This document shows positions 1-64,000 of a stretch of DNA of 64,000 nucleotides, piece by piece. A program made the position numbers and the translations under genes. Numbering within the stretch: the first letter of the stretch is position 1; each line of letters opens with the position of its first letter. The notes under the pieces were generated by a model. That model did not search any database and had not been told where the DNA came from. It saw only the letters and a list, made by a program, of their open reading frames with translations. The DNA lies in assembly GCF_018882335.1 (NCBI RefSeq), contig NZ_JACVOS010000002.1, forward strand, positions 62,001 through 126,000. Direction: 5' to 3'. The DNA comes from Polynucleobacter sp. AM-25C3 (GTDB lineage Bacteria > Pseudomonadota > Gammaproteobacteria > Burkholderiales > Burkholderiaceae).

Positions 1-299
1 AAAAAATTGCAATTGGGCCAAACTATCAGGTGCCATTTGCCAAGATCGTAAAAGATCGGTCTGGCATTCCGACGATGACAGTTGGTTTAATTACCGAACC
101 CCAGCAAGCGGAAGATATTTTGCAGGCTGGTGACGCTGATTTAATTGCCTTGGCCCGTGCATTTTTATATAAGCCACGGTGGGCTTGGGAAGCGGCTGCA
201 GCTTTAGGTGGAACCGTTCCATCCAATGAGCGCTACTGGCGCTGTTTACCACGTGAGGCCCAAACCATTTTTGGTGATGTCAAAGTAGGGCAGCGATAA
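1..299 (+). CDS. NADH:flavin oxidoreductase (YqjM/Old Yellow Enzyme family), C-terminal fragment
   Basis: The reading frame is open from base 3 with no start in the window, so this is the 3' end of a gene that begins upstream. The visible part has the end of the TIM barrel of YqjM-type ene-reductases: a PNYQVPFA stretch, GIPTMTVGLI, then GDADLIALARAFLYKPRW, which in this family supplies the last phosphate-binding strand for FMN and the C-terminal helix. These enzymes reduce activated C=C bonds using NAD(P)H and FMN in the cytoplasm. The stop is TAA at 297-299. The exact substrate cannot be inferred from this fragment. Confidence 0.85.
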   Translation, partial: KIAIGPNYQVPFAKIVKDRSGIPTMTVGLITEPQQAEDILQAGDADLIALARAFLYKPRWAWEAAAALGGTVPSNERYWRCLPREAQTIFGDVKVGQR

Positions 300-352
300 T
301 AGAGTCTTACCCAGTATTAAGCCTCCGAACTAAAAACATAAATGAGTAATTG

Positions 353-1012
353 ATGAAGCAACACTCCGTAAGAGAATCTTGGTTAGAAGACGCCGTAAGA
401 CATTTAGAGCCCGTGTTTTCCAAAGCAGGTTATGCCATTCCACCAGTGAGAGTATCTTGTGGCTTTCCAGCCTCCAGCAGTCCCAGAACGACGCTAGGGC
501 AATGTTGGCCACGTGAGCGCTCCGGCGGTGGTGTCAATGAGATCTTTATATCTCCCAAGTTGGATGACCCAGTTCAATTGCTAGATACCTTGGTGCATGA
601 GCTTTGTCATGCAGTAGATGATTGCTTTAGTGGTCACGGTGAAGACTTTAAGGGGATTGCTCAGACTGTTGGTTTAGAGGGACCCGCCAGAATGGCACAT
701 GCCACCGAAGAGTTGATGGTGCGTTTAATGATGATTAGCCAAGAGCTTGGTCCTTACCCCCATCAAGCGATTGTTTTTCCACCGCCAAGACCGAGCAATG
801 CCAGTCGTAATAAAGCAAAGTGTGCTCAGTGTGGATATGAGGTCACATTACTGAAAAAGTGGGCTACTTACGGCGCACCCATTTGTCCCAAGGACAATAT
901 TCGGATGCAAGAAGCGGTAATTGAAACAATTGAAAATACAACCGAGCACGATACTGAATCTGTTACAGGTTCCAAGCCTAAGGCAGATGAGATCCGCCGC
1001 GCCATTAGCTAA
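353..1012 (+). CDS. SprT-like zinc metallopeptidase domain protein
   Basis: About 219 residues. A central HELCH motif (HExxH zinc-metallopeptidase form) follows a long hydrophobic helix (LLDTLVHELCHAVDD), as in the SprT/Spartan superfamily. The C-terminal third carries a zinc-ribbon-like CAQC...CPKD set, also usual for SprT-like proteins. Bacterial SprT-like proteins are mostly uncharacterised; a role in protein or DNA-protein crosslink cleavage is extrapolated from eukaryotic Spartan. ATG at 353 is preferred; an upstream in-frame TTG at 350 adds one residue. It converges on dnaQ, and a hairpin with a T run just past its stop (1043-1067) looks like its terminator. Confidence 0.75.
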   Translation: MKQHSVRESWLEDAVRHLEPVFSKAGYAIPPVRVSCGFPASSSPRTTLGQCWPRERSGGGVNEIFISPKLDDPVQLLDTLVHELCHAVDDCFSGHGEDFKGIAQTVGLEGPARMAHATEELMVRLMMISQELGPYPHQAIVFPPPRPSNASRNKAKCAQCGYEVTLLKKWATYGAPICPKDNIRMQEAVIETIENTTEHDTESVTGSKPKADEIRRAIS

Positions 1013-1025
1013 GGATTAATCCTGC

Positions 1026-1736
1026 TTAACCGGTAACACTAGAAGGACTCCATACGGGGTCCTTTTTGCTGGCCTTAGCAATCTCAGCCAAAATCTTTTC
1101 ATGTAACTGGCAGTCTTCATCGCTTGCTGTCACGAGCTTGAGATTCGTTGGCAAGGCTTTCATTTGCCCAGAAGCATCAGTGCCAACTGTGTAGTCAATC
1201 AGATCTATTGATAAGTCTTCTTGCCCGCGCGTCATAGCTACATAAACTTCAGCTAATAACTGGGCATCGAGTAAAGCGCCGTGCAAGGTACGATGCTGAT
1301 TGCTGATTGCAAATCGTTCGCAGAGTGCATCAAGAGAATTGCGCTTGCCCGGGAACATTTGACGCGCATCTAAGAGGGTGTCGGTAATTTTTGAAGCAAG
1401 ACCCCTAAAAGCGGGGCGCTTTAGTAAAGTAAACTCGTTATCCAAGAAGCCCAAGTCAAACGCTGCGTTATGAATCACCACCTCAGCACCGTCAACGAAT
1501 TCAATCAACTCTTCAACGATATTGGCAAAGACGGGTTTGTCTGACAAAAATTCACGAGAGAGGCCGTGAACTGCAAAAGCCCCCGCATCAATATCTCGCT
1601 CAGGATTAATGTAGTAATGAAAGGTGCGATCAGTGAGGCGGCGCCCCACCATTTCAACGCAACCGATTTCAATAATACGATCGCCCGTAGCAGGATTAAG
1701 ACCAGTGGTTTCGGTATCGAGAATAACTTGACGCAT
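1026..1736 (-). CDS. dnaQ: DNA polymerase III epsilon subunit (3'-5' proofreading exonuclease)
   Basis: 236 residues, typical for DnaQ. All DEDDh exonuclease residues are visible: D7 and E9 in LDTETTGL (Exo I), D94 in HNAAFDLGF (Exo II), and H152 and D157 in HGALLDAQ (Exo III). It removes misincorporated nucleotides while bound to the alpha subunit of the replicase. The C-terminal region after about residue 180 would carry the alpha-binding segment. Its ATG overlaps the stop of the upstream RND pump gene by one base (TAATG), suggesting translational coupling or an operon with the efflux genes. That is functionally odd but common in compact genomes. Confidence 0.95.
   Translation of the reverse strand: MRQVILDTETTGLNPATGDRIIEIGCVEMVGRRLTDRTFHYYINPERDIDAGAFAVHGLSREFLSDKPVFANIVEELIEFVDGAEVVIHNAAFDLGFLDNEFTLLKRPAFRGLASKITDTLLDARQMFPGKRNSLDALCERFAISNQHRTLHGALLDAQLLAEVYVAMTRGQEDLSIDLIDYTVGTDASGQMKALPTNLKLVTASDEDCQLHEKILAEIAKASKKDPVWSPSSVTG
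1043..1067 (+). terminator. Intrinsic terminator of the SprT-like gene, inside the 3' end of dnaQ
   Basis: A stem formed by 1043-1051 and 1056-1064 (nine pairs, one G-T) with loop ATAC is followed by TTTTT. It points rightward, so it would end the SprT-like transcript. It lies within the antisense of the dnaQ C-terminal codons. Confidence 0.6.
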
Positions 1737-4700
1737 TAGGTGCCTTCCAATACGGATGGGGGGATTTCCATGGGACCAGTACCTGCATATTTATCTAAAT
1801 ACAGGTAGATCACAGGAGTAATGATGAGGGTCACAAATTGCGAGAAGATTAAACCGCCTGCTACGCTAATGCCTAATGGTTGGCGCAGCTCAGCGCCAGC
1901 GCCCAAACCAAAGGCGATCGGTAAGGCGCCCATAAGCGCTGCGATGGTTGTCATCATGATGGGGCGGAAGCGCAAGATACAAGCCTCGCGGATAGCCTTC
2001 TCTGGTGACAGGCCTTGTTTGCGTTGCGCATCCAAAGCAAAGTCGATCATCAAAATTGCATTCTTTTTGACGATACCAATGAGTAATAGGATGCCAATTG
2101 ACGCAACAATGGTTAATTCAAAGCCGAAGATCCGTAAGGATAAGATTGCGCCAATCGCAGCAGAAGGAAGGCCGGCCAAAATAGTGAGGGGGTGGATATA
2201 GCTCTCATAGAGCACTCCCAGCAAAATATAAATGACGCCTAAGGCTGCCAAGATCAAAATAATTTGCCCTGACTGATTGTCTTTAAACACGGCAGCATCA
2301 CCACCATAGCTGGTAATAATTGACGGAGGCAAACCTACTTCTTTTACAAAGCCATCAATGGCTTTAGTGGCATTCCCCAAGAAAATATCTGGAGCCAAGT
2401 TAAATGAAATCGTTACCGCCGGAATTTGCCCTTGATGGTTTACTGCAGTAGGGCCAATCGTGCGCACAAAGCTTGCCAGACTCGATAGGGGTATTAATTT
2501 ATCCGTAGCGCGACCTCGGACATAGACTTTATTTAAATCCGTTTCAAACTGACGGTCATTTTCAGCGGTTTCTAGAATGACGTAATAGGTATTAACCGGT
2601 GTGTAGATGGTGGATACCTGGCGCTCGCCAAAGGAGTTGTAGAGGGCGTTACGTATGTCAGCAATCGTGACGCCGGCACTAGCAGCTTGTTCGCGATTAA
2701 TCTCGATTTTGACATTCAGGCCCTTGAGCTGAGAGTCGCTGGTCACATCGCGGAAGATCGGATCAGCACGCATTTTTTGAGTTAACTTTTCAGCCCACTC
2801 ATTCACACCTTCAAAGCCAACGCTCTGCAAAGTAAATTGATAGCGACTCTTACTACTGCGGCCACCGAGTTGTAAATTTTGAACGGGTCGCATGTATACC
2901 TGTAGCCCTGGGATCTCTTTGAACTTAATTCGCAAGCCCTCAATGACCTTAGCCATTTTTTCGCGGTCGCCCTTAGGTTTGAGAATGATGAAGAAGCGAC
3001 CCGTATTTCTTCCGGCGCTTTGACCGCCACCCAAAATGGAGATCGAAGTGGCTACATTGGGATCGTTATTGACGATCTCCGCTGCTCGATCTTGAAGTTC
3101 GAGCATAGACTTAAAGGAAGTATCTTCTGCAGCCTCGGTGGTTGCCGTGATTTGACCAATATCCTCTTCTGGAAAAAAGCCTTTTGGGCTGTAGGCAAAA
3201 AGAGCAATCGTGACGAAGAAGGAAGCAACGGCACCCCACAACACTTTCTTGCGATTGGCCAATGCCAGATCCAAGTAATGAATATAGGTTTTTAGAGTGT
3301 AATCAAATACGCGATCGAACTTTTTCGTGATGGCATATTCTTTTGGATGATCGCCAGGCTTGGGCAAAAAGCGGCTACATAGCAATGGCACCACGGTAAG
3401 CGAGACAACTGCTGATACCAAAATAGAGAGTGACACTACCACTGCAAACTCTCTAAAGAGAAGGCCAATTGGGCCCGCCATAAAGAAGAGGGGAATGAAC
3501 ACCGCAACCAAAGAGATCGAAATGGAGATAATCGTGAAGCCAACCTCTTTGCTGCCTTTGAGGGAAGCTTTGAGGGGGTCCATGCCTTGCTCGATGTAGC
3601 GCATGATGTTTTCAAGCACCACGATAGCATCGTCCACCACCAGGCCGACGGCAAGGGTAATTCCCAAGAGGGAGATGTTATCTAAGCTGTAGCCTAAAAA
3701 GTAGAGCAAGAAGAAGGCGCCAATCAGTGAGATGGGCAAACTCACTGAGGGGATGAGTGTTGCGGAAAGGCGCTTGAGAAACAAGAAGATAACTAAGACT
3801 ACCAAAAGGATGGTGAGAGCTAACGTTAAATTAACATCATGAATCGCCTCAACGATCGATAGGGATCGGTCATTGATTAATGTCAGCTGAATCGATGCTG
3901 GCATTTGCTCTTTAAATGTTGGGAGTAATTTTTTAACTGCTGCTACAACATCAACGGTATTGGCATTAGGCTGGCGCATGATGCCAATCGCGATTGAGCG
4001 TTCACCACCTGCAGTAGCAAAAGTCTTTACATCCTCAAAGCTTTCTTGCACATCCGCTACATCTCTGAGATAGACGGGTAGGCCATTACGTTGGGCAATG
4101 ACCAGGTTGCCAAACTCATCTGCTTTGACTAGCTGAGGGTTGGCGTAAATCGTGATGAGTTGGCGTGGCCCATCCAAGGTACCTACCGGACTATTCGTAT
4201 TGGCCTTATTAATTGCGAGCGCCAACTCTTCCATGGTGATATTGCGATTTCCCAAAGCATCTGGGCGCACGCTGACGCGAACAGCATAGCGTTTAGCGCC
4301 ATATACCAAGACTTGCGATACACCAGTGATGGTCGATAGTGAGGGTGCCAATAAGTTTTCTGCATACGCATTAATCTCAGACAGACTCATGGACGGTGAA
4401 CTCATGCGAATCACGAGTACTGCTGTATCTGCAGGATTAATCTTGCGGTAGGACGGCGGTACCGTCATTTCAATTGGGAGTCGTCTCTGGGCACGCAAGA
4501 GGGCGGCTTGAACATCAACAGCTGCCTTATCAATATCCCGATCATTTGTGAACTCTAGGGTGATGTTAGTCGAGCCTAGGGTGTTGGTCGAGCTAATAAC
4601 CTTAATGCCATCAATCGTGGAGAATTCTTTTTCTAGTGGAAGTGCCACAGAAGACGCCATGTTTTCTGGGGCAGCTCCAGGCAAGCTGGCGCTGACAGAA

Positions 4701-4834
4701 ATAATTGGCGTATTAAAGCTGGGAAGTGCAGCAACGGGAATCTTAAAATAAGCAACAGTGCCGGCAACTACTGTTGCAATGGACAGCAGTACCGTCATGA
4801 CGGGCCGTCTAATACATAGCTCAGAAAGCGTCAT
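1736..4834 (-). CDS. RND efflux pump, inner-membrane transporter (MdtB/MdtC-like AcrB superfamily)
   Basis: 1032 residues, the full length of an HAE1-type RND transporter. It has the N-terminal RRPVMT cytoplasmic-membrane anchor, twelve predicted membrane helices in two 1+5 blocks, two large periplasmic loops, and the paired Asp of TM4 (GLVVDDAIVVLENI) used for proton relay. Such pumps export drugs, bile salts, metals or siderophores through a trimer joined to a membrane fusion protein and an outer-membrane channel. The fusion protein is encoded directly upstream with a 4-base overlap. No TolC-type channel gene is nearby, so a channel encoded elsewhere must be used. Sequence style is closest to MdtBC/MuxBC; the substrate is unknown. 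Confidence 0.92.
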   Translation of the reverse strand: MTLSELCIRRPVMTVLLSIATVVAGTVAYFKIPVAALPSFNTPIISVSASLPGAAPENMASSVALPLEKEFSTIDGIKVISSTNTLGSTNITLEFTNDRDIDKAAVDVQAALLRAQRRLPIEMTVPPSYRKINPADTAVLVIRMSSPSMSLSEINAYAENLLAPSLSTITGVSQVLVYGAKRYAVRVSVRPDALGNRNITMEELALAINKANTNSPVGTLDGPRQLITIYANPQLVKADEFGNLVIAQRNGLPVYLRDVADVQESFEDVKTFATAGGERSIAIGIMRQPNANTVDVVAAVKKLLPTFKEQMPASIQLTLINDRSLSIVEAIHDVNLTLALTILLVVLVIFLFLKRLSATLIPSVSLPISLIGAFFLLYFLGYSLDNISLLGITLAVGLVVDDAIVVLENIMRYIEQGMDPLKASLKGSKEVGFTIISISISLVAVFIPLFFMAGPIGLLFREFAVVVSLSILVSAVVSLTVVPLLCSRFLPKPGDHPKEYAITKKFDRVFDYTLKTYIHYLDLALANRKKVLWGAVASFFVTIALFAYSPKGFFPEEDIGQITATTEAAEDTSFKSMLELQDRAAEIVNNDPNVATSISILGGGQSAGRNTGRFFIILKPKGDREKMAKVIEGLRIKFKEIPGLQVYMRPVQNLQLGGRSSKSRYQFTLQSVGFEGVNEWAEKLTQKMRADPIFRDVTSDSQLKGLNVKIEINREQAASAGVTIADIRNALYNSFGERQVSTIYTPVNTYYVILETAENDRQFETDLNKVYVRGRATDKLIPLSSLASFVRTIGPTAVNHQGQIPAVTISFNLAPDIFLGNATKAIDGFVKEVGLPPSIITSYGGDAAVFKDNQSGQIILILAALGVIYILLGVLYESYIHPLTILAGLPSAAIGAILSLRIFGFELTIVASIGILLLIGIVKKNAILMIDFALDAQRKQGLSPEKAIREACILRFRPIMMTTIAALMGALPIAFGLGAGAELRQPLGISVAGGLIFSQFVTLIITPVIYLYLDKYAGTGPMEIPPSVLEGT

Positions 4835-6141
4835 TTTTTCTCGGGGGCCGGAGCCGCTGCTTTAGCTGGAGCGGACGCAGAAGTTTGTTGCTTTGCTTCC
4901 CGGATCTTGCCGCCAGGCCGCAAGTTTTGCTTACCCTCAACAACAACGCGAGAGCCGGATTCAATGTCGCTTATTACGGAAGTGCCCTGATACTCATAGA
5001 TCACTTTGATGGGTTTTGCTTGCACCTTGTCATCCTTATCTACAACATAGATCAGGCGCCCTTTAGGGCTGATAACGATTGCTTCCGATGGTACTGCAAT
5101 AGCATCTTTAAGGGTATTTGCATTTAATGAGACTCGGGCAAATTGACCAGGTAACAAGGCCATCTTCTCATTTGGTATTTGAGCGCGCACACGCACTGCT
5201 GCAATGCTGGGATCCACCTGGTTATCAATGACAAGCACTTCGCCTTCATAAACCGCTTTGGCGTCATTGCCAACGCTCACCTTTACCTTGAGCGGTGAGT
5301 CTGCCTGCTTACCTTCCATCAATAAAGGGATGTCTTTCTCAGGTACAACAAACTGAACATTGATGGGATTTAACTGGGTAATAGTCACCATCGATCCAAC
5401 GCTAGAAGTTGCTGTAGAGCTGGTGGCAGTAGTGACTACGTTGCTGGCTTGCACCAGTGATCCTGGGAAGACGTTGATGATGCCAGCTCGACCTGCAATA
5501 GGGGAGCGGATGGAGTCGTAGGAGAGCTGAACCTCTGCTGAACGAGCCGCCGCTTGTGCCGATTTGGCATTGGCTAAGGAGGTTTCTAGACCTGCTTTAG
5601 AAATAAAGTTCTTGGCGACCAATTCTTTGGCGCGTAAGTATTGTTTCTGGGCATCATCTGCCAAGGCTTTTAATTTTTCGTAGTTAGCGCGATCGTTGCG
5701 ATCATCAAGGGTAAACAGGAGTTCACCTTCTTTGACTTCTTGCCCATCTTTGATGTGGATGGTTTTGACCGTATTGGTAGTCATTGGCCTGATATCCACA
5801 ATACTGCTGGAGATGATCGTGCCAGTAGCCTCAATAATTAAAGGAATATCTTTCTTCTCCACAAGGACACTGGTGATGGTTTGTGGACCACCTGCTTTAC
5901 TGCTAGCAGGGAAGAAGTATTCAACTGCTTTGGATCCGGCGTACAAAACGACCAGCACCAACAAAATCCGCCACTTGTATTTGATGGTGAATGCTTTAGC
6001 AGTGGGGTAGTCTAATTTCTTGAGCCTATCTAAATATGGAGAAGCTTTTCGCCATAGAGCGCATAAGCGAGTCTTTACCGAATTTTTAAGTAAGGGTAAC
6101 TTGGCGACTGCTTTATCGAGTGCAGATTCAATTTTTGACAC
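4831..6141 (-). CDS. RND efflux periplasmic adaptor (membrane fusion protein, MdtA/MexA-like)
   Basis: 436 residues. An unusual N-terminal cytoplasmic extension of about 55 residues precedes a single membrane anchor (RILLVLVVLYAG, about 57-68). The standard adaptor order follows: a beta-barrel/lipoyl half (VEKKDIPLIIEATGTI), an alpha-helical hairpin (about 150-200), the second lipoyl half (SPIAGRAGI) and barrel domains. The tail is Ala/Lys/Pro-rich. It bridges the RND pump (next gene, 4-base ATGA overlap) to an outer-membrane channel. The start used is GTG at 6141. If the N-terminal extension is not real, an internal start would be needed, but no later Met lies before the membrane anchor. Confidence 0.88.
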   Translation of the reverse strand: MSKIESALDKAVAKLPLLKNSVKTRLCALWRKASPYLDRLKKLDYPTAKAFTIKYKWRILLVLVVLYAGSKAVEYFFPASSKAGGPQTITSVLVEKKDIPLIIEATGTIISSSIVDIRPMTTNTVKTIHIKDGQEVKEGELLFTLDDRNDRANYEKLKALADDAQKQYLRAKELVAKNFISKAGLETSLANAKSAQAAARSAEVQLSYDSIRSPIAGRAGIINVFPGSLVQASNVVTTATSSTATSSVGSMVTITQLNPINVQFVVPEKDIPLLMEGKQADSPLKVKVSVGNDAKAVYEGEVLVIDNQVDPSIAAVRVRAQIPNEKMALLPGQFARVSLNANTLKDAIAVPSEAIVISPKGRLIYVVDKDDKVQAKPIKVIYEYQGTSVISDIESGSRVVVEGKQNLRPGGKIREAKQQTSASAPAKAAAPAPEKK

Positions 6142-6257
6142 GGTCTCGGCGTTTTTCTTGGTTTTATATGGGTTTAGCGGTGAATTCTGTACCAGCTTTG
6201 AATGCGTTCATTCTCTCATAAGACCGCTAAATACGGGCTTGAAGGCATCCCTCAGGC

Positions 6258-6713
6258 TTAGGGCAGAAATTCCTCGACACCCTTGTTTGCCAGGAGGTCA
6301 GCAAGCTCATTTCCGGGATGGCCGTTGTGCCCGCGCACCCAATGCCAAGAGATCTTGTGGTCTGGGATTAAGGCGTCTAATTCTTGCCATAAATCGGCAT
6401 TTTTGACGGGATCCTTGCTGGCAGTCTTCCAGCCTCTTTTTTTCCAGCCCTCCAGCCACTCAGTTACCCCTTTTTGAACATACTGCGAGTCAGTCCAGAG
6501 CTCTACAGAGCTGGTTTGTTTGAGGGCTCGCAGCGCATGTATAACCGCGCTGATCTCCATCCGGTTATTGGTGGTGTGCTTGGCACCCCCATGCAAATGC
6601 TTTTCATGACCGCCCGAGCGAAGGACGGCGCCCCAGCCGCCAGGACCGGGATTGCCTTTGCAGGCGCCATCGGTATAAATGACGATATGGGGGAGTGTTT
6701 TAGTGTGAGGCAT
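6258..6713 (-). CDS. rnhA: Ribonuclease HI
   Basis: 151 residues, the usual RNase HI length. The catalytic carboxylates are all visible: D15 in [13 protein letters not shown]53 in NNRMEISA, D75 in LWTDSQYV and D139 in GNELAD, plus the HWVRGHNGH loop with the conserved active-site His. It cuts the RNA strand of RNA-DNA hybrids (R-loops, Okazaki primers) in the cytoplasm. It sits four bases downstream of a methyltransferase gene, the usual order beside gloB in Burkholderiales, so the two are probably co-transcribed. Confidence 0.96.
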
Positions 6714-6717
6714 GGCG

Positions 6718-7533
6718 TTAATTTACTTGGTCTTGGCTGTTTGCCAAATTCTGTCGGCTTTCAGCCGCTGGACTTAATTGGGTAATGGCCGGGATACGCA
6801 GGCCCTGAACCTGCCCTATGAGGCGAATACCTTGTTGACGTTTAATGGCCGAAACCAAGAAAACAGCCCCAAAAATAGGCCACCAGCGATTGCCTGCAGG
6901 CTCCATGAAATCCATTCTGGCCATGCCCGACTCTCCGCTAAGTGGGAGTTTGTAGCAACCAAAGTGCCCGCGATCCAGAGAAAAGTTCAGAAGCTGTAGC
7001 CAGTCTTTAATTCTGAGAAGACCAATAAATTGCCCATCTCTCGGCAAATACGGACTGCCAATCAATCTACTGAGATATTGGCGCATACCCCAAAGGCTAG
7101 CTGGGTTAAAACCCGAAATAATCAAGCGACCCTCAGGACGAAGAACGCGCTCAGCTTCTCGCAAAATTTGATGGGGGTCGGCCGCAAATTCCAAGACATG
7201 TGGCAGCACCAATAAATCAATCGTTTCCGAGGCAAAGGGTAGTTCATTTGAATTGCCTTCAATTTGGTGCCAGTTAAATCTCTGGGCATCCTTTTGACGG
7301 TCATTGGAATGAATTAATAGGGCATGCAATGGCATGCGGTTTTCTGCCAAGGTATTGATTTGTGGCAAACCAATTTGCACAGCATAAAAACCAAAGACAT
7401 CGGCCACGATTTGATTGAAGCATTTTTGCTCCCAAGCAAGGACATAGCGCCCTGGAGGGGACTGGAGCCACTTTTCCCATGAACTCCATGGTGGTGCGGG
7501 CATCTGGGATGGGGAGGGTGGGGTTGGTATCAT
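6718..7533 (-). CDS. Class I SAM-dependent methyltransferase (Methyltransf_11 type)
   Basis: 271 residues. The central part shows the post-motif signature of Methyltransf_11: [19 protein letters not shown] (motif II region), then [24 protein letters not shown] (motif III). The N-terminal SAM-binding glycine loop is poorly preserved, which is typical of this gloB-rnhA-linked family in betaproteobacteria. The substrate is unknown. The ATG at 7533 faces the gloB start at 7540 with only six bases between them, so one of the two genes must have its promoter inside the other or use a later start (for example Met at residue 11). Confidence 0.8.
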
Positions 7534-7539
7534 CGGTAT

Positions 7540-8349
7540 ATGGTGAAGAATACTTTATTGCAGGTTTGGCCGATACCGGCATTTGATGACAATTACATCT
7601 GGTGTATTCATGATGGTCAATCTGCCTTGATCGTGGATCCGGGTGATGCTACCCCCGTATTGCAGTATCTCGAACAAAAAAAGCTGACTTTGACGGGTAT
7701 TTTAGTTACTCATCATCACGCCGACCATACTGGCGGCATCCTTGCTTTATTGCAGGCTCATGGCTCAGGCATCCCCGTTTATGGGCCTGCCACGATCGAT
7801 ATCCCGGGCCGCACTAATGCCATGCTGGAGGGTGACAAGATTGAAGTGTCTGCGCCCCGTATTAGCCTTGAGGTGTACGAAGTCCCGGGACATACCTTAA
7901 GCCACATCGCTTACTTTGCGAACATGCAAGCCAATGTAGTGGAGCCCATGTTGTTCTGTGGTGATACCTTGTTTGCTTCTGGTTGCGGCCGCTTATTTGA
8001 AGGTACCCCAACGCAGATGAGCCAGTCCTTGGACAAGTTCATTGCCTTGCCAAAAAATACGCTGGTGTATTGCACCCATGAATACACCTTATCAAATATC
8101 CGGTTTGCTTTGGCGGTTGAGCCTAATAATGCGAATCTCATTACTTGGGCACAAACTGCTAAAGCCTTGCGTGATCAACATCTACCTACCTTGCCAACGA
8201 CTATTGGACAAGAATTGCAAGTCAACCCTTTTATGCGCTGCGATCAGAAGGCTGTGATGGATGCAGCAATGGAAGTGTCAGGTGAAAAATTACTGCCAAC
8301 GCCGGCTCATGTCTTGGCAGTGATTCGGGCTTGGAAGGATCGATTCTGA
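7540..8349 (+). CDS. gloB: Hydroxyacylglutathione hydrolase (glyoxalase II)
   Basis: 269 residues. It has the metallo-beta-lactamase binuclear metal motif THHHADHTGG (about 57-66), FCGDTLFASGCGRLFEG with the bridging Asp, and the CTHEYTLSN motif of glyoxalase II. It hydrolyses S-lactoylglutathione to D-lactate and glutathione, the second step of methylglyoxal detoxification. The N-terminus LLQVWPIPAFDDNYIW is standard. Its stop TGA overlaps the ATG of the following lytic transglycosylase gene (TGATG at 8347-8351), so the two are probably translated together. Confidence 0.96.
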   Translation: MVKNTLLQVWPIPAFDDNYIWCIHDGQSALIVDPGDATPVLQYLEQKKLTLTGILVTHHHADHTGGILALLQAHGSGIPVYGPATIDIPGRTNAMLEGDKIEVSAPRISLEVYEVPGHTLSHIAYFANMQANVVEPMLFCGDTLFASGCGRLFEGTPTQMSQSLDKFIALPKNTLVYCTHEYTLSNIRFALAVEPNNANLITWAQTAKALRDQHLPTLPTTIGQELQVNPFMRCDQKAVMDAAMEVSGEKLLPTPAHVLAVIRAWKDRF

Positions 8350-9758
8350 TGTTGTGGCGCTATGCGGCGATATTGCTGATTGCCGCGCTCTCTGGATGCG
8401 CGAGCACTGGGGACTGGTCTTCCGATACTCCGACTCGTAAAGATCCGCGTGCTGTTAAAGCAAAGCGGGTGAATTTACAGAATCAATCTGTAAGCGATTT
8501 ATATACTCCATCGAGCAACCTGTGGATCCGAATTCGGGATGGCTTTGAGATGGAGCCGATGAATACGCCGCTCGAAATCGAGCAGGTACGTTGGCTGAGT
8601 GCTCGCCCAGATTACGTCAATCGTTCGATGGCTCGCTCATCTCGCTACCTGTTTTATATCGTACAAGAAGTGAATACGCGCAATATGCCAACGGAGATCG
8701 CTTTGCTTCCGTTTGTCGAAAGCGCATTCGTGACGCACGCCAAATCTAGTGCAAAGGCCATGGGCTTATGGCAATTTATGCCGGCGACCGGAAAAGATTT
8801 TCGCTTAACGCAAAACGTTTTCAGGGATGAGCGCAGGGATGTACTGCAATCCACTGATGCAGCGCTGGATTATTTGCAGCGTCTGCATAAACAATTCGGT
8901 AGCTGGGATCTTGCTTTAGCTGCATACAACTGGGGCGCGGGTAATGTCTCCAAAGCACAGAAGCGAAATCTTGCCGCAGGACTGCCAACGGATTATTTAA
9001 GTCTCAAAATGCCCAATGAGACTCGAAACTATGTGCCTAAGCTCATGGCATATCGGCAGATTGTTTTAGATCCCCAGGCCTACGGCATTGTGTTGCCTGA
9101 GCTGGAGAATCACCCCTACTTTGTGGCGGTAGACGTAGGGTCCGATATTGATGTGGCCTTGGTGATTCAGTTGAGTGAAATTCCTGAGGATGAGTTTCAT
9201 AGCCTGAACCCATCCTTTAACAAGCCAGTTATCCTGAGTAACGCTAACCAGCAGATTTTGCTGCCATTTGGTCACGCAGAAATCTTCCAGGCAAATCTCA
9301 AGAAGTACAACAAACCTCTTTCCTCTTGGGCGGCTGTCCAAGTAACCAAAACTGAGTCTGTTGATCAGTGCGCCAAGACGCTTGGCGTTGATGCTGACAC
9401 CTTGCGGGAAATCAATGGTATTCCAAAAGGAATGCGCATTCGTTCTGGGTCTACTGTGCTAGTACCAAAAACCAGCCGCCGTCCCGGGGATATCTCGCTA
9501 GCGATGGCTGAAAATGCCAATCTCAGTTTGGATAAGCCTGCACCTCCGGCGCCTAAAAAATGTGCAAAAGGGGCTAAATGCCCCGTTGTGAAATCAAAAA
9601 AAGGGGTGACTAAGGGTAATTCTTCTGCAAATAATGCTGCATCTCAGCATAAATCCGCATCGACAGAGCTTGCAAAATCTGCGAAAAATGTTAATGCGAA
9701 AGCATCTAGCCCGACTGCCAAGGTTTCAAATAGCAAAGGTGCTAGCAAGATTCAATAA
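8349..9758 (+). CDS. mltD: Membrane-bound lytic murein transglycosylase D (lipoprotein)
   Basis: About 469 residues from ATG 8349. It has a lipoprotein signal with lipobox LSGC near residue 16. The SLT domain begins at about 95 (ALLPFVESAFVTHAKSSAKAMG) with the catalytic Glu in FVESAF and the GLWQFMPATG loop. A region resembling LysM follows (about 330-385, including LGVDADTLREINGIPKGMRIRSG). The last 80 residues are a Lys/Ser/Ala-rich, low-complexity tail. It cleaves peptidoglycan to 1,6-anhydro-muropeptides from the periplasmic face of the outer membrane. An in-frame TTG at 8331 would spoil the signal peptide; ATG 8349 overlaps the gloB stop and is preferred. Confidence 0.9.
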   Translation: MLWRYAAILLIAALSGCASTGDWSSDTPTRKDPRAVKAKRVNLQNQSVSDLYTPSSNLWIRIRDGFEMEPMNTPLEIEQVRWLSARPDYVNRSMARSSRYLFYIVQEVNTRNMPTEIALLPFVESAFVTHAKSSAKAMGLWQFMPATGKDFRLTQNVFRDERRDVLQSTDAALDYLQRLHKQFGSWDLALAAYNWGAGNVSKAQKRNLAAGLPTDYLSLKMPNETRNYVPKLMAYRQIVLDPQAYGIVLPELENHPYFVAVDVGSDIDVALVIQLSEIPEDEFHSLNPSFNKPVILSNANQQILLPFGHAEIFQANLKKYNKPLSSWAAVQVTKTESVDQCAKTLGVDADTLREINGIPKGMRIRSGSTVLVPKTSRRPGDISLAMAENANLSLDKPAPPAPKKCAKGAKCPVVKSKKGVTKGNSSANNAASQHKSASTELAKSAKNVNAKASSPTAKVSNSKGASKIQ

Positions 9759-9793
9759 GCCCAGACACTTTAATTTACTTATTTAGGTTGACC

Positions 9794-11677
9794 ATGTCCT
9801 ATAAATCAGAACACGAACGCTCCATTAAAGATCCAGATGGTTTCTGGGGAGAGCAGGCAAAACTTATTCATTGGGAAAAGCCTTTTAATAAGGTTCTAGA
9901 TTATGCAAACCCTCCGTTTGCTAAATGGTTTGAAGGTGGTCTAACTAATCTTTGTTACAACGCGGTCGATCGTCATCTCAAGGATCGTCCTGATCAAATT
10001 GCCCTTGTTGCTGTTTCAACGGAAACCAATTTAGAAAAAGCCTACACATTCAAAGAGCTCTACGAAGAAGTCAATCGTATGGCTGCAATCTACAAGGCTA
10101 ATGGTGTTCAAAAGGGCGATCGCGTATTGATCTACATGCCGATGATTGCTGAGGCTTGCTTTGCAATGTTGGCTTGTGCGCGTATCGGTGCCATTCACTC
10201 AGTTGTGTTTGGTGGCTTCGCTTCACACAGCTTGGCATCTCGTATTGATGATGCAAAACCAAAAATGATTGTGACTGCAGAAGCGGGCGCTCGTGGCGGT
10301 AAAGCGGTTCCTTACAAGCCATTGCTAGATGAAGCAATTACTCTGGCTAGTTACAAGCCTGAAAAAGTATTGATCGTCAATCGCGGTTTGACTGAGTTCA
10401 CTACCGTTGCTGGCCGTGATTTGGATTACGCTGCTGAGCGTCAAAAACACCTCAATGATTTAGTTCCGATTGAGTGGGTTGATGCCACTCATACCTCTTA
10501 CATCCTTTACACCTCAGGTACTACTGGCAAGCCGAAGGGTGTGCAGCGTGATACCGGTGGTTATGCAGTTGCGCTGGCTTCAACGATGAAGCACATCTTC
10601 TGCGGTAATCCTGGTGAAACGATGTTCTGTACCTCAGACATCGGTTGGGTGGTAGGTCACAGCTACATTATTTATGCACCATTGCTTAACGGCATGGCCA
10701 CCATCATGTATGAAGGTACACCACTGCGTCCTGATGCCGGCATTTGGTGGGAGTTGGTAGAGAAGTACAAAGTGTCAGTCATGTTCTCTGCTCCAACTGC
10801 AGTTCGCGTTCTTAAGAAACAAGACCCGGCCTTCTTAACCAAATACGATCTCTCTAGCTTGCGTGCCTTGTTCTTGGCGGGAGAGCCATTAGATGAGCCG
10901 ACAGCGACATGGATTCATGATGCGATTAAGAAACCGATCGTGGATAACTACTGGCAAACCGAAACAGGCTGGCCAATGCTCGCGATTCAGCGTGGTGTAG
11001 AAGTGATGCCGCATAAGTTTGGCTCACCTGGCGTTCCTTCCTTTGGCTACAACATGAAGTTGTTAGATGATGCGACTTCGGAAGAATTGGGCCCAGATCA
11101 AAAAGGTGTGATTGCGATTGAAGGTCCTTTGCCTCCAGGTTGTATGCAAACTGTTTGGGGTGATGACAAGCGTTTCGTCAGCACCTATTGGGAGACTATT
11201 CCCGGCAAGATGATTTACTCCACCTTTGACTGGGGCATTAAGGACGAAGATGGTTACTTCTTCATCTTGGGTCGCACCGATGACGTGATTAACGTTGCCG
11301 GTCACCGTTTAGGCACTCGCGAGATCGAGGAAAGTATCTCTAGTCATCCAAACATCTCCGAAGTAGCGGTGGTGGGTATTGAGGACAAGCTCAAAGGCCA
11401 AGCGGCTATTGCTTTCGTGATTCCAAAGGATTCTTCGAATACAGCTACTTTGGAAGCAGAGTGCATGAAGACCGTGGACACTACATTGGGCGCGATTGCT
11501 CGTCCAGGTCGCGTTTATGTGGTCACTGCCTTGCCTAAGACCCGTTCTGGCAAGATCGTTCGCCGTGCACTTCAAGCCGTTGCTGAAGGGCGCGATCCTG
11601 GTGACATTAGCACCATGGAAGATCAAACTGTTTTGGCTCAAATTAAGACCATCATCGAGCAAAGCGCGAAGTCTTAA
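9794..11677 (+). CDS. prpE: Propionyl-CoA synthetase (acetyl-CoA synthetase family)
   Basis: About 627 residues. The N-terminus (DPDGFWGEQAKLIHWEKPF, LDYANPPFAKWF, GGLTNLCYNAVDRHL) is that of PrpE rather than Acs. The AMP-binding loop YTSGTTGKPKGV, the DNYWQTETGWP motif and the C-terminal catalytic Lys in TRSGKIVRRAL are present. It activates propionate (and some acetate) to acyl-CoA via an acyl-AMP. It is isolated here: no prpB, prpC or acnD genes are adjacent. ATG 9794 is used; TTG 9788 is an in-frame alternative two codons upstream. A strong hairpin follows at 11698-11733. Confidence 0.9.
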   Translation: MSYKSEHERSIKDPDGFWGEQAKLIHWEKPFNKVLDYANPPFAKWFEGGLTNLCYNAVDRHLKDRPDQIALVAVSTETNLEKAYTFKELYEEVNRMAAIYKANGVQKGDRVLIYMPMIAEACFAMLACARIGAIHSVVFGGFASHSLASRIDDAKPKMIVTAEAGARGGKAVPYKPLLDEAITLASYKPEKVLIVNRGLTEFTTVAGRDLDYAAERQKHLNDLVPIEWVDATHTSYILYTSGTTGKPKGVQRDTGGYAVALASTMKHIFCGNPGETMFCTSDIGWVVGHSYIIYAPLLNGMATIMYEGTPLRPDAGIWWELVEKYKVSVMFSAPTAVRVLKKQDPAFLTKYDLSSLRALFLAGEPLDEPTATWIHDAIKKPIVDNYWQTETGWPMLAIQRGVEVMPHKFGSPGVPSFGYNMKLLDDATSEELGPDQKGVIAIEGPLPPGCMQTVWGDDKRFVSTYWETIPGKMIYSTFDWGIKDEDGYFFILGRTDDVINVAGHRLGTREIEESISSHPNISEVAVVGIEDKLKGQAAIAFVIPKDSSNTATLEAECMKTVDTTLGAIARPGRVYVVTALPKTRSGKIVRRALQAVAEGRDPGDISTMEDQTVLAQIKTIIEQSAKS

Positions 11678-11697
11678 GCTAGCTCAGTATTAGTAAA

Positions 11698-11733
11698 AAT
11701 AAGCCCCTCAGTATTAAGACTGAGGGGCTTATT
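11698..11733 (+). terminator. Perfect 15-bp stem terminator after prpE
   Basis: Arms 11698-11712 and 11719-11733 are perfectly complementary with a six-base loop (ATTAAG). A short A run before and a weak T-containing stretch after suggest a rho-independent terminator that could work in both directions. Confidence 0.75.
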
Positions 11734-11781
11734 ACCTTCTAAGCCCAATTGGCTGGGAATCCAAGGGTTTATACGCAAAAA

Positions 11782-11790
11782 TGGTATGAT
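11782..11790 (+). promoter_or_regulatory. Candidate extended -10 promoter of carAB
   Basis: TGGTATGAT matches the extended -10 form TGnTATAAT with one mismatch. It stands about 120 bases before carA in an otherwise gene-free leader. No good -35 is seen, which extended -10 promoters tolerate. Inferred by eye only. Confidence 0.4.
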
Positions 11791-11912
11791 TACTAGGTTC
11801 AAAACTTAATAAATTACCCTAGCGCTTAAAGACACTCACCTCCCGCACAAACAGTCCTGGGTTGGTCTTTTTGGGGTGTTGAGCGTCGGATGGAGCAGGG
11901 ACTGGAGATGGT

Positions 11913-13115
11913 TTGTCACCCTTGCTTCCTTCTTTTCCTCCCGCCGTGTTGGCTTTAGCCGACGGCACATTATTTCCCGGTCTTAGCATTGGCGCCCCTG
12001 GCGAAACTACCGGCGAAGTGGTCTTCAATACTGCACTGACTGGTTATCAAGAGATCATTACTGATCCTAGTTACTCACGCCAAATCGTGACCTTGACCTA
12101 TCCCCACATCGGTAACGTTGGGGTAAACGGTCAAGATGCCGAATCAGATCAGATTCATGCTGCTGGTTTGGTCGTAAAAGACCTCTCAAGGCGTGTATCG
12201 AATTTCCGCTCCGAAGAGACTCTCGATAGCTATCTCACGAAAGCCGGCGTGGTTGGTATTTCTGGGATTGATACCCGTAAGCTCACTCGTATCCTGCGTG
12301 ACAAAGGTGCCCAATCTGGCGCGATTGTTGCTGGCAAGATGGGTGATGACGTAGAGACCCTTGGCAAGAAAGCTCTGGAATTGGCTAAAGCCTTCCCTGG
12401 CATGGCTGGTTTAGACCTGGCCAAAGTCGTTACAACTAAAGCCTCATATCAATGGCGTGAAGCCGAGTGGGATTTGCATGGCCCTGATGGCAAGCCAGCA
12501 TATAAAACTTTGGATACCAGCAAGCCAATCAAAAAAGTCGTTGCTTATGACTTTGGTGTGAAGCGCAATATCTTGCGCATGCTCACCGAGCGTGGCTGTG
12601 AACTCACGGTTGTGCCGGCACAAACGAGCGCAGCTGAAGTATTGGCGATGAACCCCGATGGCGTGTTCTTCTCGAATGGCCCTGGAGATCCCGGTCCTTG
12701 TGATTACGCAATTGCCGCTGCAAAAGAAATTATTGAGAAGGGTGTTCCGACTTTCGGTATTTGCTTGGGTCACCAAATCATGGGCTTGGCCGCTGGCGCT
12801 AAAACTTTGAAGATGAAGTTCGGTCACCATGGTGCAAACCATCCTGTAAAAGATTTGGATACTGGGCGCGTAGCTATTACTTCGCAGAACCATGGCTTTG
12901 CTGTTGACGCAAATACCTTGCCCGACAATATTCGCGTGACGCACGTTTCTTTATTTGATGGATCGTTGCAAGGACTTGCCTGGAAAGACAAGCCGGCCTT
13001 GTGTTTTCAAGGTCACCCTGAGGCCTCACCGGGTCCTCATGACATTGCCTATTTATTTGATCGTTTTGTGGAGCTAATGAATGCTGCCGCTGTTGGTAAT
13101 AAGGGAGGCAAATAA
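11913..13115 (+). CDS. carA: Carbamoyl-phosphate synthase small (glutaminase) subunit
   Basis: About 400 residues. The N-terminal CarA domain opens with [15 protein letters not shown] class I glutamine amidotransferase domain follows with nucleophile Cys in [13 protein letters not shown] and the His/Glu pair in [10 protein letters not shown]. It hydrolyses glutamine and passes ammonia to CarB for arginine and pyrimidine synthesis. No ATG is available: candidates are TTG 11913, which has GGAG five bases upstream, and TTG 11922, whose product begins MLPSFPPAV as usual for relatives. It overlaps carB by one base (TAATG at 13113-13117). Confidence 0.92.
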
Positions 13116-16100
13116 TGCCTAAGCGTAGCGACATTAAGAGCATCCTCATTATTGGTGCTGGCCCAATTGTGATTGGTCAGGCCTGTGAGTTTGACTATTC
13201 CGGTGCACAAGCTTGTAAAGCCTTGCGTGACGAAGGTTACAAAGTCATTCTGGTAAACAGCAATCCTGCGACCATCATGACTGACCCAGAAATGGCGGAT
13301 GTGACATACATCGAGCCAATTACCTGGGAGGTAGTGGAGCGCATTATTGCCACAGAAAAACCAGATGCGATTTTGCCAACGATGGGCGGTCAAACTGCCT
13401 TGAACTGTGCACTCGATTTGCATCGTCATGGTGTTCTCGAAAAATACGGTTGCGAATTGATCGGCGCATCACCAGAGGCGATTGATAAAGCAGAAGACCG
13501 TCTGAAGTTTAAAGATGCGATGACCAAAATTGGTCTGGGCTCTGCGAAGTCTGGGATTGCACACTCGATGGACGAAGCGCATGAAGTACAGCAACGCATT
13601 CAGCAGGAGACTGGTAGCCCAGGTTTCCCGGTAGTGATTCGTCCTTCATTCACCATGGGTGGATCCGGTGGTGGTATTGCTTACAACCGTGAAGAGTTTG
13701 AAGAGATTTGCAAGCGCGGTTTGGATTTGTCGCCAACTCGTGAACTCTTGATTGAGGAGTCTCTCTTGGGTTGGAAAGAGTTCGAGATGGAAGTGGTGCG
13801 TGACCGCGCCGATAACTGCATCATCGTTTGCTCAATCGAAAACTTAGATCCCATGGGTGTTCATACTGGAGATTCGATCACCGTTGCTCCTGCACAAACA
13901 TTGACGGATAAAGAGTATCAAATTCTAAGAAACGCATCGATTGCGGTATTGCGTGAGATTGGTGTTGATACTGGTGGTTCAAATGTACAGTTCTCCATCA
14001 ATCCAGTTGATGGTCGCATGATTGTCATTGAGATGAACCCACGCGTTTCTCGTTCATCTGCCCTGGCTTCAAAAGCGACGGGCTTCCCTATTGCGAAGAT
14101 TGCAGCAAAGCTTGCGGTAGGCTACACCTTGGATGAGTTGAAGAACGACATCACTGGTGGCGCAACGCCAGCATCCTTTGAGCCTTCAATCGATTACGTG
14201 GTTACGAAGATTCCTCGTTTCGCGTTTGAGAAATTCCCGCAAGCGGATTCTCGTCTGACAACGCAGATGAAATCCGTAGGTGAGGTAATGGCCATTGGAC
14301 GTACTTTCCAAGAGTCTTTCCAAAAAGCACTTCGTGGTTTAGAGGTTGGTGTTGATGGTCTGGATGAAGTTTCTACAGACCTAGATGATATCATTCAAGA
14401 GATTGGTGAGCCAGGCCCAGACCGTATCTGGTATTTGGCTGATGCTTTCCGTATGGGTATGGGCTTAGATGAGATTTACAACGAGACTAAAGTCGATCCT
14501 TGGTTCTTGGAGCAGATCGAAGAACTCGTCACCATGGAGACTGAACTCAAGCAACGCAAGATTGATAGCTTGTCTGCTGCTGAGTTGCGCTTCATTAAAC
14601 AAAAAGGTTTCTCTGATCGTCGCTTAGCTAAGTTGCTGGGAGTGGATGCTTCCTCAGTTCGCGCAGCGCGTCACCGCCTCAAAGTAGTGCCTGTCTACAA
14701 GCGGGTTGATACCTGCGCAGCCGAGTTCTCAACGAACACGGCCTATTTGTATTCCACTTATGAAGCAGAGCATGGCGAGTGTGAATCTCAGCCAAGCACT
14801 AAAGACAAGATCATGGTTTTAGGTGGCGGACCGAACCGCATTGGTCAAGGTATTGAGTTTGACTACTGCTGCGTCCATGCTGCTTTAGCAATGCGCGAAG
14901 ATGGTTACGAAACCATCATGGTCAATTGCAATCCAGAAACCGTTTCTACTGATTACGACACATCTGATCGTTTGTATTTTGAGCCATTAACGCTAGAAGA
15001 TGTGCTGGAGATCGTCGCGATCGAAAAGCCGAAAGGCGTGATCGTGCAGTACGGCGGTCAGACTCCTTTGAAGTTGGCATTGGATCTCGAGGCCAATGGT
15101 GTGCCGATTATTGGGACCTCGCCTGACATGATCGATGCTGCGGAAGATCGCGAGCGCTTTCAGAAGTTATTGCATGAGTTGAACTTGCGTCAGCCGCCTA
15201 ACCGTACCGCACGTGCGGAAGATGAGGCGCTCAAGCTTGCAGAAGAAATTGGTTATCCATTGGTAGTTCGTCCTTCCTATGTATTGGGTGGTCGTGCAAT
15301 GGAAATCGTTCATGATGGTCGCGATCTCGAGCGCTATATGCGCGAGGCGGTTAAGGTTTCTCATGACTCACCAGTCTTACTAGATCGTTTCTTAAATGAT
15401 GCGATTGAGTGTGACGTCGACTGTATTAGTGATGGTCAGCAGGTATTCATCGGCGGTGTGATGGAGCATATTGAGCAAGCCGGAGTTCACTCGGGTGATT
15501 CAGCTTGTTCATTGCCACCATATTCTTTGTCTGATGAGACGATTGCAGAAATCAAACGTCAAACTGCAGCCATGGCTAAAGGTTTGAACGTGATTGGCTT
15601 GATGAACGTGCAGTTTGCGATTCAGAATGTCGATGGCAAAGACGTCATCTACGTTCTCGAAGTAAACCCACGTGCTTCTCGTACTGTGCCATTTGTATCG
15701 AAGGCGACTGGTTTGCAATTAGCCAAGATTGCTGCTCGCTGTATGGTTGGCCAGACCCTAGAGCAGCAGGGCATCAAGAACGAAGTCAAACCTGCTTACT
15801 TCTCGGTTAAAGAAGCCGTATTCCCATTTAACAAGTTCCCAGGTATTGATCCGATTCTTGGACCAGAGATGCGTTCAACGGGTGAAGTGATGGGTGTTGG
15901 CAAAACTTTCGGTGAAGCACTATTTAAATCTCAGTTAGGCGCTGGTATTAAGTTGCCTAAGAGTGGAACGGTGGTGCTGACGGTGAAAGATAGCGATAAG
16001 CCTAAAGCGGTTGAAGTAGCTAAGCTTTTGCATCAGTTGGGTTTCCCCATGGTGGCCACTAAAGGCACTGCTGCGGCTATTGAAGCGGCTGGTTTACCAG

Positions 16101-16378
16101 TACGCGTAGTGAACAAAGTGAAGGACGGTCGCCCACACATTGTTGACTTGATCAAGAATGGTGAGATCTCACTCGTATTTACTACTGTTGACGAGACCCG
16201 TACTGCGATTGCGGATTCACGCTCCATTCGTACTAGCGCACAAGCTAATAACGTGACTTACTACACCACGATTAGTGCGGCGCGTGCAGTAATGGATGGT
16301 TTGATGACTTCGCAAAATGGCAACAAAGAGTCTCTTGAAGTGTATTCTTTACAGAATCTGCATAAGACTCTCAATTAA
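13115..16378 (+). CDS. carB: Carbamoyl-phosphate synthase large subunit
   Basis: 1087 residues, with the duplicated ATP-grasp architecture of CarB. The first carboxyphosphate half starts at [23 protein letters not shown] and the second at [21 protein letters not shown] (about 567). Each half has its ATP-grasp and EMNPR or EVNPR metal motif. The C-terminal MGS-like allosteric domain (from about 945) would bind UMP or ornithine. It makes carbamoyl phosphate from bicarbonate, ammonia and two ATP. A good ribosome-binding site (GGGAGG) lies inside the end of carA, consistent with coupled expression. Confidence 0.97.
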
Positions 16379-16397
16379 TTTAAGTTAGGTTAGAAGC

Positions 16398-16874
16398 ATG
16401 AGCACAATTCCAATTACTAAGCATGGCGCAGAACTTCTCAAAGAAGAGCTGCATCGTCTTAAGCATGTTGAGCGTCCATCCGTGATTATTGCGATCTCAG
16501 AAGCACGTGCCCAAGGCGATCTTTCTGAGAACGCTGAGTACGATGCTGCTAAAGAAAAGCAAGGCTTTATTGAAGGTCGTATTCAGGAGTTGGAAGGCAA
16601 GCTTTCTGCTGCACAGATCATTGACCCAGCTAGCCTCGATGTAAACGGACGCATCGTGTTTGGTGCAACTGTTGATCTCGAGGATCTTGAAGATGGCACC
16701 AAGCTCACTTACCAAATCGTGGGTGACGACGAAGCGGATATTGAGTTCAATAAGATTTCCATTAGTTCACCAATTGCACGTGCCTTGATTGGTAAAGAAG
16801 AGGGTGATGTAGTTGCGGTTCAGGCGCCTGGTGGTAATCGCGAAGTCGAAATTCTTGCGGTTCGTTACATCTAA
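16398..16874 (+). CDS. greA: Transcription elongation factor GreA
   Basis: 158 residues, the exact family length. An N-terminal coiled coil carries [16 protein letters not shown], the acidic tip that enters the RNA polymerase secondary channel. The C-terminal FKBP-like domain includes [14 protein letters not shown]. It stimulates cleavage of backtracked RNA to rescue stalled polymerase. It follows carB by 19 bases on the same strand, so read-through co-transcription is likely. Confidence 0.97.
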
Positions 16875-16893
16875 TATTCTCAAGTAATCAGAG

Positions 16894-17388
16894 ATGAAGC
16901 CTTTGGATGCTCCTAATTATCTGGGTGCCCAAAGGCTTTTCATTTTGATTGCAGGCTTATGGGTAGGCAGCTTACTCACGGTAGGTTATCTGGTTGCTCC
17001 AGCCATCTTTAGCACCATGACTGATCGCCAGGCAGCTGGAATGGTTGCCGGTACTATCTTTAGAATAGAAGCCTACCTCAGCTTGATTGTCTGTATCGGC
17101 TTGATGGCGCTTGCCAATCTTTTAGTTGCTCGTGGCCTAAACCCATTTAGGTTGATACGCTGGCTACTATTGGCAATGCTGATTTGTTCAATCGCCGCTG
17201 CATTTATCTTCATCCCATGGATGAACTCCTTAAGAGATAACGCTTTAGCTCAAGGTATGCCGGTCATGCTTTCTCCCTCTGCAACCTTATTTTCTAGATT
17301 GCATGGTGTCTCTAGCATTCTGTTTATGCTGCAAAGTTTCTTGGGGATATTTTTAGTTTGGCGACTGAGCAAAAATCATCAGCAATAA
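16894..17388 (+). CDS. DUF4149 family membrane protein
   Basis: 164 residues with four predicted membrane helices (about 13-38, 57-78, 87-107 and 136-158). The family pattern is visible: LWVGSLLTVGYLVAPAIF in helix 1, RIEAY before helix 2, and a conserved RLHGVSS before helix 4. The function of DUF4149 is unknown; relatives often sit next to carB-greA and yhbY in betaproteobacteria. It starts 20 bases after greA and ends at a terminator shared with the converging yhbY gene. Confidence 0.8.
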   Translation: MKPLDAPNYLGAQRLFILIAGLWVGSLLTVGYLVAPAIFSTMTDRQAAGMVAGTIFRIEAYLSLIVCIGLMALANLLVARGLNPFRLIRWLLLAMLICSIAAAFIFIPWMNSLRDNALAQGMPVMLSPSATLFSRLHGVSSILFMLQSFLGIFLVWRLSKNHQQ

Positions 17389-17410
17389 AAAAACGCCGAC
17401 TAGCGGCGTT
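17387..17410 (-). terminator. Intrinsic terminator of yhbY
   Basis: The stem 17392-17398 / 17404-17410 (AACGCCG / CGGCGTT) is followed, read leftward, by a run of seven T (the A run at 17387-17393). The polarity fits the reverse-strand yhbY gene; the stem may also stop the converging DUF4149 transcript. Confidence 0.65.
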
Positions 17411-17449
17411 CAGTATTAATGCGCAGTACCCTAAATACTTCCGAACGGC

Positions 17450-18076
17450 TTAAGAGCCCAATGATTTTTTCTTGGTGCTGCTCATGCGTGCTTTGCGTTT
17501 CTTGATCGGGGCAGGAGCTGCAACTGCTTTGCGATAGCCTGGTGATGACCAACCAATCTTGGATTCAGCGGCATCAGCGCGCAGAACGCGTTTCTTAGGA
17601 GTGGCGCTTTTCACAGCAGCCGCTCTTTCAAATGGCGACTTGTTGGAAGCGGAGCGCCTATCAGATCTCTCGGAAGTGCTAGTGCGAACACCTGTTTTTG
17701 CCACCACACGATTTGGCTGACGCTTCGTGCGTGGAGCTTGCAAGGATTTTTTGGTTTGCTTGCTAGATCTACCTAAATTGGATAAGGCCTCATCAACGAT
17801 GTCAATTGGCTTCCAAAGCACCAGTAATTTACCGATGTGCTGAACTGGCGCTGCGCCAAGCTTGTCGCAGAGCTCTTCATAGATAGCGATGCGCGCTTCA
17901 CGCTCGTCGCCAAAGACGCGAACTTTAATCAAGCCGTGGTGAGAAATAGCTAACTTCGCCTCTTTAATGACCGCAGGGGTCAGGCCATCGCCTCCAATCA
18001 TGACGACTGGACTGAGGTCATGGGCATCGGTTTTAAGGGATTTGCGTTGTGCGGGGGTAATAGTAAGTGCAGTCAT
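17450..18076 (-). CDS. yhbY: YhbY-type CRM-domain RNA-binding protein with long basic tail
   Basis: 208 residues, about twice the usual YhbY length. Residues 1-95 form the CRM domain: LTPAQRKSLKTDAHDLSPVV, a GGDGLT loop (GxxG RNA-binding motif) and LIKVRVFGDER. E. coli YhbY associates with pre-50S ribosomal particles. Residues 100-208 are a low-complexity tail rich in Lys, Arg, Ser and Ala, probably disordered and RNA-binding. It is transcribed away from rlmE, another 50S assembly factor, as is usual in proteobacteria. Confidence 0.88.
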   Translation of the reverse strand: MTALTITPAQRKSLKTDAHDLSPVVMIGGDGLTPAVIKEAKLAISHHGLIKVRVFGDEREARIAIYEELCDKLGAAPVQHIGKLLVLWKPIDIVDEALSNLGRSSKQTKKSLQAPRTKRQPNRVVAKTGVRTSTSERSDRRSASNKSPFERAAAVKSATPKKRVLRADAAESKIGWSSPGYRKAVAAPAPIKKRKARMSSTKKKSLGS

Positions 18077-18214
18077 GGGCTCGATGATAGAGCATTAGGA
18101 CTTGTAAAACGGGGCTATCGCCCATATATAAGCTCTAATCAAGACGTTTTAAGTCGATTCCCTTTGCCTTACAGGGCGTAAACAAGGAAAATGGACGCCG
18201 AAAGTGGGTAAGTT

Positions 18215-18889
18215 GTGGCAAAGAATAAATTTAATAAAAGTTGGTTGCAAGATCACCTAAATGATCCGTATGTGAAGATGGCCCAAAAAGAGGGTTATCG
18301 TGCACGAGCCGTCTATAAGCTCAGCGAGATAGACGAGCAAGACAGACTCATCAAAGCGGGTATGACTATTGTGGATCTCGGGAGCGCTCCTGGGAGCTGG
18401 TCTCAGTACGCCCGTAATCGCCTGACTGAACTTGGCAAAAATAATCCCAATATCGAATCTGGCAAGCCGGATGGAATCATTATTGCGATTGATATCCTGC
18501 CCATGGAAGACATTGCGGACGTTTCCTTTATTCAGGGTGATTTCCGTGAGGATGATGGTTTGAAGGCACTTGAAGCTCTTTTGCCGGCGGATGCAGGCGG
18601 TAAAGTAGATCTAGTCCTGTCAGATATGGCGCCTAATCTCTCTGGCGTAGGCGTGGCTGATGCCGCTCGTATGGCCTTTTTGGCTGAAATTGCCTTGGAT
18701 TTCTCGGTACAGCACCTCAAACCAGAGGGGGCCTTGTTGATCAAGTGCTTCAATGGCAGTGGCTATAGCCAGATTGTGGAATCCTTTAAAAAGGTCTTTA
18801 AAACAGTTGCCTCCAGAAAGCCAAAGGCTTCTAGAGCCAAGTCCTCGGAAATCTTTTTACTGGGTCGTGACCTCAAACCTACTAAATAA
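18215..18889 (+). CDS. rlmE: 23S rRNA (uridine 2552-2'-O)-methyltransferase RlmE (FtsJ/RrmJ)
   Basis: 224 residues, starting at GTG 18215. The SAM site [12 protein letters not shown] and the K-D-K-E catalytic set are visible: Lys in YRARAVYKL, Asp in [10 protein letters not shown], Lys in LLIKCFNG and Glu in KSSEIFLLG. It methylates U2552 in the A-loop of 23S rRNA late in 50S assembly. It precedes ftsH, the conserved rrmJ-ftsH heat-shock pair of proteobacteria. Confidence 0.96.
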
Positions 18890-19016
18890 CCCACTGAAAA
18901 TAGGGGTTTATTAAATAAAGTTGCTCCCAGCCCTTGAAAAAGCCTGGTAGTAGAATCAAATACTTAGGTATAGCAATCCGCTTTAACTCCCGGATTAATC
19001 CGGCAAAGGTCTCCTT

Positions 19017-20894
19017 TTGAATAGCAATATGTTGCAAAAAGTTGGTGTGTGGCTCATTGTGGGTCTAGTGCTCTTTACTGTTTTTAAACAGTTTGACAAG
19101 CCTAAAGATCAAACCCAAGTCACGTATTCTCAATTCATGGACGATGCCAAAGCTGGCAAAGTGAAACGAGTGGATGTGCAAGGTCGCACGCTACAGGTGA
19201 CGCCGAATGACGGCAACAAATATTCCATCATCTCCCCAGGAGATATTTGGATGGTTGGCGATCTCATGAAATTCGGAGTACAGGTAACTGGTAAAGCAGA
19301 CGATGAGCCAAACATGTTGGTTTCGGCTTTGTATTACCTCGGACCTACTTTATTGATTATTGGTTTTTGGTTTTTCATGATGCGCCAGATGCAAGGCGGC
19401 GGAAAGGGTGGAGCATTCTCTTTCGGCAAATCTAAAGCGCGCTTGATTGATGAAAATAGCAATACTGTGACCTTTGCTGATGTTGCTGGTTGCGATGAAG
19501 CCAAAGAAGAAGTTTTTGAGATTGTTGAGTTCCTCAAAGATCCGCAAAAGTTCCAAAAGCTTGGTGGTCGTATCCCGCACGGTGTTTTGCTGGTTGGCCC
19601 TCCGGGTACTGGTAAAACCTTGCTGGCGCGTGCGATTGCAGGCGAAGCAAAAGTTCCATTTTTCTCAATCTCTGGTTCAGACTTCGTCGAGATGTTTGTT
19701 GGTGTTGGTGCATCTCGCGTGCGCGATATGTTTGAGAACGCGAAGAAAAACTCTCCTTGCATCATCTTCATTGATGAGATTGATGCGGTCGGTCGTCACC
19801 GTGGTGCCGGTATGGGCGGTGGTAATGATGAGCGTGAGCAAACCCTGAACCAAATGCTGGTTGAGATGGATGGCTTTGAAAGCAATAGCGGTGTGATTGT
19901 CGTTGCTGCAACCAACCGCTCTGATGTATTGGATAAGGCCTTATTGCGTCCTGGTCGTTTTGATCGCCAGGTGCATGTAGGCTTGCCTGACATTCGTGGT
20001 CGCGAGCAAATCTTGCAAGTGCACATGCGTAAAGTTCCGATTGATCCAGATGTGGATGCGGCTGTATTAGCTCGCGGTACTCCTGGTTTCTCCGGCGCTG
20101 ATTTAGCAAATCTAGTAAATGAGTCTGCCTTGTTTGCAGCGCGTCGCAATAAACGCGCCGTCGATATGAAAGACTTTGAAGATGCAAAAGACAAGATCTA
20201 TATGGGTCCTGAGCGCAAGTCTGCTGTGATGCGTGAAGAAGAGCGTCGTAATACGGCGTATCACGAGTCAGGTCATGCGGTAGTAGCTAAGGTATTGCCT
20301 AAGGCTGATCCAGTGCATAAGGTCACCATCATGCCGCGCGGCATGGCTTTGGGTGTGACTTGGCAGTTGCCTGAGTTTGATCGTGTGAACTTATATAAAG
20401 ATCGCATGTTGGAAGAGTTGGCCATTTTGTTTGGCGGTCGTGCTGCTGAAGAGGTGTTCTTGCATTCCATGAGTACTGGCGCATCCAATGACTTTGAGCG
20501 TGCTACTAAAATGGCGCGTGATATGGTGACTCGTTACGGCATGAGTGATAGCTTGGGTACGATGGTCTATGTGGATACTGAATCAGAAAGTATCTTTGGG
20601 CGTAACAGCACGAAGACGGTTTCTGAGCTGACACAGCAAAAAGTCGATGCAGAAATTCGGGCATTAGTGGATAGTCAATATGCTTTGGCAAGATCCATTC
20701 TTGAGCAAAATCGTGACAAGGTTGAAGCCATGGTTGCTGCATTGCTTGAGCTGGAAACCATTGATGCTGAGCAGATTACCGACATTATGGAAGGTCGTCC
20801 ACCACGCGCTCCTAAGCCGCCATCAGCAACCCAGTTTGGTAACTCAGCTGGTACGCCAGGTCCTGCTGCGGGCGCTGCTCCAGCAACCGCTTAA
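19017..20894 (+). CDS. ftsH: ATP-dependent zinc metalloprotease FtsH
   Basis: 625 residues. Two membrane helices (about 9-24 and 102-122) flank a small periplasmic domain. The AAA+ module has Walker A GPPGTGKT, Walker B IIFIDEID, a pore FVGVG loop and the SRH region ([10 protein letters not shown]). The peptidase zinc site is HESGH. It is a hexameric inner-membrane protease that degrades membrane and short-lived regulatory proteins. TTG 19017 is preferred: it gives the family start MNSNM and has AAAGG seven bases upstream; ATG 19029 is the alternative. Confidence 0.96.
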
Positions 20895-20918
20895 TCAGCC
20901 GCTAGTCTTAGCTAGGTG

Positions 20919-21785
20919 ATGAAGCGAACTCCGCCCGCAACATGGCGTTGCGGGCGTTTTCTTTTTGATTTTAGTAAACGTCAGCGCCCACTGGTGATGG
21001 GCATCCTAAATGCCACACCAGATTCATTCTCAGATGGTGGAGAGTTCAGAACGCCTAGCGATGCGATTGCTCAAGCAAAGCGGATGATTGTTAATGGCGC
21101 AGACATCATTGACATCGGCGGCGAGTCGACTCGACCCGGTGCTGAGCCGGTTTCTTTGCAAGAAGAGTTAGATCGTGTTTTGCCAGTCATTGATGCATTG
21201 AAAGATTGTGGAGTTGCGCTATCGATTGATACCTATAAAGCGGAGACCATGTGTCAAGCTCTGCGAGCAGGCGTTGATTGCGTCAACGATATCTGGGCAC
21301 TACGACAAGAGGGTGCAGTAGGCGCCATCCTTGAAAGTGATCTAGACAAAGATAAGCAATGTGGCATTGTATTAATGCATATGCAACGTGATCCGCAAAC
21401 CATGCAATTTGATCCTGAGTATCAAGATGTCATCGCAGAGGTAAAGGCTTTTCTTCAAGAGCGAGCTAGCTTGTTAGAAGATAAAGGCGTTGCTAACAAT
21501 AGAATTGCTATCGACCCAGGATTTGGCTTTGGCAAAAGTCTGGAGCACAACCTCAAGATGTTGGCTGATTTTGATCAATTCTCCCAATTGGGTTATCCGG
21601 TTTTGGCAGGGATTTCTCGTAAATCGATGCTGGGTAAGCTAACTGGGCGAGATACCAATGAGCGGGTAGCGCCCAGTGTGGCTGCCGCTATTCTGGCTGC
21701 AGATCGGGGTGCCCGCATTATTCGGGTTCACGATGTGCAGGAGACGGTTGATTCTCTGAAGCTCTGGGAAGCGATTCAGGGGTGA
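20919..21785 (+). CDS. folP: Dihydropteroate synthase
   Basis: About 288 residues. Both DHPS signatures are present: [15 protein letters not shown] near residue 27 and [17 protein letters not shown] near 60. The C-terminal RVHDVQET motif is also there. It condenses p-aminobenzoate with dihydropterin pyrophosphate in folate synthesis and is the sulfonamide target. It lies in the conserved order ftsH-folP-glmM, 24 bases after ftsH. GTG 20916 is an in-frame alternative one codon upstream. Confidence 0.95.
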
Positions 21786-21825
21786 CTCAGCTGGCTCAAT
21801 GCCCACAAGTTTTATAATGAAATCC

Positions 21826-23169
21826 ATGAAAAAACAATACTTTGGTACTGATGGTATCCGCGGTGAAGTAGGGCAATTTCCGATTGTTCCGGAGTTCATT
21901 ACTCGCCTTGGCTATGCGGCAGGCATAGTACTGAGTCAGAATGCAGAACCGGGTGAGCGCTGCAAGATTTTGATTGGTAAAGATACGCGCGTTTCTGGTT
22001 ATTTATTGGAAGCCGCTCTAGAGGCTGGTTTTGCTGCTGCTGGTGTCGATGTCATGTTGTGTGGACCTATGCCTACCCCAGGCGTTGCTTACCTTACCAA
22101 AGCCTTGCGTTTATCAGCAGGTGTGGTGATTTCTGCCTCGCACAATGCGTATCAAGACAATGGGATTAAATTCTTCTCTGCAGAAGGCGGCAAGTTAACG
22201 GATGAGTTTGAGTTGGCGATAGAAGCCGAGCTCGCAAAACCCATGGGTTGCGTTAGCTCAAAAGATATAGGGAAGGCATTTCGCATCGATGATGCTGCTG
22301 GACGTTATATTGAGTTCTGCAAATCGACTTTTCCTGGTGATCTCAATCTCAAGGGTTTGAAGTTGGTAGTTGATTGCGCCAATGGTGCTGCCTACCATAT
22401 TGCCCCCCATGTATTTCATGAGCTAGGTGCAGAAGTGATTTCGATTGGAGTTCAGCCCGACGGTCGCAACATTAACGATGGCTGCGGTGCTACAGCGCCT
22501 GAGGCATTAATTACTAAAGTAAAAGAAGTTGGCGCTGATCTTGGTATTGCATTAGATGGTGATGCCGATCGCCTACAAATGGTAGATGCTACTGGTCGAC
22601 TCTTTAATGGAGATGAGCTCTTATACGTTCTAGTTAAAGATCGCATTGACCGCGGCCAAGCATTGGGAGGGGTTGTCGGTACTCTCATGACTAATCTGGC
22701 AGTAGAAAATGCCATCAAAGGTTTGGGTATTGGATTTGAGCGGGCCAATGTGGGCGATCGTTACGTCTTAGAGCTCTTGAAAGAGAGGGGGTGGATCATT
22801 GGCGGCGAAGGTTCTGGGCATTTGCTTTGCCTAGATCAGCATTCCACAGGTGATGGCACCATTGCTGCGCTGCAGGTTTTGGCGGCCATGAGTAAAAACA
22901 AGCAAAGTTTGGCTCAGCTCCTCGATTTCGTAAAAATCTTCCCTCAGGTGCTTTTGAATGTGAAGTTCAAAGCTGGATACGACTGGAAGTCAGATGCCAA
23001 GCTCAAATCGAAGATTAGCCAAGTTGAGACTGATCTTCAGGGAACGGGCAGGGTGCTGATTCGTGCCTCAGGTACGGAACCCCTCCTGCGGGTAATGGTT
23101 GAGGCTCAAGATAGCGCAGTAGCCATGAGCTCAGCCAAGTCTATTGCAGATCTAGTGCCAATAAGCTAA
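21826..23169 (+). CDS. glmM: Phosphoglucosamine mutase
   Basis: About 447 residues. Starting at [16 protein letters not shown] it matches the family N-terminus. The phosphoserine loop [17 protein letters not shown], the metal loop DGDADRL, the sugar loop GEGSGHL and the phosphate-binding [12 protein letters not shown] are all present. It converts glucosamine-6-phosphate to glucosamine-1-phosphate for peptidoglycan and LPS. In-frame ATGs at 21799 and 21817 would add nine or three residues; none has a clear ribosome-binding site. A TATAAT lies at 21813-21818, overlapping the 21817 ATG. Confidence 0.94.
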
Positions 23170-23206
23170 ATCATTGATTTTGTTGGATTATTTTCAAGCT
23201 CAATTA

Positions 23207-23240
23207 GTGTCATAAAAGGGTCATACTCAAAACGTATCGT
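23207..23240 (+). promoter_or_regulatory. PHO box and -10 element of the pst-pho operon
   Basis: Two 7-base repeats, GTGTCAT (23207-23213) and GGGTCAT (23218-23224), are separated by AAAA and match the PhoB consensus CTGTCAT-N4-CTGTCAT. Ten bases later stands TATCGT (23235-23240) as a -10. The position 45 bases before the pstS start fits PhoB-activated transcription. Confidence 0.85.
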
Positions 23241-23284
23241 TCAGCTATCGCAATATTGCGTTATTTATCTGAGGAACGATCCAC

Positions 23285-24307
23285 ATGAACTCATTCTTGA
23301 AAAAAGCGCTCGTTATTAGCGCGATTTCATTTGCCCCAGTTGCTTTCGCAGCGGATATGACCGGCGCTGGCGCCTCATTTCCATACCCTGTTTATACAAA
23401 ATGGGCTGAAGCTTTCAAAGCAAAGACTGGCTCTAACTTAAATTACCAATCCATCGGTTCTTCTGGCGGTATTAAGCAAATCAAAGCAAAGACTGTTGAT
23501 TTCGGTGCAACCGACAATCCAGTGAAGTTTGATGACTTAGAAAAAGATGGCATGGTTCAATTCCCAGCCATTATTGGCGGTGTTGTTCCAGTGATTAACG
23601 TTGATGGTGTTAAGCCAGGCGATATCAAATTAGACGGCCCAACATTGGCTGATATTTTCCAAGGCGTGATTTCTGACTGGGGTGATAAGCGTATCGCCAT
23701 CATGAACCCAGGTGTGAAGATTCCTTCTGGTTCGATTACTGTTGTTCACCGTGCCGATGGTTCAGGTACAACTGCGATCTTTACTGATTACCTAACTAAG
23801 ACCAGCACACTCTGGAAAGATGCTGTTGGTGCCGGTGCTGCCGTTAAATGGCCTGCTGCCTCATCTGTTGGCGGTAAAGGTAACGAAGGTGTTGCTGCAA
23901 ACGTATCTCGCGTAAAGAATTCTATCGGTTATGTTGAGTACGCTTACGCTAAGAAAAATAAGTTAACTTATATTTCACTGAAAAATAAAGCTGGTAATTT
24001 TGTTGCTCCTGACGATACTACTTTTGCAGCTGCTGCACTGGGTACTGATTGGGCGAAGATTCCTGGTATGGGTGCTTTCATTACTGATGCTGCTGGTGCA
24101 AAGTCTTGGCCAATCACTGGCGCTTCTTTCATTCTTCTCTACAAGAACCCAGAAAACAAAGCAAATGCTGCTGAAGTGATCAAGTTCTTTGACTTTGCAT
24201 TCAAGGATGGCAAGAAAATGGCTGAAGAGTTAGATTACGTTCCAATGCCTGATGCAACAACAGAATTTATCCGTAAGAATGTATTTTCTAAAGTAGTTAC
24301 TAAATAA
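23285..24307 (+). CDS. pstS: Periplasmic phosphate-binding protein PstS
   Basis: 340 residues with a Sec signal peptide ending AFA-AD near residue 22. The mature protein opens MTGAGASFPYPVYTKW, the family's first phosphate-binding loop. SSGGIKQIKAKTVDFGATDNP and HRADGSGTT supply the other binding loops. It captures inorganic phosphate in the periplasm and delivers it to PstCA. It is the first gene of the pst operon, directly behind a PHO box. A hairpin between pstS and pstC (24342-24369) probably lets pstS be made in excess over the membrane subunits. Confidence 0.97.
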   Translation: MNSFLKKALVISAISFAPVAFAADMTGAGASFPYPVYTKWAEAFKAKTGSNLNYQSIGSSGGIKQIKAKTVDFGATDNPVKFDDLEKDGMVQFPAIIGGVVPVINVDGVKPGDIKLDGPTLADIFQGVISDWGDKRIAIMNPGVKIPSGSITVVHRADGSGTTAIFTDYLTKTSTLWKDAVGAGAAVKWPAASSVGGKGNEGVAANVSRVKNSIGYVEYAYAKKNKLTYISLKNKAGNFVAPDDTTFAAAALGTDWAKIPGMGAFITDAAGAKSWPITGASFILLYKNPENKANAAEVIKFFDFAFKDGKKMAEELDYVPMPDATTEFIRKNVFSKVVTK

Positions 24308-24341
24308 GTTTAGAGATTGATAGTAGTCAATCAAAACTAAT

Positions 24342-24369
24342 AAACAGCCTCACTCAAGTGGGGCTGTTT
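24342..24369 (+). terminator. Hairpin between pstS and pstC (partial terminator or RNA stabiliser)
   Basis: Arms 24342-24353 and 24358-24369 pair over 12 bases (one G-T) with a TCAA loop, ending in TTT. The T run is short, so partial read-through into pstC is expected. Such hairpins often protect the pstS message. Confidence 0.65.
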
Positions 24370-24392
24370 CAATATTTAAATAAGCTCAATAT

Positions 24393-25382
24393 ATGATGGA
24401 TATAACCCAGTCCGCTTCAATGCCGACGCCGCAGGCTCTTCGAATCGCTAAATATCAGCGTATTCAAGATTTCCTCTTTCATGGTATTACCCAATTTTTT
24501 GCGCTGTCAGTATTGATCGCATTGCTCGGTATTATTGCCTCTTTACTTTTCAATGCGTGGCCAGCGCTGCACACCTTTGGCCCTGCCTTCTTTTTTACCC
24601 AAGAGTGGGATATTGTGAATGGGGAGTTTGGTGGCCTGATTGCCATTTATGGCACCGTCGTCACTTCAATCATTGCATTGCTGATTGCGGTTCCATTGAG
24701 TTTCGGGATTGCTGTTTTTTTGACCGAGTTATGTCCAAGTGCGCTACGTAGGCCTTTAGGTACTGCAGTAGAGTTGCTGGCCGCTGTACCATCGATTATT
24801 TACGGTATGTTTGGCTTGTTTATTTTTGCGCCTCTATTTGCCGAGTATGTTCAACCAGCGCTTGCGGGAACCCTTGGACAAATTCCTGGGCTGGGTATTT
24901 TGTTTTCAGGAGCATTTAATGGTATTGGTGTTTTATGTGCCGGCCTCATCTTAGCGATGATGATTTTGCCGTTTATTGCTTCAGTCATGCGCGACGTATT
25001 TGAAATCGTTCCTCCGGTACTCAAAGAGTCTGCATACGGTATTGGTTGCACCACTTGGGAAGTAGTTAATAACGTAGTACTTCCGTACACGAAGGCTGGT
25101 GTTATTGGTGGCGTGATGCTTGGTTTGGGTAGGGCACTTGGTGAGACGATGGCTGTGACCTTCGTGATTGGTAATGCTCACCGCTTGTCCCCATCTTTAT
25201 TTGCCCCAGGAACTTCAATTGCCTCTACTTTGGCAAATGAGTTTGGTGAGGCTGAAGCGGGCAACCATTTATCTTCTTTATATGCCCTAGGATTAGCCCT
25301 GTTCATCATTACCTTTATTGTGTTGGCATGTGCTAAGTGGATGCTGAACAACATGGAGAAGAAGCAAGGACTAAAAACATGA
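24393..25382 (+). CDS. pstC: Phosphate ABC transporter permease PstC
   Basis: 329 residues with six predicted membrane helices. The permease motif [16 protein letters not shown] and the EAA-like loop ([27 protein letters not shown]) that contacts PstB are both present. It forms the inner-membrane channel with PstA. Its stop overlaps the pstA start (ATGA, 25379-25382). Confidence 0.96.
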
Positions 25383-26245
25383 ATAACGTTTCTAATATCG
25401 ATCCAGCACTGTTTTCTAAGCGGAAGCGCGCAAATAAGATTGGCTTAACCTTATCCATGTCTGCCATGGTTTTAGGTATGATTTTTCTGTTTTGGATTTT
25501 GGCTGTATTGTTTTTCAAAGGATTTTCTTCGCTCGATCTATCCATATTTACTCAAAGCACTCCAGCGCCTGGCTCTGAGGGTGGCGGCCTTGCTAATGCG
25601 ATCGTAGGTAGTTTGATGTTAGTGGGTTGCTGTACTTTAATTAGCACTCCTGTTGGAGTGCTGGCAGGCTTGTACCTCTCTGAATATGGAGATCGTAGTC
25701 GCATAGCTTCAGTCACTCGCTTTGTTACCGATATCATGCTTTCAGCACCTTCTATCGTGATTGGTTTGTTCGTTTACGCTCTAGTAGTTGCACAAGTTCG
25801 ACATTTCTCTGGTTGGGCGGGTACGATTGCACTGGCATTGATTGCTGTTCCAGTGGTTGTGCGTACCACCGAAAATATGTTGCGCTTAGTTCCTGGTAGC
25901 TTGCGTGAGGCAGCCTATGCTTTAGGTACGCCCAAGTGGAAAGTAGCCTTCATGATTACTTTGAGAGCAGCCCAATCTGGAGTGATGACAGGTATCTTGC
26001 TGTCCTTAGCTCGCGTTAGTGGCGAAACTGCACCGTTGTTGTTTACCGCACTCAATAACCAGTTCTTCTCCACCAATATGAATGCACCCATGGCCAACTT
26101 GCCAGTGGTAATTTTTCAGTTCGCCATGAGTCCGTATGACAACTGGGTCGATTTGGCTTGGGGTGGAGCGCTATTAATTACGATTGCTGTATTGGGCTTA
26201 AATATTTTGGCTCGAGTGGTATTCCGCGAGAAGGTCCAAGGATGA
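25379..26245 (+). CDS. pstA: Phosphate ABC transporter permease PstA
   Basis: About 288 residues from ATG 25379. Six membrane helices, the [12 protein letters not shown] segment and the EAA loop [21 protein letters not shown] are typical of PstA. The ORF is open 14 codons further upstream inside pstC, but ATG 25379 has AAGGA upstream and the usual 4-base overlap with the pstC stop. It pairs with PstC as the translocation pore. Confidence 0.95.
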
Positions 26246-27093
26246 TGAGCGATATGAAAACAATGTTTGACTTAAATCAGATTGATAGTCAAGGAGTGGG
26301 AACAAATATGAATACAAACCAACAAACACAAGCCCCGGCTAAGAATGCGCTTGAAGTACGCAATCTCAATTTCTTTTACGGATCTTTTCAGGGTCTCCAA
26401 GATATCAATTTAGATATCGAAGAGGGCAAAGTAACTGCATTTATCGGACCATCTGGTTGCGGTAAATCCACTTTGCTCAGAGCCTTGAATCGAATGTATG
26501 ACCTCTATCCTGGTCAGCGTGCAGAAGGTGAGATTAACTTCTACGGTCAAAATATCTTGGCCCCAGGTCAAGATTTGAATCTCCTGCGTTCAAGAATCGG
26601 CATGGTTTTTCAGAAGCCAACACCATTTCCAATGTCTATTTATGAGAATATTGCCTTTGGCGTACGTCTCTATGAAAGACTTTCTCGCTCTGAAATGGAT
26701 GAGCGCGTTGAGTGGGCTTTGAATAAAGCGGCACTTTGGAATGAGGCGAAAGACAAGCTTAACCAGAGTGGTTTATCTCTGTCTGGCGGTCAGCAGCAGC
26801 GTTTATGTATTGCCCGAGGCGTAGCGGTAAAGCCATCAGTTATTTTGCTAGATGAGCCAACTTCAGCCCTAGATCCAATCTCCACAGGTAAGATTGAAGA
26901 GTTGATTAATGAGCTCAAGCATGAATACACGATTGCCATCGTGACTCATAATATGCAGCAGGCAGCTCGCGTCTCCGATTACACTGCTTATATGTACCTT
27001 GGAAGTCTCATCGAGTACGGTAAGACTGATGAAATCTTCATCAAGCCTAAGCGTAAAGAAACAGAAGATTACATTACCGGCCGTTTCGGTTAA
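26242..27093 (+). CDS. pstB: Phosphate ABC transporter ATP-binding protein PstB
   Basis: Walker [11 protein letters not shown]-loop [22 protein letters not shown] signature LSGGQQQR and Walker [12 protein letters not shown] are all present, with the PstB-specific [18 protein letters not shown] segment. ATG 26242 overlaps the pstA stop and follows AAGG, giving 283 residues with an N-terminal extension. ATG 26308, preceded by AAGGAG, gives 261 residues, nearer the usual PstB length. It powers phosphate import and is thought to signal phosphate status through PhoU to PhoR. Confidence 0.95.
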
Positions 27094-27105
27094 TTGGAGA
27101 TATAA

Positions 27106-27813
27106 ATGCCAGATAAACACCTTTCATCACAATTTGATGCAGATTTAAATTCCCTCTCTAGTCGATTGCTAGAAATGGGCGGTCTTGTTGAGTCACAGAT
27201 TTCAACGGCGATGCGCGCATTTACGCAAATGGACGTTGAAACTTGCAATGTGGTTATTGCCAATGAGAAAATCGTTAACGATCTTGAAATTCAGATTGAT
27301 TTAGCTTGTACTGAATTGATTGCACGTCGCCAACCTACAGCGCGAGACTTGCGCTTGGTGATGGCAGTGTCTAAAGCGATTACCAATTTGGAGCGTGCTG
27401 GCGATGAGGCCGAGCGTGTTGCTAAGAGAACCAAACGTCTTATCGAGGCTGGTGCGACTTACAACATTAACGTTGCTGAAATTCGCTTATCTGGACAAAT
27501 GGCGATTTCATTATTGCGCCGTAGCTTAGATGCCTTTGCCCGCTTGGATACGGTTGCGGCTGCGGAAGTAGTTCAGGAAGATCGTCAGATCGATGAGGAA
27601 TTTAGAGGCTTTGTACGCAAGTTGATTTCTTACATGATGGAAGATCCACATATGATCTCTACTGGCTTGGACATGTTGACTATTGCTAAGGCGATCGAAC
27701 GTATTGGCGATCATGCAAAGAATATTGCCGAGTTCGTAATCTATATCGCTAAAGGCTCTGATGTGCGTCATATCCCGCACGAGGATTTGGTGCGCGAGGC
27801 GAATAAAGAATAA
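27106..27813 (+). CDS. phoU: Phosphate transport system regulator PhoU
   Basis: 235 residues with two repeated three-helix PhoU domains. Metal-binding ExxxD-type motifs are visible in NLERAGDEAERVAKR (about 90-105) and KAIERIGDHAKNIAEF (about 195-210). It connects the Pst transporter to PhoR and represses the Pho response when phosphate is plentiful. It is 12 bases after pstB in the same operon. Confidence 0.97.
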   Translation: MPDKHLSSQFDADLNSLSSRLLEMGGLVESQISTAMRAFTQMDVETCNVVIANEKIVNDLEIQIDLACTELIARRQPTARDLRLVMAVSKAITNLERAGDEAERVAKRTKRLIEAGATYNINVAEIRLSGQMAISLLRRSLDAFARLDTVAAAEVVQEDRQIDEEFRGFVRKLISYMMEDPHMISTGLDMLTIAKAIERIGDHAKNIAEFVIYIAKGSDVRHIPHEDLVREANKE

Positions 27814-27833
27814 GTAATATCAATACGGATTTC

Positions 27834-28550
27834 ATGATGACTCACCGCATATTGATTGTTGAAGATGAGCCTTCTATCGCCGAACTGATTGCGATTAACT
27901 TAACTCATGCTGGGTATGATGTTAAGAAGGCAATGCAAACTGACATTGCATTAAATATGATGCGCGACGAACTGCCCAGTTTGTTGATTTTGGATTGGAT
28001 GTTGCCGGGCAAGTCTGGCGTTCAGTTTGCTAGAGAGTTGCGGGCAAACGAGCGCACAAGATCTTTGCCAATTCTGATGCTCACCGCTAAAAGCGAAGAG
28101 TCCGATAAGGTGCTGGGCCTAGATTCGGGTGCGGATGACTATGTCACCAAGCCTTTCTCGCCGAAAGAGTTGGTTGCTCGTGTCAAGGCACTCTTGCGCC
28201 GCCAAACTCCAGTTGAAGATACGGGACCACTGTCTGTTGGACCGCTAAGGCTAGACCCTCTATCGCATCGAGTGACGGCTATTTGGCCTAATATGGACCC
28301 GCAAACAGTGTCATTGGGACCCACCGAATATCGATTACTTCAGTTTTTGATGGCCAACCCTGAAAGAGTCCACTCCAGAGCAAATCTGCTGGATAAGGTA
28401 TGGGGTAATGAGGTCTATATTGAAGAACGTACGGTGGATGTTCATATCAAGAGGTTAAGGGCGGCTTTGGCTCCCACAGATTCGGATCGTTATATCGAGA
28501 CGGTACGTGGAAGCGGTTATCGAATTACCAAGATCCCAACTCAGACCTAA
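27834..28550 (+). CDS. phoB: Phosphate regulon response regulator PhoB (OmpR family)
   Basis: 238 residues. The receiver domain (1-120) has the acidic pair E10/D11/E12, phospho-acceptor D54 in LILDWMLPG, T in MLTAKSE and K in VTKPFSPKEL. The C-terminal winged helix (about 135-235) ends GSGYRITK. It binds PHO boxes as a dimer when phosphorylated by PhoR. Its presence at the end of the pst operon supports reading the PHO-like sites in this window as functional. ATG 27837 is an alternative start. Confidence 0.96.
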   Translation: MMTHRILIVEDEPSIAELIAINLTHAGYDVKKAMQTDIALNMMRDELPSLLILDWMLPGKSGVQFARELRANERTRSLPILMLTAKSEESDKVLGLDSGADDYVTKPFSPKELVARVKALLRRQTPVEDTGPLSVGPLRLDPLSHRVTAIWPNMDPQTVSLGPTEYRLLQFLMANPERVHSRANLLDKVWGNEVYIEERTVDVHIKRLRAALAPTDSDRYIETVRGSGYRITKIPTQT

Positions 28551-28611
28551 ATAAGAGGCGCTTCTCAGGGCGGTTTTGTCCGCCGCCATCCAGATGCTCT
28601 AAGATTGTCGT

Positions 28612-29910
28612 ATGTTATCTGTTATCACCCGATTTGCCTTACTCATTTTCTTGGCGTTTCTTGCAGGCTATATTGCATTAGCCCAACTAGGTCCTATTTC
28701 AGCAATTGGCGCTGGAATTTGCGTGCTATCAATACCTTTAATTTATTCGTACATTAATTTAGCCCGCTTACGTAAGTTTACGGTTGCTGATTCTGTTGAA
28801 TCCATGCCATTGCCTAGTGGTTACTGGGAAGAGATATTTTTCCGCCTGCAGCGCTTAGTTCGAAATCTGAAGCAGCAAATGCGGTCTATTGAAAAGCAAC
28901 ACAGTCGCTTTATAGAGGCTTTTCAGGCCTCTCCTAATGGCATTGTGATGCTCGATGACCAAGACCACATTGAATGGTGTAACGCTATTGCTGAGCAATT
29001 CTTTGGTTTAAATTTCAAGCGCGATGTAATGCAAAGAATCAACTTCCTTATTCGTCGCCCAGAATTCGTTCAATACCTTTACAGACGTCAATTTGATGAG
29101 TCTTTACTGCTGGAAAGAATGGGGCCTGCTGCAAATCTCAGTTTGATGTTGCAAGCTTTTCCGTTCGGCGATATGCGCCACCTCTTGCTCATTCAGGATG
29201 TCACCGATTTGCAAAAAGCCGATGCTATGCGACGAGATTTCGTGGCCAATGTTTCTCATGAGATGAGAACGCCAATTACGGTGTTGATGGGTTTTTTAGA
29301 AACCATGCAATCACTGGATTTGGATAAGGCCCAGCAAAATCAATATTTTGAGATGATGATGTCTCAGGCTCAACGCATGAAGAGTTTGGTTGAGGACTTG
29401 TTAACTCTCGCCAACCTAGAAGCCAATACCTTGCCAGCTCCGATGCAGGCTATTAGCATCCCAACCTTAATGGCCCTTCTCAAGAATGATGCGGAAGTGC
29501 TCTCACAAGGACATCATGCATTTAATTTTGAGGTCTCCAGCCCAAGTAATTTAATGGGGGAAGAGCGCGAGATTCTGTCTGCATTTGGAAATCTAGTTTC
29601 CAATGCAATTCGATACTCTCCAGATATTGCTTCAATTAGTACTAATTGGCGTGTTAATGAGCGCGGGGAGGGTGAGTTTTCTGTGACTGATACTGGCCCC
29701 GGAATTGCTTCAGAGCATCTCTCTCGATTAACTGAGCGCTTTTATCGTGTAGATAGAAGTCGATCTAGGGATACTGGAGGTACGGGGCTGGGCTTGGCAA
29801 TTGTTAAACATATTGCCAATCGTCATCAAGCCCAGTTAATTATTGAGAGTACACCCGGCAAGGGGAGCACATTTACTTTGCGCTTCCCTAAAGAGCGTGT
29901 TGTTGCTTAA
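28612..29910 (+). CDS. phoR: Phosphate regulon sensor histidine kinase PhoR
   Basis: 432 residues. Two N-terminal membrane helices (about 5-50) are followed by a PAS domain (about 95-200). The dimerisation helix carries H216 in VANVSHEMRTPITVL, and the ATPase domain has N (FGNLVSNAIRYS), G1 (DTGPGI) and G2 (GTGLGLAIVKHI) boxes. As in other PhoR proteins there is no large periplasmic sensor, so phosphate status must arrive via PstB/PhoU. A 61-base gap with a small GGCGG/CCGCC hairpin (28569-28584) separates it from phoB. Confidence 0.96.
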   Translation: MLSVITRFALLIFLAFLAGYIALAQLGPISAIGAGICVLSIPLIYSYINLARLRKFTVADSVESMPLPSGYWEEIFFRLQRLVRNLKQQMRSIEKQHSRFIEAFQASPNGIVMLDDQDHIEWCNAIAEQFFGLNFKRDVMQRINFLIRRPEFVQYLYRRQFDESLLLERMGPAANLSLMLQAFPFGDMRHLLLIQDVTDLQKADAMRRDFVANVSHEMRTPITVLMGFLETMQSLDLDKAQQNQYFEMMMSQAQRMKSLVEDLLTLANLEANTLPAPMQAISIPTLMALLKNDAEVLSQGHHAFNFEVSSPSNLMGEEREILSAFGNLVSNAIRYSPDIASISTNWRVNERGEGEFSVTDTGPGIASEHLSRLTERFYRVDRSRSRDTGGTGLGLAIVKHIANRHQAQLIIESTPGKGSTFTLRFPKERVVA

Positions 29911-29925
29911 GAAGGCTGAACTGAC

Positions 29926-30168
29926 TTAGTCCTCCTTGTCTTTCTTATCCTTCTTATCCTTCTTGTCTTTTTTATCTTTTCTCTCTTTCTTCTTCTTAGA
30001 TTCTTTCGGGAGCTTATCTAGCTTACCGCTGGCATAGAGGCACCATACCTTGATTTCCTCAAGAAGTTCATTCAGATCATCGTAAGACAGATTTTTAAAG
30101 TCTTGTAAGCCAATAGCGCCAGACTCTTGAAGTTGTTTTACAGCATCTTCATATTTGTAATCGCTCAT
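29926..30168 (-). CDS. Small uncharacterised protein with Lys-Asp repeat tail
   Basis: 80 residues from ATG 30168 (MSDYKYEDAV), which follows GGAAAA on the coding strand. The ORF is open 15 codons further but without a better start. Residues 1-50 look helical and acidic; the last 25 are almost only Lys, Asp and Glu, with KKD repeated in tandem. I do not recognise the family. It ends 15 bases from the phoR stop, convergent with the operon. A tail of this kind is probably disordered. Confidence 0.6.
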   Translation of the reverse strand: MSDYKYEDAVKQLQESGAIGLQDFKNLSYDDLNELLEEIKVWCLYASGKLDKLPKESKKKKERKDKKDKKDKKDKKDKED

Positions 30169-30256
30169 GGTTTTTTCCAGATAAAAGTAATAAGAACGAA
30201 CAGATGCTAGCAAAGTAATATGACAAAACTGATTTTTTTGCCTTTAAATGCCGTTT

Positions 30257-30733
30257 TTAGTCTGGATCCGGGGAAATCTCTGATTCACGCTTAATCCCAG
30301 TAAGCTTTCTAATCAGCTGCTCTAGCGGCCCCCCTATAAGGAGGGTAATAATGATCGCAGCCAGCGCTAGACCGCCTAGGATGAGCTCACCAGCCCCAAA
30401 TGCGGCTGCAATTAAGGCGCAAGACCAGATGCTCGCTGATGTGGTCAGGCCGTGGACCCTTTGTGAGCTGCGTTCCCGAATAATTACACCGGCACCCAAA
30501 AACCCTAAACCCGTGATGAGCCCCTGCAATACGCGACTCAGGGCTTGAACATCGGTTGATCCAAGGTGTCCGATGGACAGTACTGCCGTGGCTGAACCGA
30601 TAGCCACGAGGGAGTGGGTGCGTAGTCCTGCGGATTTATGATGCATCCAGCGATTTAAGCCCAAAATGGTTCCAGCTAAAAGCGCTAAAAAAAGGCGGAG
30701 GGCCATTTCTCCATACAGATCCCAATATCCCAT
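30257..30733 (-). CDS. MgtC/SapB family membrane protein (short form)
   Basis: 158 residues with four to five membrane helices. MgtC signatures are clear: LALLAGTILGLNRW, KSAGLRTHSLVAIGSA, then [17 protein letters not shown] and GLTTSASIWS. It lacks the C-terminal ACT-like domain found in the second copy at 38378. Salmonella MgtC adapts cells to low magnesium and affects ATP synthase and phosphate signalling; whether this copy does so is unknown. It lies downstream of the CorA-like gene on the same strand with a 55-base gap. Confidence 0.88.
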   Translation of the reverse strand: MGYWDLYGEMALRLFLALLAGTILGLNRWMHHKSAGLRTHSLVAIGSATAVLSIGHLGSTDVQALSRVLQGLITGLGFLGAGVIIRERSSQRVHGLTTSASIWSCALIAAAFGAGELILGGLALAAIIITLLIGGPLEQLIRKLTGIKRESEISPDPD

Positions 30734-30788
30734 AAATCCTCTTATGCAAATGTAGTTATCGTGAAAGCATCCATGTTAAACGTATGTG

Positions 30789-31799
30789 TTAAATAATTTT
30801 TCTAACTTTAAGTGCAATGTATACGGCAACACCAGCAGTGGCCATTAAGGCCATCACAATGTAGAAAGATTCCTTGAGTCCTGGTAGGTCTTCCATATTC
30901 ATACCCATGATGCCGGTTAGCAGGGTCATCGGCAAGAAGATTACCGTCATCACCGACAAGACTTGCAAATTACGTGCATTAAATTCAGCAACGTGTGCCG
31001 ATTGCTCATCTTGTAATACCTTGGCTCGATCATATGAGTTAGAAATCTCCTGCACTAAGTAGGAGAGAAGGTCTAAGTCATCATTCAGTCGATACTTATC
31101 GTCATCCGAAAACCAATACGGCAGACGCTTTTGTAGGCGACTAAGTGCGATCAGTTCAGGCGAGAACTGGCGGCGTAGGCGGCTACATTGCATCCGTATG
31201 CGCCCCAGGTATTCATGTTCAGGCAATTCCTTGCCCTTCAGCAAAGTTTCCTCAAGGTCATCCATCGTTTCGGATAGGCGCATTAGGAGTGTCCGCAGAT
31301 ACTCGGCGCGAAAATCAATCAGTTCATGAAATAGCTCAATGGCCGAACAGGGGTTCAATAGACCATTTTTTAAATCTGAGCGCAATCTATCTGTTGTTCT
31401 CAGCGGGTTATTTCTCAGGGAAATCATGAGTCGAGGCGTGAGGATTGCCCATAAGGTACCCAGACTTGAGTCGCCATCCTTCTGACCAAACTCTTGATGA
31501 AAGTCATTCATCACCATCAATAGGCAGTCATCGAGCTTTTCAATTCGCTCTAGTCGACTGCGAGTAACGCCTTCATCAATCATCTCTACAACACGCTCCG
31601 GTATTAAGTCGGTTTTTTTAAGCCAACGTTGAACTTGAGAGTTGGATAAGTTGAGATGGAGCCAGACCGATATGTCGGGATTGTTTAATGAATCCGCAAT
31701 TTCAAACAAAGGGATTTCATGACTCTTGCCGGAGGAGGTCATGGCCCAAGCAAATACAACGCCATTAATTGGGAAGGGGTGGCTTAGGTTTTGAGTCAC
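30789..31799 (-). CDS. CorA-family divalent cation transporter (ZntB-like)
   Basis: 336 residues. A large N-terminal cytoplasmic domain (to about 270) is followed by two C-terminal membrane helices. The signature GMN at the pore entrance is seen in GIMGMNMEDLPG, between VMTVIFLPMTLLTG and the last helix. The N-terminal FAWAM...WLHLNLSN pattern is nearer to ZntB than to classic CorA. Either magnesium uptake or zinc transport is possible. Start is GTG 31799. Confidence 0.88.
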   Translation of the reverse strand: MTQNLSHPFPINGVVFAWAMTSSGKSHEIPLFEIADSLNNPDISVWLHLNLSNSQVQRWLKKTDLIPERVVEMIDEGVTRSRLERIEKLDDCLLMVMNDFHQEFGQKDGDSSLGTLWAILTPRLMISLRNNPLRTTDRLRSDLKNGLLNPCSAIELFHELIDFRAEYLRTLLMRLSETMDDLEETLLKGKELPEHEYLGRIRMQCSRLRRQFSPELIALSRLQKRLPYWFSDDDKYRLNDDLDLLSYLVQEISNSYDRAKVLQDEQSAHVAEFNARNLQVLSVMTVIFLPMTLLTGIMGMNMEDLPGLKESFYIVMALMATAGVAVYIALKVRKII

Positions 31800-32002
31800 G
31801 GCGGAAGGTTGGTTTTATTGTGATATGGCATGAGTAATAAAGATTGTAAGGCAGTCACCCTATAAATAGAGTCTGGCATCCTACTGACTCATTGTTTATC
31901 TATTATGGATTTTGGAACCAGGGAGCATTCCTCTTAAAAGCCACTCCAAAACCATGAAAGAATCTGCTGAGATGAAAAAATCAATCATTAAAGCCTTGTG
32001 GC

Positions 32003-32985
32003 TTACTTTTCGATGCCTAATACATTTAAAGGTATCAAGAGTGGGCGAAAGCTGAAAGGGCTAGATTCTTGTGAATTCACTTGCACCTCGACCGCTTGTA
32101 CTTGGTCAGCACCCATCACCTCTAGTCTATATACGTTTTCTAGCGGCTTGTTCTTGCTGCTGAGTAGGGGCTGATCTATTTTCAATCGATGACTATCGCC
32201 GTGTATTAAGAGAATAGGGATCGGTAGGTTTTCAGACCGATCTCGAAAGGTGGAGACGGTCTCACGATAGCCACTATTGGTGCCATTGGCTGTTTCAGCC
32301 GAGTAAAAAAGATCTGCTTGGAATGCAAAAATGATTCCCGCATATTTTTTTCTGCTGCCAGATCAAAGGCGTGATTGATCCATGCTAAGTTGGCTTGGTT
32401 GCGTAAGGCGTACTCTTGATTGGATTCTTCATCTCGTCCAAGATTATTGTTAGACCCTGGGATATGTACATTCACAAACAAGAAGTTGCCTCTAGTCCAT
32501 AGAGAATTTTCTACGTATGTACTGAAACTTGGCATCACATCTGCTTGGCGTTGCAGTTTTAACTTCGCCTTTCCAAAGCTATTAGCAGAATTAAATTGAG
32601 TGGCACGGATATAGTCTAGTCGCTCCAGCGGGTTGTATCCCCCTGCCAAAATGCGGTGACAGTCAGTCCATTCGTTATCACCAATACTGTAAATCAGAGG
32701 GGATTTAAATGAGTTAAAGTAGGCCGTCATTTTCTGGCTATGCTCATTGCTGCATGGAGAGCTACCCGATTTCGTATCCCCTACAAATATTGAGAATGCT
32801 GGTTTTTTAGAATTAATAGTCTGGATGAGCCGCTCAAATCTCACAAAGTCTGCTGGTTGAGAGTAGGGCATATCGCCTAATGCGATGAACTTAAATGGCT
32901 CTGCCCGTACATTCCCAAAGAGCATGAAGGTCAGGACAATCAGAGTAAAGCTAAATGTGTAGGGTATTTTGTATTTGAGTATCAC
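32003..32985 (-). pseudogene. Exported metallophosphoesterase interrupted by a -1 frameshift at an A7 run
   Basis: The first reading frame (32206-32985) has a signal peptide (about 1-28) and calcineurin-like motifs: ALGDMPY, VGDTKSG, IGDNEWTDC and NVHIPGS. It reads to AEKN near residue 214 and then into unrelated sequence. Shifting to the -1 frame exactly at the seven A (complement of 32345-32351) gives YAGIIFAFQADLFYS, then LIHGDSH, the missing C-terminal metal motif, and stays open to 32003, for about 327 residues in total. Gene decay, a sequencing error in the homopolymer, or slippage on A-AAA-AAT are possible. Its start overlaps the upstream beta-barrel gene by four bases. Confidence 0.75.
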
Positions 32986-33821
32986 TGAAACCTCCAGGTA
33001 AATCCAATTTCAGAACGTGAGGAACTCACGCCAGAATTGGAGATAACAATGCCCATATTAGCCGCACTGCGCATGTACGATAGACCAATATCTAAATCAT
33101 CCGCTACTGAGAAGATGCCCGCCAATAAGGCATAACTTGTTAGATATTGCTCGCTACTAGGTGGATTGGTCGTGATGCCCGCATCTAGGGCTAGTCTCAC
33201 GCCCTTAACCACCGTCCAAACTGGTGCTGCTGAAAAGAATAGGATATTGGTGCGGTTCGCAACGGAACTCATCCCAACCGGATAATTGGTATTGTAGGGG
33301 GACTTCATATAGGACGCATTCAGATGCAACTCCACTTCATCCCAGTACCGAGAGCCAATCAGATTTAAACCATAGTTTGGTAGCGCAAGATCTAGCCCAT
33401 GAGCTTGTTGCTGCTGCGAGCCGGGCAATGTCAGGCTGGGCTTGATTGCTAGCGCCCATTTTCCCTGATCATCTTCAGCAAATCGCCATTTAAAGGCGAT
33501 GACTTTATTGGATAAGGGTGAGTAATTGCCTCGTGGGATTGCAAAATAAGTGGCCCCCAAGGAAGCCTCTAGATTTTCTGTAATCCCTCTGGTGTAGGTG
33601 AATGGAAATGCTTTGGCGCTCCCGGCACCAAAATATTCTTCACCTGGGGTGATGATGTCTACAGTATCTGCTGTCCCCCCGCCATGGGATGCGGTTGTGA
33701 AGTAATACTGCTCTATTTGATTTCTGTCTTTGGGAACGGTTCCCGCATCATCCGTGTTGAGGGGCTCAAACGCATGACCAATAATGGGGATCAGAAGGAG
33801 AAGCAGGGCGATCAAGCGCAT
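32982..33821 (-). CDS. Exported beta-barrel-like protein (phenol_MetA_deg/transporter-like)
   Basis: 279 residues with a signal peptide (about 1-17, ending GHA). FEPLNTDDAGTV at the mature N-terminus and alternating-hydrophobic strands ending in an aromatic residue (EIGFTWRFQ) are typical of outer-membrane barrels related to PF13557. Function is unknown. It is translationally coupled (4-base overlap) to the exported metallophosphoesterase, suggesting a pair that admits or processes a phosphorylated compound. No convincing PHO box for this direction was found; a lone ATGACAG is at 33870-33876. Confidence 0.6.
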   Translation of the reverse strand: MRLIALLLLLIPIIGHAFEPLNTDDAGTVPKDRNQIEQYYFTTASHGGGTADTVDIITPGEEYFGAGSAKAFPFTYTRGITENLEASLGATYFAIPRGNYSPLSNKVIAFKWRFAEDDQGKWALAIKPSLTLPGSQQQQAHGLDLALPNYGLNLIGSRYWDEVELHLNASYMKSPYNTNYPVGMSSVANRTNILFFSAAPVWTVVKGVRLALDAGITTNPPSSEQYLTSYALLAGIFSVADDLDIGLSYMRSAANMGIVISNSGVSSSRSEIGFTWRFQ

Positions 33822-33905
33822 TACTAGAGCGACTTATCTTATGTAAAGACAAGAACTTACCCTATCAATATGACAGATTAGAGTAGTCGATACCTAGTAG
33901 ATTGT

Positions 33906-33939
33906 TTGTCACATTACTTTAATCAAACTGAAATATTAG
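33906..33939 (+). promoter_or_regulatory. Candidate PHO box and -10 for the small ORF / arsC-like / DUF2252 genes
   Basis: TTGTCAC (33906-33912), ATTA, CTTTAAT (33917-33923), ten bases, then TATTAG (33934-33939). Each repeat matches CTGTCAT at five of seven positions, and the spacing is identical to the pstS site. The sequence alone is weaker than the pstS box; the shared geometry raises confidence. Confidence 0.5.
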
Positions 33940-33990
33940 ATCTCTAGTATTTGGGCATCTCCACTGATACTGTTATGAAAGGGATTAAGA

Positions 33991-34176
33991 ATGATGACCC
34001 TTGAAATGAAAAGCAATTTAGCTCAGATTTTCCGTCAACCTGAACCCAGACTCAATTTAGGTCAAGTTGATAGGAATGAGCAAGCAATCGCACATAAACC
34101 ATTTTCTTTGCGAGCTGCAGCAACCCCCTTTGTTGTTGACAATAAATTCGCCTTACAATTGGATGAAATTATTTAA
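33991..34176 (+). CDS. Small uncharacterised ORF (61 codons)
   Basis: An ORF with tandem ATGs at 33991 and 33994 and a good ribosome-binding site (AAAGGGA) six bases before. The product has no signal or membrane segment and contains RQPEPRLNLGQV and FVVDNKFALQLDE. I do not recognise it. It lies between a candidate PHO box and the arsC-like gene, 12 bases before the latter, so it may be a leader or a real small protein. Coding status is uncertain. Confidence 0.45.
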   Translation: MMTLEMKSNLAQIFRQPEPRLNLGQVDRNEQAIAHKPFSLRAAATPFVVDNKFALQLDEII

Positions 34177-34188
34177 CCTTGAGCGGCA

Positions 34189-34683
34189 ATGAGTAATCCC
34201 CATAATATTTTGTTTATTTGTAGTGGAAATTCTGCGAGATCTATTCTTGCGGAGGCGCTAGCTACCACCCTAAGTCATGGCCGATTTATTGGTTATTCAG
34301 CTGGAGCAAAACCTACTGGCAAGGTTCACCCCATCGCGATAGAGTTAATTAAAACGATGGGTTACCCCTTGGATCTCCTTAAAAGTAAAAGTTGGGATCA
34401 GTTTGGTCGTGAGGGTGCGCCCAAGATGGATTTCATCATTACTTTATGTGACTCGGCAGCCGGGGAAGATTGCCCTTATTGGCCGGGACACCCTTCAACT
34501 GCCCATTGGGGTTTTCCGGATCCTGCTGCTGTTGAGGGTGATGAGGAGGCGATCTTGCATGCATTTAAGCAGGTGGAGATGGGCTTACGCAACCGGATTG
34601 AATTGCTAATGGACCTTCCTATTGCTCAATTAGATCACCTGGAGCTCGGGGAGCACTTACAAAGCATTCACCATCGAAGTTAG
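34189..34683 (+). CDS. ArsC-like low-molecular-weight phosphatase (arsenate reductase family)
   Basis: 164 residues. The N-terminus ILFICSGNSARSILAEA contains the CX5R phosphate loop of the low-molecular-weight tyrosine phosphatase fold, and DFIITLCDSAAGEDCPYWPG has the further cysteines typical of thioredoxin-coupled ArsC, followed by WGFPDPA. It could reduce arsenate, which enters through phosphate transporters, or act as a phosphatase. Its placement behind a candidate PHO box would make sense for arsenate protection during phosphate starvation. No arsR or arsB gene is nearby. Confidence 0.8.
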   Translation: MSNPHNILFICSGNSARSILAEALATTLSHGRFIGYSAGAKPTGKVHPIAIELIKTMGYPLDLLKSKSWDQFGREGAPKMDFIITLCDSAAGEDCPYWPGHPSTAHWGFPDPAAVEGDEEAILHAFKQVEMGLRNRIELLMDLPIAQLDHLELGEHLQSIHHRS

Positions 34684-34755
34684 TCTGGTCAGTAGCCATT
34701 TTGTGATTTCTGCGAGTCCTGTAATAATGTGCGCATCTTTCACATTGGAGCAGGC

Positions 34756-36237
34756 ATGTCAGCCACTCAAAGAAGCCGTCGGACAGGCGCAAAGTCTAAG
34801 CCAAAATCCCTAGATCAATTTTCTATTCTTACGCCCGTTGAGTTGCACAATGGTAAGCGTTTAAGCATTGCGAGGCGCTTGAAAGATGGTAGGGCTTTAC
34901 GCAAGATTGTTAGCTTTGCTGATCAAGCTGTCTATACCCCACCAAAGCATCGGCTTGGCCCCATTGAGATTCTTGACAAGCAGGCTGAGTCGCGGATTGC
35001 ATATCTCATCCCCATTCGCCATGAGCGTATGTTGCAATCCCCATTTGCGTTTTATCGAGGTGGTGCGGCCATCATGGCTCAGGATTTGGCCAATCAACCA
35101 AGCACCGACATCATTGTTCAGCTTTGTGGTGATATGCATGTCTCTAACTTTGGTTTATTTGGAACGGCTGAGCATCGCTTAGTTTTTGGTATTAATGATT
35201 TTGATGAAACGCTGCCTGGAAGCTGGGAGTGGGATATGAAGCGCTTGGTTGCTAGTGCCGTCATTGCCTGCGAAACGCTGGGCGGTTCCCCAGCCCTTAG
35301 CAAAAAATTAGTGCATCGTATTAGTTTTGAGTATCGAAAGCGTATGGCTCAGTATGCGCAGATGCCTTATCTAGATCTTGCTCAGCAATTTATTGGTGAG
35401 AAAGATATTCGTAAGCACTTTAATAGCGCCCATCAAAAAAAGTTAGATGCCTATTTAAAAGAGACTAAAGGCCAGACTAATATTCAAGTCCTGGAAAAAT
35501 TGACTACATTGGTTGGTAAAAATCGCAAGATTATTAATAGACCTCCGCTGATAGAGCATTTTGATAAAACTACTCATGGAGTGCCGCTAGCTGGCTTGGT
35601 TAAAAAGGCCTTGCAAAATTACAGCAGCACTCTATTGGCAGACCGCCAAGTGCTATTTGACCGCTATACATTGCAGGATTTCGCCCGAAAGGTTGTGGGT
35701 GTTGGCAGCGTTGGAACCAATTGCATGGTCTTATATTTTGTTGGCGATGGCCAACATGATCCATTATTTCTTCAGTACAAAGAGGCTCAAGAATCGGTCC
35801 TCAGCCCTTATCTAGGGCGATCGATATATTCTAATATGGGGCATCGCGTGGTTGCTGGACAGCACTTACTTCAAGGGGCTCCCGATATCTTTTTAAATAG
35901 TGGGGAGATTGAGCATAGGCAGAATCATATCCAGGGTTTTTATCTGCGCCAGTTGCGAGATATGAAGGGTGGTATTGATGTAGGCCCTGGCGGCGTTTCT
36001 TTAAAGAATTTTCCAGACTACGCCAAGCTGTTTGGCTGGGCGCTTGCGCTCGGGCATGCCCGCTCCGGCGATGCAGCCATGATTTCAGGTTATTGTGGTC
36101 AGACTCGCGAGTTTGATGAGGCGATGTACAGTTTTGCACAGTCTTATGCAAAGCAGAATCAGGCTGACTATGAAGTATTTTGTCAGGCCGTGAAGAATCG
36201 GCAGATTAAGGTTGCCAAGAAGAAAACCCTCAAATAA
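34756..36237 (+). CDS. DUF2252 family protein
   Basis: About 493 residues from ATG 34756, which has GGAGC upstream. The earlier in-frame GTG at 34729 lies at a TAATAAT promoter-like stretch and is not preferred. Family features: RLKDGRALRKIVSFADQAVY near the start, PFAFYRGGA, then CGDMHVSNFGLFG and INDFDETLPGSWEWD. The GDMHxxN...DFD pattern resembles the catalytic loop and metal site of aminoglycoside-phosphotransferase-like kinases. Function is not established. It converges on phoX with a 26-base gap. Confidence 0.82.
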   Translation: MSATQRSRRTGAKSKPKSLDQFSILTPVELHNGKRLSIARRLKDGRALRKIVSFADQAVYTPPKHRLGPIEILDKQAESRIAYLIPIRHERMLQSPFAFYRGGAAIMAQDLANQPSTDIIVQLCGDMHVSNFGLFGTAEHRLVFGINDFDETLPGSWEWDMKRLVASAVIACETLGGSPALSKKLVHRISFEYRKRMAQYAQMPYLDLAQQFIGEKDIRKHFNSAHQKKLDAYLKETKGQTNIQVLEKLTTLVGKNRKIINRPPLIEHFDKTTHGVPLAGLVKKALQNYSSTLLADRQVLFDRYTLQDFARKVVGVGSVGTNCMVLYFVGDGQHDPLFLQYKEAQESVLSPYLGRSIYSNMGHRVVAGQHLLQGAPDIFLNSGEIEHRQNHIQGFYLRQLRDMKGGIDVGPGGVSLKNFPDYAKLFGWALALGHARSGDAAMISGYCGQTREFDEAMYSFAQSYAKQNQADYEVFCQAVKNRQIKVAKKKTLK

Positions 36238-36263
36238 ATCCTGCCGGGATAGAGTCAGTGGGT

Positions 36264-38210
36264 TTAAGTAATTTTGATGCCGGTAGGCTTTGCAGTGATG
36301 TAGCCTACCGCAGCACCAAATCGATCCTTGTAATTCTTTTGAATTAAGGGATTCAATATCGGCATGACTTTTGCATGTAATTTTCCTAGCCAATCACCCG
36401 GATGTTGAAAGTTGGCGGTGATGTAAGTCCAGCCATTGAGATTATCAACCACACTTAAGCCAGTTGCTTCTGCGCCAGATGGCATAGAAGCAATTCTGCT
36501 GAGTTTCTTGGTGTCTACGTTATAGGCCCAAATAAAATTATTCACATGGGTGCTGCTGTCTTCGCCAATAAAGAGGGTCCTGAGTTTTTCAGAAAACTTG
36601 AGGTTATCTGGATTGGAGATGGTATTGGGGTCGGCCAAGTTCCCGAGTTCGTCTTGCTCAATATCTCGACCAATGAGCAGTGCTGATAGTTGACTAGGAA
36701 CCCAATGACTCTTGATGGGGCTTCCTGATTGATCGTGTTGATTGCCCTCAAGCTTACTTATCATGACGGCGCCTGCGATTAAAGGCTTTTCGAGTTCAAT
36801 CATGCTCTGCGAATTCCAGCCCTTACCCCCTTTGATCATTGAATCTTGGATGTTTTGCAGGGCAAAGTACGCCACTTTATCTTTGAGATTGGCGCAAGTT
36901 CCTTCCATCTTGCTAAAGCCCATACTGCCACCCATTAAATAGGCATAGCGATGGGTTTCTAAAAATGCTGCTGCCTTTTCCATTCCGGGTTTGAGCTTTA
37001 CCCAATTTGCTATACCGTCGTAGTAAATTTTGGTGAATGTGTCGTCATTAGGATCAGCCTTTAAAACGGTCATGATGTCCGATGGTTTTAAAGTCAGCGC
37101 TAGTTTTTTGATTTCATCACTAGTGGCGTGACCGAGCTTGATCCAAGATAATTTTGCACCTTCATCTTTTGGATCAATGGAAAATCCCTGACCGAGTTTG
37201 GCTACATACAGCGTTCCAGAAGACAGGTCAGACTCTTTATCCGCAATGAACAGAAATAGGCCGCTATTCGTATAATCATCACCCATCAGAACAGTTCTTC
37301 TATCGGGCATCACTTCGACTAGCTCATGTGAAATCCGACCAAGACAATAGTGTTTTACAAGAGTGCCTGTTCCATCAGGGTTTACGGTTACTTCAGGCAG
37401 GTGGCCATAGTTGTATGGATTTGCACTAGTTTCATTGCCATAGAGATTCTTACTAAAGGCTTTAAAGCGTTTATTCTCATGCGCAAAGGGTGCGTCTGGC
37501 TCATACTCCTCACTAGATAAATGCGTATTCCATGGTGATAGGCTGGCACCACAGGTGATCCATAAGCCTTGAGCGCTAGAAGTATCTACAGGGGTGTATT
37601 TGACTAAGGTGAGTTTGCCGCTGGCCGGATCCTGGTTGAGTGTTAAGACGGCAATTTGAGAGGGCAGTACCCCGTACATTTTTTCCTTGCCCTGATTGGT
37701 ATTCGTATATTCAAATTGAACCACTGCAAATACCGTATTGCCTCGCACCCCTTTAACGTTTGCTTTTTCAAGCTTCAATAAAGACATGCCATCTGGACAA
37801 TCAGAAAAGAATTGTCTTTCTTTGCCTGGTACGGAGTTATCCATAATCGGCCTATTGTGAATATCGACATATCCTCCAGCCAATATTTTTCCGTTTTTAC
37901 CATCTGGTACCAGATCTCCAGTGATAAAGAATGGCTCATAAGCAAGCTTGTATGTTTTTTTATTTCCATTCTGCAGGGTGATTTCAAGCATCGATCCCAC
38001 TGAAGTGGTAGCCATTGCTTCTGGATTGGCTAGTGAAGGCGCCTCCATGGCGATAAATTCTGCAAACTTAAAATTGGAAGCAGATTCGGCAGCAATTAAT
38101 GGGGAGCTATTAAAGATGGCGGCAAAACCGGCAGATCCTATGGGGAGCATGGGGGTGCCAACAGCCATTTTGATAAATGAGCGACGCTTGAGTGCAGTTG
38201 GATTTGACAT
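36264..38210 (-). CDS. phoX: PhoX-type alkaline phosphatase (Tat-exported)
   Basis: About 648 residues from MSNPTALKRRSF. A twin-arginine signal (KRRSFIKMAVG) is followed by a PhoX/DUF839 beta-propeller: GSMLEITLQNG, GGYVDIHNRP, CGASLSPWNTHLSSEEYEPD, YNYGHLPEVTV, MGDDYTNSGLFLF and SVVDNLNGWTYITANFQHPG. The Glu/Asp-rich loops hold calcium and iron in known PhoX. It releases phosphate from organic esters in the periplasm. The ORF extends 20 codons upstream, but Met 38210 places the Tat motif correctly. A PHO box lies at 38288-38321. Confidence 0.93.
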   Translation of the reverse strand: MSNPTALKRRSFIKMAVGTPMLPIGSAGFAAIFNSSPLIAAESASNFKFAEFIAMEAPSLANPEAMATTSVGSMLEITLQNGNKKTYKLAYEPFFITGDLVPDGKNGKILAGGYVDIHNRPIMDNSVPGKERQFFSDCPDGMSLLKLEKANVKGVRGNTVFAVVQFEYTNTNQGKEKMYGVLPSQIAVLTLNQDPASGKLTLVKYTPVDTSSAQGLWITCGASLSPWNTHLSSEEYEPDAPFAHENKRFKAFSKNLYGNETSANPYNYGHLPEVTVNPDGTGTLVKHYCLGRISHELVEVMPDRRTVLMGDDYTNSGLFLFIADKESDLSSGTLYVAKLGQGFSIDPKDEGAKLSWIKLGHATSDEIKKLALTLKPSDIMTVLKADPNDDTFTKIYYDGIANWVKLKPGMEKAAAFLETHRYAYLMGGSMGFSKMEGTCANLKDKVAYFALQNIQDSMIKGGKGWNSQSMIELEKPLIAGAVMISKLEGNQHDQSGSPIKSHWVPSQLSALLIGRDIEQDELGNLADPNTISNPDNLKFSEKLRTLFIGEDSSTHVNNFIWAYNVDTKKLSRIASMPSGAEATGLSVVDNLNGWTYITANFQHPGDWLGKLHAKVMPILNPLIQKNYKDRFGAAVGYITAKPTGIKIT

Positions 38211-38287
38211 AGCGGATATGTTTTTCTTTATTAGGCTTGTATTGGCTGCGGCAAATAAGCGTGGAGCCAATGTTTGGTTAAGAATTT

Positions 38288-38321
38288 ATTGTCTAGCCGG
38301 AATATGACAGTTTGATTATTG
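38288..38321 (-). promoter_or_regulatory. PHO box and -10 of phoX
   Basis: Read leftward: CAATAAT (38321-38315), CAAA, a perfect CTGTCAT (38310-38304), ten bases, then GACAAT (38293-38288). Spacing equals that of the pstS site, and it lies about 78 bases before the phoX start. Confidence 0.7.
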
Positions 38322-38377
38322 CTCCGATTGGGCTTGATCTAGATTCAGATCCAAGTTGAATTGAGTATGATCACTAG

Positions 38378-39094
38378 ATGGAGTCTTTAAACAACATCAA
38401 TTTCATCTCTTTGGCAGATACTGCCATTAGTCTTTGCACGGCTTTTATTCTCGGTGGCCTGATAGGGCTTGAGCGCCAGTATCGTCAAAGAACTGCGGGA
38501 CTGCGCACCAATATTTTGGTTGCAGTTGGCGCAGCCATTTTCGTAGATGCAGCCAATCGATTGGTTGGGCATGAAGGCGCTGTCCATGTGATGGCTTATG
38601 TAGTTTCTGGTATTGGCTTTTTGGGCGCTGGTGTCATCATGCGCGAAGAGGGGAATATTCGCGGTATCAATACTGCAGCGACGCTTTGGGGTTCGGCTGC
38701 AGTTGGGGTGTGCGCTGGTGCAGATCTGATTTTAGAGGCCTTGCTCGCAACCTTATTTGTTCTCGCAGCCAATACGCTCTTGCGACCCGTGGTGAGTTTA
38801 ATTAATAAACAACCCTTGGATACGGGCTCCGTCGAGGTGACTAATTCTATTTACATCATCACTCCAAAGCATTCTCAAAAAATCGCCTTAAAGCAGTTCA
38901 TTGACACTTTAGAGCGGGCTGGATATCAAACTCAAGATGTTGAGGTTCATCAGTTCGGGGCGGATGATGTGGAGATTCAGGCGGTATTGACGGCATCTGC
39001 TGTTGAGGGGGAAGAAATGGATGTTTTGATTGCCCAATTGGCGGCTATGGACTTTGTCAATCAAGCATTCTGGAGCCCCAGTACAACGGATTAG
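38378..39094 (+). CDS. MgtC/SapB family membrane protein with C-terminal regulatory domain (long form)
   Basis: 238 residues. MgtC motifs: [31 protein letters not shown] with its Arg cluster, [30 protein letters not shown]. Four to five helices end near 145. Residues 150-238 form an ACT-like soluble domain ([16 protein letters not shown]), as in full-length MgtC. It is divergent from phoX and shares its upstream region. Known MgtC proteins affect magnesium and phosphate homeostasis; an association with the Pho response here is an inference from position. Confidence 0.88.
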
Positions 39095-39154
39095 TGCTAT
39101 CGAATCTATTGTTACTGTCTTCATTTTGAAATATTTACAGTTCAATATTTGGCT

Positions 39155-39367
39155 GTGAATACCATTTCTAAAAACCAGCATTCCGTCATTACTTGCCCCA
39201 ACTGTCAGGGTCATGAAATTCTAGAGATTCCCCAGGGATCTTCTCAGCACTTATACCGCTGCCCATCGTGCAGCACTATTTTGAAGCCAAAGTCAGGTGA
39301 CTGCTGCATCTTCTGTAGTTTTGGCAGTCTTGATTGCTCCAGCTCAGAGCAAAATTTGGCCGCCTAG
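39155..39367 (+). CDS. Small Cys-rich GDCC-motif protein
   Basis: About 70 residues starting at GTG 39155 (TTG 39149 is possible). Two CxxC pairs (CPNC and CPSC) suggest a zinc ribbon. They are followed by KSGDCCIFCSFGSLDC, the motif of the small GDCCVxC-domain proteins found in many bacteria. Function is unknown; a metal-binding role is likely from the eight cysteines. It sits between the second mgtC and ppx on the same strand. Confidence 0.7.
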   Translation: MNTISKNQHSVITCPNCQGHEILEIPQGSSQHLYRCPSCSTILKPKSGDCCIFCSFGSLDCSSSEQNLAA

Positions 39368-39416
39368 ACCAGTCTCGATAGGGTTAGCTAGTAGACTAGC
39401 TGTTCTTTTCACGAAT

Positions 39417-39450
39417 GTGTCATGATAATTTCATAAAATAGACATATTCA
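39417..39450 (+). promoter_or_regulatory. PHO box and -10 of ppx
   Basis: GTGTCAT (39417-39423), GATA, ATTTCAT (39428-39434), ten bases, TATTCA (39445-39450). The first repeat is the same as in the pstS box and the spacing is identical. It ends 27 bases before the ppx start. Confidence 0.7.
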
Positions 39451-39477
39451 TTTAAGCGCAGCCCTATTGGAACCATC

Positions 39478-41040
39478 TTGGCTTTATATAAAGACGTCTC
39501 TGGAAAAAATGCATCTGACTTAGTCGCCGCTGTCGACTTGGGCTCGAATAGTTTTCGGATGTTGGTAGCTCAAGTTGTTCATACGCCCTCTGGTACTCAG
39601 CTCCGTCCTATTGATACCTTAAGGGAATCTGTTCGGCTTGCAGCAGGCTTAACAGACAACAAATTACTAGGTAATGACGCCTATCAGCGTGGCATTACCG
39701 CGATACGCCGCTTTGGTGAGCGGATCCGAGGTTTTGACCCATCTAAAGTTCGTGCGGTTGCTACCAATACCCTTCGGGTCGCAAAAAATGCCTCCAACTT
39801 TATTCGTGATGCTGAGGAGGCCTTAGGTTTCCCCATTGAAATCATTGCAGGCGTTGAAGAGGCTCGCTTAATTTATATTGGCGCCGCCCATGAGGTCCCG
39901 GCAGTCCAGGGCAATCGCTTGGTGGTGGATATTGGCGGAGGCTCCACTGAGCTCATTATCGGCAGGGGCTATGAGCCTAAGCTGATGGAGAGTCTGTACA
40001 TTGGTTGCGTTTCTCATAGTTTGCGTTTCTTCCCTAAAGGGAATATTGATTCTCATGCCTTTAAAGAAGCTGAGCTAGCTGCGCGCCGTGAGATCCAAGT
40101 GATTTCTGGGGCGTATTTGAAGTCCGGCTGGAAGCAGGTGATTGGTTCTTCCGGAACTGCTCGCGCCTTGGCTGAACTCATTGCAGAAAACAACTTTAAT
40201 GGCCAGGTGGATAGCCTCACTATGGGGCGAGTCAATGGCTCTAGCGGTTTGATCACTCGCGATGGCCTAAGAGCCATGAAGAGGCATCTGCTGAATTATG
40301 AGCACATCAGTCAGGTAGAGTTGAATGGTCTAAAAGATGATCGACGCTCAGTCTGGCCTGGTGGACTTGCGATCATGATTGCCGTGTTTGATGAGCTTGG
40401 TATTGAGAGTATGGAGGTGACTGATGCTGCCTTACGCATCGGCGTTCTATATGATCTATTGGGGCGCTCTCAGCATGACGATATGCGTTTTGTGACGGTC
40501 GAGCAATTTATGCAACGCTATGCTGTAGATCGAGAGCAGGCTAAGCGCGTTGGTAATTTAGCTGCTGAATTCTTGGCTCAACTACCTAAGCCGGATTCCG
40601 AGAGCAGGGCAGACAATATTGCCTTGCTGCAATGGTCTGCTAATTTGCATGAAATTGGTTTATCAATCTCACATAATGGATATCACAAGCATTCAGCCTA
40701 TATTGCAGGTAATGCCGATATGCCAGGGTTCTCTAAGAATGATCAGGCCAGATTAGCTGCTTTATTGATTGGTCATGCTGGAAAATTAGGTAAGCTGGCT
40801 AATAACGCTAGCTTCGCCGATTGGCGTATGTTGTTCTGTTTACGTCTGGCCCAAGTACTTTGCCGTGGCCGAAGTGATGGTAATCTGCCTAAGGTGAAAG
40901 TCTCAGAGCATGATGGCTCTTATTTAGTGAGTCTTTCAAGAGAGTGGGCTAAAGAACATCCCCTCACAGAATTTAGCTTACAAAAAGAAGCGGCCGAGTG
41001 GGAGCGTATCGGCCGTCCTTACAGCATTAGCTTAAAGTAA
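39478..41040 (+). CDS. ppx: Exopolyphosphatase (Ppx/GppA family)
   Basis: 520 residues starting at TTG 39478. The actin-like ATPase fold is seen in AAVDLGSNSFRMLVAQV (phosphate 1) and VVDIGGGSTELIIG (phosphate 2). The C-terminal HD-like helical part starts near 330 (HDDMRFVTVEQFM, NLHEIGLSISHNGYHKHSAYI). It removes terminal phosphates from polyphosphate, or pppGpp gamma-phosphate if GppA-like; length and domains favour Ppx. A PHO box upstream suggests that polyphosphate is mobilised when phosphate is scarce. Confidence 0.93.
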   Translation: MALYKDVSGKNASDLVAAVDLGSNSFRMLVAQVVHTPSGTQLRPIDTLRESVRLAAGLTDNKLLGNDAYQRGITAIRRFGERIRGFDPSKVRAVATNTLRVAKNASNFIRDAEEALGFPIEIIAGVEEARLIYIGAAHEVPAVQGNRLVVDIGGGSTELIIGRGYEPKLMESLYIGCVSHSLRFFPKGNIDSHAFKEAELAARREIQVISGAYLKSGWKQVIGSSGTARALAELIAENNFNGQVDSLTMGRVNGSSGLITRDGLRAMKRHLLNYEHISQVELNGLKDDRRSVWPGGLAIMIAVFDELGIESMEVTDAALRIGVLYDLLGRSQHDDMRFVTVEQFMQRYAVDREQAKRVGNLAAEFLAQLPKPDSESRADNIALLQWSANLHEIGLSISHNGYHKHSAYIAGNADMPGFSKNDQARLAALLIGHAGKLGKLANNASFADWRMLFCLRLAQVLCRGRSDGNLPKVKVSEHDGSYLVSLSREWAKEHPLTEFSLQKEAAEWERIGRPYSISLK

Positions 41041-41043
41041 ATC

Positions 41044-41982
41044 CTACAAGCCTAAGAAGTGCTTAGCGTAGCGTGGATTGATTTCTGACAAACGCAACAT
41101 AGTGAGCACATCAGCGGTATTAAAGTCTGGATCCCAGGCTGGAGCGCTACAAATCTTCGCACCTAACTTCAGGTAGCCCTTGATCAATGGCGGTGGCTCC
41201 ACTTGTAAGCCGCCGTTGAGGCGATCTAGAGGCAAGGGCAGACGTGGGAAGGCATGATTCTCTACCGGCGCCATTTGATCATTGCTAAGTGAGTTGTAGA
41301 GGCTTGCAGCGAAGTGACCGCCATCGGCCATTGGAATGCTGGCGCAACCGAGCATGATTTCATAATTGTGCTTTTGCATGTATTGAGCAAGACCACTCCA
41401 TAAGGCCATGATGACTGCGCCAGAGCGGTAGTCTGCGTGAACACAGGATCTGCCAAGCTCCACCATTTTTGGGCGCAAATGGTTCAAGCGTGATAAATCA
41501 AATTCGGAATCAGAATACAAACGACCAATTTCTAAAGCCTTATGTGGAGGCAGCACGCGGTATGTGCCAACTACCTTGAGGGATTCTTGGTCACGAATCA
41601 GTAAATGATCGCAATAGGCATCAAAATCATCAATATCTAGGTTTTCTGCATTCTTAGGCAGATTGGCGCCCATTTCTTCCGCAAATACCTTGTAGCGTAG
41701 GCGCTGAGCTTCCTTAATCTCGCTGGCGTTGCTGGCCCAAGTAATTTGGAAGGCAGGGCGTTTTGGCTTAGCAATTTTCTTTTCAAGAACTATAGCCTCT
41801 TGAATATCCGGTTCAGCACGAGCCCGAGTGGCAAACTTCTTACCAAAAAGCTTCTTGGCTATTTTCTTGGAGAATAATTTTTTAATGGCTTCTGTTTTGC
41901 TCTTCTTGGCTTTCTTTGGCTTACTTTCAAAGCGAGAATTGAAGATATCAAATGCACCTAGTGGGTTTGGAATATCCGACAT
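41044..41982 (-). CDS. olsB: L-ornithine N-alpha-acyltransferase (OlsB-like, GNAT)
   Basis: 312 residues. The first 75 are a strongly basic extension (repeated KK, FSKKIAKKLFGKKF) that may bind membranes. The acyltransferase core starts at ITWASNASEIKEAQRLRYKVFAEEMG, followed by YCDHLLIRD, VVGTYRVLPP, VELGRSCVHADYRSGAVI and GCASIPM, the pattern of OlsB and related N-acyl amino acid synthases. It would use an acyl-ACP to make lyso-ornithine lipid. It is the last gene of the plcP-agt-dgkA-olsB operon, 41 bases after dgkA, and its partner acyltransferase is divergent at 44358. Confidence 0.82.
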   Translation of the reverse strand: MSDIPNPLGAFDIFNSRFESKPKKAKKSKTEAIKKLFSKKIAKKLFGKKFATRARAEPDIQEAIVLEKKIAKPKRPAFQITWASNASEIKEAQRLRYKVFAEEMGANLPKNAENLDIDDFDAYCDHLLIRDQESLKVVGTYRVLPPHKALEIGRLYSDSEFDLSRLNHLRPKMVELGRSCVHADYRSGAVIMALWSGLAQYMQKHNYEIMLGCASIPMADGGHFAASLYNSLSNDQMAPVENHAFPRLPLPLDRLNGGLQVEPPPLIKGYLKLGAKICSAPAWDPDFNTADVLTMLRLSEINPRYAKHFLGL

Positions 41983-42023
41983 AGTTTTCCTTAATGAGAT
42001 TCTCTAATGGTAGAAGTGCTGTA

Positions 42024-42428
42024 TTACCAATTCATGACAAGTGGTGTACATATAGTGATCCAAAGTAGTGCTGCTATGAGTAGGGATAGCATTACAGCAG
42101 CAGAACCAAAGTCTTTTGCTCGTTTTGACAGGTCATGGTGATCAAAGGAGATGCGATCAATCGCCGCCTCCACACTTGAATTGAGCAATTCAACAACCAA
42201 AACCATGATCAAGGAGGCAATTAGGGCGCATTTTTCTATGGGGGCGATGGGAAGAAAAAATGCTACCGGCGTCAGTACGGTCAGCAGGGTGAGCTCTTGT
42301 CTAAAGGCGCTTTCTTCTTCGAATGCATACACAATCCCACACCACGAGTTCTTGGCTGCATGCCAAGCTCTGGTGAGTCCCCGATTGCCTTTATGGGGGT
42401 TTTGATTGATGTTGTACGGAGTGGTCAA
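42024..42428 (-). CDS. dgkA: Diacylglycerol kinase
   Basis: 134 residues, three membrane helices. Signature VELLNSSVEAAIDRI with the active-site Glu/Asn, and KRAKDFGSAAVM, are those of the DgkA family. The N-terminal NRGLTRAWHAAKNSWCGIVYAFEEESAFRQEL is also typical. It phosphorylates diacylglycerol to phosphatidate. In this operon it may recycle the diacylglycerol released by the PlcP-like enzyme. It lies nine bases after the glycosyltransferase gene. Confidence 0.93.
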   Translation of the reverse strand: MTTPYNINQNPHKGNRGLTRAWHAAKNSWCGIVYAFEEESAFRQELTLLTVLTPVAFFLPIAPIEKCALIASLIMVLVVELLNSSVEAAIDRISFDHHDLSKRAKDFGSAAVMLSLLIAALLWITICTPLVMNW

Positions 42429-42437
42429 AATGCGGCC

Positions 42438-43466
42438 TTAAGCGAGGGCGGTAACATGAACTTCAGTTGATGGAACAGGCTTGAGGTGATTGGCAAATTG
42501 CTCTGAGGCGGCTCTCCAGGAGAACTTTTCAGCATGCGCTCTTGCAACCTCTCGAGGAATCTTAAGCGCTTGTAGACAGGCTTCCCGCAAGTCCTCGTTC
42601 ATGGCACCTGCAGGTGAATTACCTAGGACGTCAATTGGTCCTGTAACGGGATAAGCAGCAACAGGTGTACCGCATGCCATAGCTTCTAATAGAACCAGAC
42701 CAAAGGTATCTGTTTTGCTTGGGAAGACAAACACATCAGCTGCGGCATACACCTTGGCTAACTCCTGTTGTTGAAGAACGCCAAGATAATTAATGTCAGG
42801 ATATTTTTCTTTGATGCTTGCCATGGCGGGACCATCGCCTACAACCCATTTAGATCCTGGTAGATCAATTTCTAAAAAGGCGTTGATGTTCTTTTCAACC
42901 GCTACTCGACCCACATAGAGGAAGATCGGATGCGCAGTATTGAGCGTTTTTGAATCTTGCATTTTGAAGATATCAAGATCTACACCTCTAGACCACAACA
43001 CCACATTATTAAGACCGTACTCTTCTAAATCATCTTTAACCACAATGGTTGGCGCCATTACCGCCATGGATGGCCCATGGAACCAGCGAATAAAAGCATA
43101 AGTAATGGCAAGTGGAGTGCCGGTACGTGCTTTGACGTACTCAGGAAAGCGTGTGTGATAAGCCGTAGAGAGGGGGAGGTTGTTTTTGACTGCATAAGAA
43201 CGGGCCGATAAACCTAATGGACCTTCTGTAGCGATATGCATCGCATCCGGTGCGAATGCTTTTATTTTGCGGGCTACTTCTTTGCCAGGAAATAAAGAGA
43301 GGGCAATATCAGGATAAGTAGGGCATGGAATGGATCTAAAGCCATTGGGAGTAATCATTTCCACTTCATGGCCCATGGCAATCAGTTCGGCACGCGTTTG
43401 CTTTAGCGTTCTCACAACGCCGTTCACTTGTGGATCCCATGCATCAGTGATGATCATAATTTTCAT
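42438..43466 (-). CDS. GT4 family glycosyltransferase, Agt-like (diacylglycerol glycosyltransferase candidate)
   Basis: 342 residues with a GT-B fold. The N-terminal half has IITDAWDPQVNGVVRTL and HIATEGPLGLSARSYA. The C-terminal half has FLYVGRVAVEKNI, VVGDGP and the nucleotide-sugar motif FVFPSKTDTFGLVLLEAMACGTPVAAYPV. The family includes glycosyltransferases that make glyco- or glucuronosyl-diacylglycerol beside plcP in phosphate-limited bacteria (Agt). Overlap with the PlcP-like gene by four bases supports that reading; PI-mannosyltransferase-like activity is the alternative. Confidence 0.78.
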   Translation of the reverse strand: MKIMIITDAWDPQVNGVVRTLKQTRAELIAMGHEVEMITPNGFRSIPCPTYPDIALSLFPGKEVARKIKAFAPDAMHIATEGPLGLSARSYAVKNNLPLSTAYHTRFPEYVKARTGTPLAITYAFIRWFHGPSMAVMAPTIVVKDDLEEYGLNNVVLWSRGVDLDIFKMQDSKTLNTAHPIFLYVGRVAVEKNINAFLEIDLPGSKWVVGDGPAMASIKEKYPDINYLGVLQQQELAKVYAAADVFVFPSKTDTFGLVLLEAMACGTPVAAYPVTGPIDVLGNSPAGAMNEDLREACLQALKIPREVARAHAEKFSWRAASEQFANHLKPVPSTEVHVTALA

Positions 43467-44272
43467 ACGGTAGCCTCTTTAATAAGTGCTTCAACAGCGG
43501 GTTGGAGGGTAATTGCAGGAGCTTGCGCTGGATCACCTTGGATCTTGGTCCAGTAAATAATTTTGAGTTCGCCTTCAACTGTCTCAACTAAGGCAGATAG
43601 GCTTTCAACCCAATCACCATCATTGCAATAGAGCAGACCATCGATTTCGCGGATCTCGGCTTTATGAATATGGCCACACACGACACCATCGCAATCACGC
43701 AAGCGTGCTTCCCTGGCCATAATGTGTTCAAAGTCAGCGATGTAACTCACTGCATTTTTAACTTGATGTTTGAGGTATTGAGAAAGAGACCAATACTGCA
43801 GGCCCATCCTGACCCGCAACATATTGAAATAGCGGTTGATATATAAGATGAAGGAGTACAGAGTGTCACCAACGTACGCTAGCCATTTGGCGTATTGCAT
43901 CACACCATCAAATAGATCGCCATGGGTAACCCAAAGCTTGCGACCATCTAGAGTGGTGTGGATAACCTCTTCTTGAACCTTAATATCACCAAAGGACATG
44001 CCAAAATACTGTCGGGCGGCTTCGTCATGATTGCCGGGAATATAAATGACCTCGGCACCTTTACGTGCCTTACGTAATAATTTTTGAACTACGTCATTGT
44101 GGGCTTGAGGCCAATAAAAAGATTGTTTCAGTCGCCAGCCATCGATAATGTCGCCAACCAAATAAAACTGATCAGCCTCATTGTGTTTCAAGAAATCGAG
44201 GAGGTAGTTTGCCTGACACCCTGATGTTCCTAGGTGTACATCTGAAATCCAGATAGCTCTGTAATGCATCAT
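43463..44272 (-). CDS. plcP: PlcP-like metallophosphoesterase (lipid-remodelling phospholipase C candidate)
   Basis: 269 residues. Calcineurin-type metal motifs in order: ISDVHLGT, LVGDIIDGW, IPGNHDE, VTHGDLFD and CGHIHKAE. This set occurs both in UDP-2,3-diacylglucosamine hydrolase homologues and in PlcP, the enzyme that removes phosphate head groups from phospholipids in phosphate-starved Sinorhizobium and marine bacteria. The overlap with an Agt-like glycosyltransferase and the olsB, dgkA and olsA genes beside it favour PlcP. Start ATG 44272; ATG 44269 is an alternative. Confidence 0.78.
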   Translation of the reverse strand: MMHYRAIWISDVHLGTSGCQANYLLDFLKHNEADQFYLVGDIIDGWRLKQSFYWPQAHNDVVQKLLRKARKGAEVIYIPGNHDEAARQYFGMSFGDIKVQEEVIHTTLDGRKLWVTHGDLFDGVMQYAKWLAYVGDTLYSFILYINRYFNMLRVRMGLQYWSLSQYLKHQVKNAVSYIADFEHIMAREARLRDCDGVVCGHIHKAEIREIDGLLYCNDGDWVESLSALVETVEGELKIIYWTKIQGDPAQAPAITLQPAVEALIKEATV

Positions 44273-44313
44273 GAGTAAGCATTAAGCCCAATCAATATGT
44301 AAGCCATGTGACG

Positions 44314-44347
44314 CTTTTAAGTCAATTTGATGACTTGATTTATATTG
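44314..44347 (-). promoter_or_regulatory. Weak PHO-box-like site before the plcP operon
   Basis: Read leftward: CAATATA, AATC, AAGTCAT (44336-44330), ten bases, TAAAAG (44319-44314). The spacing copies the other sites, but the first repeat is poor. The same bases contain an inverted repeat AAGTCA-N6-TGACTT (44319-44336) that another regulator could use. Confidence 0.3.
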
Positions 44348-44357
44348 ATGCTTGTTT

Positions 44358-45134
44358 ATGAAAAACCTTTCTCCAAACTCTCAGTCAATCGAGACGCCAA
44401 AACCAGTGCGTCTTTGGATATGGACCCAAATCTGGGTTCATGTGCTTTGTGGCGTCTGTACACTTTCTTTTATCTTTCCCTTCCTTAATCGCAGAAGCAA
44501 AGACGAAAAAATACAGGAGTGGTCTAAACGCCTTCTGAAAATATTTCATATTGAGCTGGTGGTACAGGGTGCTGCCTTACTTGAAAATACGCCGCACTTG
44601 ATCGCCTCAAACCATATCTCGTGGATCGATATTCACGTGATCAATGCATTTAGGCCTGTCCGTTTTGTTGCGAAATCTGAGGTGGAGGGGTGGCCCATAT
44701 TTGGCTGGATGGCCAAGCAACTGGGCACCGTATTTATCCGCAGAGACAGCTCGCGGCATGCAAGGCAAGTCGTAGGTCAGATGGCAGAGGTATTGAAAAC
44801 AGAATCCATCTGCATATTTCCGGAGGGAACCTCCACTATCGGCGATGCTGTTTTACCGTTTAAACCCAATCTCTTTGAATCGGCCATCGAAGCCCAAGCT
44901 CCCGTTTTTCCGCTCGCCGTTCAATATCTCTCAAAAACGACGGGGGTGAGGAGTTTGTCCGCGGCCTTTATTGGGGACATGGGTTTATTAGAGTCGATGT
45001 CCAGCATCATCAAGAATCGATCTTTAGTGGCTCAAATTACTGTTTTACCCTCATATTCCAGCCGTGATCAGGCGCCTGTTGATCGTAAGCAGTTGGCAAA
45101 TTACTGCCAGGAATCCATCGCTAAAACCCTTTAA
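44358..45134 (+). CDS. olsA: 1-acyl-sn-glycerol-3-phosphate acyltransferase family, OlsA-like
   Basis: About 258 residues from ATG 44358 (TTG 44352 precedes in frame). One N-terminal membrane helix (about 17-40), then the PlsC motifs: NHISWIDIHV (HX4D), the FIRRDSSRHAR block, FPEGTSTIGDAVLPFKPN and APVFPLAVQY. Such enzymes acylate lysophosphatidate, or lyso-ornithine lipid in the case of OlsA. Divergence from an operon ending in olsB favours OlsA, though housekeeping PlsC activity cannot be ruled out. Confidence 0.72.
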   Translation: MKNLSPNSQSIETPKPVRLWIWTQIWVHVLCGVCTLSFIFPFLNRRSKDEKIQEWSKRLLKIFHIELVVQGAALLENTPHLIASNHISWIDIHVINAFRPVRFVAKSEVEGWPIFGWMAKQLGTVFIRRDSSRHARQVVGQMAEVLKTESICIFPEGTSTIGDAVLPFKPNLFESAIEAQAPVFPLAVQYLSKTTGVRSLSAAFIGDMGLLESMSSIIKNRSLVAQITVLPSYSSRDQAPVDRKQLANYCQESIAKTL

Positions 45135-45141
45135 ACAGCAT

Positions 45142-45175
45142 TTGTAATAAAAGTGTCATATCCTTGGGATACAAA
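45142..45175 (+). promoter_or_regulatory. PHO box and -10 of ppk2
   Basis: TTGTAAT (45142-45148), AAAA, GTGTCAT (45153-45159), ten bases, TACAAA (45170-45175). The spacer and second repeat resemble the pstS site. It overlaps a spurious upstream start of the ppk2 ORF. Confidence 0.65.
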
Positions 45176-45199
45176 GTTAGTAACGCACCAGAGGAAGAA

Positions 45200-46105
45200 A
45201 TGACGTCAAAACATAAAGAGATGGCTGAGTGGTACAAGCGCGCTCAAGAAGAAATCTTAGATAGCATGGACGAAGAGCTCGAAATGGAGCTCGATGATGA
45301 TCGTCTATCTCAGGACGGCGGGAGTGGATCCGTTATCCCTCGCCAAGTCTATTTCAAAGAGCTTTTCCGCTTGCAGGGAGAGTTGGTTAAGCTGCAAGAT
45401 TGGGTCGTCGAGAACAAGCTCAAGGTTGCCGTTCTGTTTGAAGGTCGAGACTCCGCAGGTAAGGGTGGTGCAATTAAACGTATAACCCAACGGCTTAATC
45501 CCCGCGTATGTAAGGTAGTTGCCTTAACGGCCCCAAGTGAGCGAGAGAAGACCCAATGGTATTTTCAAAGATATATCTCCCAGCTACCGGCTGGAGGTGA
45601 GATTGTCTTGTTTGATCGAAGTTGGTACAACCGCGCCGGTGTCGAGAGGGTGATGGGTTTTTGTACCGATGCGGAGTACGAAGAGTTTCTGCGAACAGTG
45701 CCAGACCTCGAGCGCATGATGATCAATTCAGGAATTATTCTGATTAAGTACTGGTTCTCTATTTCCGATGATGAGCAGTACAACCGCTTCATGATGCGTA
45801 TTCATGATCCACTAAAGCAATGGAAGTTGAGCCCAATGGACTTAGATGCGCGTCGTCATTGGGAGGCTTACACCAAAGCAAAAGAGACCATGCTGGAGCG
45901 CACGAACATTCCTGAGGCCCCTTGGTGGGTTGTGGCTGCCAATGATAAGAAAAAAGCACGCTTAAATTGCATTACGCACTTTCTTGATCAAATTCCGTAT
46001 AAAGAAATCAACCACCCAGAAATTACCTTGCCGGCCCGCGTCCATAATCCAGATTATTTGCGTGGTCCAGTACCCCGGGAAATGTACGTACCCGAGGTCT
46101 ACTAG
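45200..46105 (+). CDS. ppk2: Polyphosphate kinase 2
   Basis: 301 residues from ATG 45200 with GAGGAAG before it. The PPK2 core shows Walker A FEGRDSAGKGGAIKR, a lid region with RYISQLPAGGE, and Walker B VLFDRSWYNRAGVERVMGF, followed by DLDARRHWEAYTKAKE. The acidic N-terminus (about 10-35) is typical of class I PPK2. It transfers phosphate between polyphosphate and nucleotides, usually favouring nucleotide formation. The longer ORF from TTG 45164 would begin inside the PHO-box promoter and is rejected. Confidence 0.93.
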   Translation: MTSKHKEMAEWYKRAQEEILDSMDEELEMELDDDRLSQDGGSGSVIPRQVYFKELFRLQGELVKLQDWVVENKLKVAVLFEGRDSAGKGGAIKRITQRLNPRVCKVVALTAPSEREKTQWYFQRYISQLPAGGEIVLFDRSWYNRAGVERVMGFCTDAEYEEFLRTVPDLERMMINSGIILIKYWFSISDDEQYNRFMMRIHDPLKQWKLSPMDLDARRHWEAYTKAKETMLERTNIPEAPWWVVAANDKKKARLNCITHFLDQIPYKEINHPEITLPARVHNPDYLRGPVPREMYVPEVY

Positions 46106-46153
46106 GCATTTGCAGAAAGTGTTAATCTCTTAATCATATTAAGGGGTTAACAC

Positions 46154-46981
46154 ATGAAGCTACACGAATCGATCACTAACCGGGAGTTCAAACTCCTGAT
46201 CAAGCCTAATGGCTTGGACCGACGTCGCAAAATCACGGAATTGAGCGACCAAATTCTGCAGTTCTGCAAAAAGAGCAAAGTTGATTTTTTCCATCTTGAT
46301 AATGCGACTACTGGCCTTCGCAATATTTACTTTTACGACACGCCGGGTGAAGACTTTCGTCGCAATAATATTATTTTGCGAGTTCGCGAATCCCGTCAAA
46401 ATGTTTGGGTAGATGATTGGTGTGAGGTCACTCTCAAATGCCGAGCTCATGATCTAGTCGAGTCCTCTAATTTCGACCCTAGCCCCAATAAAAAACTGAA
46501 GTCACGACTGCGCTTAAAAGAGGAAATATTGCGAGGTGATGTTGTAGGGACAAAGCGATCAATCTATTCAAACAATGCTATTTTGGATGCCGTGCCTTTG
46601 GATGATTTATTTGATAGAACATTGGGTAGTGCTACTAAATTCTTTCCTGGCCTAGTCCATTTGCCAATTAATAAAAAATTACCACTTCGGATTGTTGGGG
46701 GAAGTACCAATAAAATTTTAGAGGCCTGCTTGCCAATTGGTAATTTGGTATTTGGTGATGGAGTGCAAGCGCATTGCGACATCGCCATTTGGATGAAGAG
46801 CGTAGGAGAGCCTATTGTTGGAGAGTTGGCATTTTCTTATCGTGTCAACGATGAAAATCGCGCTCAGGCAAAAGCGCATAAGCGTGCTGATAAATTCTTT
46901 AAAAAGCTTCAAATTGAGTTGGCTGACTGGCTGGAAATTGGCAGCACTAAAACGGCCTTGATTTATGGAAAGCCAGAGTGA
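46154..46981 (+). CDS. CYTH-like domain protein
   Basis: 275 residues. NREFKLLI near the start, IYFYDTPGEDFRRNNIILRVRE (about 56-77) and WCEVTLKCRAHD (about 85-98) fit the strand pattern of CYTH tunnel enzymes, which bind triphosphates or polyphosphate through rows of Arg, Lys and Glu. The usual ExExK start is imperfect (REFK). GELAFSYR near the end could be a further barrel strand. Function is unknown; the place behind ppk2 suggests a polyphosphate link. A hairpin CTTAAT-CAT-ATTAAG stands before its ribosome-binding site. Its stop overlaps the next gene. Confidence 0.6.
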   Translation: MKLHESITNREFKLLIKPNGLDRRRKITELSDQILQFCKKSKVDFFHLDNATTGLRNIYFYDTPGEDFRRNNIILRVRESRQNVWVDDWCEVTLKCRAHDLVESSNFDPSPNKKLKSRLRLKEEILRGDVVGTKRSIYSNNAILDAVPLDDLFDRTLGSATKFFPGLVHLPINKKLPLRIVGGSTNKILEACLPIGNLVFGDGVQAHCDIAIWMKSVGEPIVGELAFSYRVNDENRAQAKAHKRADKFFKKLQIELADWLEIGSTKTALIYGKPE

Positions 46982-47550
46982 GTCTAGATGTGAATCATCC
47001 GGCATCGACTACTGAAGCTTCAAAGCTTGGGGATATATTCGTTCAGTTTCTGATGATTGGCGCCATCAGCTTTGGTGGTGGAATTATTGCCTACGAGCGC
47101 ATTCTTTTGGTAGAAAAGCGCAAGTGGCTTTCTCCGGATGAATTCATGGCTTATTTAGCCATTAGCCAAACCATGCCAGGGCTCAATTCAGTCAATATGG
47201 CTGTCTTAGCTGGGGATCATTTGCGTGGCGTCTTAGGTGCTATTACCGCCACACTTGGTTTAATTTTGCCGGGTGGGTTATTCGTACTGGGTATGGGGGT
47301 GCTCTACGCTGGCGCCTCTGACCATCCTCTAGCTAATTTGATTTTGATGGGCATTGCAGCTGCAGCAAGTGGCTTGCTAGCTGCGATTACTTATCGAATT
47401 GGTGAGGCCAATTGGCGTCATCTCAAATCGCTCCTCATTATTATTGCCACCTTCTTGCTGATGAGCGTTGCTAAATTATCTTTACCGCTGGTTCTCCTCA
47501 TCATGGCGCCTATGGCTATCTATCTTTATCGACCAGGTAAGGGCGCATGA
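46978..47550 (+). CDS. Chromate transporter ChrA, N-terminal half (split form)
   Basis: 190 residues, six predicted helices. The CHR motif is clear: FLMIGAISFGGGIIAYERILLVEKRKWLSPDEFMAYLAISQTMPG and GLILPGGLFVLG. It begins at GTG 46978, overlapping the CYTH-like gene stop. Full-length ChrA has two such halves; here they are two genes, as in the short-chain CHR family. It exports chromate or a related oxyanion; actual substrates of these pairs are rarely tested. Confidence 0.85.
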   Translation: MSLDVNHPASTTEASKLGDIFVQFLMIGAISFGGGIIAYERILLVEKRKWLSPDEFMAYLAISQTMPGLNSVNMAVLAGDHLRGVLGAITATLGLILPGGLFVLGMGVLYAGASDHPLANLILMGIAAAASGLLAAITYRIGEANWRHLKSLLIIIATFLLMSVAKLSLPLVLLIMAPMAIYLYRPGKGA

Positions 47551-48074
47551 GTCTTTTAATCAATCTAGCCCTAAGTTTTTCTTTACTATCGCTTTTGGCG
47601 GTAGGGGGAGGCACTGCAGTCTTACCAGAAATGCAGTCACTGCTATCCCATCAGTTTGGGATAGATCACACCCAATTTGTTCATATCTATAGTTTTGGTC
47701 AGTTAGCACCAGGACCCAATATGTTGATGGTCTTGGTGATTGGCTACCAAGTAGCTGGCCTTCTGGGCGCCGGGATAGTTTTGTTTTCTTTCTTTTTGCC
47801 ATCTAGCATTCTGTGCTTTTACATCGGCAGGTTATGGAATCGGTTTGGTGAGAGCCCTTGGCGACGTGCAATTCAAAATGCCTTAGAACCCATTTCGATT
47901 GGCCTAATGGCTTCGGGAGTTTATGCCGTTGGTAAGGCATCCATCGTAGATGGAATTACTGCGACACTTGCTTTAGTAAGCCTTTACCTCATCCTCAGAA
48001 CCAAAATTAACCCAGTATGGGTTATTTTGGGCTCTGGAGGATTTGGCGCACTGCTCATGACTTATCTGAAATAG
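47547..48074 (+). CDS. Chromate transporter ChrA, C-terminal half (split form)
   Basis: 175 residues, about five membrane helices. It carries the second CHR repeat: LLAVGGGTAVLPEMQSLL, then FGQLAPGPNMLMVLVIGYQVAGLLG. It overlaps the first half by four bases (ATGA), so the two halves are probably made in equal amounts and pair in the membrane. It converges on the TonB receptor gene with an eight-base gap. Confidence 0.85.
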   Translation: MSLLINLALSFSLLSLLAVGGGTAVLPEMQSLLSHQFGIDHTQFVHIYSFGQLAPGPNMLMVLVIGYQVAGLLGAGIVLFSFFLPSSILCFYIGRLWNRFGESPWRRAIQNALEPISIGLMASGVYAVGKASIVDGITATLALVSLYLILRTKINPVWVILGSGGFGALLMTYLK

Positions 48075-48082
48075 CCCAGGGT

Positions 48083-50164
48083 TTAGAACGTACCTCTTAA
48101 GCCTACCATCAAGCTTCTACCGGGTTGTGGTGCAAAGAGTCTTACAGCCATTGGTGTAGTGGCATACCGAATTTGCTCATTGAGTAAATTCTTGAGGTTC
48201 ATATACACAGTCCAGTTCACATCCTTAATTTTCTCTGTGTAAGAGATTCCAGCATTTAATAAGTTGTAACTCGGTGCAGGTCCAATTTCCCAATTGGCTA
48301 ATCGGTTTTGCTGGTAGCTGTAGATATAAGTGGCGTTGGTAAGCCAGCCATTCTGTTGATGCGCAATTTCTGCACCCAAACGTGGAGCGGGTTGCAAAGG
48401 GAGATTGCCGCCCGCATCAAAAGTGCCTTGCGAGGCATCGCCAAACACACGTCCGCCAAGGCCATGTTCTCGCCAGTTATAAGTTAATTCACCTTCCACG
48501 CCTTTAATCGTTGCCGCTGCTTGTTGTGCTACCACTACCGAGAAGTCACCAGCATTGGGAACGGATTGCCCAGTGTAGTAACCATAGATGTAGTTGTTGA
48601 ATCGATTGGCATACACACTTGCTTTAGCTCTCATCAAGCCACTCGTTTTCTGTATATTAAATTCAAGGTTATGAGAAGTCTCTTTATCGAGATTGGGGTT
48701 GCCAATATCAAATGTGGCAGTAGATTCATGCGCACCATAGGAATAGAGTTCTTGTGCACTAGGCGCACGCTGTGAAACTGTATAGGCAAGACCAGCACCA
48801 TGCCCTTGCATAAAGTTCCATAAACCACCGGCTGAATAGGACATTAAATTAAAGTTGCGGTTTTGTAAGGTAATGGCGGGCGTATCACCACCAGTATTTA
48901 CAGGTTCGGGTACCAGCTCGGTTCCTAAATTTGGTTTTTGCGCAACGTTGTTATAACGCAGACCTAAATTACCTTGCAGAGAATTCCATTTGCCTTCCTC
49001 AATCCAGAACAAGGCATTGGAGTTGGTCTTGGTTGGCGGAACGATGGCGTAGCTACCGGTGCCTACTTCAGTGGCGTTCAGTGATGCAGCTGATACTTGT
49101 GCTCCAAAGGTGCCTTTCCAGCCAGCCAAGGGGTTATGGGCAAGTTCAAAGCGCGCTTCATTGGCAATGTTCTTCCACAAAGATGCTGCTTCACCAGCGT
49201 TATTAAATTCGGTATGGTTGTAATTGGAATTGGCTGCGCTAAATTTGAATGATGAAAAGCCCGAAAATGGATCACGTGTTTGGTGCTGCAGGTCATAGCG
49301 ATTCTGCGACTGATTAATTGACCCACCTTCAGGTGTTGGAATGCCGTAGTTATTATTTAAACGCTCTACAGAAACGCCGGTATAGCCGTTCTGCCCAACA
49401 TAAGAAACACCAACACCTAAATTATTCTGATTGCTAAATGAATTCGGAAGTTTTCCTGAATATGGAACGCTTAATGGTTCACCTGGATTGATTGCCCACT
49501 CTTGATTTGGCCCGCCTTGATTGGCATAGCCTGGAATTCGGTAGTCATTAGCGTTATTGATAGCAGTATCCACGTGGACTGCTACCGAACCAAATGCCCC
49601 GTCCACTTCAACTGCTCCAGCTCTGCCATTGTTAACGGTCTCATAACTGGTATTGAGTGCTCCTGTTGGTCTATCAGGTAAGTTCGTCAAGATGCGATCG
49701 TTGACCACGTTAACGAGTCCACCACTTGAGCCTGAGCCATAGAGAAGGGCAGCTGCACCACGAAGAATTTCTACTTGATGCGTGTTTTGCATATTGTTGC
49801 CAACAGCATGGTCTTGCGAGATATTGGATACGTCACCAACAGATAAACCATTCTGCAAAATTTGTACACGAGAACCCTCAAGGCCCCGAATAACTGGCCG
49901 AGATGAGCCGGCACCATAGCCGGTGGCTGATACGCCCAACTCATTAGCAAGTGTTGCACCGAGTGTTGTGCCTAACTTATTGAGGAGTTCATCACCCTGC
50001 AAAATCTTGGTTGGAGTCAAAATGCTTTGAGTTGCCTCTTGCGATCCAGTTGAAGTGATTTCGAGAGAGGGTTGAGATTGCGCAAAGGTGGTAGTACTAA
50101 TTAATCCTGAAACCAGGACGTAGATTAGCTTTTGCTTAGCCAATGGCTGATTGATTTGATACAT
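48083..50164 (-). CDS. TonB-dependent outer-membrane receptor, ZnuD-like
   Basis: About 693 residues from MYQINQP with a signal peptide (to about 29, TTFA). The plug domain includes TLGATLANELGVSATGYG, SSRPVIRGLEGSRVQILQNG, DVSNISQDHAVG and VEILRGAAALLYGSGSSGG, closest to the ZnuD zinc receptors of Neisseria and Acinetobacter. The 22-strand barrel ends ...SLMVGLRGTF. It would import zinc (or a metal complex) with TonB energy. It lies downstream of a small exported protein gene on the same strand, which has a palindromic operator-like site. Confidence 0.85.
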   Translation of the reverse strand: MYQINQPLAKQKLIYVLVSGLISTTTFAQSQPSLEITSTGSQEATQSILTPTKILQGDELLNKLGTTLGATLANELGVSATGYGAGSSRPVIRGLEGSRVQILQNGLSVGDVSNISQDHAVGNNMQNTHQVEILRGAAALLYGSGSSGGLVNVVNDRILTNLPDRPTGALNTSYETVNNGRAGAVEVDGAFGSVAVHVDTAINNANDYRIPGYANQGGPNQEWAINPGEPLSVPYSGKLPNSFSNQNNLGVGVSYVGQNGYTGVSVERLNNNYGIPTPEGGSINQSQNRYDLQHQTRDPFSGFSSFKFSAANSNYNHTEFNNAGEAASLWKNIANEARFELAHNPLAGWKGTFGAQVSAASLNATEVGTGSYAIVPPTKTNSNALFWIEEGKWNSLQGNLGLRYNNVAQKPNLGTELVPEPVNTGGDTPAITLQNRNFNLMSYSAGGLWNFMQGHGAGLAYTVSQRAPSAQELYSYGAHESTATFDIGNPNLDKETSHNLEFNIQKTSGLMRAKASVYANRFNNYIYGYYTGQSVPNAGDFSVVVAQQAAATIKGVEGELTYNWREHGLGGRVFGDASQGTFDAGGNLPLQPAPRLGAEIAHQQNGWLTNATYIYSYQQNRLANWEIGPAPSYNLLNAGISYTEKIKDVNWTVYMNLKNLLNEQIRYATTPMAVRLFAPQPGRSLMVGLRGTF

Positions 50165-50253
50165 GGCATTTCCTTCATTCCTGATGCATGCCACTGCTTG
50201 AGTGGCGCAATAAATCAAATAGCCAAACAGTTCAGTTTGACAGGTGGAGCGAT

Positions 50254-50619
50254 TTATAGAATGAAGCTAGGTGGGGCTCTTGATTGGTATAGCCCAATAT
50301 GAATTCGGGTCAGTGAAGCATCGGCTGATACCAATTGCACTTCACGAAAAAAGTTGATGCCAATGAAATGATTGGGAGTTGAGGCAATGAAGCCAGCAAG
50401 CGTAAGCGCATCTAATAAGTGGCAACCTGCGGAGCTGTGCCCAAGAGTAGGCGCCTGATCCGCGCAACTAAGTTCAATGGATGGAGAGTGAATTCCTGAG
50501 TGGGCAATGCCGTGAGCAAAGCCGATCCAATGGGTACCTAATAAGCTGACCAGCAGAAAGCCAAGGGCAATAGCACCCGTAAATTGCTTTCTAAATTTGC
50601 TTAAAAATAAGGCTTCCAT
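50254..50619 (-). CDS. Small exported His/Cys-containing protein upstream of the ZnuD-like receptor
   Basis: About 121 residues from ATG 50619. One membrane or signal segment (about 13-35, GAIALGFLLVSLLG) is followed by HGIAHSGIHSP and HSSAGCHLLDALTLAG. Similar DUF2946-like proteins with HxxxH and a CHLLD-type motif often precede znuD genes in betaproteobacteria. The reading frame is open further upstream, but that part is the antisense of tRNA-Pro and is not coding. A metal-handling role is inferred from context only. Confidence 0.65.
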   Translation of the reverse strand: MEALFLSKFRKQFTGAIALGFLLVSLLGTHWIGFAHGIAHSGIHSPSIELSCADQAPTLGHSSAGCHLLDALTLAGFIASTPNHFIGINFFREVQLVSADASLTRIHIGLYQSRAPPSFIL

Positions 50620-50623
50620 GCCC

Positions 50624-50641
50624 CAAATACTACAGTATTTG
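50624..50641 (-). promoter_or_regulatory. Perfect 18-bp palindrome, candidate metal-responsive operator
   Basis: CAAATACT-AC-AGTATTTG is an 8+2+8 perfect inverted repeat five bases before the ATG of the small exported protein. A Fur/Zur-type repressor site is plausible given the ZnuD-like receptor behind it. Binding protein not known. Confidence 0.5.
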
Positions 50642-50679
50642 CCCTTGTAGGCCATCTCAGTGTAGAATATCGATTCCGT

Positions 50680-50756
50680 CGGAGTGTAGCGCAGCCTGGT
50701 AGCGCACCTGCTTTGGGAGCAGGGGGTCCAAGGTTCGAATCCTTGTACTCCGACCA
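50680..50756 (+). tRNA. tRNA-Pro (TGG)
   Basis: 77 bases including an encoded CCA. The acceptor CGGAGTG pairs with TACTCCG; the anticodon stem CCTGC/GCAGG encloses loop TTTGGGA with anticodon TGG at 50714-50716. The T loop GGTTCGAAT is standard. Confidence 0.97.
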
Positions 50757-50795
50757 CTTTCTCATTTGTTTTAAGTATTTCAGTCCCAGTACTCA

Positions 50796-50872
<77 letters not shown>

Positions 50873-50963
50873 AAATTTCATATTACTTTATATAAACCTT
50901 AGCTGTTCTATTGCGCTCAGTTGACTCGATTATGGTCGACCTTGTCTTGCGTAAGAGTGAGCT

Positions 50964-50972
50964 TGCTATAGT
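50964..50972 (+). promoter_or_regulatory. Candidate extended -10 promoter of ppc
   Basis: TGCTATAGT fits TGnTATAAT with one mismatch. It lies 38 bases before TTG 51010, which has GGAG five bases upstream. This supports the shorter ppc start over the ORF opening at 50911. Confidence 0.4.
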
Positions 50973-51009
50973 GCTACCTAGTATCTTGATATTGATCATT
51001 GGAGCTTTT

Positions 51010-53796
51010 TTGAAAAATACTGAACTACCGTTAATTGATGACATTCGCCTCTTAGGAAAGATTTTGGGCGACATCGTTCGCGAGCAAGAGGGCGATTCTG
51101 TCTATGCATTGGTAGAGCAGATCAGGAAATTATCAGTGGCCTTTCATCGTGATGCAAATCAGAAGGCCAATCACGAACTGAGCAAACTGCTTAAGGGGCT
51201 TAGTAGTGAAATCGCCGTAAAAGTGCTTCGTGCTTTTACTTACTTCAGTCATTTGGCCAATTTAGCCGAGGATAGACATCACATTCGCCGCCGCGTAGCT
51301 TATGAGCGCATTGGCAGTTATCAAGATGGCAGCATTCCGATGGCCATGAAAAAGCTTCATGCTGCTGGCGTGACAAGCAAGATGATCTCTAAGACATTGG
51401 AAGAAAGCTTGATCTCGCCAGTGCTCACCGCGCATCCAACTGAAGTGCAAAGAACTAGTATTTTGGAGGCCGAACGTGATATTGCTAATTTATTAACTGC
51501 CCGCGATCAGATTAAAGAATCTTCTAAAGCAAATAACCCGCAAAAAGATGCTTTGCTCAATAAAGAGCTAAAGGCCAATGAAGAGCAAATTCGTGCACGT
51601 GTACTTCAACTCTGGCATACCCGTTTATTACGCTTTACTAAGCTCACGGTTGCTGATGAGATTGAGAATGCGCTGACGTATTACGAGACTACTTTTTTGA
51701 GAGAGATTCCCAAGATTTACGCGCAATTGGAGGATTCTCTTTCTGGAAATGCTGTAGCCAGTTTCCTAAAGATGGGTCAGTGGATTGGCGGTGATCGCGA
51801 CGGCAACCCCAATGTCAGCGCTAAGACGCTTAAGTATGCTGTTTCAAGACAGGCAGAAATGGTGCTGCGCCACTACTTAACTGAAGTGCATTACTTAGGT
51901 AGAGATCTATCGGTATCCGCATTGCTCCTAACATTTCCGAAGAAGATGCAAGCGCTTGCAGCTAGCTCGCCCGATACTAATGAACATCGCCAGGATGAAC
52001 CCTATCGAAGGGCGCTTACTGGCATGTATTCAAGATTGGCAGCTACTTTAAAGGCGCTTACTGGTACAGATGCAGCGCGACATGCGGTTGCCCCACAAAA
52101 TCCCTATATCAGCGCGCAAGAATTTTTATCTGATCTCAAGACAATTGAAGCTTCACTCATTTCTCAAGGTGCTAAGGCGCTAGCAGATCGCCGGCTACGT
52201 GGCTTGATCAGAGCGGTGGAGGTATTTGGCTTTCATTTAGCTACTGTGGATTTGCGCCAAAGTTCTGATATGCATGAAGCTGTTTTGGCTGAGTTGCTAG
52301 GTATAGCATCGATTCAAAAAGATTATTCGAGTCTTTCTGAAGAGCAAAAGCGTGCGCTCTTGTTATCTCTATTAAAAGATCCAAGACCTCTTCGGGTTGT
52401 GGGGCATCAATACTCTGATTTTGCCCTTTCCGAAATCGCCATTTTTGAAATGGCTAAAAAAATGCGAGAGCTCTTTGGTAAAGATGTCATCCGCCATTAC
52501 ATCATCAGTCACACCGAAACTGTCAGTGATTTGTTAGAAGTTCTACTGCTTCAAAAAGAAGTGGGCTTAATGCATGAAACTTTAGGCAAGAAGTCCTCGG
52601 CCGACTTAATTGTTGTTCCATTATTCGAGACGATTGATGATTTACGCAATGCCGCGCCAATCATGCAAGATTTTTATGCATTGCCAGGGATTCTGGGTTT
52701 AGTAAAACGATCTGGCGCTGAGCAAGACATTATGTTGGGCTACTCCGACTCCAATAAGGATGGCGGTATTGTTACTAGCAATTGGGAGTTATATTGCGCG
52801 GAGCTTGCCTTGGTTCAGGTGTTTGAGCCTTTAGAGCAAAAGCATGGGGTGAAACTCCGGTTATTTCACGGTAGGGGTGGCACAGTAGGTCGTGGGGGTG
52901 GTCCAAGTTATGAGGCAATCCTGGCACAGCCTCCAGGCACGGTACGCGGACAAATTCGTTTAACCGAGCAGGGCGAAGTGATTGGGTCAAAGTACGCCAA
53001 CCCTGAGATTGGCAGACGCAATCTAGAGACCCTAGTAGCCGCTACACTAGAAGCCACTTTATTAAAGCCAACCAAACAAGCCAGCAAAGCTTTTTTGGAT
53101 GCTGCCGCGCAAATTTCTCAAGCCAGCATGGATGCTTATCGTGGTCTTGTATATGAGACCCCGGGATTTGCAGAATATTTCTTTGATGCGACACCTATTC
53201 GGGAGATAGCAAAACTCAATATTGGCTCTCGTCCCGCAAGTCGCAAAGCCAGCCAGAAAATCGAAGACTTAAGAGCGATTCCATGGGGATTTAGCTGGGG
53301 TCAGTGCCGCCTAACACTTCCGGGTTGGTTTGGCTTTGGTTCTGCCGTAGAGGATTTCTTGAATCACCCTAAGGCTAAAGATAAAAAAGCGGCACTCGCT
53401 TTGTTACAAAAGATGTATAAGGATTGGCCATTTTTTAGGACCTTGCTATCCAATATGGATATGGCTCTAGCCAAGAGTGATTTAGCATTAGCCTCTCGTT
53501 ATAGCGAATTGGTTTCTGATACTAAGCTTCGCAAGAAGATTTTTAATTCCATTGAAGCTGAGTGGAATAAAACAGTAGATGCCCTGAACTTGCTTACTGG
53601 AGAAAAGGTGCGTCTGGCTAAGAATCCATCTCTAGCCAGATCGATACGCAATCGTTTTCCTTATATCGACCCACTGCATCATTTGCAGGTCGAGTTGGTG
53701 AGGCGCTATCGAGCAGGTAAGCATGACGATAGGGTGCAAAGAGGTATCCATATTGCGATTAATGGAATTGCGGCCGGACTCAGAAATACTGGATAA
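51010..53796 (+). CDS. ppc: Phosphoenolpyruvate carboxylase
   Basis: About 928 residues from TTG 51010. The family opening [23 protein letters not shown] follows directly. Catalytic His in [12 protein letters not shown], bicarbonate/PEP loop [36 protein letters not shown] and [17 protein letters not shown] are all present, and the protein ends with the allosteric-site NTG. It makes oxaloacetate from PEP and bicarbonate to refill the TCA cycle. An in-frame ORF opens at 50911, but promoter and ribosome-binding site favour 51010. Confidence 0.95.
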
Positions 53797-53812
53797 ATTA
53801 GCCTGCTGGGGC

Positions 53813-54775
53813 TTACTTACTTAAGAGCGCCTCTAGCTTTTCCGTGTCAATGCAGAAATTACGAATTCCCTCGGCTAACTTTTCAGTGGCCATCGCATCA
53901 TTGTTCAATTGCAGTCTGAAATTCGATTCATCTAGTTTGAGTGGGATGATATGTTCGAAGGCAATGGCACTTGCCGCATTGCTGGCATTCAATTTTTTCT
54001 CAATCACGGCAGTGCTCAATTGCAATTCACCTAAGAGTTCTGGGCTGATCGTCAGCAGATCGCATCCTGCCAGCTCTAATATTTGGCTGGTGTTACGGAA
54101 GCTGGCACCCATGATTTCAGTGGTGATGCCAAAGTGTTTGTAGTAGTGGAAGATGCGCTTTACTGAAGTGACGCCAGGATCGTTTCCCCCGCCATTGACG
54201 GTATCGCTCCAGTTGGCTCCCAGCTTGGCCTTATACCAATCAGTAATACGTCCCACGAATGGGGAGATTAACTTCGCATTCACTGCGCCACATGCGGCGG
54301 CTTGCACTAATGAGAAGAGCAAAGTCATATTGCAATGAATACCTTCTGCTTCTAGCGCCTTCGCCGCCTGAATACCTTCCCAAGTACCAGCCAATTTGAT
54401 TAAGACGCGCTTGCGATCAATGCCGTGAGATTCATAAAGAGAGATGAGGTGTTTGGCCTTATGAATGGTTGCCTGAGTATCGAAGGAGAGGCGGGCATCC
54501 ACTTCAGTCGAAACCCTTCCTGGGACGATCTTCAAAATCTCCAGCCCAAAGGCAACCAGAATGTAGTCCACCAAATCGACTGGTTTCATACCAGGGTGCG
54601 CGGTCTTAACCCGATTAAGTAAGTCCTGGTAGTTGGCTTGCTGAGCAGCTTTAAGGATCAAGGAAGGGTTGGTAGTGGCATCCTGAGGCTGGTATTCCTG
54701 CATTCGCTCAAAGTCGCCCGTATCAGCCACGACGGTGGTGAATTGCTTGAGTTGGCTCAGTGCGGTAGCGTTCAT
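53813..54775 (-). CDS. tal: Transaldolase
   Basis: 320 residues, the TalB-type length. The start [31 protein letters not shown] and the Schiff-base Lys in [16 protein letters not shown] are diagnostic, with [13 protein letters not shown] and [11 protein letters not shown] following. It swaps three-carbon units in the pentose phosphate pathway. It is divergent from rpiA, another enzyme of that pathway. Four tandem 10-base repeats stand directly before the ATG (54776-54815). Confidence 0.96.
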
Positions 54776-54815
54776 AAGGTTCTTTAGGGCTCTTTAAGGT
54801 TCTTTAAGGCTCTTG
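54776..54815 (-). repeat. Four tandem 10-bp repeats in the tal leader
   Basis: AAGGTTCTTT, AGGGCTCTTT, AAGGTTCTTT, AAGGCTCTTG as read on the plus strand, with units alternating. The array ends directly at the tal start codon, so it forms most of the leader and takes the place of an ordinary ribosome-binding site. Confidence 0.75.
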
Positions 54816-54841
54816 TTTGATTAATGTGGAATTACATTGAA

Positions 54842-54853
54842 TATCATATGATA
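54842..54853. repeat. 12-bp perfect palindrome between tal and rpiA
   Basis: TATCATATGATA is self-complementary and stands between the two divergent pentose-phosphate genes. It may be an operator shared by both, or a chance AT-rich palindrome. Confidence 0.4.
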
Positions 54854-54903
54854 GATGCATCAATAACACCGATCCAGTACAGATAAGGGCATCAGGCAAG
54901 ATC

Positions 54904-55614
54904 ATGAATCAAGATCAACTTAAGCAATTAGTGGGAGAAGCGGCGCGCGACGAGGTTCTTCAATTGCCTGCTGGGCAAATTTTGGGGGTTGGAACAGGTT
55001 CAACTGCCAATTGTTTTATTGACGCTCTAGCACCCCATAAAGGACATTTCTCTGGAACGGTATCGAGCTCAAATGCCACCACTGAACGCCTGCTAAAGCA
55101 TGGTTTTAAGGTCTTGGACCCCAACGACGTTGGTATTTTGCCTGCTTATGTTGATGGTGCCGATGAAATCGACCCTGCCGGACATATGATTAAAGGTGGT
55201 GGCGGGGCCTTGACTCGGGAAAAGATTATTGCCTCGATGGCCAAGCAATTTATCTGTATCTGTGATTCCTCTAAACAGGTTCCTGTATTGGGTAACTTCG
55301 CATTGCCTGTGGAGATTATTCCCTTGTCTAAAGGCATTGTGACTCAGGAACTATTAAAGCTTGGTGGCACAGTCACCCTCAGAATGGCAAAAGACACGCG
55401 CGCTGATTTGGGCCAGACCCCAAGCCAGCCCTTTGTGACGGATAACGGCGGATGGATTTTGGATGTCGCTGGTTTGCAAATTACCAATCCACTAGCGCTC
55501 GAAGCTCAAATCAACCAAATCGCTGGCGTGATTACGGTTGGCCTATTTGCTAAAGAGAAGGCTGACATTCTGCTGGTTAGCAATGCATCGGGCGTGAGCA
55601 GGGTTAGCTTCTAA
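54904..55614 (+). CDS. rpiA: Ribose-5-phosphate isomerase A
   Basis: 236 residues. Phosphate loop VGTGSTANCFIDAL, VDGADEIDPAGHMIKGGGGALTREK (catalytic Asp and Glu) and the C-terminal GVITVGLFAKEKADILLV are those of RpiA. It interconverts ribose-5-phosphate and ribulose-5-phosphate. It is divergent from tal. A terminator-like hairpin (55620-55660) follows immediately. Confidence 0.96.
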   Translation: MNQDQLKQLVGEAARDEVLQLPAGQILGVGTGSTANCFIDALAPHKGHFSGTVSSSNATTERLLKHGFKVLDPNDVGILPAYVDGADEIDPAGHMIKGGGGALTREKIIASMAKQFICICDSSKQVPVLGNFALPVEIIPLSKGIVTQELLKLGGTVTLRMAKDTRADLGQTPSQPFVTDNGGWILDVAGLQITNPLALEAQINQIAGVITVGLFAKEKADILLVSNASGVSRVSF

Positions 55615-55619
55615 TTAAA

Positions 55620-55660
55620 AAACCCGACGGGGCAGCAAGCTGATCCATCGGGTTTGTTTG
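55620..55660 (+). terminator. Terminator after rpiA
   Basis: AAACCCGA (55620-55627) pairs with TCGGGTTT (55648-55655), with further partial pairing inside. TTTGTTTG follows. Polarity suits rpiA. Confidence 0.6.
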
Positions 55661-55676
55661 CCATGATGATCATGGC
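55660..55676. repeat. 17-bp palindrome
   Basis: GCCATGAT-G-ATCATGGC is perfectly complementary around one central base, in the 221-base gap between rpiA and yggX. Its role is unknown. Confidence 0.6.
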
Positions 55677-55713
55677 GGAGGCAAAAGGAAGAGATTGAGT
55701 TCCTAGTGCCCAA

Positions 55714-55733
55714 TAAGCATATAGATATGCTTA
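55714..55733. repeat. 20-bp palindrome
   Basis: TAAGCATAT-AG-ATATGCTTA is a perfect 9+2+9 inverted repeat, the second palindrome in the rpiA-yggX gap. As DNA it looks like a dimeric-regulator site; as RNA it would be a short hairpin. Confidence 0.6.
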
Positions 55734-55753
55734 CGTATAGTGGCTTTCGCCAA

Positions 55754-55784
55754 TGTAGTTAGCCACAAGAGCTGACTAACTACA
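55754..55784. repeat. 9-bp stem with 13-base loop
   Basis: TGTAGTTAG (55754-55762) and CTAACTACA (55776-55784) are perfectly complementary. With the other palindromes in this gap it could shape a structured 3' UTR for yggX or a small RNA. Confidence 0.55.
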
Positions 55785-55835
55785 ACTTCATCCTATTCCC
55801 CTCAATTTCAGCCGTCAAGGGGTGGGTGAAAATAT

Positions 55836-56108
55836 TTATTCTGCGGGTGGAACGTAGCCCTGCGCCATATCTGCACCGCCTTCAAAGAAGTATTTTTCAA
55901 CTTGCTTGAGGAGGTATTGACGAGCACGAGGATCGGCCATGTTGAGACGATTCTCATTAATTAGCATCGTTTGGTGTTTCAACCAAGCGGCCCATGCCTC
56001 CTTGGAGACCTGATTCCAAACCTTCTTGCCGAGTTCTCCCGGAAGGGGAGCGAAGTCCATTCCTTCAGCTTCTTTATTGAGTTTGATACATTGAACCATG
56101 CGTGCCAT
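55836..56108 (-). CDS. yggX: Fe(2+)-trafficking / oxidative damage protection protein YggX
   Basis: 90 residues, the family length. [27 protein letters not shown] with the conserved Cys7, then [22 protein letters not shown] and the C-terminal [16 protein letters not shown] are diagnostic. It protects iron-sulfur enzymes and DNA from oxidative damage. It follows argA on the same strand with a 55-base gap. Confidence 0.95.
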
Positions 56109-56163
56109 CTGTAATACCTTTCAAATACTGTTTTACTAAATAAGTAATATAAAAAAAGAATGC

Positions 56164-57528
56164 TTAAAGATCTTTGGTGAGAACCATCGACTTGCGATCC
56201 CAGTTATAGATCTGCTTTCTTTCTTCCGGAAGATCTTCTACGGAAGCACGTTTAAAGCCGCGCTTCAAAAACCAATGTTCTGTTCTTGTGGTCAAGACGA
56301 AAAGCTTCTTAATACCTTCCCGTTTTGCCCGCATCTCAACGCGCTTCAGTAAACGCTCTCCATCGCCTGAGCCCTGGACATCGGGGTCAACTGCTAGGCA
56401 AGCAAGCTCGCCAACGCCATTAGGAAATGGGAAGAGGGCTGCGCAACCAAAGAGAACGCGGTCATGCTCAATCACGGAGAAGCGCTGAATATCACGCTCG
56501 ATCACGTCTTGACCGCGTGCGGCCAAGATACCTTCTTCTTCCAGCGGGCTAGTCAACTGCAAAATACCGCCCACGTCATCTTGGTTGGCTTCACGCAGAT
56601 TTTCAATATCAGATGAAGCTAGCATCATGCCAATGCCATCATGGGTGAAGAGTTCTTCCAAAAGGGCGCCATCTTGATTGCAGGGTAAGAAGTGCACACG
56701 ACTAACACCAGCGCGAATTGCTCTGCCAGAAATATTGAGTAAGCTTTTCATGCCTAAATCCAGTTCTGGATGTTGGGCTACATATTCGTGAAGCTGTGGC
56801 ATCGAGAGTTCGGTGATGAAATCACCTTCCTCATCCTTTAGGCCAGCATAGGGACTTAAGAAAATGAGCTTATCCGCTTTAAGTGCAGCAGCAGTAGAGG
56901 CGGCTACATCTTCAAAGGCTAGGTTAAACGCCTGACCAGTAGGGGAGAATCCCAAGGGTGAGAGCAACACAATCTTATTGCTATCAAGCGAGAGCTTGAT
57001 GGAGGTGGAGTCCACCTTGCGTACTAGACCAGTATGGATGTAATCAATGCCTTCAACTACGCCCACTGGCATCGCGGTAATAAAGTTACCTGAGATCACA
57101 GAGATGCGCGATCCAGCCATTGGGGTATTGGGAAGGCCGCGACTAAACGCAGCCTCAATATCCAGACGCAGTTCACCAGCAGCCTCTTTGACGCACTCTA
57201 AAGCAGCGGCATCGGTGATCCGGTAGCTATGCATTGCGCTCTGGCCAAATTGGCTCTTGATATTGCGAAGCGTCAGTTGCTCTTCAATCTGAGGGCGGAT
57301 GCCATGAACCAAGACAATCCGCATCCCCATAGCATGGAGCATGGCGATATCTTCAATCAGGTTCTCAAGGCCAATTTCCTGGGCAAGTTCACCAGCAAAA
57401 GCAATGACAAAGGTCTTTTCGCGGAAGCTATGAATATAGGGCGCAACATCACGCAGCCATCCTACAAAAGGAAAGTTGGAGCTAGATTCTTCGGCGTTTG
57501 AGCCAGGGTTTGGTGCATTTGTTGGCAT
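56164..57528 (-). CDS. argA: Amino-acid N-acetyltransferase (N-acetylglutamate synthase)
   Basis: 454 residues in two domains. The N-terminal amino-acid kinase fold (about 25-290) includes FVIAFAGELAQE and RIVLVHGIRPQIEEQL. The C-terminal GNAT domain (about 310-454) includes ACLAVDPDVQGSGDGERLLKR for acetyl-CoA binding. It starts arginine synthesis by acetylating glutamate and is usually inhibited by arginine through the kinase-like domain. Its ATG faces the hrpA start with 17 bases between. Confidence 0.95.
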   Translation of the reverse strand: MPTNAPNPGSNAEESSSNFPFVGWLRDVAPYIHSFREKTFVIAFAGELAQEIGLENLIEDIAMLHAMGMRIVLVHGIRPQIEEQLTLRNIKSQFGQSAMHSYRITDAAALECVKEAAGELRLDIEAAFSRGLPNTPMAGSRISVISGNFITAMPVGVVEGIDYIHTGLVRKVDSTSIKLSLDSNKIVLLSPLGFSPTGQAFNLAFEDVAASTAAALKADKLIFLSPYAGLKDEEGDFITELSMPQLHEYVAQHPELDLGMKSLLNISGRAIRAGVSRVHFLPCNQDGALLEELFTHDGIGMMLASSDIENLREANQDDVGGILQLTSPLEEEGILAARGQDVIERDIQRFSVIEHDRVLFGCAALFPFPNGVGELACLAVDPDVQGSGDGERLLKRVEMRAKREGIKKLFVLTTRTEHWFLKRGFKRASVEDLPEERKQIYNWDRKSMVLTKDL

Positions 57529-57545
57529 AGTGAGAAAATTATAGG

Positions 57546-60500
57546 GTGCAAGAGCCTATAAACCAACAAAAACCCAAAGCAAGCCCTGTAGCTGTGCCTG
57601 CTTCCAACACCCCGCGTCGCTTAGAGATTCGCTTTCCGGAGGAGTTGCCGGTATCTGGTCAGCGTCAAATCATCAAGGACGCCTTGTCTTCGCATCAGGT
57701 GGTGATTGTTTGTGGTGAGACTGGTTCAGGTAAAACCACCCAATTGCCGAAGATCTGTTTGGACCTCGGTAGAGGCACTATCAACGGCGGCAGACTCATT
57801 GGTCACACTCAGCCTCGCCGAATTGCCGCAACGGCCACAGCCAAGCGCATAGCCCAGGAGCTGGGCAGCCCAATCGGTCAAGACGTGGGTTATCAGGTAC
57901 GGTTTGCCGATAAGACCAGTCAAGGCGCTTCTATCAAGCTCATGACAGATGGTATTTTGCTGGCAGAGACCCAGCGCGACCCTCAGTTGCGGGCCTATGA
58001 CACGCTCATCATCGATGAAGCCCATGAACGTAGTCTCAATATTGATTTCCTTTTGGGTTACCTCCGGCAGTTACTACCTAAGCGTCCAGACCTCAAGCTG
58101 ATTATTACTTCAGCCACCATAGACGCTAAGCGCTTCTCTGAGCATTTTTCAATGCGCGGCCAGGCGGCGCCAGTGATTGAGGTTAGCGGGCGACTCTTTC
58201 CGGTCGAGCAGCGCTACGAACCGCTAGAACCCGACGTCAAGCCAGATGGCAAAAAGGAATCCAAAGAGGCCAAGGAAATTCCGGATGCAGTTACAGAAGC
58301 CATTGCCAATGTGTGGCGAGAAGGCGCATCCGGAGCAGGTGATGTATTGGTCTTTTTGCCTGGCGAGCGAGAAATTCGGGATTGCGCTGAAGCCCTCAGA
58401 AAAGACCATGTTCTTCAGCAACGCTTTCATCCGGAGATATTGAGCCTCTTTGCACGTCAATCGGTTGCTGAGCAGGAGCGCGTTTTTAATCCTGGTAATG
58501 GTCGTCGCATCATTCTGACTACTAACGTAGCTGAGACATCTTTAACCGTTCCCAATATTCGCTATGTGGTGGATAGTGGTTTAGCGCGAGTTAAGCGCTA
58601 CTCTTATCGCAATAAAGTTGAGCAACTACAGATCGAGCCGATATCCCAGGCTGCCGCTAATCAACGGGCGGGACGTTGCGGGCGCGTATCAGATGGTATT
58701 TGTATTCGCTTGTATAGCGAGCAAGACTATTTAGGGCGACCAAAATTTACTGATCCGGAAATTCTGCGCAGTTCCCTAGCGGCTGTCTTGCTTCGCATGA
58801 GTTCTCTGCGCTTACCCAGAATTCAAGAATTTCCATTTATTGATAAGCCACTGGGTCGTGCCATTGCGGATGGCGTGCAACTGCTAGATGAGTTGGGCGC
58901 GATTGTCTATGACGATTCCACTTCGGGCGACATCAAGGACATTAACAACAGTTTCAAGCTGACACCTATCGGCAAGCAATTAGCAGACCTTCCCTTAGAT
59001 CCTCGTATCGGGCGCATGCTTTTAGCCGCTAAAGAGCAGAACGCATTACGTGAAGTCACCATCATCGCCTCTGCTTTGGCGACGCAAGATCCGCGCGACA
59101 GGCCAATGGATCAAGCTGCTGCCGCAGATCAAGCCCACTTACAGTTTGCGGATGAGCGCTCTGAGTTTCTGAGTTTTGTAAAGCTTTGGGATTGGTATCA
59201 AGATGCTTTGCAGCATAAACACAGCAATCGCCAACTTGAAAATCTGTGCAAGAGTAAATTTTTATCTCCAAGACGTTTGCGAGAGTGGCGTGATGTTCAT
59301 GGGCAACTGCACACGATGCTCGGCGAAAAAGGCTGGAAAGAGAATCCATCTGCAGCAACTTATGAACAGGTACATCTGTCTTTATTGACTGGCTTATTAG
59401 GCTATGTCGCTAAAAAAGAGGAAGATGAAAAATCGCAAGAGCGGGGTAGTAAGACTGGCGGTTACATCGGCGCCCGTGGGATTCGTCCATTCATTTGGCC
59501 TGGTTCCACTATTGGCAAAAAAGCGGGTGCTTGGATTTTGGCTGGCGAGCTACAAGAGACTAACCGCATGTATGCCCGCACGATCGCGAAGATTGAGCCG
59601 CAATGGGTAGAGAAGGTGGCTGCTCATCGCCTCATTAAATCCCTCAGTGATCCATTTTGGGATAGTCGCCAAGGCGAGGTGATGGCATTTGAGCGCGGCA
59701 CCTTATACGGTTTACCCATCTATCACGGACGTCGAGTGCGTTATGAGCTTCATAACCCTGTAGATGCTCGCGAATTATTTATTAAGCAAGCCTTAGTTCA
59801 GGAAGAAATGTTTGGTCGTATGGATACGCCAGCATTGATGCGGGAAACTGAAGCGGATGCCAGAAAAAAATATCCCGGCAGTTTTGATTTCTTCTGGCAT
59901 AACCGCAGGCTGATTAAAGAGATCGAAGCGCTAGAGCATCGCTCACGTCGTCCCGATGTGCTGGTGGACGATGATCTTTTATTTGCTTTTTATGATTCAC
60001 GTATTCCTAAAGATATATTTAGTCGTGAGGGGATGAAGGCTTGCTTAAGAAATTCAAGCAAAAACCAAGATTCAGCCCAAGAAAATCTTGATGCGCAATT
60101 GCGTTTATCTAAAGCAGATTTAATGCGCCATGAAGCTGCTGGTATTACGGTGGACCGTTATCCGAAAAAGATGACAGTTGGCGGTGGTGACCTCAGTTTG
60201 ACCTATCACTTTGAACCAGGCAGCCCTAAAGATGGTGTCACTCTTGTGGTTCCCTTGACGCTATTGAATCAAGTGGATGGTCGCCGTTGTGAATGGCTAG
60301 TACCTGGGATGTGTGAAGAGAAAATTCATTTGCTACTAAAGTCGCTTCCACAGAAATTACGGCGACACTGCGTTCCTTTACCTGAGTATGCAAAGTCCTT
60401 TTTGGAGCGCATGCTGACAGATAAACAGTTTGGCGTCGGCGACTTCTTGGATAGCTTGATTACGGATATTCGTAAAGAGCGTGGTTTAGAGATTAAGCGC

Positions 60501-61619
60501 ACTGACTTTAGGCCTGAATCTTTGCCACTCCATTCTTCTATGAATTTCCGCCTAGTAGATGAACATGGGCGTCAACTGGAGTTGGAGCGTAATTTAGCGC
60601 GCCTGCGAGCAGAATATGGAGAAACTGCCCGAACTGCCTTTCAGGCTATTGCACAGCACGCTGTCCATGAGGAGCTTGGCGCTGATGCCCCGCCAAGCTC
60701 AGCTAGTAAAGCCGCTCAAAACAAGCAGACGTCCACAGCAAAAACTGTAGAGCAGGGTGGGTATCGAAGCTGGGACTTTGGTGAACTGCCTGAGACGCTA
60801 GAAATTCAAAAAGGTAATCGCACCTTATTTGGTTATCCGGCCTTAGTTGATCGTGATGAGTCATGTGATCTCGAGGTATTCGATGATTTAGTTGAGGCTA
60901 GAAAACATCACTGGCAAGGCTTACGTCGACTATTTGCTTTATCAAATAAAGACACCTTGAAGGCGTTGCAAAAACAGCTTCCTGGAATCCGTGAGCTTGG
61001 TTTGTTATTTATTAATGTTGGGTCGGTCGATGGCTTGATTGAGCAAATTCTAAATCTTGCTCTAGAGCGGGCATTCATGAACGATCCGCTACCCGTTCAT
61101 GCTGAGCAATTTGCAGAACGCCTGCAGGCAGGAAAGCCGCGCTTGGCTTTAATTGCGCAAGAGATATCCAAGCATGCATTGGCTGCATTGCAGGCGCATG
61201 CTGATCTGCAAAAAAAGCTGGCTCAAGCAAAAGCTGCCTCTGCTAGCGCGTATGCGGATATTCAGACTCAAGTGCAAGGCTTAATATTCTCAAAATTTGT
61301 CTCGGATACGCCTTATGCTCAGCTGGTGCATTTTCCTCGTTACCTCAAGGCCATCGCGATGCGGATTGACAAATTACGCTCCAATCCCAGCCGAGATGCG
61401 CAATGTCAAAAAGAATGGGAATCCGTTGCTCGCCCATGGCAAAAACTGGTTCAGGGTAGTCGTGCATCTGCGTCCTACGCGATGACCGAAGACCAGGCGC
61501 TGACAGATTTTCGCTGGCAGCTTGAAGAATTGAGGGTGGCTCTGTATGCCCAGGAGTTAAAGACCCCAAGCCCAATGTCTCTCAAACGCCTAGAAAAGGT
61601 CCTAGCCAGCTTGCGTTAG
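57546..61619 (+). CDS. hrpA: ATP-dependent RNA helicase HrpA (DEAH box)
   Basis: 1357 residues, full HrpA length, starting at GTG 57546. Motif I CGETGSGKTTQLPKI, Ia TQPRRIAATATAKR, II DEAH in LIIDEAHERSLN, III ITSATIDAKRF, V TTNVAETSLTVPNI and VI QRAGRCGRV are all present. The HA2/OB-fold region and the long HrpA-specific C-terminus follow. It remodels RNA and resolves stalled, colliding ribosomes in E. coli. Residues 1-25 are Pro-rich and poorly conserved, so a later start is possible. Confidence 0.95.
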   Translation: MQEPINQQKPKASPVAVPASNTPRRLEIRFPEELPVSGQRQIIKDALSSHQVVIVCGETGSGKTTQLPKICLDLGRGTINGGRLIGHTQPRRIAATATAKRIAQELGSPIGQDVGYQVRFADKTSQGASIKLMTDGILLAETQRDPQLRAYDTLIIDEAHERSLNIDFLLGYLRQLLPKRPDLKLIITSATIDAKRFSEHFSMRGQAAPVIEVSGRLFPVEQRYEPLEPDVKPDGKKESKEAKEIPDAVTEAIANVWREGASGAGDVLVFLPGEREIRDCAEALRKDHVLQQRFHPEILSLFARQSVAEQERVFNPGNGRRIILTTNVAETSLTVPNIRYVVDSGLARVKRYSYRNKVEQLQIEPISQAAANQRAGRCGRVSDGICIRLYSEQDYLGRPKFTDPEILRSSLAAVLLRMSSLRLPRIQEFPFIDKPLGRAIADGVQLLDELGAIVYDDSTSGDIKDINNSFKLTPIGKQLADLPLDPRIGRMLLAAKEQNALREVTIIASALATQDPRDRPMDQAAAADQAHLQFADERSEFLSFVKLWDWYQDALQHKHSNRQLENLCKSKFLSPRRLREWRDVHGQLHTMLGEKGWKENPSAATYEQVHLSLLTGLLGYVAKKEEDEKSQERGSKTGGYIGARGIRPFIWPGSTIGKKAGAWILAGELQETNRMYARTIAKIEPQWVEKVAAHRLIKSLSDPFWDSRQGEVMAFERGTLYGLPIYHGRRVRYELHNPVDARELFIKQALVQEEMFGRMDTPALMRETEADARKKYPGSFDFFWHNRRLIKEIEALEHRSRRPDVLVDDDLLFAFYDSRIPKDIFSREGMKACLRNSSKNQDSAQENLDAQLRLSKADLMRHEAAGITVDRYPKKMTVGGGDLSLTYHFEPGSPKDGVTLVVPLTLLNQVDGRRCEWLVPGMCEEKIHLLLKSLPQKLRRHCVPLPEYAKSFLERMLTDKQFGVGDFLDSLITDIRKERGLEIKRTDFRPESLPLHSSMNFRLVDEHGRQLELERNLARLRAEYGETARTAFQAIAQHAVHEELGADAPPSSASKAAQNKQTSTAKTVEQGGYRSWDFGELPETLEIQKGNRTLFGYPALVDRDESCDLEVFDDLVEARKHHWQGLRRLFALSNKDTLKALQKQLPGIRELGLLFINVGSVDGLIEQILNLALERAFMNDPLPVHAEQFAERLQAGKPRLALIAQEISKHALAALQAHADLQKKLAQAKAASASAYADIQTQVQGLIFSKFVSDTPYAQLVHFPRYLKAIAMRIDKLRSNPSRDAQCQKEWESVARPWQKLVQGSRASASYAMTEDQALTDFRWQLEELRVALYAQELKTPSPMSLKRLEKVLASLR

Positions 61620-61679
61620 GTCAAATTGATCTCTATTGAACGGGTGGTGGCGGGCCATCAATTGCTTACAATGTGGGCT

Positions 61680-62708
61680 ATGCATACATATATTAGTAAA
61701 GCCAGATTTGGCACTATTTCAGCTTTGGCTACATTTGCCCTCATCGGGTTGCACAATGGCGCGTTTGCTCAGACATCAGCAGCGACTGACTCCAAAGCAG
61801 AGCCCAAGTTAGCGGTGGTATTGAACTCTGGTGAGGCAACAGTGAGTTTGATTGATATGCCCACTCGCAAAGTCATTAAGACTGTCCCAGTCGGCAAAGA
61901 GCCTCATCATCTGATGATGACTCCAGACCAGAAGACTCTGCTCATTGCAAATGCGGCTGGCAATGATGTTGTGCTGATGAATCCCACCACTGGCGAGCTG
62001 ACTGGAAAAATTCCCAACATCATTGATCCATACCAAATTGGTTACTCACCGAACCACAAGTGGTTTATTGCTAACGGCAATCGCTTGGATAGGGTGGATG
62101 TCTACCATGCGCAGGGCGCTGATCTGAAGCTGGCCAAATCAATTAAGTTAGGCAAGACACCCAGTCACGTCGCTTTTACCTCTGATAGCAAAACCGCATT
62201 TATTACTTTGCAAGACTCCAGTGAGTTGGCTGCAATTGATTTGGATACGCAAACCGTCATTTGGAAAATGCCTACAGGCAATGTTCCTGCCGGTGTGTGG
62301 ATGACCCCTGGGGATCAATATCTCTTAATTGGTATTACTGGCGAAGACAATGTTCAAGTCATCGACTGGAAAAATCGCAAAGAAGTAAAACGTATCTTGA
62401 CGGGTAAGGGTGCTCATAACTTCCGCCCCTTGGGTGATAAAAAGCATGTGTTTGTTAGCAATCGGATTGCTTCAACCATCAGCTTGATCAATATGCAGAC
62501 CCTAGAAAAGGTTGGTGATATCACTGGCCTGCCTGCTGGACCGGATGATATGGAGATCACCCCTGACGGTAAGACATTGTGGGTAACTTTCCGTTTCTCT
62601 AAAAAAGTAGGCGTAATTGATATCCCTTCAATGAAGTTAATCACCGTTATTCCGGTTGGTAAATCTCCGCACGGGGTTTTCTTTACGCCGCGCGCTGGTT
62701 GGGAATAA
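61680..62708 (+). CDS. Exported YVTN-type beta-propeller protein
   Basis: About 342 residues from ATG 61680. A signal peptide (about 1-30, GAFA) is followed by repeated 40-residue blades with a TPDGKTLWV pattern (TPDQKTLLIAN, SPNHKWFIANG, TSDSKTAFITL, TPGDQYLLIGI, TPDGKTLWVTF). This is the YncE / cytochrome-D1-like propeller family, usually periplasmic and of unknown function. The ORF opens at TTG 61626, but that part precedes the signal peptide. TACAAT at 61667-61672 could be its -10, giving a very short leader. Confidence 0.82.
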   Translation: MHTYISKARFGTISALATFALIGLHNGAFAQTSAATDSKAEPKLAVVLNSGEATVSLIDMPTRKVIKTVPVGKEPHHLMMTPDQKTLLIANAAGNDVVLMNPTTGELTGKIPNIIDPYQIGYSPNHKWFIANGNRLDRVDVYHAQGADLKLAKSIKLGKTPSHVAFTSDSKTAFITLQDSSELAAIDLDTQTVIWKMPTGNVPAGVWMTPGDQYLLIGITGEDNVQVIDWKNRKEVKRILTGKGAHNFRPLGDKKHVFVSNRIASTISLINMQTLEKVGDITGLPAGPDDMEITPDGKTLWVTFRFSKKVGVIDIPSMKLITVIPVGKSPHGVFFTPRAGWE

Positions 62709-62717
62709 GCTAATTAG

Positions 62718-63488
62718 ATGCATTTGCATGCCGCTCTCCTGAGGCTTACGACGCTCATTGTTTTGGTGGCATGCTCGTCACTTGGGTTTGCACAAGAAAC
62801 GCATTGTAAGAAAACGGTTTACCTCAGCTTTGATACCGGCAATATGTCGGTGGCGCAAACTGTTGCTGATATCTTGAATCGTCAAAAGATCAAAGCTACT
62901 TTTTTCCTGGCAAATGAAAAGACCAGTCGTGGCGATTTTTCTTTAGACGATTCCTGGAAATCCTTTTGGCAGGATAGGGTTCGCGAAGGCCACCACTTTG
63001 GCAGCCACACTTATGACCATGTCTATTTTGTGAAAGATGGTCCCCCAGGGGAAATCTACGCAAAACCTCAGTTCGGCCCAAAGGCAGGAGTAATGAGTCT
63101 CTACAACGAGGCCAGTTACTGCCGAGAAATTAGAAGAGTGAATGAGCGATTCAAAGAGTTGACTGATACAAACCTTCAGCCCATTTGGCGTGCCCCCGGC
63201 GGAAAAACTTCGCCGCGCTCCATCAAGATGGGAAGTCAGTGCGGTTACCAGCATGTTGGTTGGAGTCCGGCGGGATTTCTGGGTGATGAGCTCAGCTCCC
63301 AGACTCACCCAAATCAGATGCTGTTAGATAAAGCAAGTAGCAAGATTGAGGATGGCGATATCACGATGGCGCACTTGGGTATCTGGTCTAGAAAAGACCC
63401 TTGGGCACCTGCGGTTTTGGAACAGCTCATTGTTAATTTGAAGGCTCGTGGCTTTTGCTTTGCGACGCTGCCAAAACTAGATAAATAA
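62718..63488 (+). CDS. Exported polysaccharide deacetylase family protein
   Basis: 256 residues with a signal peptide (about 1-25, LGFA). NodB-homology motifs: VYLSFDTGNMS (motif 1, Asp), GHHFGSHTYDH (motif 2, metal His pair), WRAPGGKTSPRS (motif 3) and MAHLGIW (motif 5-like). It would remove N-acetyl groups from a cell-wall or exported polysaccharide; FDTG instead of FDDG drops one Asp of motif 1. It starts nine bases after the propeller gene, so the two may act together in the periplasm. Confidence 0.85.
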   Translation: MHLHAALLRLTTLIVLVACSSLGFAQETHCKKTVYLSFDTGNMSVAQTVADILNRQKIKATFFLANEKTSRGDFSLDDSWKSFWQDRVREGHHFGSHTYDHVYFVKDGPPGEIYAKPQFGPKAGVMSLYNEASYCREIRRVNERFKELTDTNLQPIWRAPGGKTSPRSIKMGSQCGYQHVGWSPAGFLGDELSSQTHPNQMLLDKASSKIEDGDITMAHLGIWSRKDPWAPAVLEQLIVNLKARGFCFATLPKLDK

Positions 63489-63502
63489 GTCACAATAGAG
63501 TA

Positions 63503-64000
63503 ATGGAGTCTAATTCCGTACTTGCCAGTATTGCTGCTGCTTACGCCAGCACTCAAGAATTCTTATTTGCCAATGTAGCTGGCCCCATTCTGTACGAATT
63601 TAATTTGATGTCGATGGCAGAAGATGTCTTTGATGGCATCGACTGGTTTTTATTCGGCTGCATTCAGATCGTGCTTATCGCACTGATTCTTCGGACTTGG
63701 GAAAGATTTGCCCCTGCCGAAACGCAAGCGCGTTTTGCGAATTCATCGAAGGCCGATATCTTTTATACCTTGTTTCATCGATTGGGCATTTTTCACGGCT
63801 TGATTTTTATTGCTTTATCAGGATTCTTCTTTGAGATTGATTCGGTATTGCATGATTTCCGTTTTGGCAGGCTCAATGTTGAATCTTGGTGGCCACCGGT
63901 GACTTCAATTCCTTTAGTCAGCTTTTTCATCTATTTTGTATTGCTAGATTTTGTTGAGTATTTATATCATCGCGCGTCACATACCTTTAATTGGTGGTGG
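63503..64000 (+). CDS. Sterol desaturase / fatty acid hydroxylase family protein, N-terminal fragment
   Basis: The frame is open from ATG 63503 to the window end (166 codons), so the gene continues to the right. Hydrophobic helices at about 50-67, 98-112 and 139-153 are followed by DFVEYLYHRASHTFNWWW, whose HxxxH is the first His cluster of this di-iron membrane family. Such enzymes hydroxylate or desaturate lipids. The remaining His clusters would lie outside the window. It starts 14 bases after the deacetylase gene. Confidence 0.8.
   Translation, partial: MESNSVLASIAAAYASTQEFLFANVAGPILYEFNLMSMAEDVFDGIDWFLFGCIQIVLIALILRTWERFAPAETQARFANSSKADIFYTLFHRLGIFHGLIFIALSGFFFEIDSVLHDFRFGRLNVESWWPPVTSIPLVSFFIYFVLLDFVEYLYHRASHTFNWWW

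What the first reader, a model, noticed from the sequence alone, without database searches (positions are those of the whole stretch)
41044..45134. plcP-agt-dgkA-olsB operon with divergent olsA: a compact phospholipid-replacement cassette
Four reverse-strand genes with spacings of -4, 9 and 41 bases encode a PlcP-like phosphoesterase, an Agt-like glycosyltransferase, diacylglycerol kinase and an OlsB-like acyltransferase; an OlsA-like acyltransferase is divergent. PlcP/Agt (glycolipid) and OlsB/OlsA (ornithine lipid) are separately known phosphate-saving routes. Having both plus DgkA in one locus, flanked by PHO-boxed ppx and ppk2, suggests one integrated lipid switch.
Basis: partly seen in the sequence, partly recalled or inferred. 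Interest (0 to 1): 0.85.

Follow-up and report, generated by a model that had tools for sequence, protein, structure and literature searches.

The report
Phosphate-starvation membrane lipid swap cassette
A freshwater Polynucleobacter-type bacterium keeps, in one gene cluster that looks switched on by phosphate starvation, the genes predicted to break down phospholipids and replace them with two kinds of phosphorus-free membrane lipid, and most sampled members of its genus keep the same cluster.

Summary
In detail: olsB, dgkA, a GT4 glycosyltransferase and a PlcP-type phosphoesterase form one reverse-strand run (spacings -4, 9, 41), an OlsA-like acyltransferase diverges from plcP, and ppx and ppk2 carry Pho-box-like sites. 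The phosphoesterase is not the lipid A enzyme LpxH, which is encoded elsewhere in this genome. Of 151 genus genomes, 141 have PlcP and OlsB, within 6 kb in 137; eight lack PlcP, OlsB and DgkA. In other Burkholderiaceae the parts sit at separate loci (plcP-agt-dgkA; ppx beside olsB; olsA elsewhere), so the cassette seems to have been assembled in the Polynucleobacter lineage. Best reading: a PhoB-controlled phospholipid-replacement cassette with a DAG-glycolipid arm and an ornithine-lipid arm, and the genome's only DgkA as salvage or overflow. Both arms, and their joint Pho-dependence, are published for other bacteria; what seems new is the physical assembly and its near-fixation in a genus. 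No lipid chemistry was tested.

The parts
43463..44272 (-). plcP-like metallophosphoesterase (predicted intracellular phospholipase C: phospholipid to DAG plus phospho-headgroup)
   Evidence: PF12850/PF00149; LpxH models far below cut-off; separate LpxH in genome; GNHD in 220 of 220 surveyed loci, GNRD in the genome's own LpxH
42438..43466 (-). agt-like GT4 glycosyltransferase (predicted DAG glycosyltransferase)
   Evidence: GT4 Pfam domains; next to plcP in the family-wide operon; overlaps plcP by 4 bp. Acceptor and sugar not established
42024..42428 (-). dgkA, diacylglycerol kinase, the only one found in the genome
   Evidence: PF01219 110.8 bits, cut-off 22.3; single match in own genome
41044..41982 (-). 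olsB-like N-acyltransferase (predicted ornithine:acyl-ACP N-acyltransferase)
   Evidence: PF13444; the two OlsB models rank first in NCBIfam, below their cut-offs; 66-69% identical to the single OlsB match of 8 other Burkholderiaceae genomes
44352..45134 (+). olsA-like O-acyltransferase, divergent from plcP (ATG at 44358)
   Evidence: PF01553; NCBIfam OlsA models 123.6/123.4 bits, PlsC domain model 95.7; a second PF01553 protein exists elsewhere and scores 48.6/32.1 on the OlsA models
44297..44336 (-). Pho array of four half-sites at 11-bp steps upstream of plcP (18/28 to CTGTCAT)
   Evidence: Only 5 positions of the window on both strands score as high or higher, this one included; position-conserved in 91 genus loci (84 distinct): half-sites at -64, -53, -42, -31 from plcP average 5.03, 5.02, 6.27, 4.51 of 7, overall mean 1.81
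45142..45159 (+). Pho-box-like site upstream of ppk2
   Evidence: 11/14; 57 of 86 genus loci >=11, 0 of 86 on the other strand
39417..39434 (+). Pho-box-like site upstream of ppx
   Evidence: 11/14; 54 of 90 genus loci >=11, 1 of 90 on the other strand
39478..41040 (+). ppx exopolyphosphatase, tail-to-tail with olsB
   Evidence: PF02541; TIGR03706 309 bits, cut-off 307; convergent neighbour of olsB in 80 of 80 genus loci
45200..46105 (+). ppk2 polyphosphate kinase 2
   Evidence: TIGR03707 368.7 bits, cut-off 301.8; in 78 of 80 genus loci
36264..38270 (-). phoX-like alkaline phosphatase (flank; Pho-box-like site 38304-38321)
   Evidence: PF05787 68.9 bits, cut-off 24; site 11/14
23285..29910 (+). 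pstS-pstC-pstA-pstB-phoU-phoB-phoR, the likely controlling system, with a Pho-box-like site at 23207-23224
   Evidence: an NCBIfam equivalog over cut-off for each of the seven; site 11/14

Best explanation
A PhoB-controlled membrane-remodelling cassette. When phosphate is low, PhoB binds the half-site array between plcP and olsA. PlcP hydrolyses membrane phospholipids to diacylglycerol and releases the phospho-headgroup. Agt glycosylates the DAG to a phosphorus-free glycolipid; the genome has an NDP-sugar dehydrogenase, so a glucuronosyl product is possible. OlsB and OlsA make ornithine lipid in parallel from ornithine and acyl donors. DgkA, the only DAG kinase found, returns surplus DAG to phosphatidic acid, limiting DAG build-up during starvation and salvaging it when phosphate returns. 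Ppx and Ppk2 on either side adjust polyphosphate. Shown here: gene families, no second DgkA, separate LpxH, conserved Pho sites, conserved order, joint absence. Inferred: operon transcription, enzyme activities, lipid products, direction of DgkA flux, and whether olsA answers to the same array.
For: Separate LpxH over cut-off, GNHD vs GNRD. DgkA single copy; NDP-sugar dehydrogenase present; a second acyltransferase of the PlsC kind elsewhere. Pho array: three-half-site score >=16 in 81 of 91 genus loci, 0.05% of single-base shuffles, 1 of 91 on the opposite strand. Order kept in 80 of 80 fetched genus loci. PlcP and OlsB both in 141 of 151 genus genomes, within 6 kb in 137; 8 of 151 lack PlcP, OlsB and DgkA. 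Linkage recurs outside the genus: an OlsB hit in the fetched stretch around PlcP in 9 of 57 loci, in six family codes. Literature, passages only: P. putida BIRD-1 remodelling set (PMC5082522); plcP-agt and DAG glycolipids (PMC4796936 section 13, PMC8528852, PMC9239053); OlsB homologues in all Burkholderia s.l. species searched there, Pho boxes predicted in 21 of 43 genomes with one matrix and all 43 with a second (PMC7814305).
Against: The window's own array is weak: 18/28 over four half-sites, 13/21 over three (81 of 91 genus loci reach 16), and its best two-half-site score, 9/14, is equalled or beaten at 264 positions of the window. OlsB and OlsA score below their NCBIfam cut-offs, though an OlsB of a Burkholderia-group genome does too. 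On the PlsC domain model the window protein (95.7) scores above the presumed PlsC (81.3), so that model does not separate them. Agt's best NCBIfam match is a GlcNAc-PG synthase model, far below cut-off, so its acceptor is uncertain. PlcP was not aligned with an experimentally characterised PlcP. dgkA is detached in 11 of 138 genus genomes. A kinase making phosphatidic acid works against phospholipid removal; its role here is a guess. Broken copies do not always come in pairs: plcP has an internal stop with olsB open in G202 and G243, and olsB is split with plcP open in G214. In Burkholderia s.s. ornithine lipids are constitutive (PMC7814305), so Pho control cannot be assumed.
Confidence: 0.76

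Rival explanations
1. Neighbourhood by co-regulation only: the genes sit together because all are Pho targets, but the glycolipid arm, the ornithine arm and DgkA work independently; there is no integration beyond shared PhoB control. (This shares the enzymes and regulation of the best explanation and denies only the coupling.)
For: The region is a Pho island (pst-phoBR, phoX, ppx, ppk2). In other Burkholderiaceae the arms sit at separate loci. dgkA is detached in 11 of 138 genus genomes.
Against: agt overlaps plcP, and olsB-agt-plcP stay together even where dgkA is away (L160, L169, L170). PlcP, OlsB and DgkA are jointly absent in 8 genomes. These facts fit co-regulation as well, so sequence hardly separates the two readings.
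Confidence: 0.45
2. The phosphoesterase is a lipid A enzyme (second LpxH-like UDP-diacylglucosamine hydrolase) and the GT4 acts in envelope glycan synthesis, so the locus is not lipid remodelling.
For: Public names for homologues are LpxH or UDP-2,3-diacylglucosamine diphosphatase; the only solved structures matched are LpxH.
Against: Separate LpxH over cut-off in the same genome; model scores 37 and 44 bits against cut-offs 190 and 134; GNHD not GNRD; Pho array upstream; linked to olsB in 137 of 141 genus genomes.
Confidence: 0.06
3. DgkA is a housekeeping kinase (for example recycling DAG from periplasmic glucan decoration, recalled) that only rides along in the operon.
For: It is the only DGK found in the genome; in 11 genus genomes dgkA is present but away from plcP.
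Against: Next to agt-plcP in 59 of 59 loci of other Burkholderiaceae-type genera; each of the 8 genus genomes without PlcP and OlsB also lacks DgkA; the discussion of PMC5082522 counts DagK among PHO-dependent remodelling proteins, although its passage on the phoBR mutant names PlcP and OlsAB and not DagK.
Confidence: 0.3
4. The GT4 glycosylates phosphatidylglycerol or another lipid rather than DAG, so the second product is not a phosphorus-free glycolipid.
For: Best NCBIfam hit is the N-acetylglucosaminyl phosphatidylglycerol synthase model, 90.5 bits.
Against: Far below that model's cut-off of 480; the next hit is alpha-monoglucosyl-DAG synthase (66.4 bits, cut-off 400), also far below. Its place downstream of plcP matches published plcP-agt operons (PMC4796936 section 13).
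Confidence: 0.12

Closest known systems
plcP-agt lipid-remodelling operons (Pelagibacter HTCC7211, Erythrobacter, Methylosinus, Pseudomonas aeruginosa)
   Same: PlcP gene next to a GT4 Agt gene; Pho boxes predicted; DAG glycolipids shown by the authors.
   Different: The passages read mention no olsB, olsA or dgkA in those operons; in Methylosinus the olsA and olsB locus tags (..._11897..._112024) are not neighbours (PMC9239053).
OlsBA ornithine-lipid pathway (Sinorhizobium; Burkholderia cenocepacia BCAL1281)
   Same: OlsB-like and OlsA-like acyltransferases; this OlsB is 66-69% identical to the single match in eight other Burkholderiaceae genomes. That those are orthologues of BCAL1281 is inferred.
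   Different: There olsB is tail-to-tail with ppx in 7 of 8 genomes (1.7 kb away in B. arboris), behind a histidine-phosphatase-type gene, without plcP-agt-dgkA; the best olsA match lies elsewhere.
Pho-dependent lipid-remodelling set of Pseudomonas putida BIRD-1 (PlcP, DagK, OlsA, OlsB)
   Same: The same four functions, reported as PHO-dependent (PMC5082522, passages).
   Different: olsAB (PPUBIRD1_0974-0975) and plcP (PPUBIRD1_1390) are far apart there; here one cluster.
plcP-agt-dgkA operon of Burkholderia, Paraburkholderia, Caballeronia, Trinickia, Pandoraea, Cupriavidus, Ralstonia
   Same: Same three genes and order in 59 of 59 loci.
   Different: No OlsB, OlsA, Ppx or PPK2 hit (45 bits or more) in the fetched flanks, which reach 10 kb at most and are short in several.

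Membership tests
PlcP (intracellular phospholipase C) | Calcineurin-like metallophosphoesterase domain and motifs | tested here: met
   PF12850 50.6 bits, PF00149 45.2 bits; GD..D, GNHD, HGD and GH.H in 220 of 220 surveyed loci
PlcP (intracellular phospholipase C) | Distinct from the LpxH of the same genome | tested here: met
   LpxH at G000:C51 223.7 bits, cut-off 190.35; window protein 37.3 bits; GNHD vs GNRD
PlcP (intracellular phospholipase C) | Sequence relationship to a characterised PlcP (S. meliloti, Phaeobacter, P. aeruginosa PA3219) | not tested
   No characterised sequence was retrieved; inferred from order-wide homology and operon context
PlcP (intracellular phospholipase C) | Hydrolyses phospholipids to DAG | not testable with these tools
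   Needs enzyme assay
Agt (DAG glycosyltransferase, GT4) | GT4 domains, gene next to plcP | tested here: met
   PF13439, PF13692, PF00534; adjacency
Agt (DAG glycosyltransferase, GT4) | Uses DAG as acceptor | not testable with these tools
   The 25 NCBIfam matches shown are below cut-off, so the substrate is unresolved
OlsB | PF13444 domain, OlsB models as best NCBIfam matches | tested here: met
   132.7 bits; two OlsB equivalogs rank first
OlsB | Score above the two NCBIfam OlsB cut-offs | tested here: not met
   179.7 and 179.2 bits vs 350 and 320. An OlsB of a Burkholderia-group genome also fails (173.0 and 166.7), so I take these cut-offs as lineage-specific; I call the protein OlsB-like
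OlsA | Closer to OlsA than to PlsC models; separate PlsC-type protein in genome | tested here: met
   123.6 vs 95.7 bits; the paralogue in C27 scores 48.6 on OlsA and 81.3 on the PlsC domain model
OlsA | Score above NCBIfam OlsA cut-offs | tested here: not met
   123.6 and 123.4 vs 300; called OlsA-like, not filed as OlsA
DgkA (prokaryotic diacylglycerol kinase) | PF01219 over gathering score | tested here: met
   110.8 vs 22.3 bits
Pho regulon | Pho boxes upstream of the operon, conserved in relatives | tested here: met
   Met in relatives at the same position; the window's own array is weak
Pho regulon | PhoB-dependent expression at low phosphate | not testable with these tools
   Needs transcripts or a phoB mutant

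The most novel reading that the evidence does not exclude
A two-arm phosphorus-free-lipid operon that evolution assembled from three ancestral loci (plcP-agt-dgkA; ppx facing olsB; olsA) in the Polynucleobacter lineage, so that one PhoB array between plcP and olsA sets phospholipid breakdown, glycolipid synthesis, ornithine-lipid synthesis and DAG salvage together. DgkA would be a partition valve between glycolipid and phospholipid. In this genus lipid replacement would be kept or lost as one heritable module, so that phosphorus niche could be read from one locus.
Probability: 0.4. Interest if true: 0.62.

Novelty: new variant of a known kind. Interest (0 to 1): 0.47.

Why it matters
The genus is Polynucleobacter by its named relatives, a common freshwater bacterioplankton group (ecology recalled). 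Two library searches held the genus name together with lipid-remodelling terms, and none of the rows shown mentions the genus (17 of 17 papers listed; 20 of 317 listed). If the reading is right, one locus predicts whether a strain can lower its phosphorus quota, and genus members that lack or have broken the cassette are natural controls. It also makes testable what DgkA does in lipid remodelling.

Tried and rejected
LpxH as the identity of the phosphoesterase was considered and rejected. The window acyltransferase as the general PlsC was judged unlikely, not excluded. A single-site Pho-box scan at 11/14 found nothing in the plcP-olsA gap of the window; only relatives showed the array. A consensus promoter and terminator scan gave no more than shuffles: 5 vs 8.8 and 5 vs 5.4. 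A direct comparison with a characterised PlcP or Agt was not achieved. The motif pattern 'D..HL' was mis-written and its count is ignored. Structure prediction was not used, because a shared metallophosphoesterase fold would not separate PlcP from LpxH activity.

Limits and dropped rows. One search scored only the 7,999 candidates sharing most words and listed 120. From only the 60 long hits with E of 2.1e-74 or better were fetched; a partial hit in G029 (2.8e-35) and the weak, mostly LpxH-like hits were left out. One search reports 144 of 151 genomes with a match; two of these (G142, G156) are weak LpxH-like hits and were not counted as PlcP. In one search the DgkA list lacks G223, whose row was cut (its table gives a match at 9.7e-19). 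The 80 loci were picked from the higher-identity part, leaving out hits near contig ends, so the deep genus members are under-represented. Some genomes enter twice by different routes (91 loci, 84 distinct upstream sequences).


Full report
WHAT IS THERE. The reported genes are present at the reported coordinates and spacings. Pfam gives PF13444 (olsB-like), PF01219 (dgkA), GT4 domains (agt-like), calcineurin-like phosphoesterase (plcP-like) and PF01553 (olsA-like), with Ppx and PPK2 as flanks. The window lies in a 2.1 Mb genome of 56 contigs. Two genomes behind named Polynucleobacter loci (L164, L167) give the same OlsB coordinates as two genomes listed as same genus, which supports the genus name. 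The same window holds pstSCAB-phoU-phoBR, each with an NCBIfam equivalog over cut-off.

THE PHOSPHOESTERASE IS NOT LpxH. The genome has a separate LpxH at C51 scoring 223.7 bits against a cut-off of 190.35. The window protein scores 37.3 on that model and 44.5 on a second LpxH model, cut-off 134. Its metal-binding motif is GNHD, as in 220 of 220 surveyed loci; the genome's own LpxH has GNRD, as do the two solved LpxH chains shown aligned. Databases nevertheless label such proteins LpxH. I did not align it to a characterised PlcP; that remains a gap.

THE OTHER ENZYMES. OlsB models rank first for the olsB product but below their cut-offs; an OlsB of a Burkholderia-group genome falls below too. 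It is 66-69% identical to the only OlsB match in each of eight other Burkholderiaceae genomes. The olsA product scores higher with OlsA models (123.6) than with the PlsC domain model (95.7). A second PF01553 protein in the genome, next to ORFs that look by eye like glyS and gmhB, scores 48.6 on OlsA and 81.3 on that PlsC model. The window protein thus outscores it on both, so the call rests on the OlsA models and context; it is called OlsA-like. DgkA is the only PF01219 protein found in the genome. One NDP-sugar dehydrogenase is over cut-off, so glucuronosyl-DAG is possible.

PHO CONTROL. Sites of 11/14 to CTGTCATN4CTGTCAT lie just before pstS, phoX, ppx and ppk2: four of seven such sites in the window, about 5.3 expected by chance anywhere. 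The plcP-olsA gap has no such site in the window, but L035 has 13/14 there. Over 91 genus loci (84 distinct sequences), half-sites at -64, -53, -42 and -31 from plcP average 5.03, 5.02, 6.27 and 4.51 of 7, overall mean 1.81; three-half-site scores of 16 or more occur in 81 of 91, in 0.05% of single-base shuffles and in 1 of 91 on the other strand. The window, at 13 of 21, is one of the ten below 16. Its four-half-site score of 18/28 is reached by only 5 positions on both strands of 64 kb, itself included. In 300 bases upstream of plcP, 74 of 138 loci from the order and named sets reach 11/14, 4 on the opposite strand. The array points at plcP and ends 21 bases before the olsA ATG, so whether olsA uses it is open.

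CONSERVATION. In an order survey of 120 genomes, 60 long PlcP hits (E of 2.1e-74 or better) lie in 58 genomes; all 60 neighbourhoods were fetched. The full unit is in 3 of 3 genus members there. A genus survey of 151 genomes gave PlcP in 142 (some broken or cut by contig ends), OlsB in 142 and DgkA in 140. PlcP and OlsB are both in 141 and within 6 kb in 137; in the other four they are on different contigs. Of 138 with all three in my table, DgkA is beside plcP or olsB in 127 and away in 11. Eight genomes lack all three; five of these are listed as 95% complete or more (G142, G156, G190, G219, G238). G188 lacks only PlcP; G228 lacks OlsB and DgkA, its PlcP starting 782 bases from a contig start. 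Of 80 neighbourhoods read from higher-identity members, 80 keep ppx-olsB-dgkA-agt-plcP|olsA and 78 also ppk2; two show olsB in two pieces.

ORIGIN. In 59 of 59 loci (L094-L152) labelled Burkholderia, Paraburkholderia, Caballeronia, Trinickia, Pandoraea, Cupriavidus or Ralstonia (one Bordetella MAG, one Burkholderiaceae MAG) plcP-agt-dgkA stand together without ols, ppx or ppk2 in the fetched flanks. In 7 of 8 such genomes tested olsB lies tail-to-tail with ppx at 46-165 bp; in the eighth (B. arboris) it is 1.7 kb away on the same strand. An ORF with LILWRHAxAE lies just upstream of olsB in all eight; the three of these that I searched match the histidine phosphatase family PF00300. The best OlsA match in each of the eight is on another contig than olsB, or 524 kb away, at 35-40% identity, so its orthology is unsure. 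The simplest account is that plcP-agt-dgkA came to stand in front of olsB, in place of the histidine phosphatase gene, with olsA divergent. A MAG labelled Rhodocyclaceae (L154) has plcP-agt-dgkA-histidine phosphatase-olsB, a possible intermediate or an independent join. Three deep genus loci (L160, L169, L170) have ppx-olsB-agt-plcP|olsA without dgkA between; in L170 dgkA lies 5.6 kb off, beyond ppx. Outside the genus an OlsB hit falls within the fetched stretch in 9 of 57 loci, six family codes; in L065, L071 and L075 within 1 kb and on the strand of plcP or agt. OlsB presence in the other order genomes was not surveyed, so no rate is claimed.

MECHANISM. See Best explanation. Shown by sequence: families, order, Pho sites, paralogue counts, joint absence. 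From literature passages: PlcP releases DAG and Agt glycosylates it (PMC4796936 section 13, PMC8528852, PMC9239053); PlcP, DagK, OlsA and OlsB called PHO-dependent in P. putida BIRD-1 (PMC5082522; its phoBR-mutant passage names PlcP and OlsAB only). Inferred: all fluxes and the DgkA role.

NOVELTY. Both arms and their joint use are known. In the library searches (capped lists) and passages read I saw no plcP-agt-dgkA-olsB operon with divergent olsA and no mention of Polynucleobacter in this context. [quoted passage not shown] Hence: new variant of a known kind.

Noticed in passing
window 23207-29910: pstSCAB-phoU-phoBR with a Pho-box-like site ends about 11 kb before the lipid genes, so sensor, regulator and lipid targets share one chromosomal region.
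   Followed up: partly
window 30257-30733 and 38378-39094; CorA 30789-31799: Two MgtC-family proteins and a CorA-family magnesium transporter lie between the pst-pho and lipid parts; a possible link of magnesium and phosphate homeostasis.
   Followed up: no
G135, G209, G212, G223, G263: In these single-contig genus genomes plcP carries stops or is cut short and olsB is broken too, as if the cassette decays as a unit. Not always: plcP is split in G139 with olsB nearly whole, has a stop in G202 and G243 with olsB open, and is open in G214 with olsB split.
   Followed up: partly
L154 2180-5831: A MAG labelled Rhodocyclaceae has plcP-agt-dgkA-histidine phosphatase-olsB, with a pilin-like ORF (by eye) downstream.
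   Followed up: partly
21 of 80 genus loci (for example L246, L254); also L035, L164: A second PPK2, oppositely oriented, lies beyond the first (53-55% identical to the window's in L035 and L164).
   Followed up: no
G166:C1:9782-10690: One genus genome has a second OlsB (71% identical) far from the cassette.
   Followed up: no
window 46978-48074 and 48083-50218: Two chromate-transporter-family ORFs and a TonB receptor whose best NCBIfam match is ZnuD, below cut-off, follow the lipid region.
   Followed up: no
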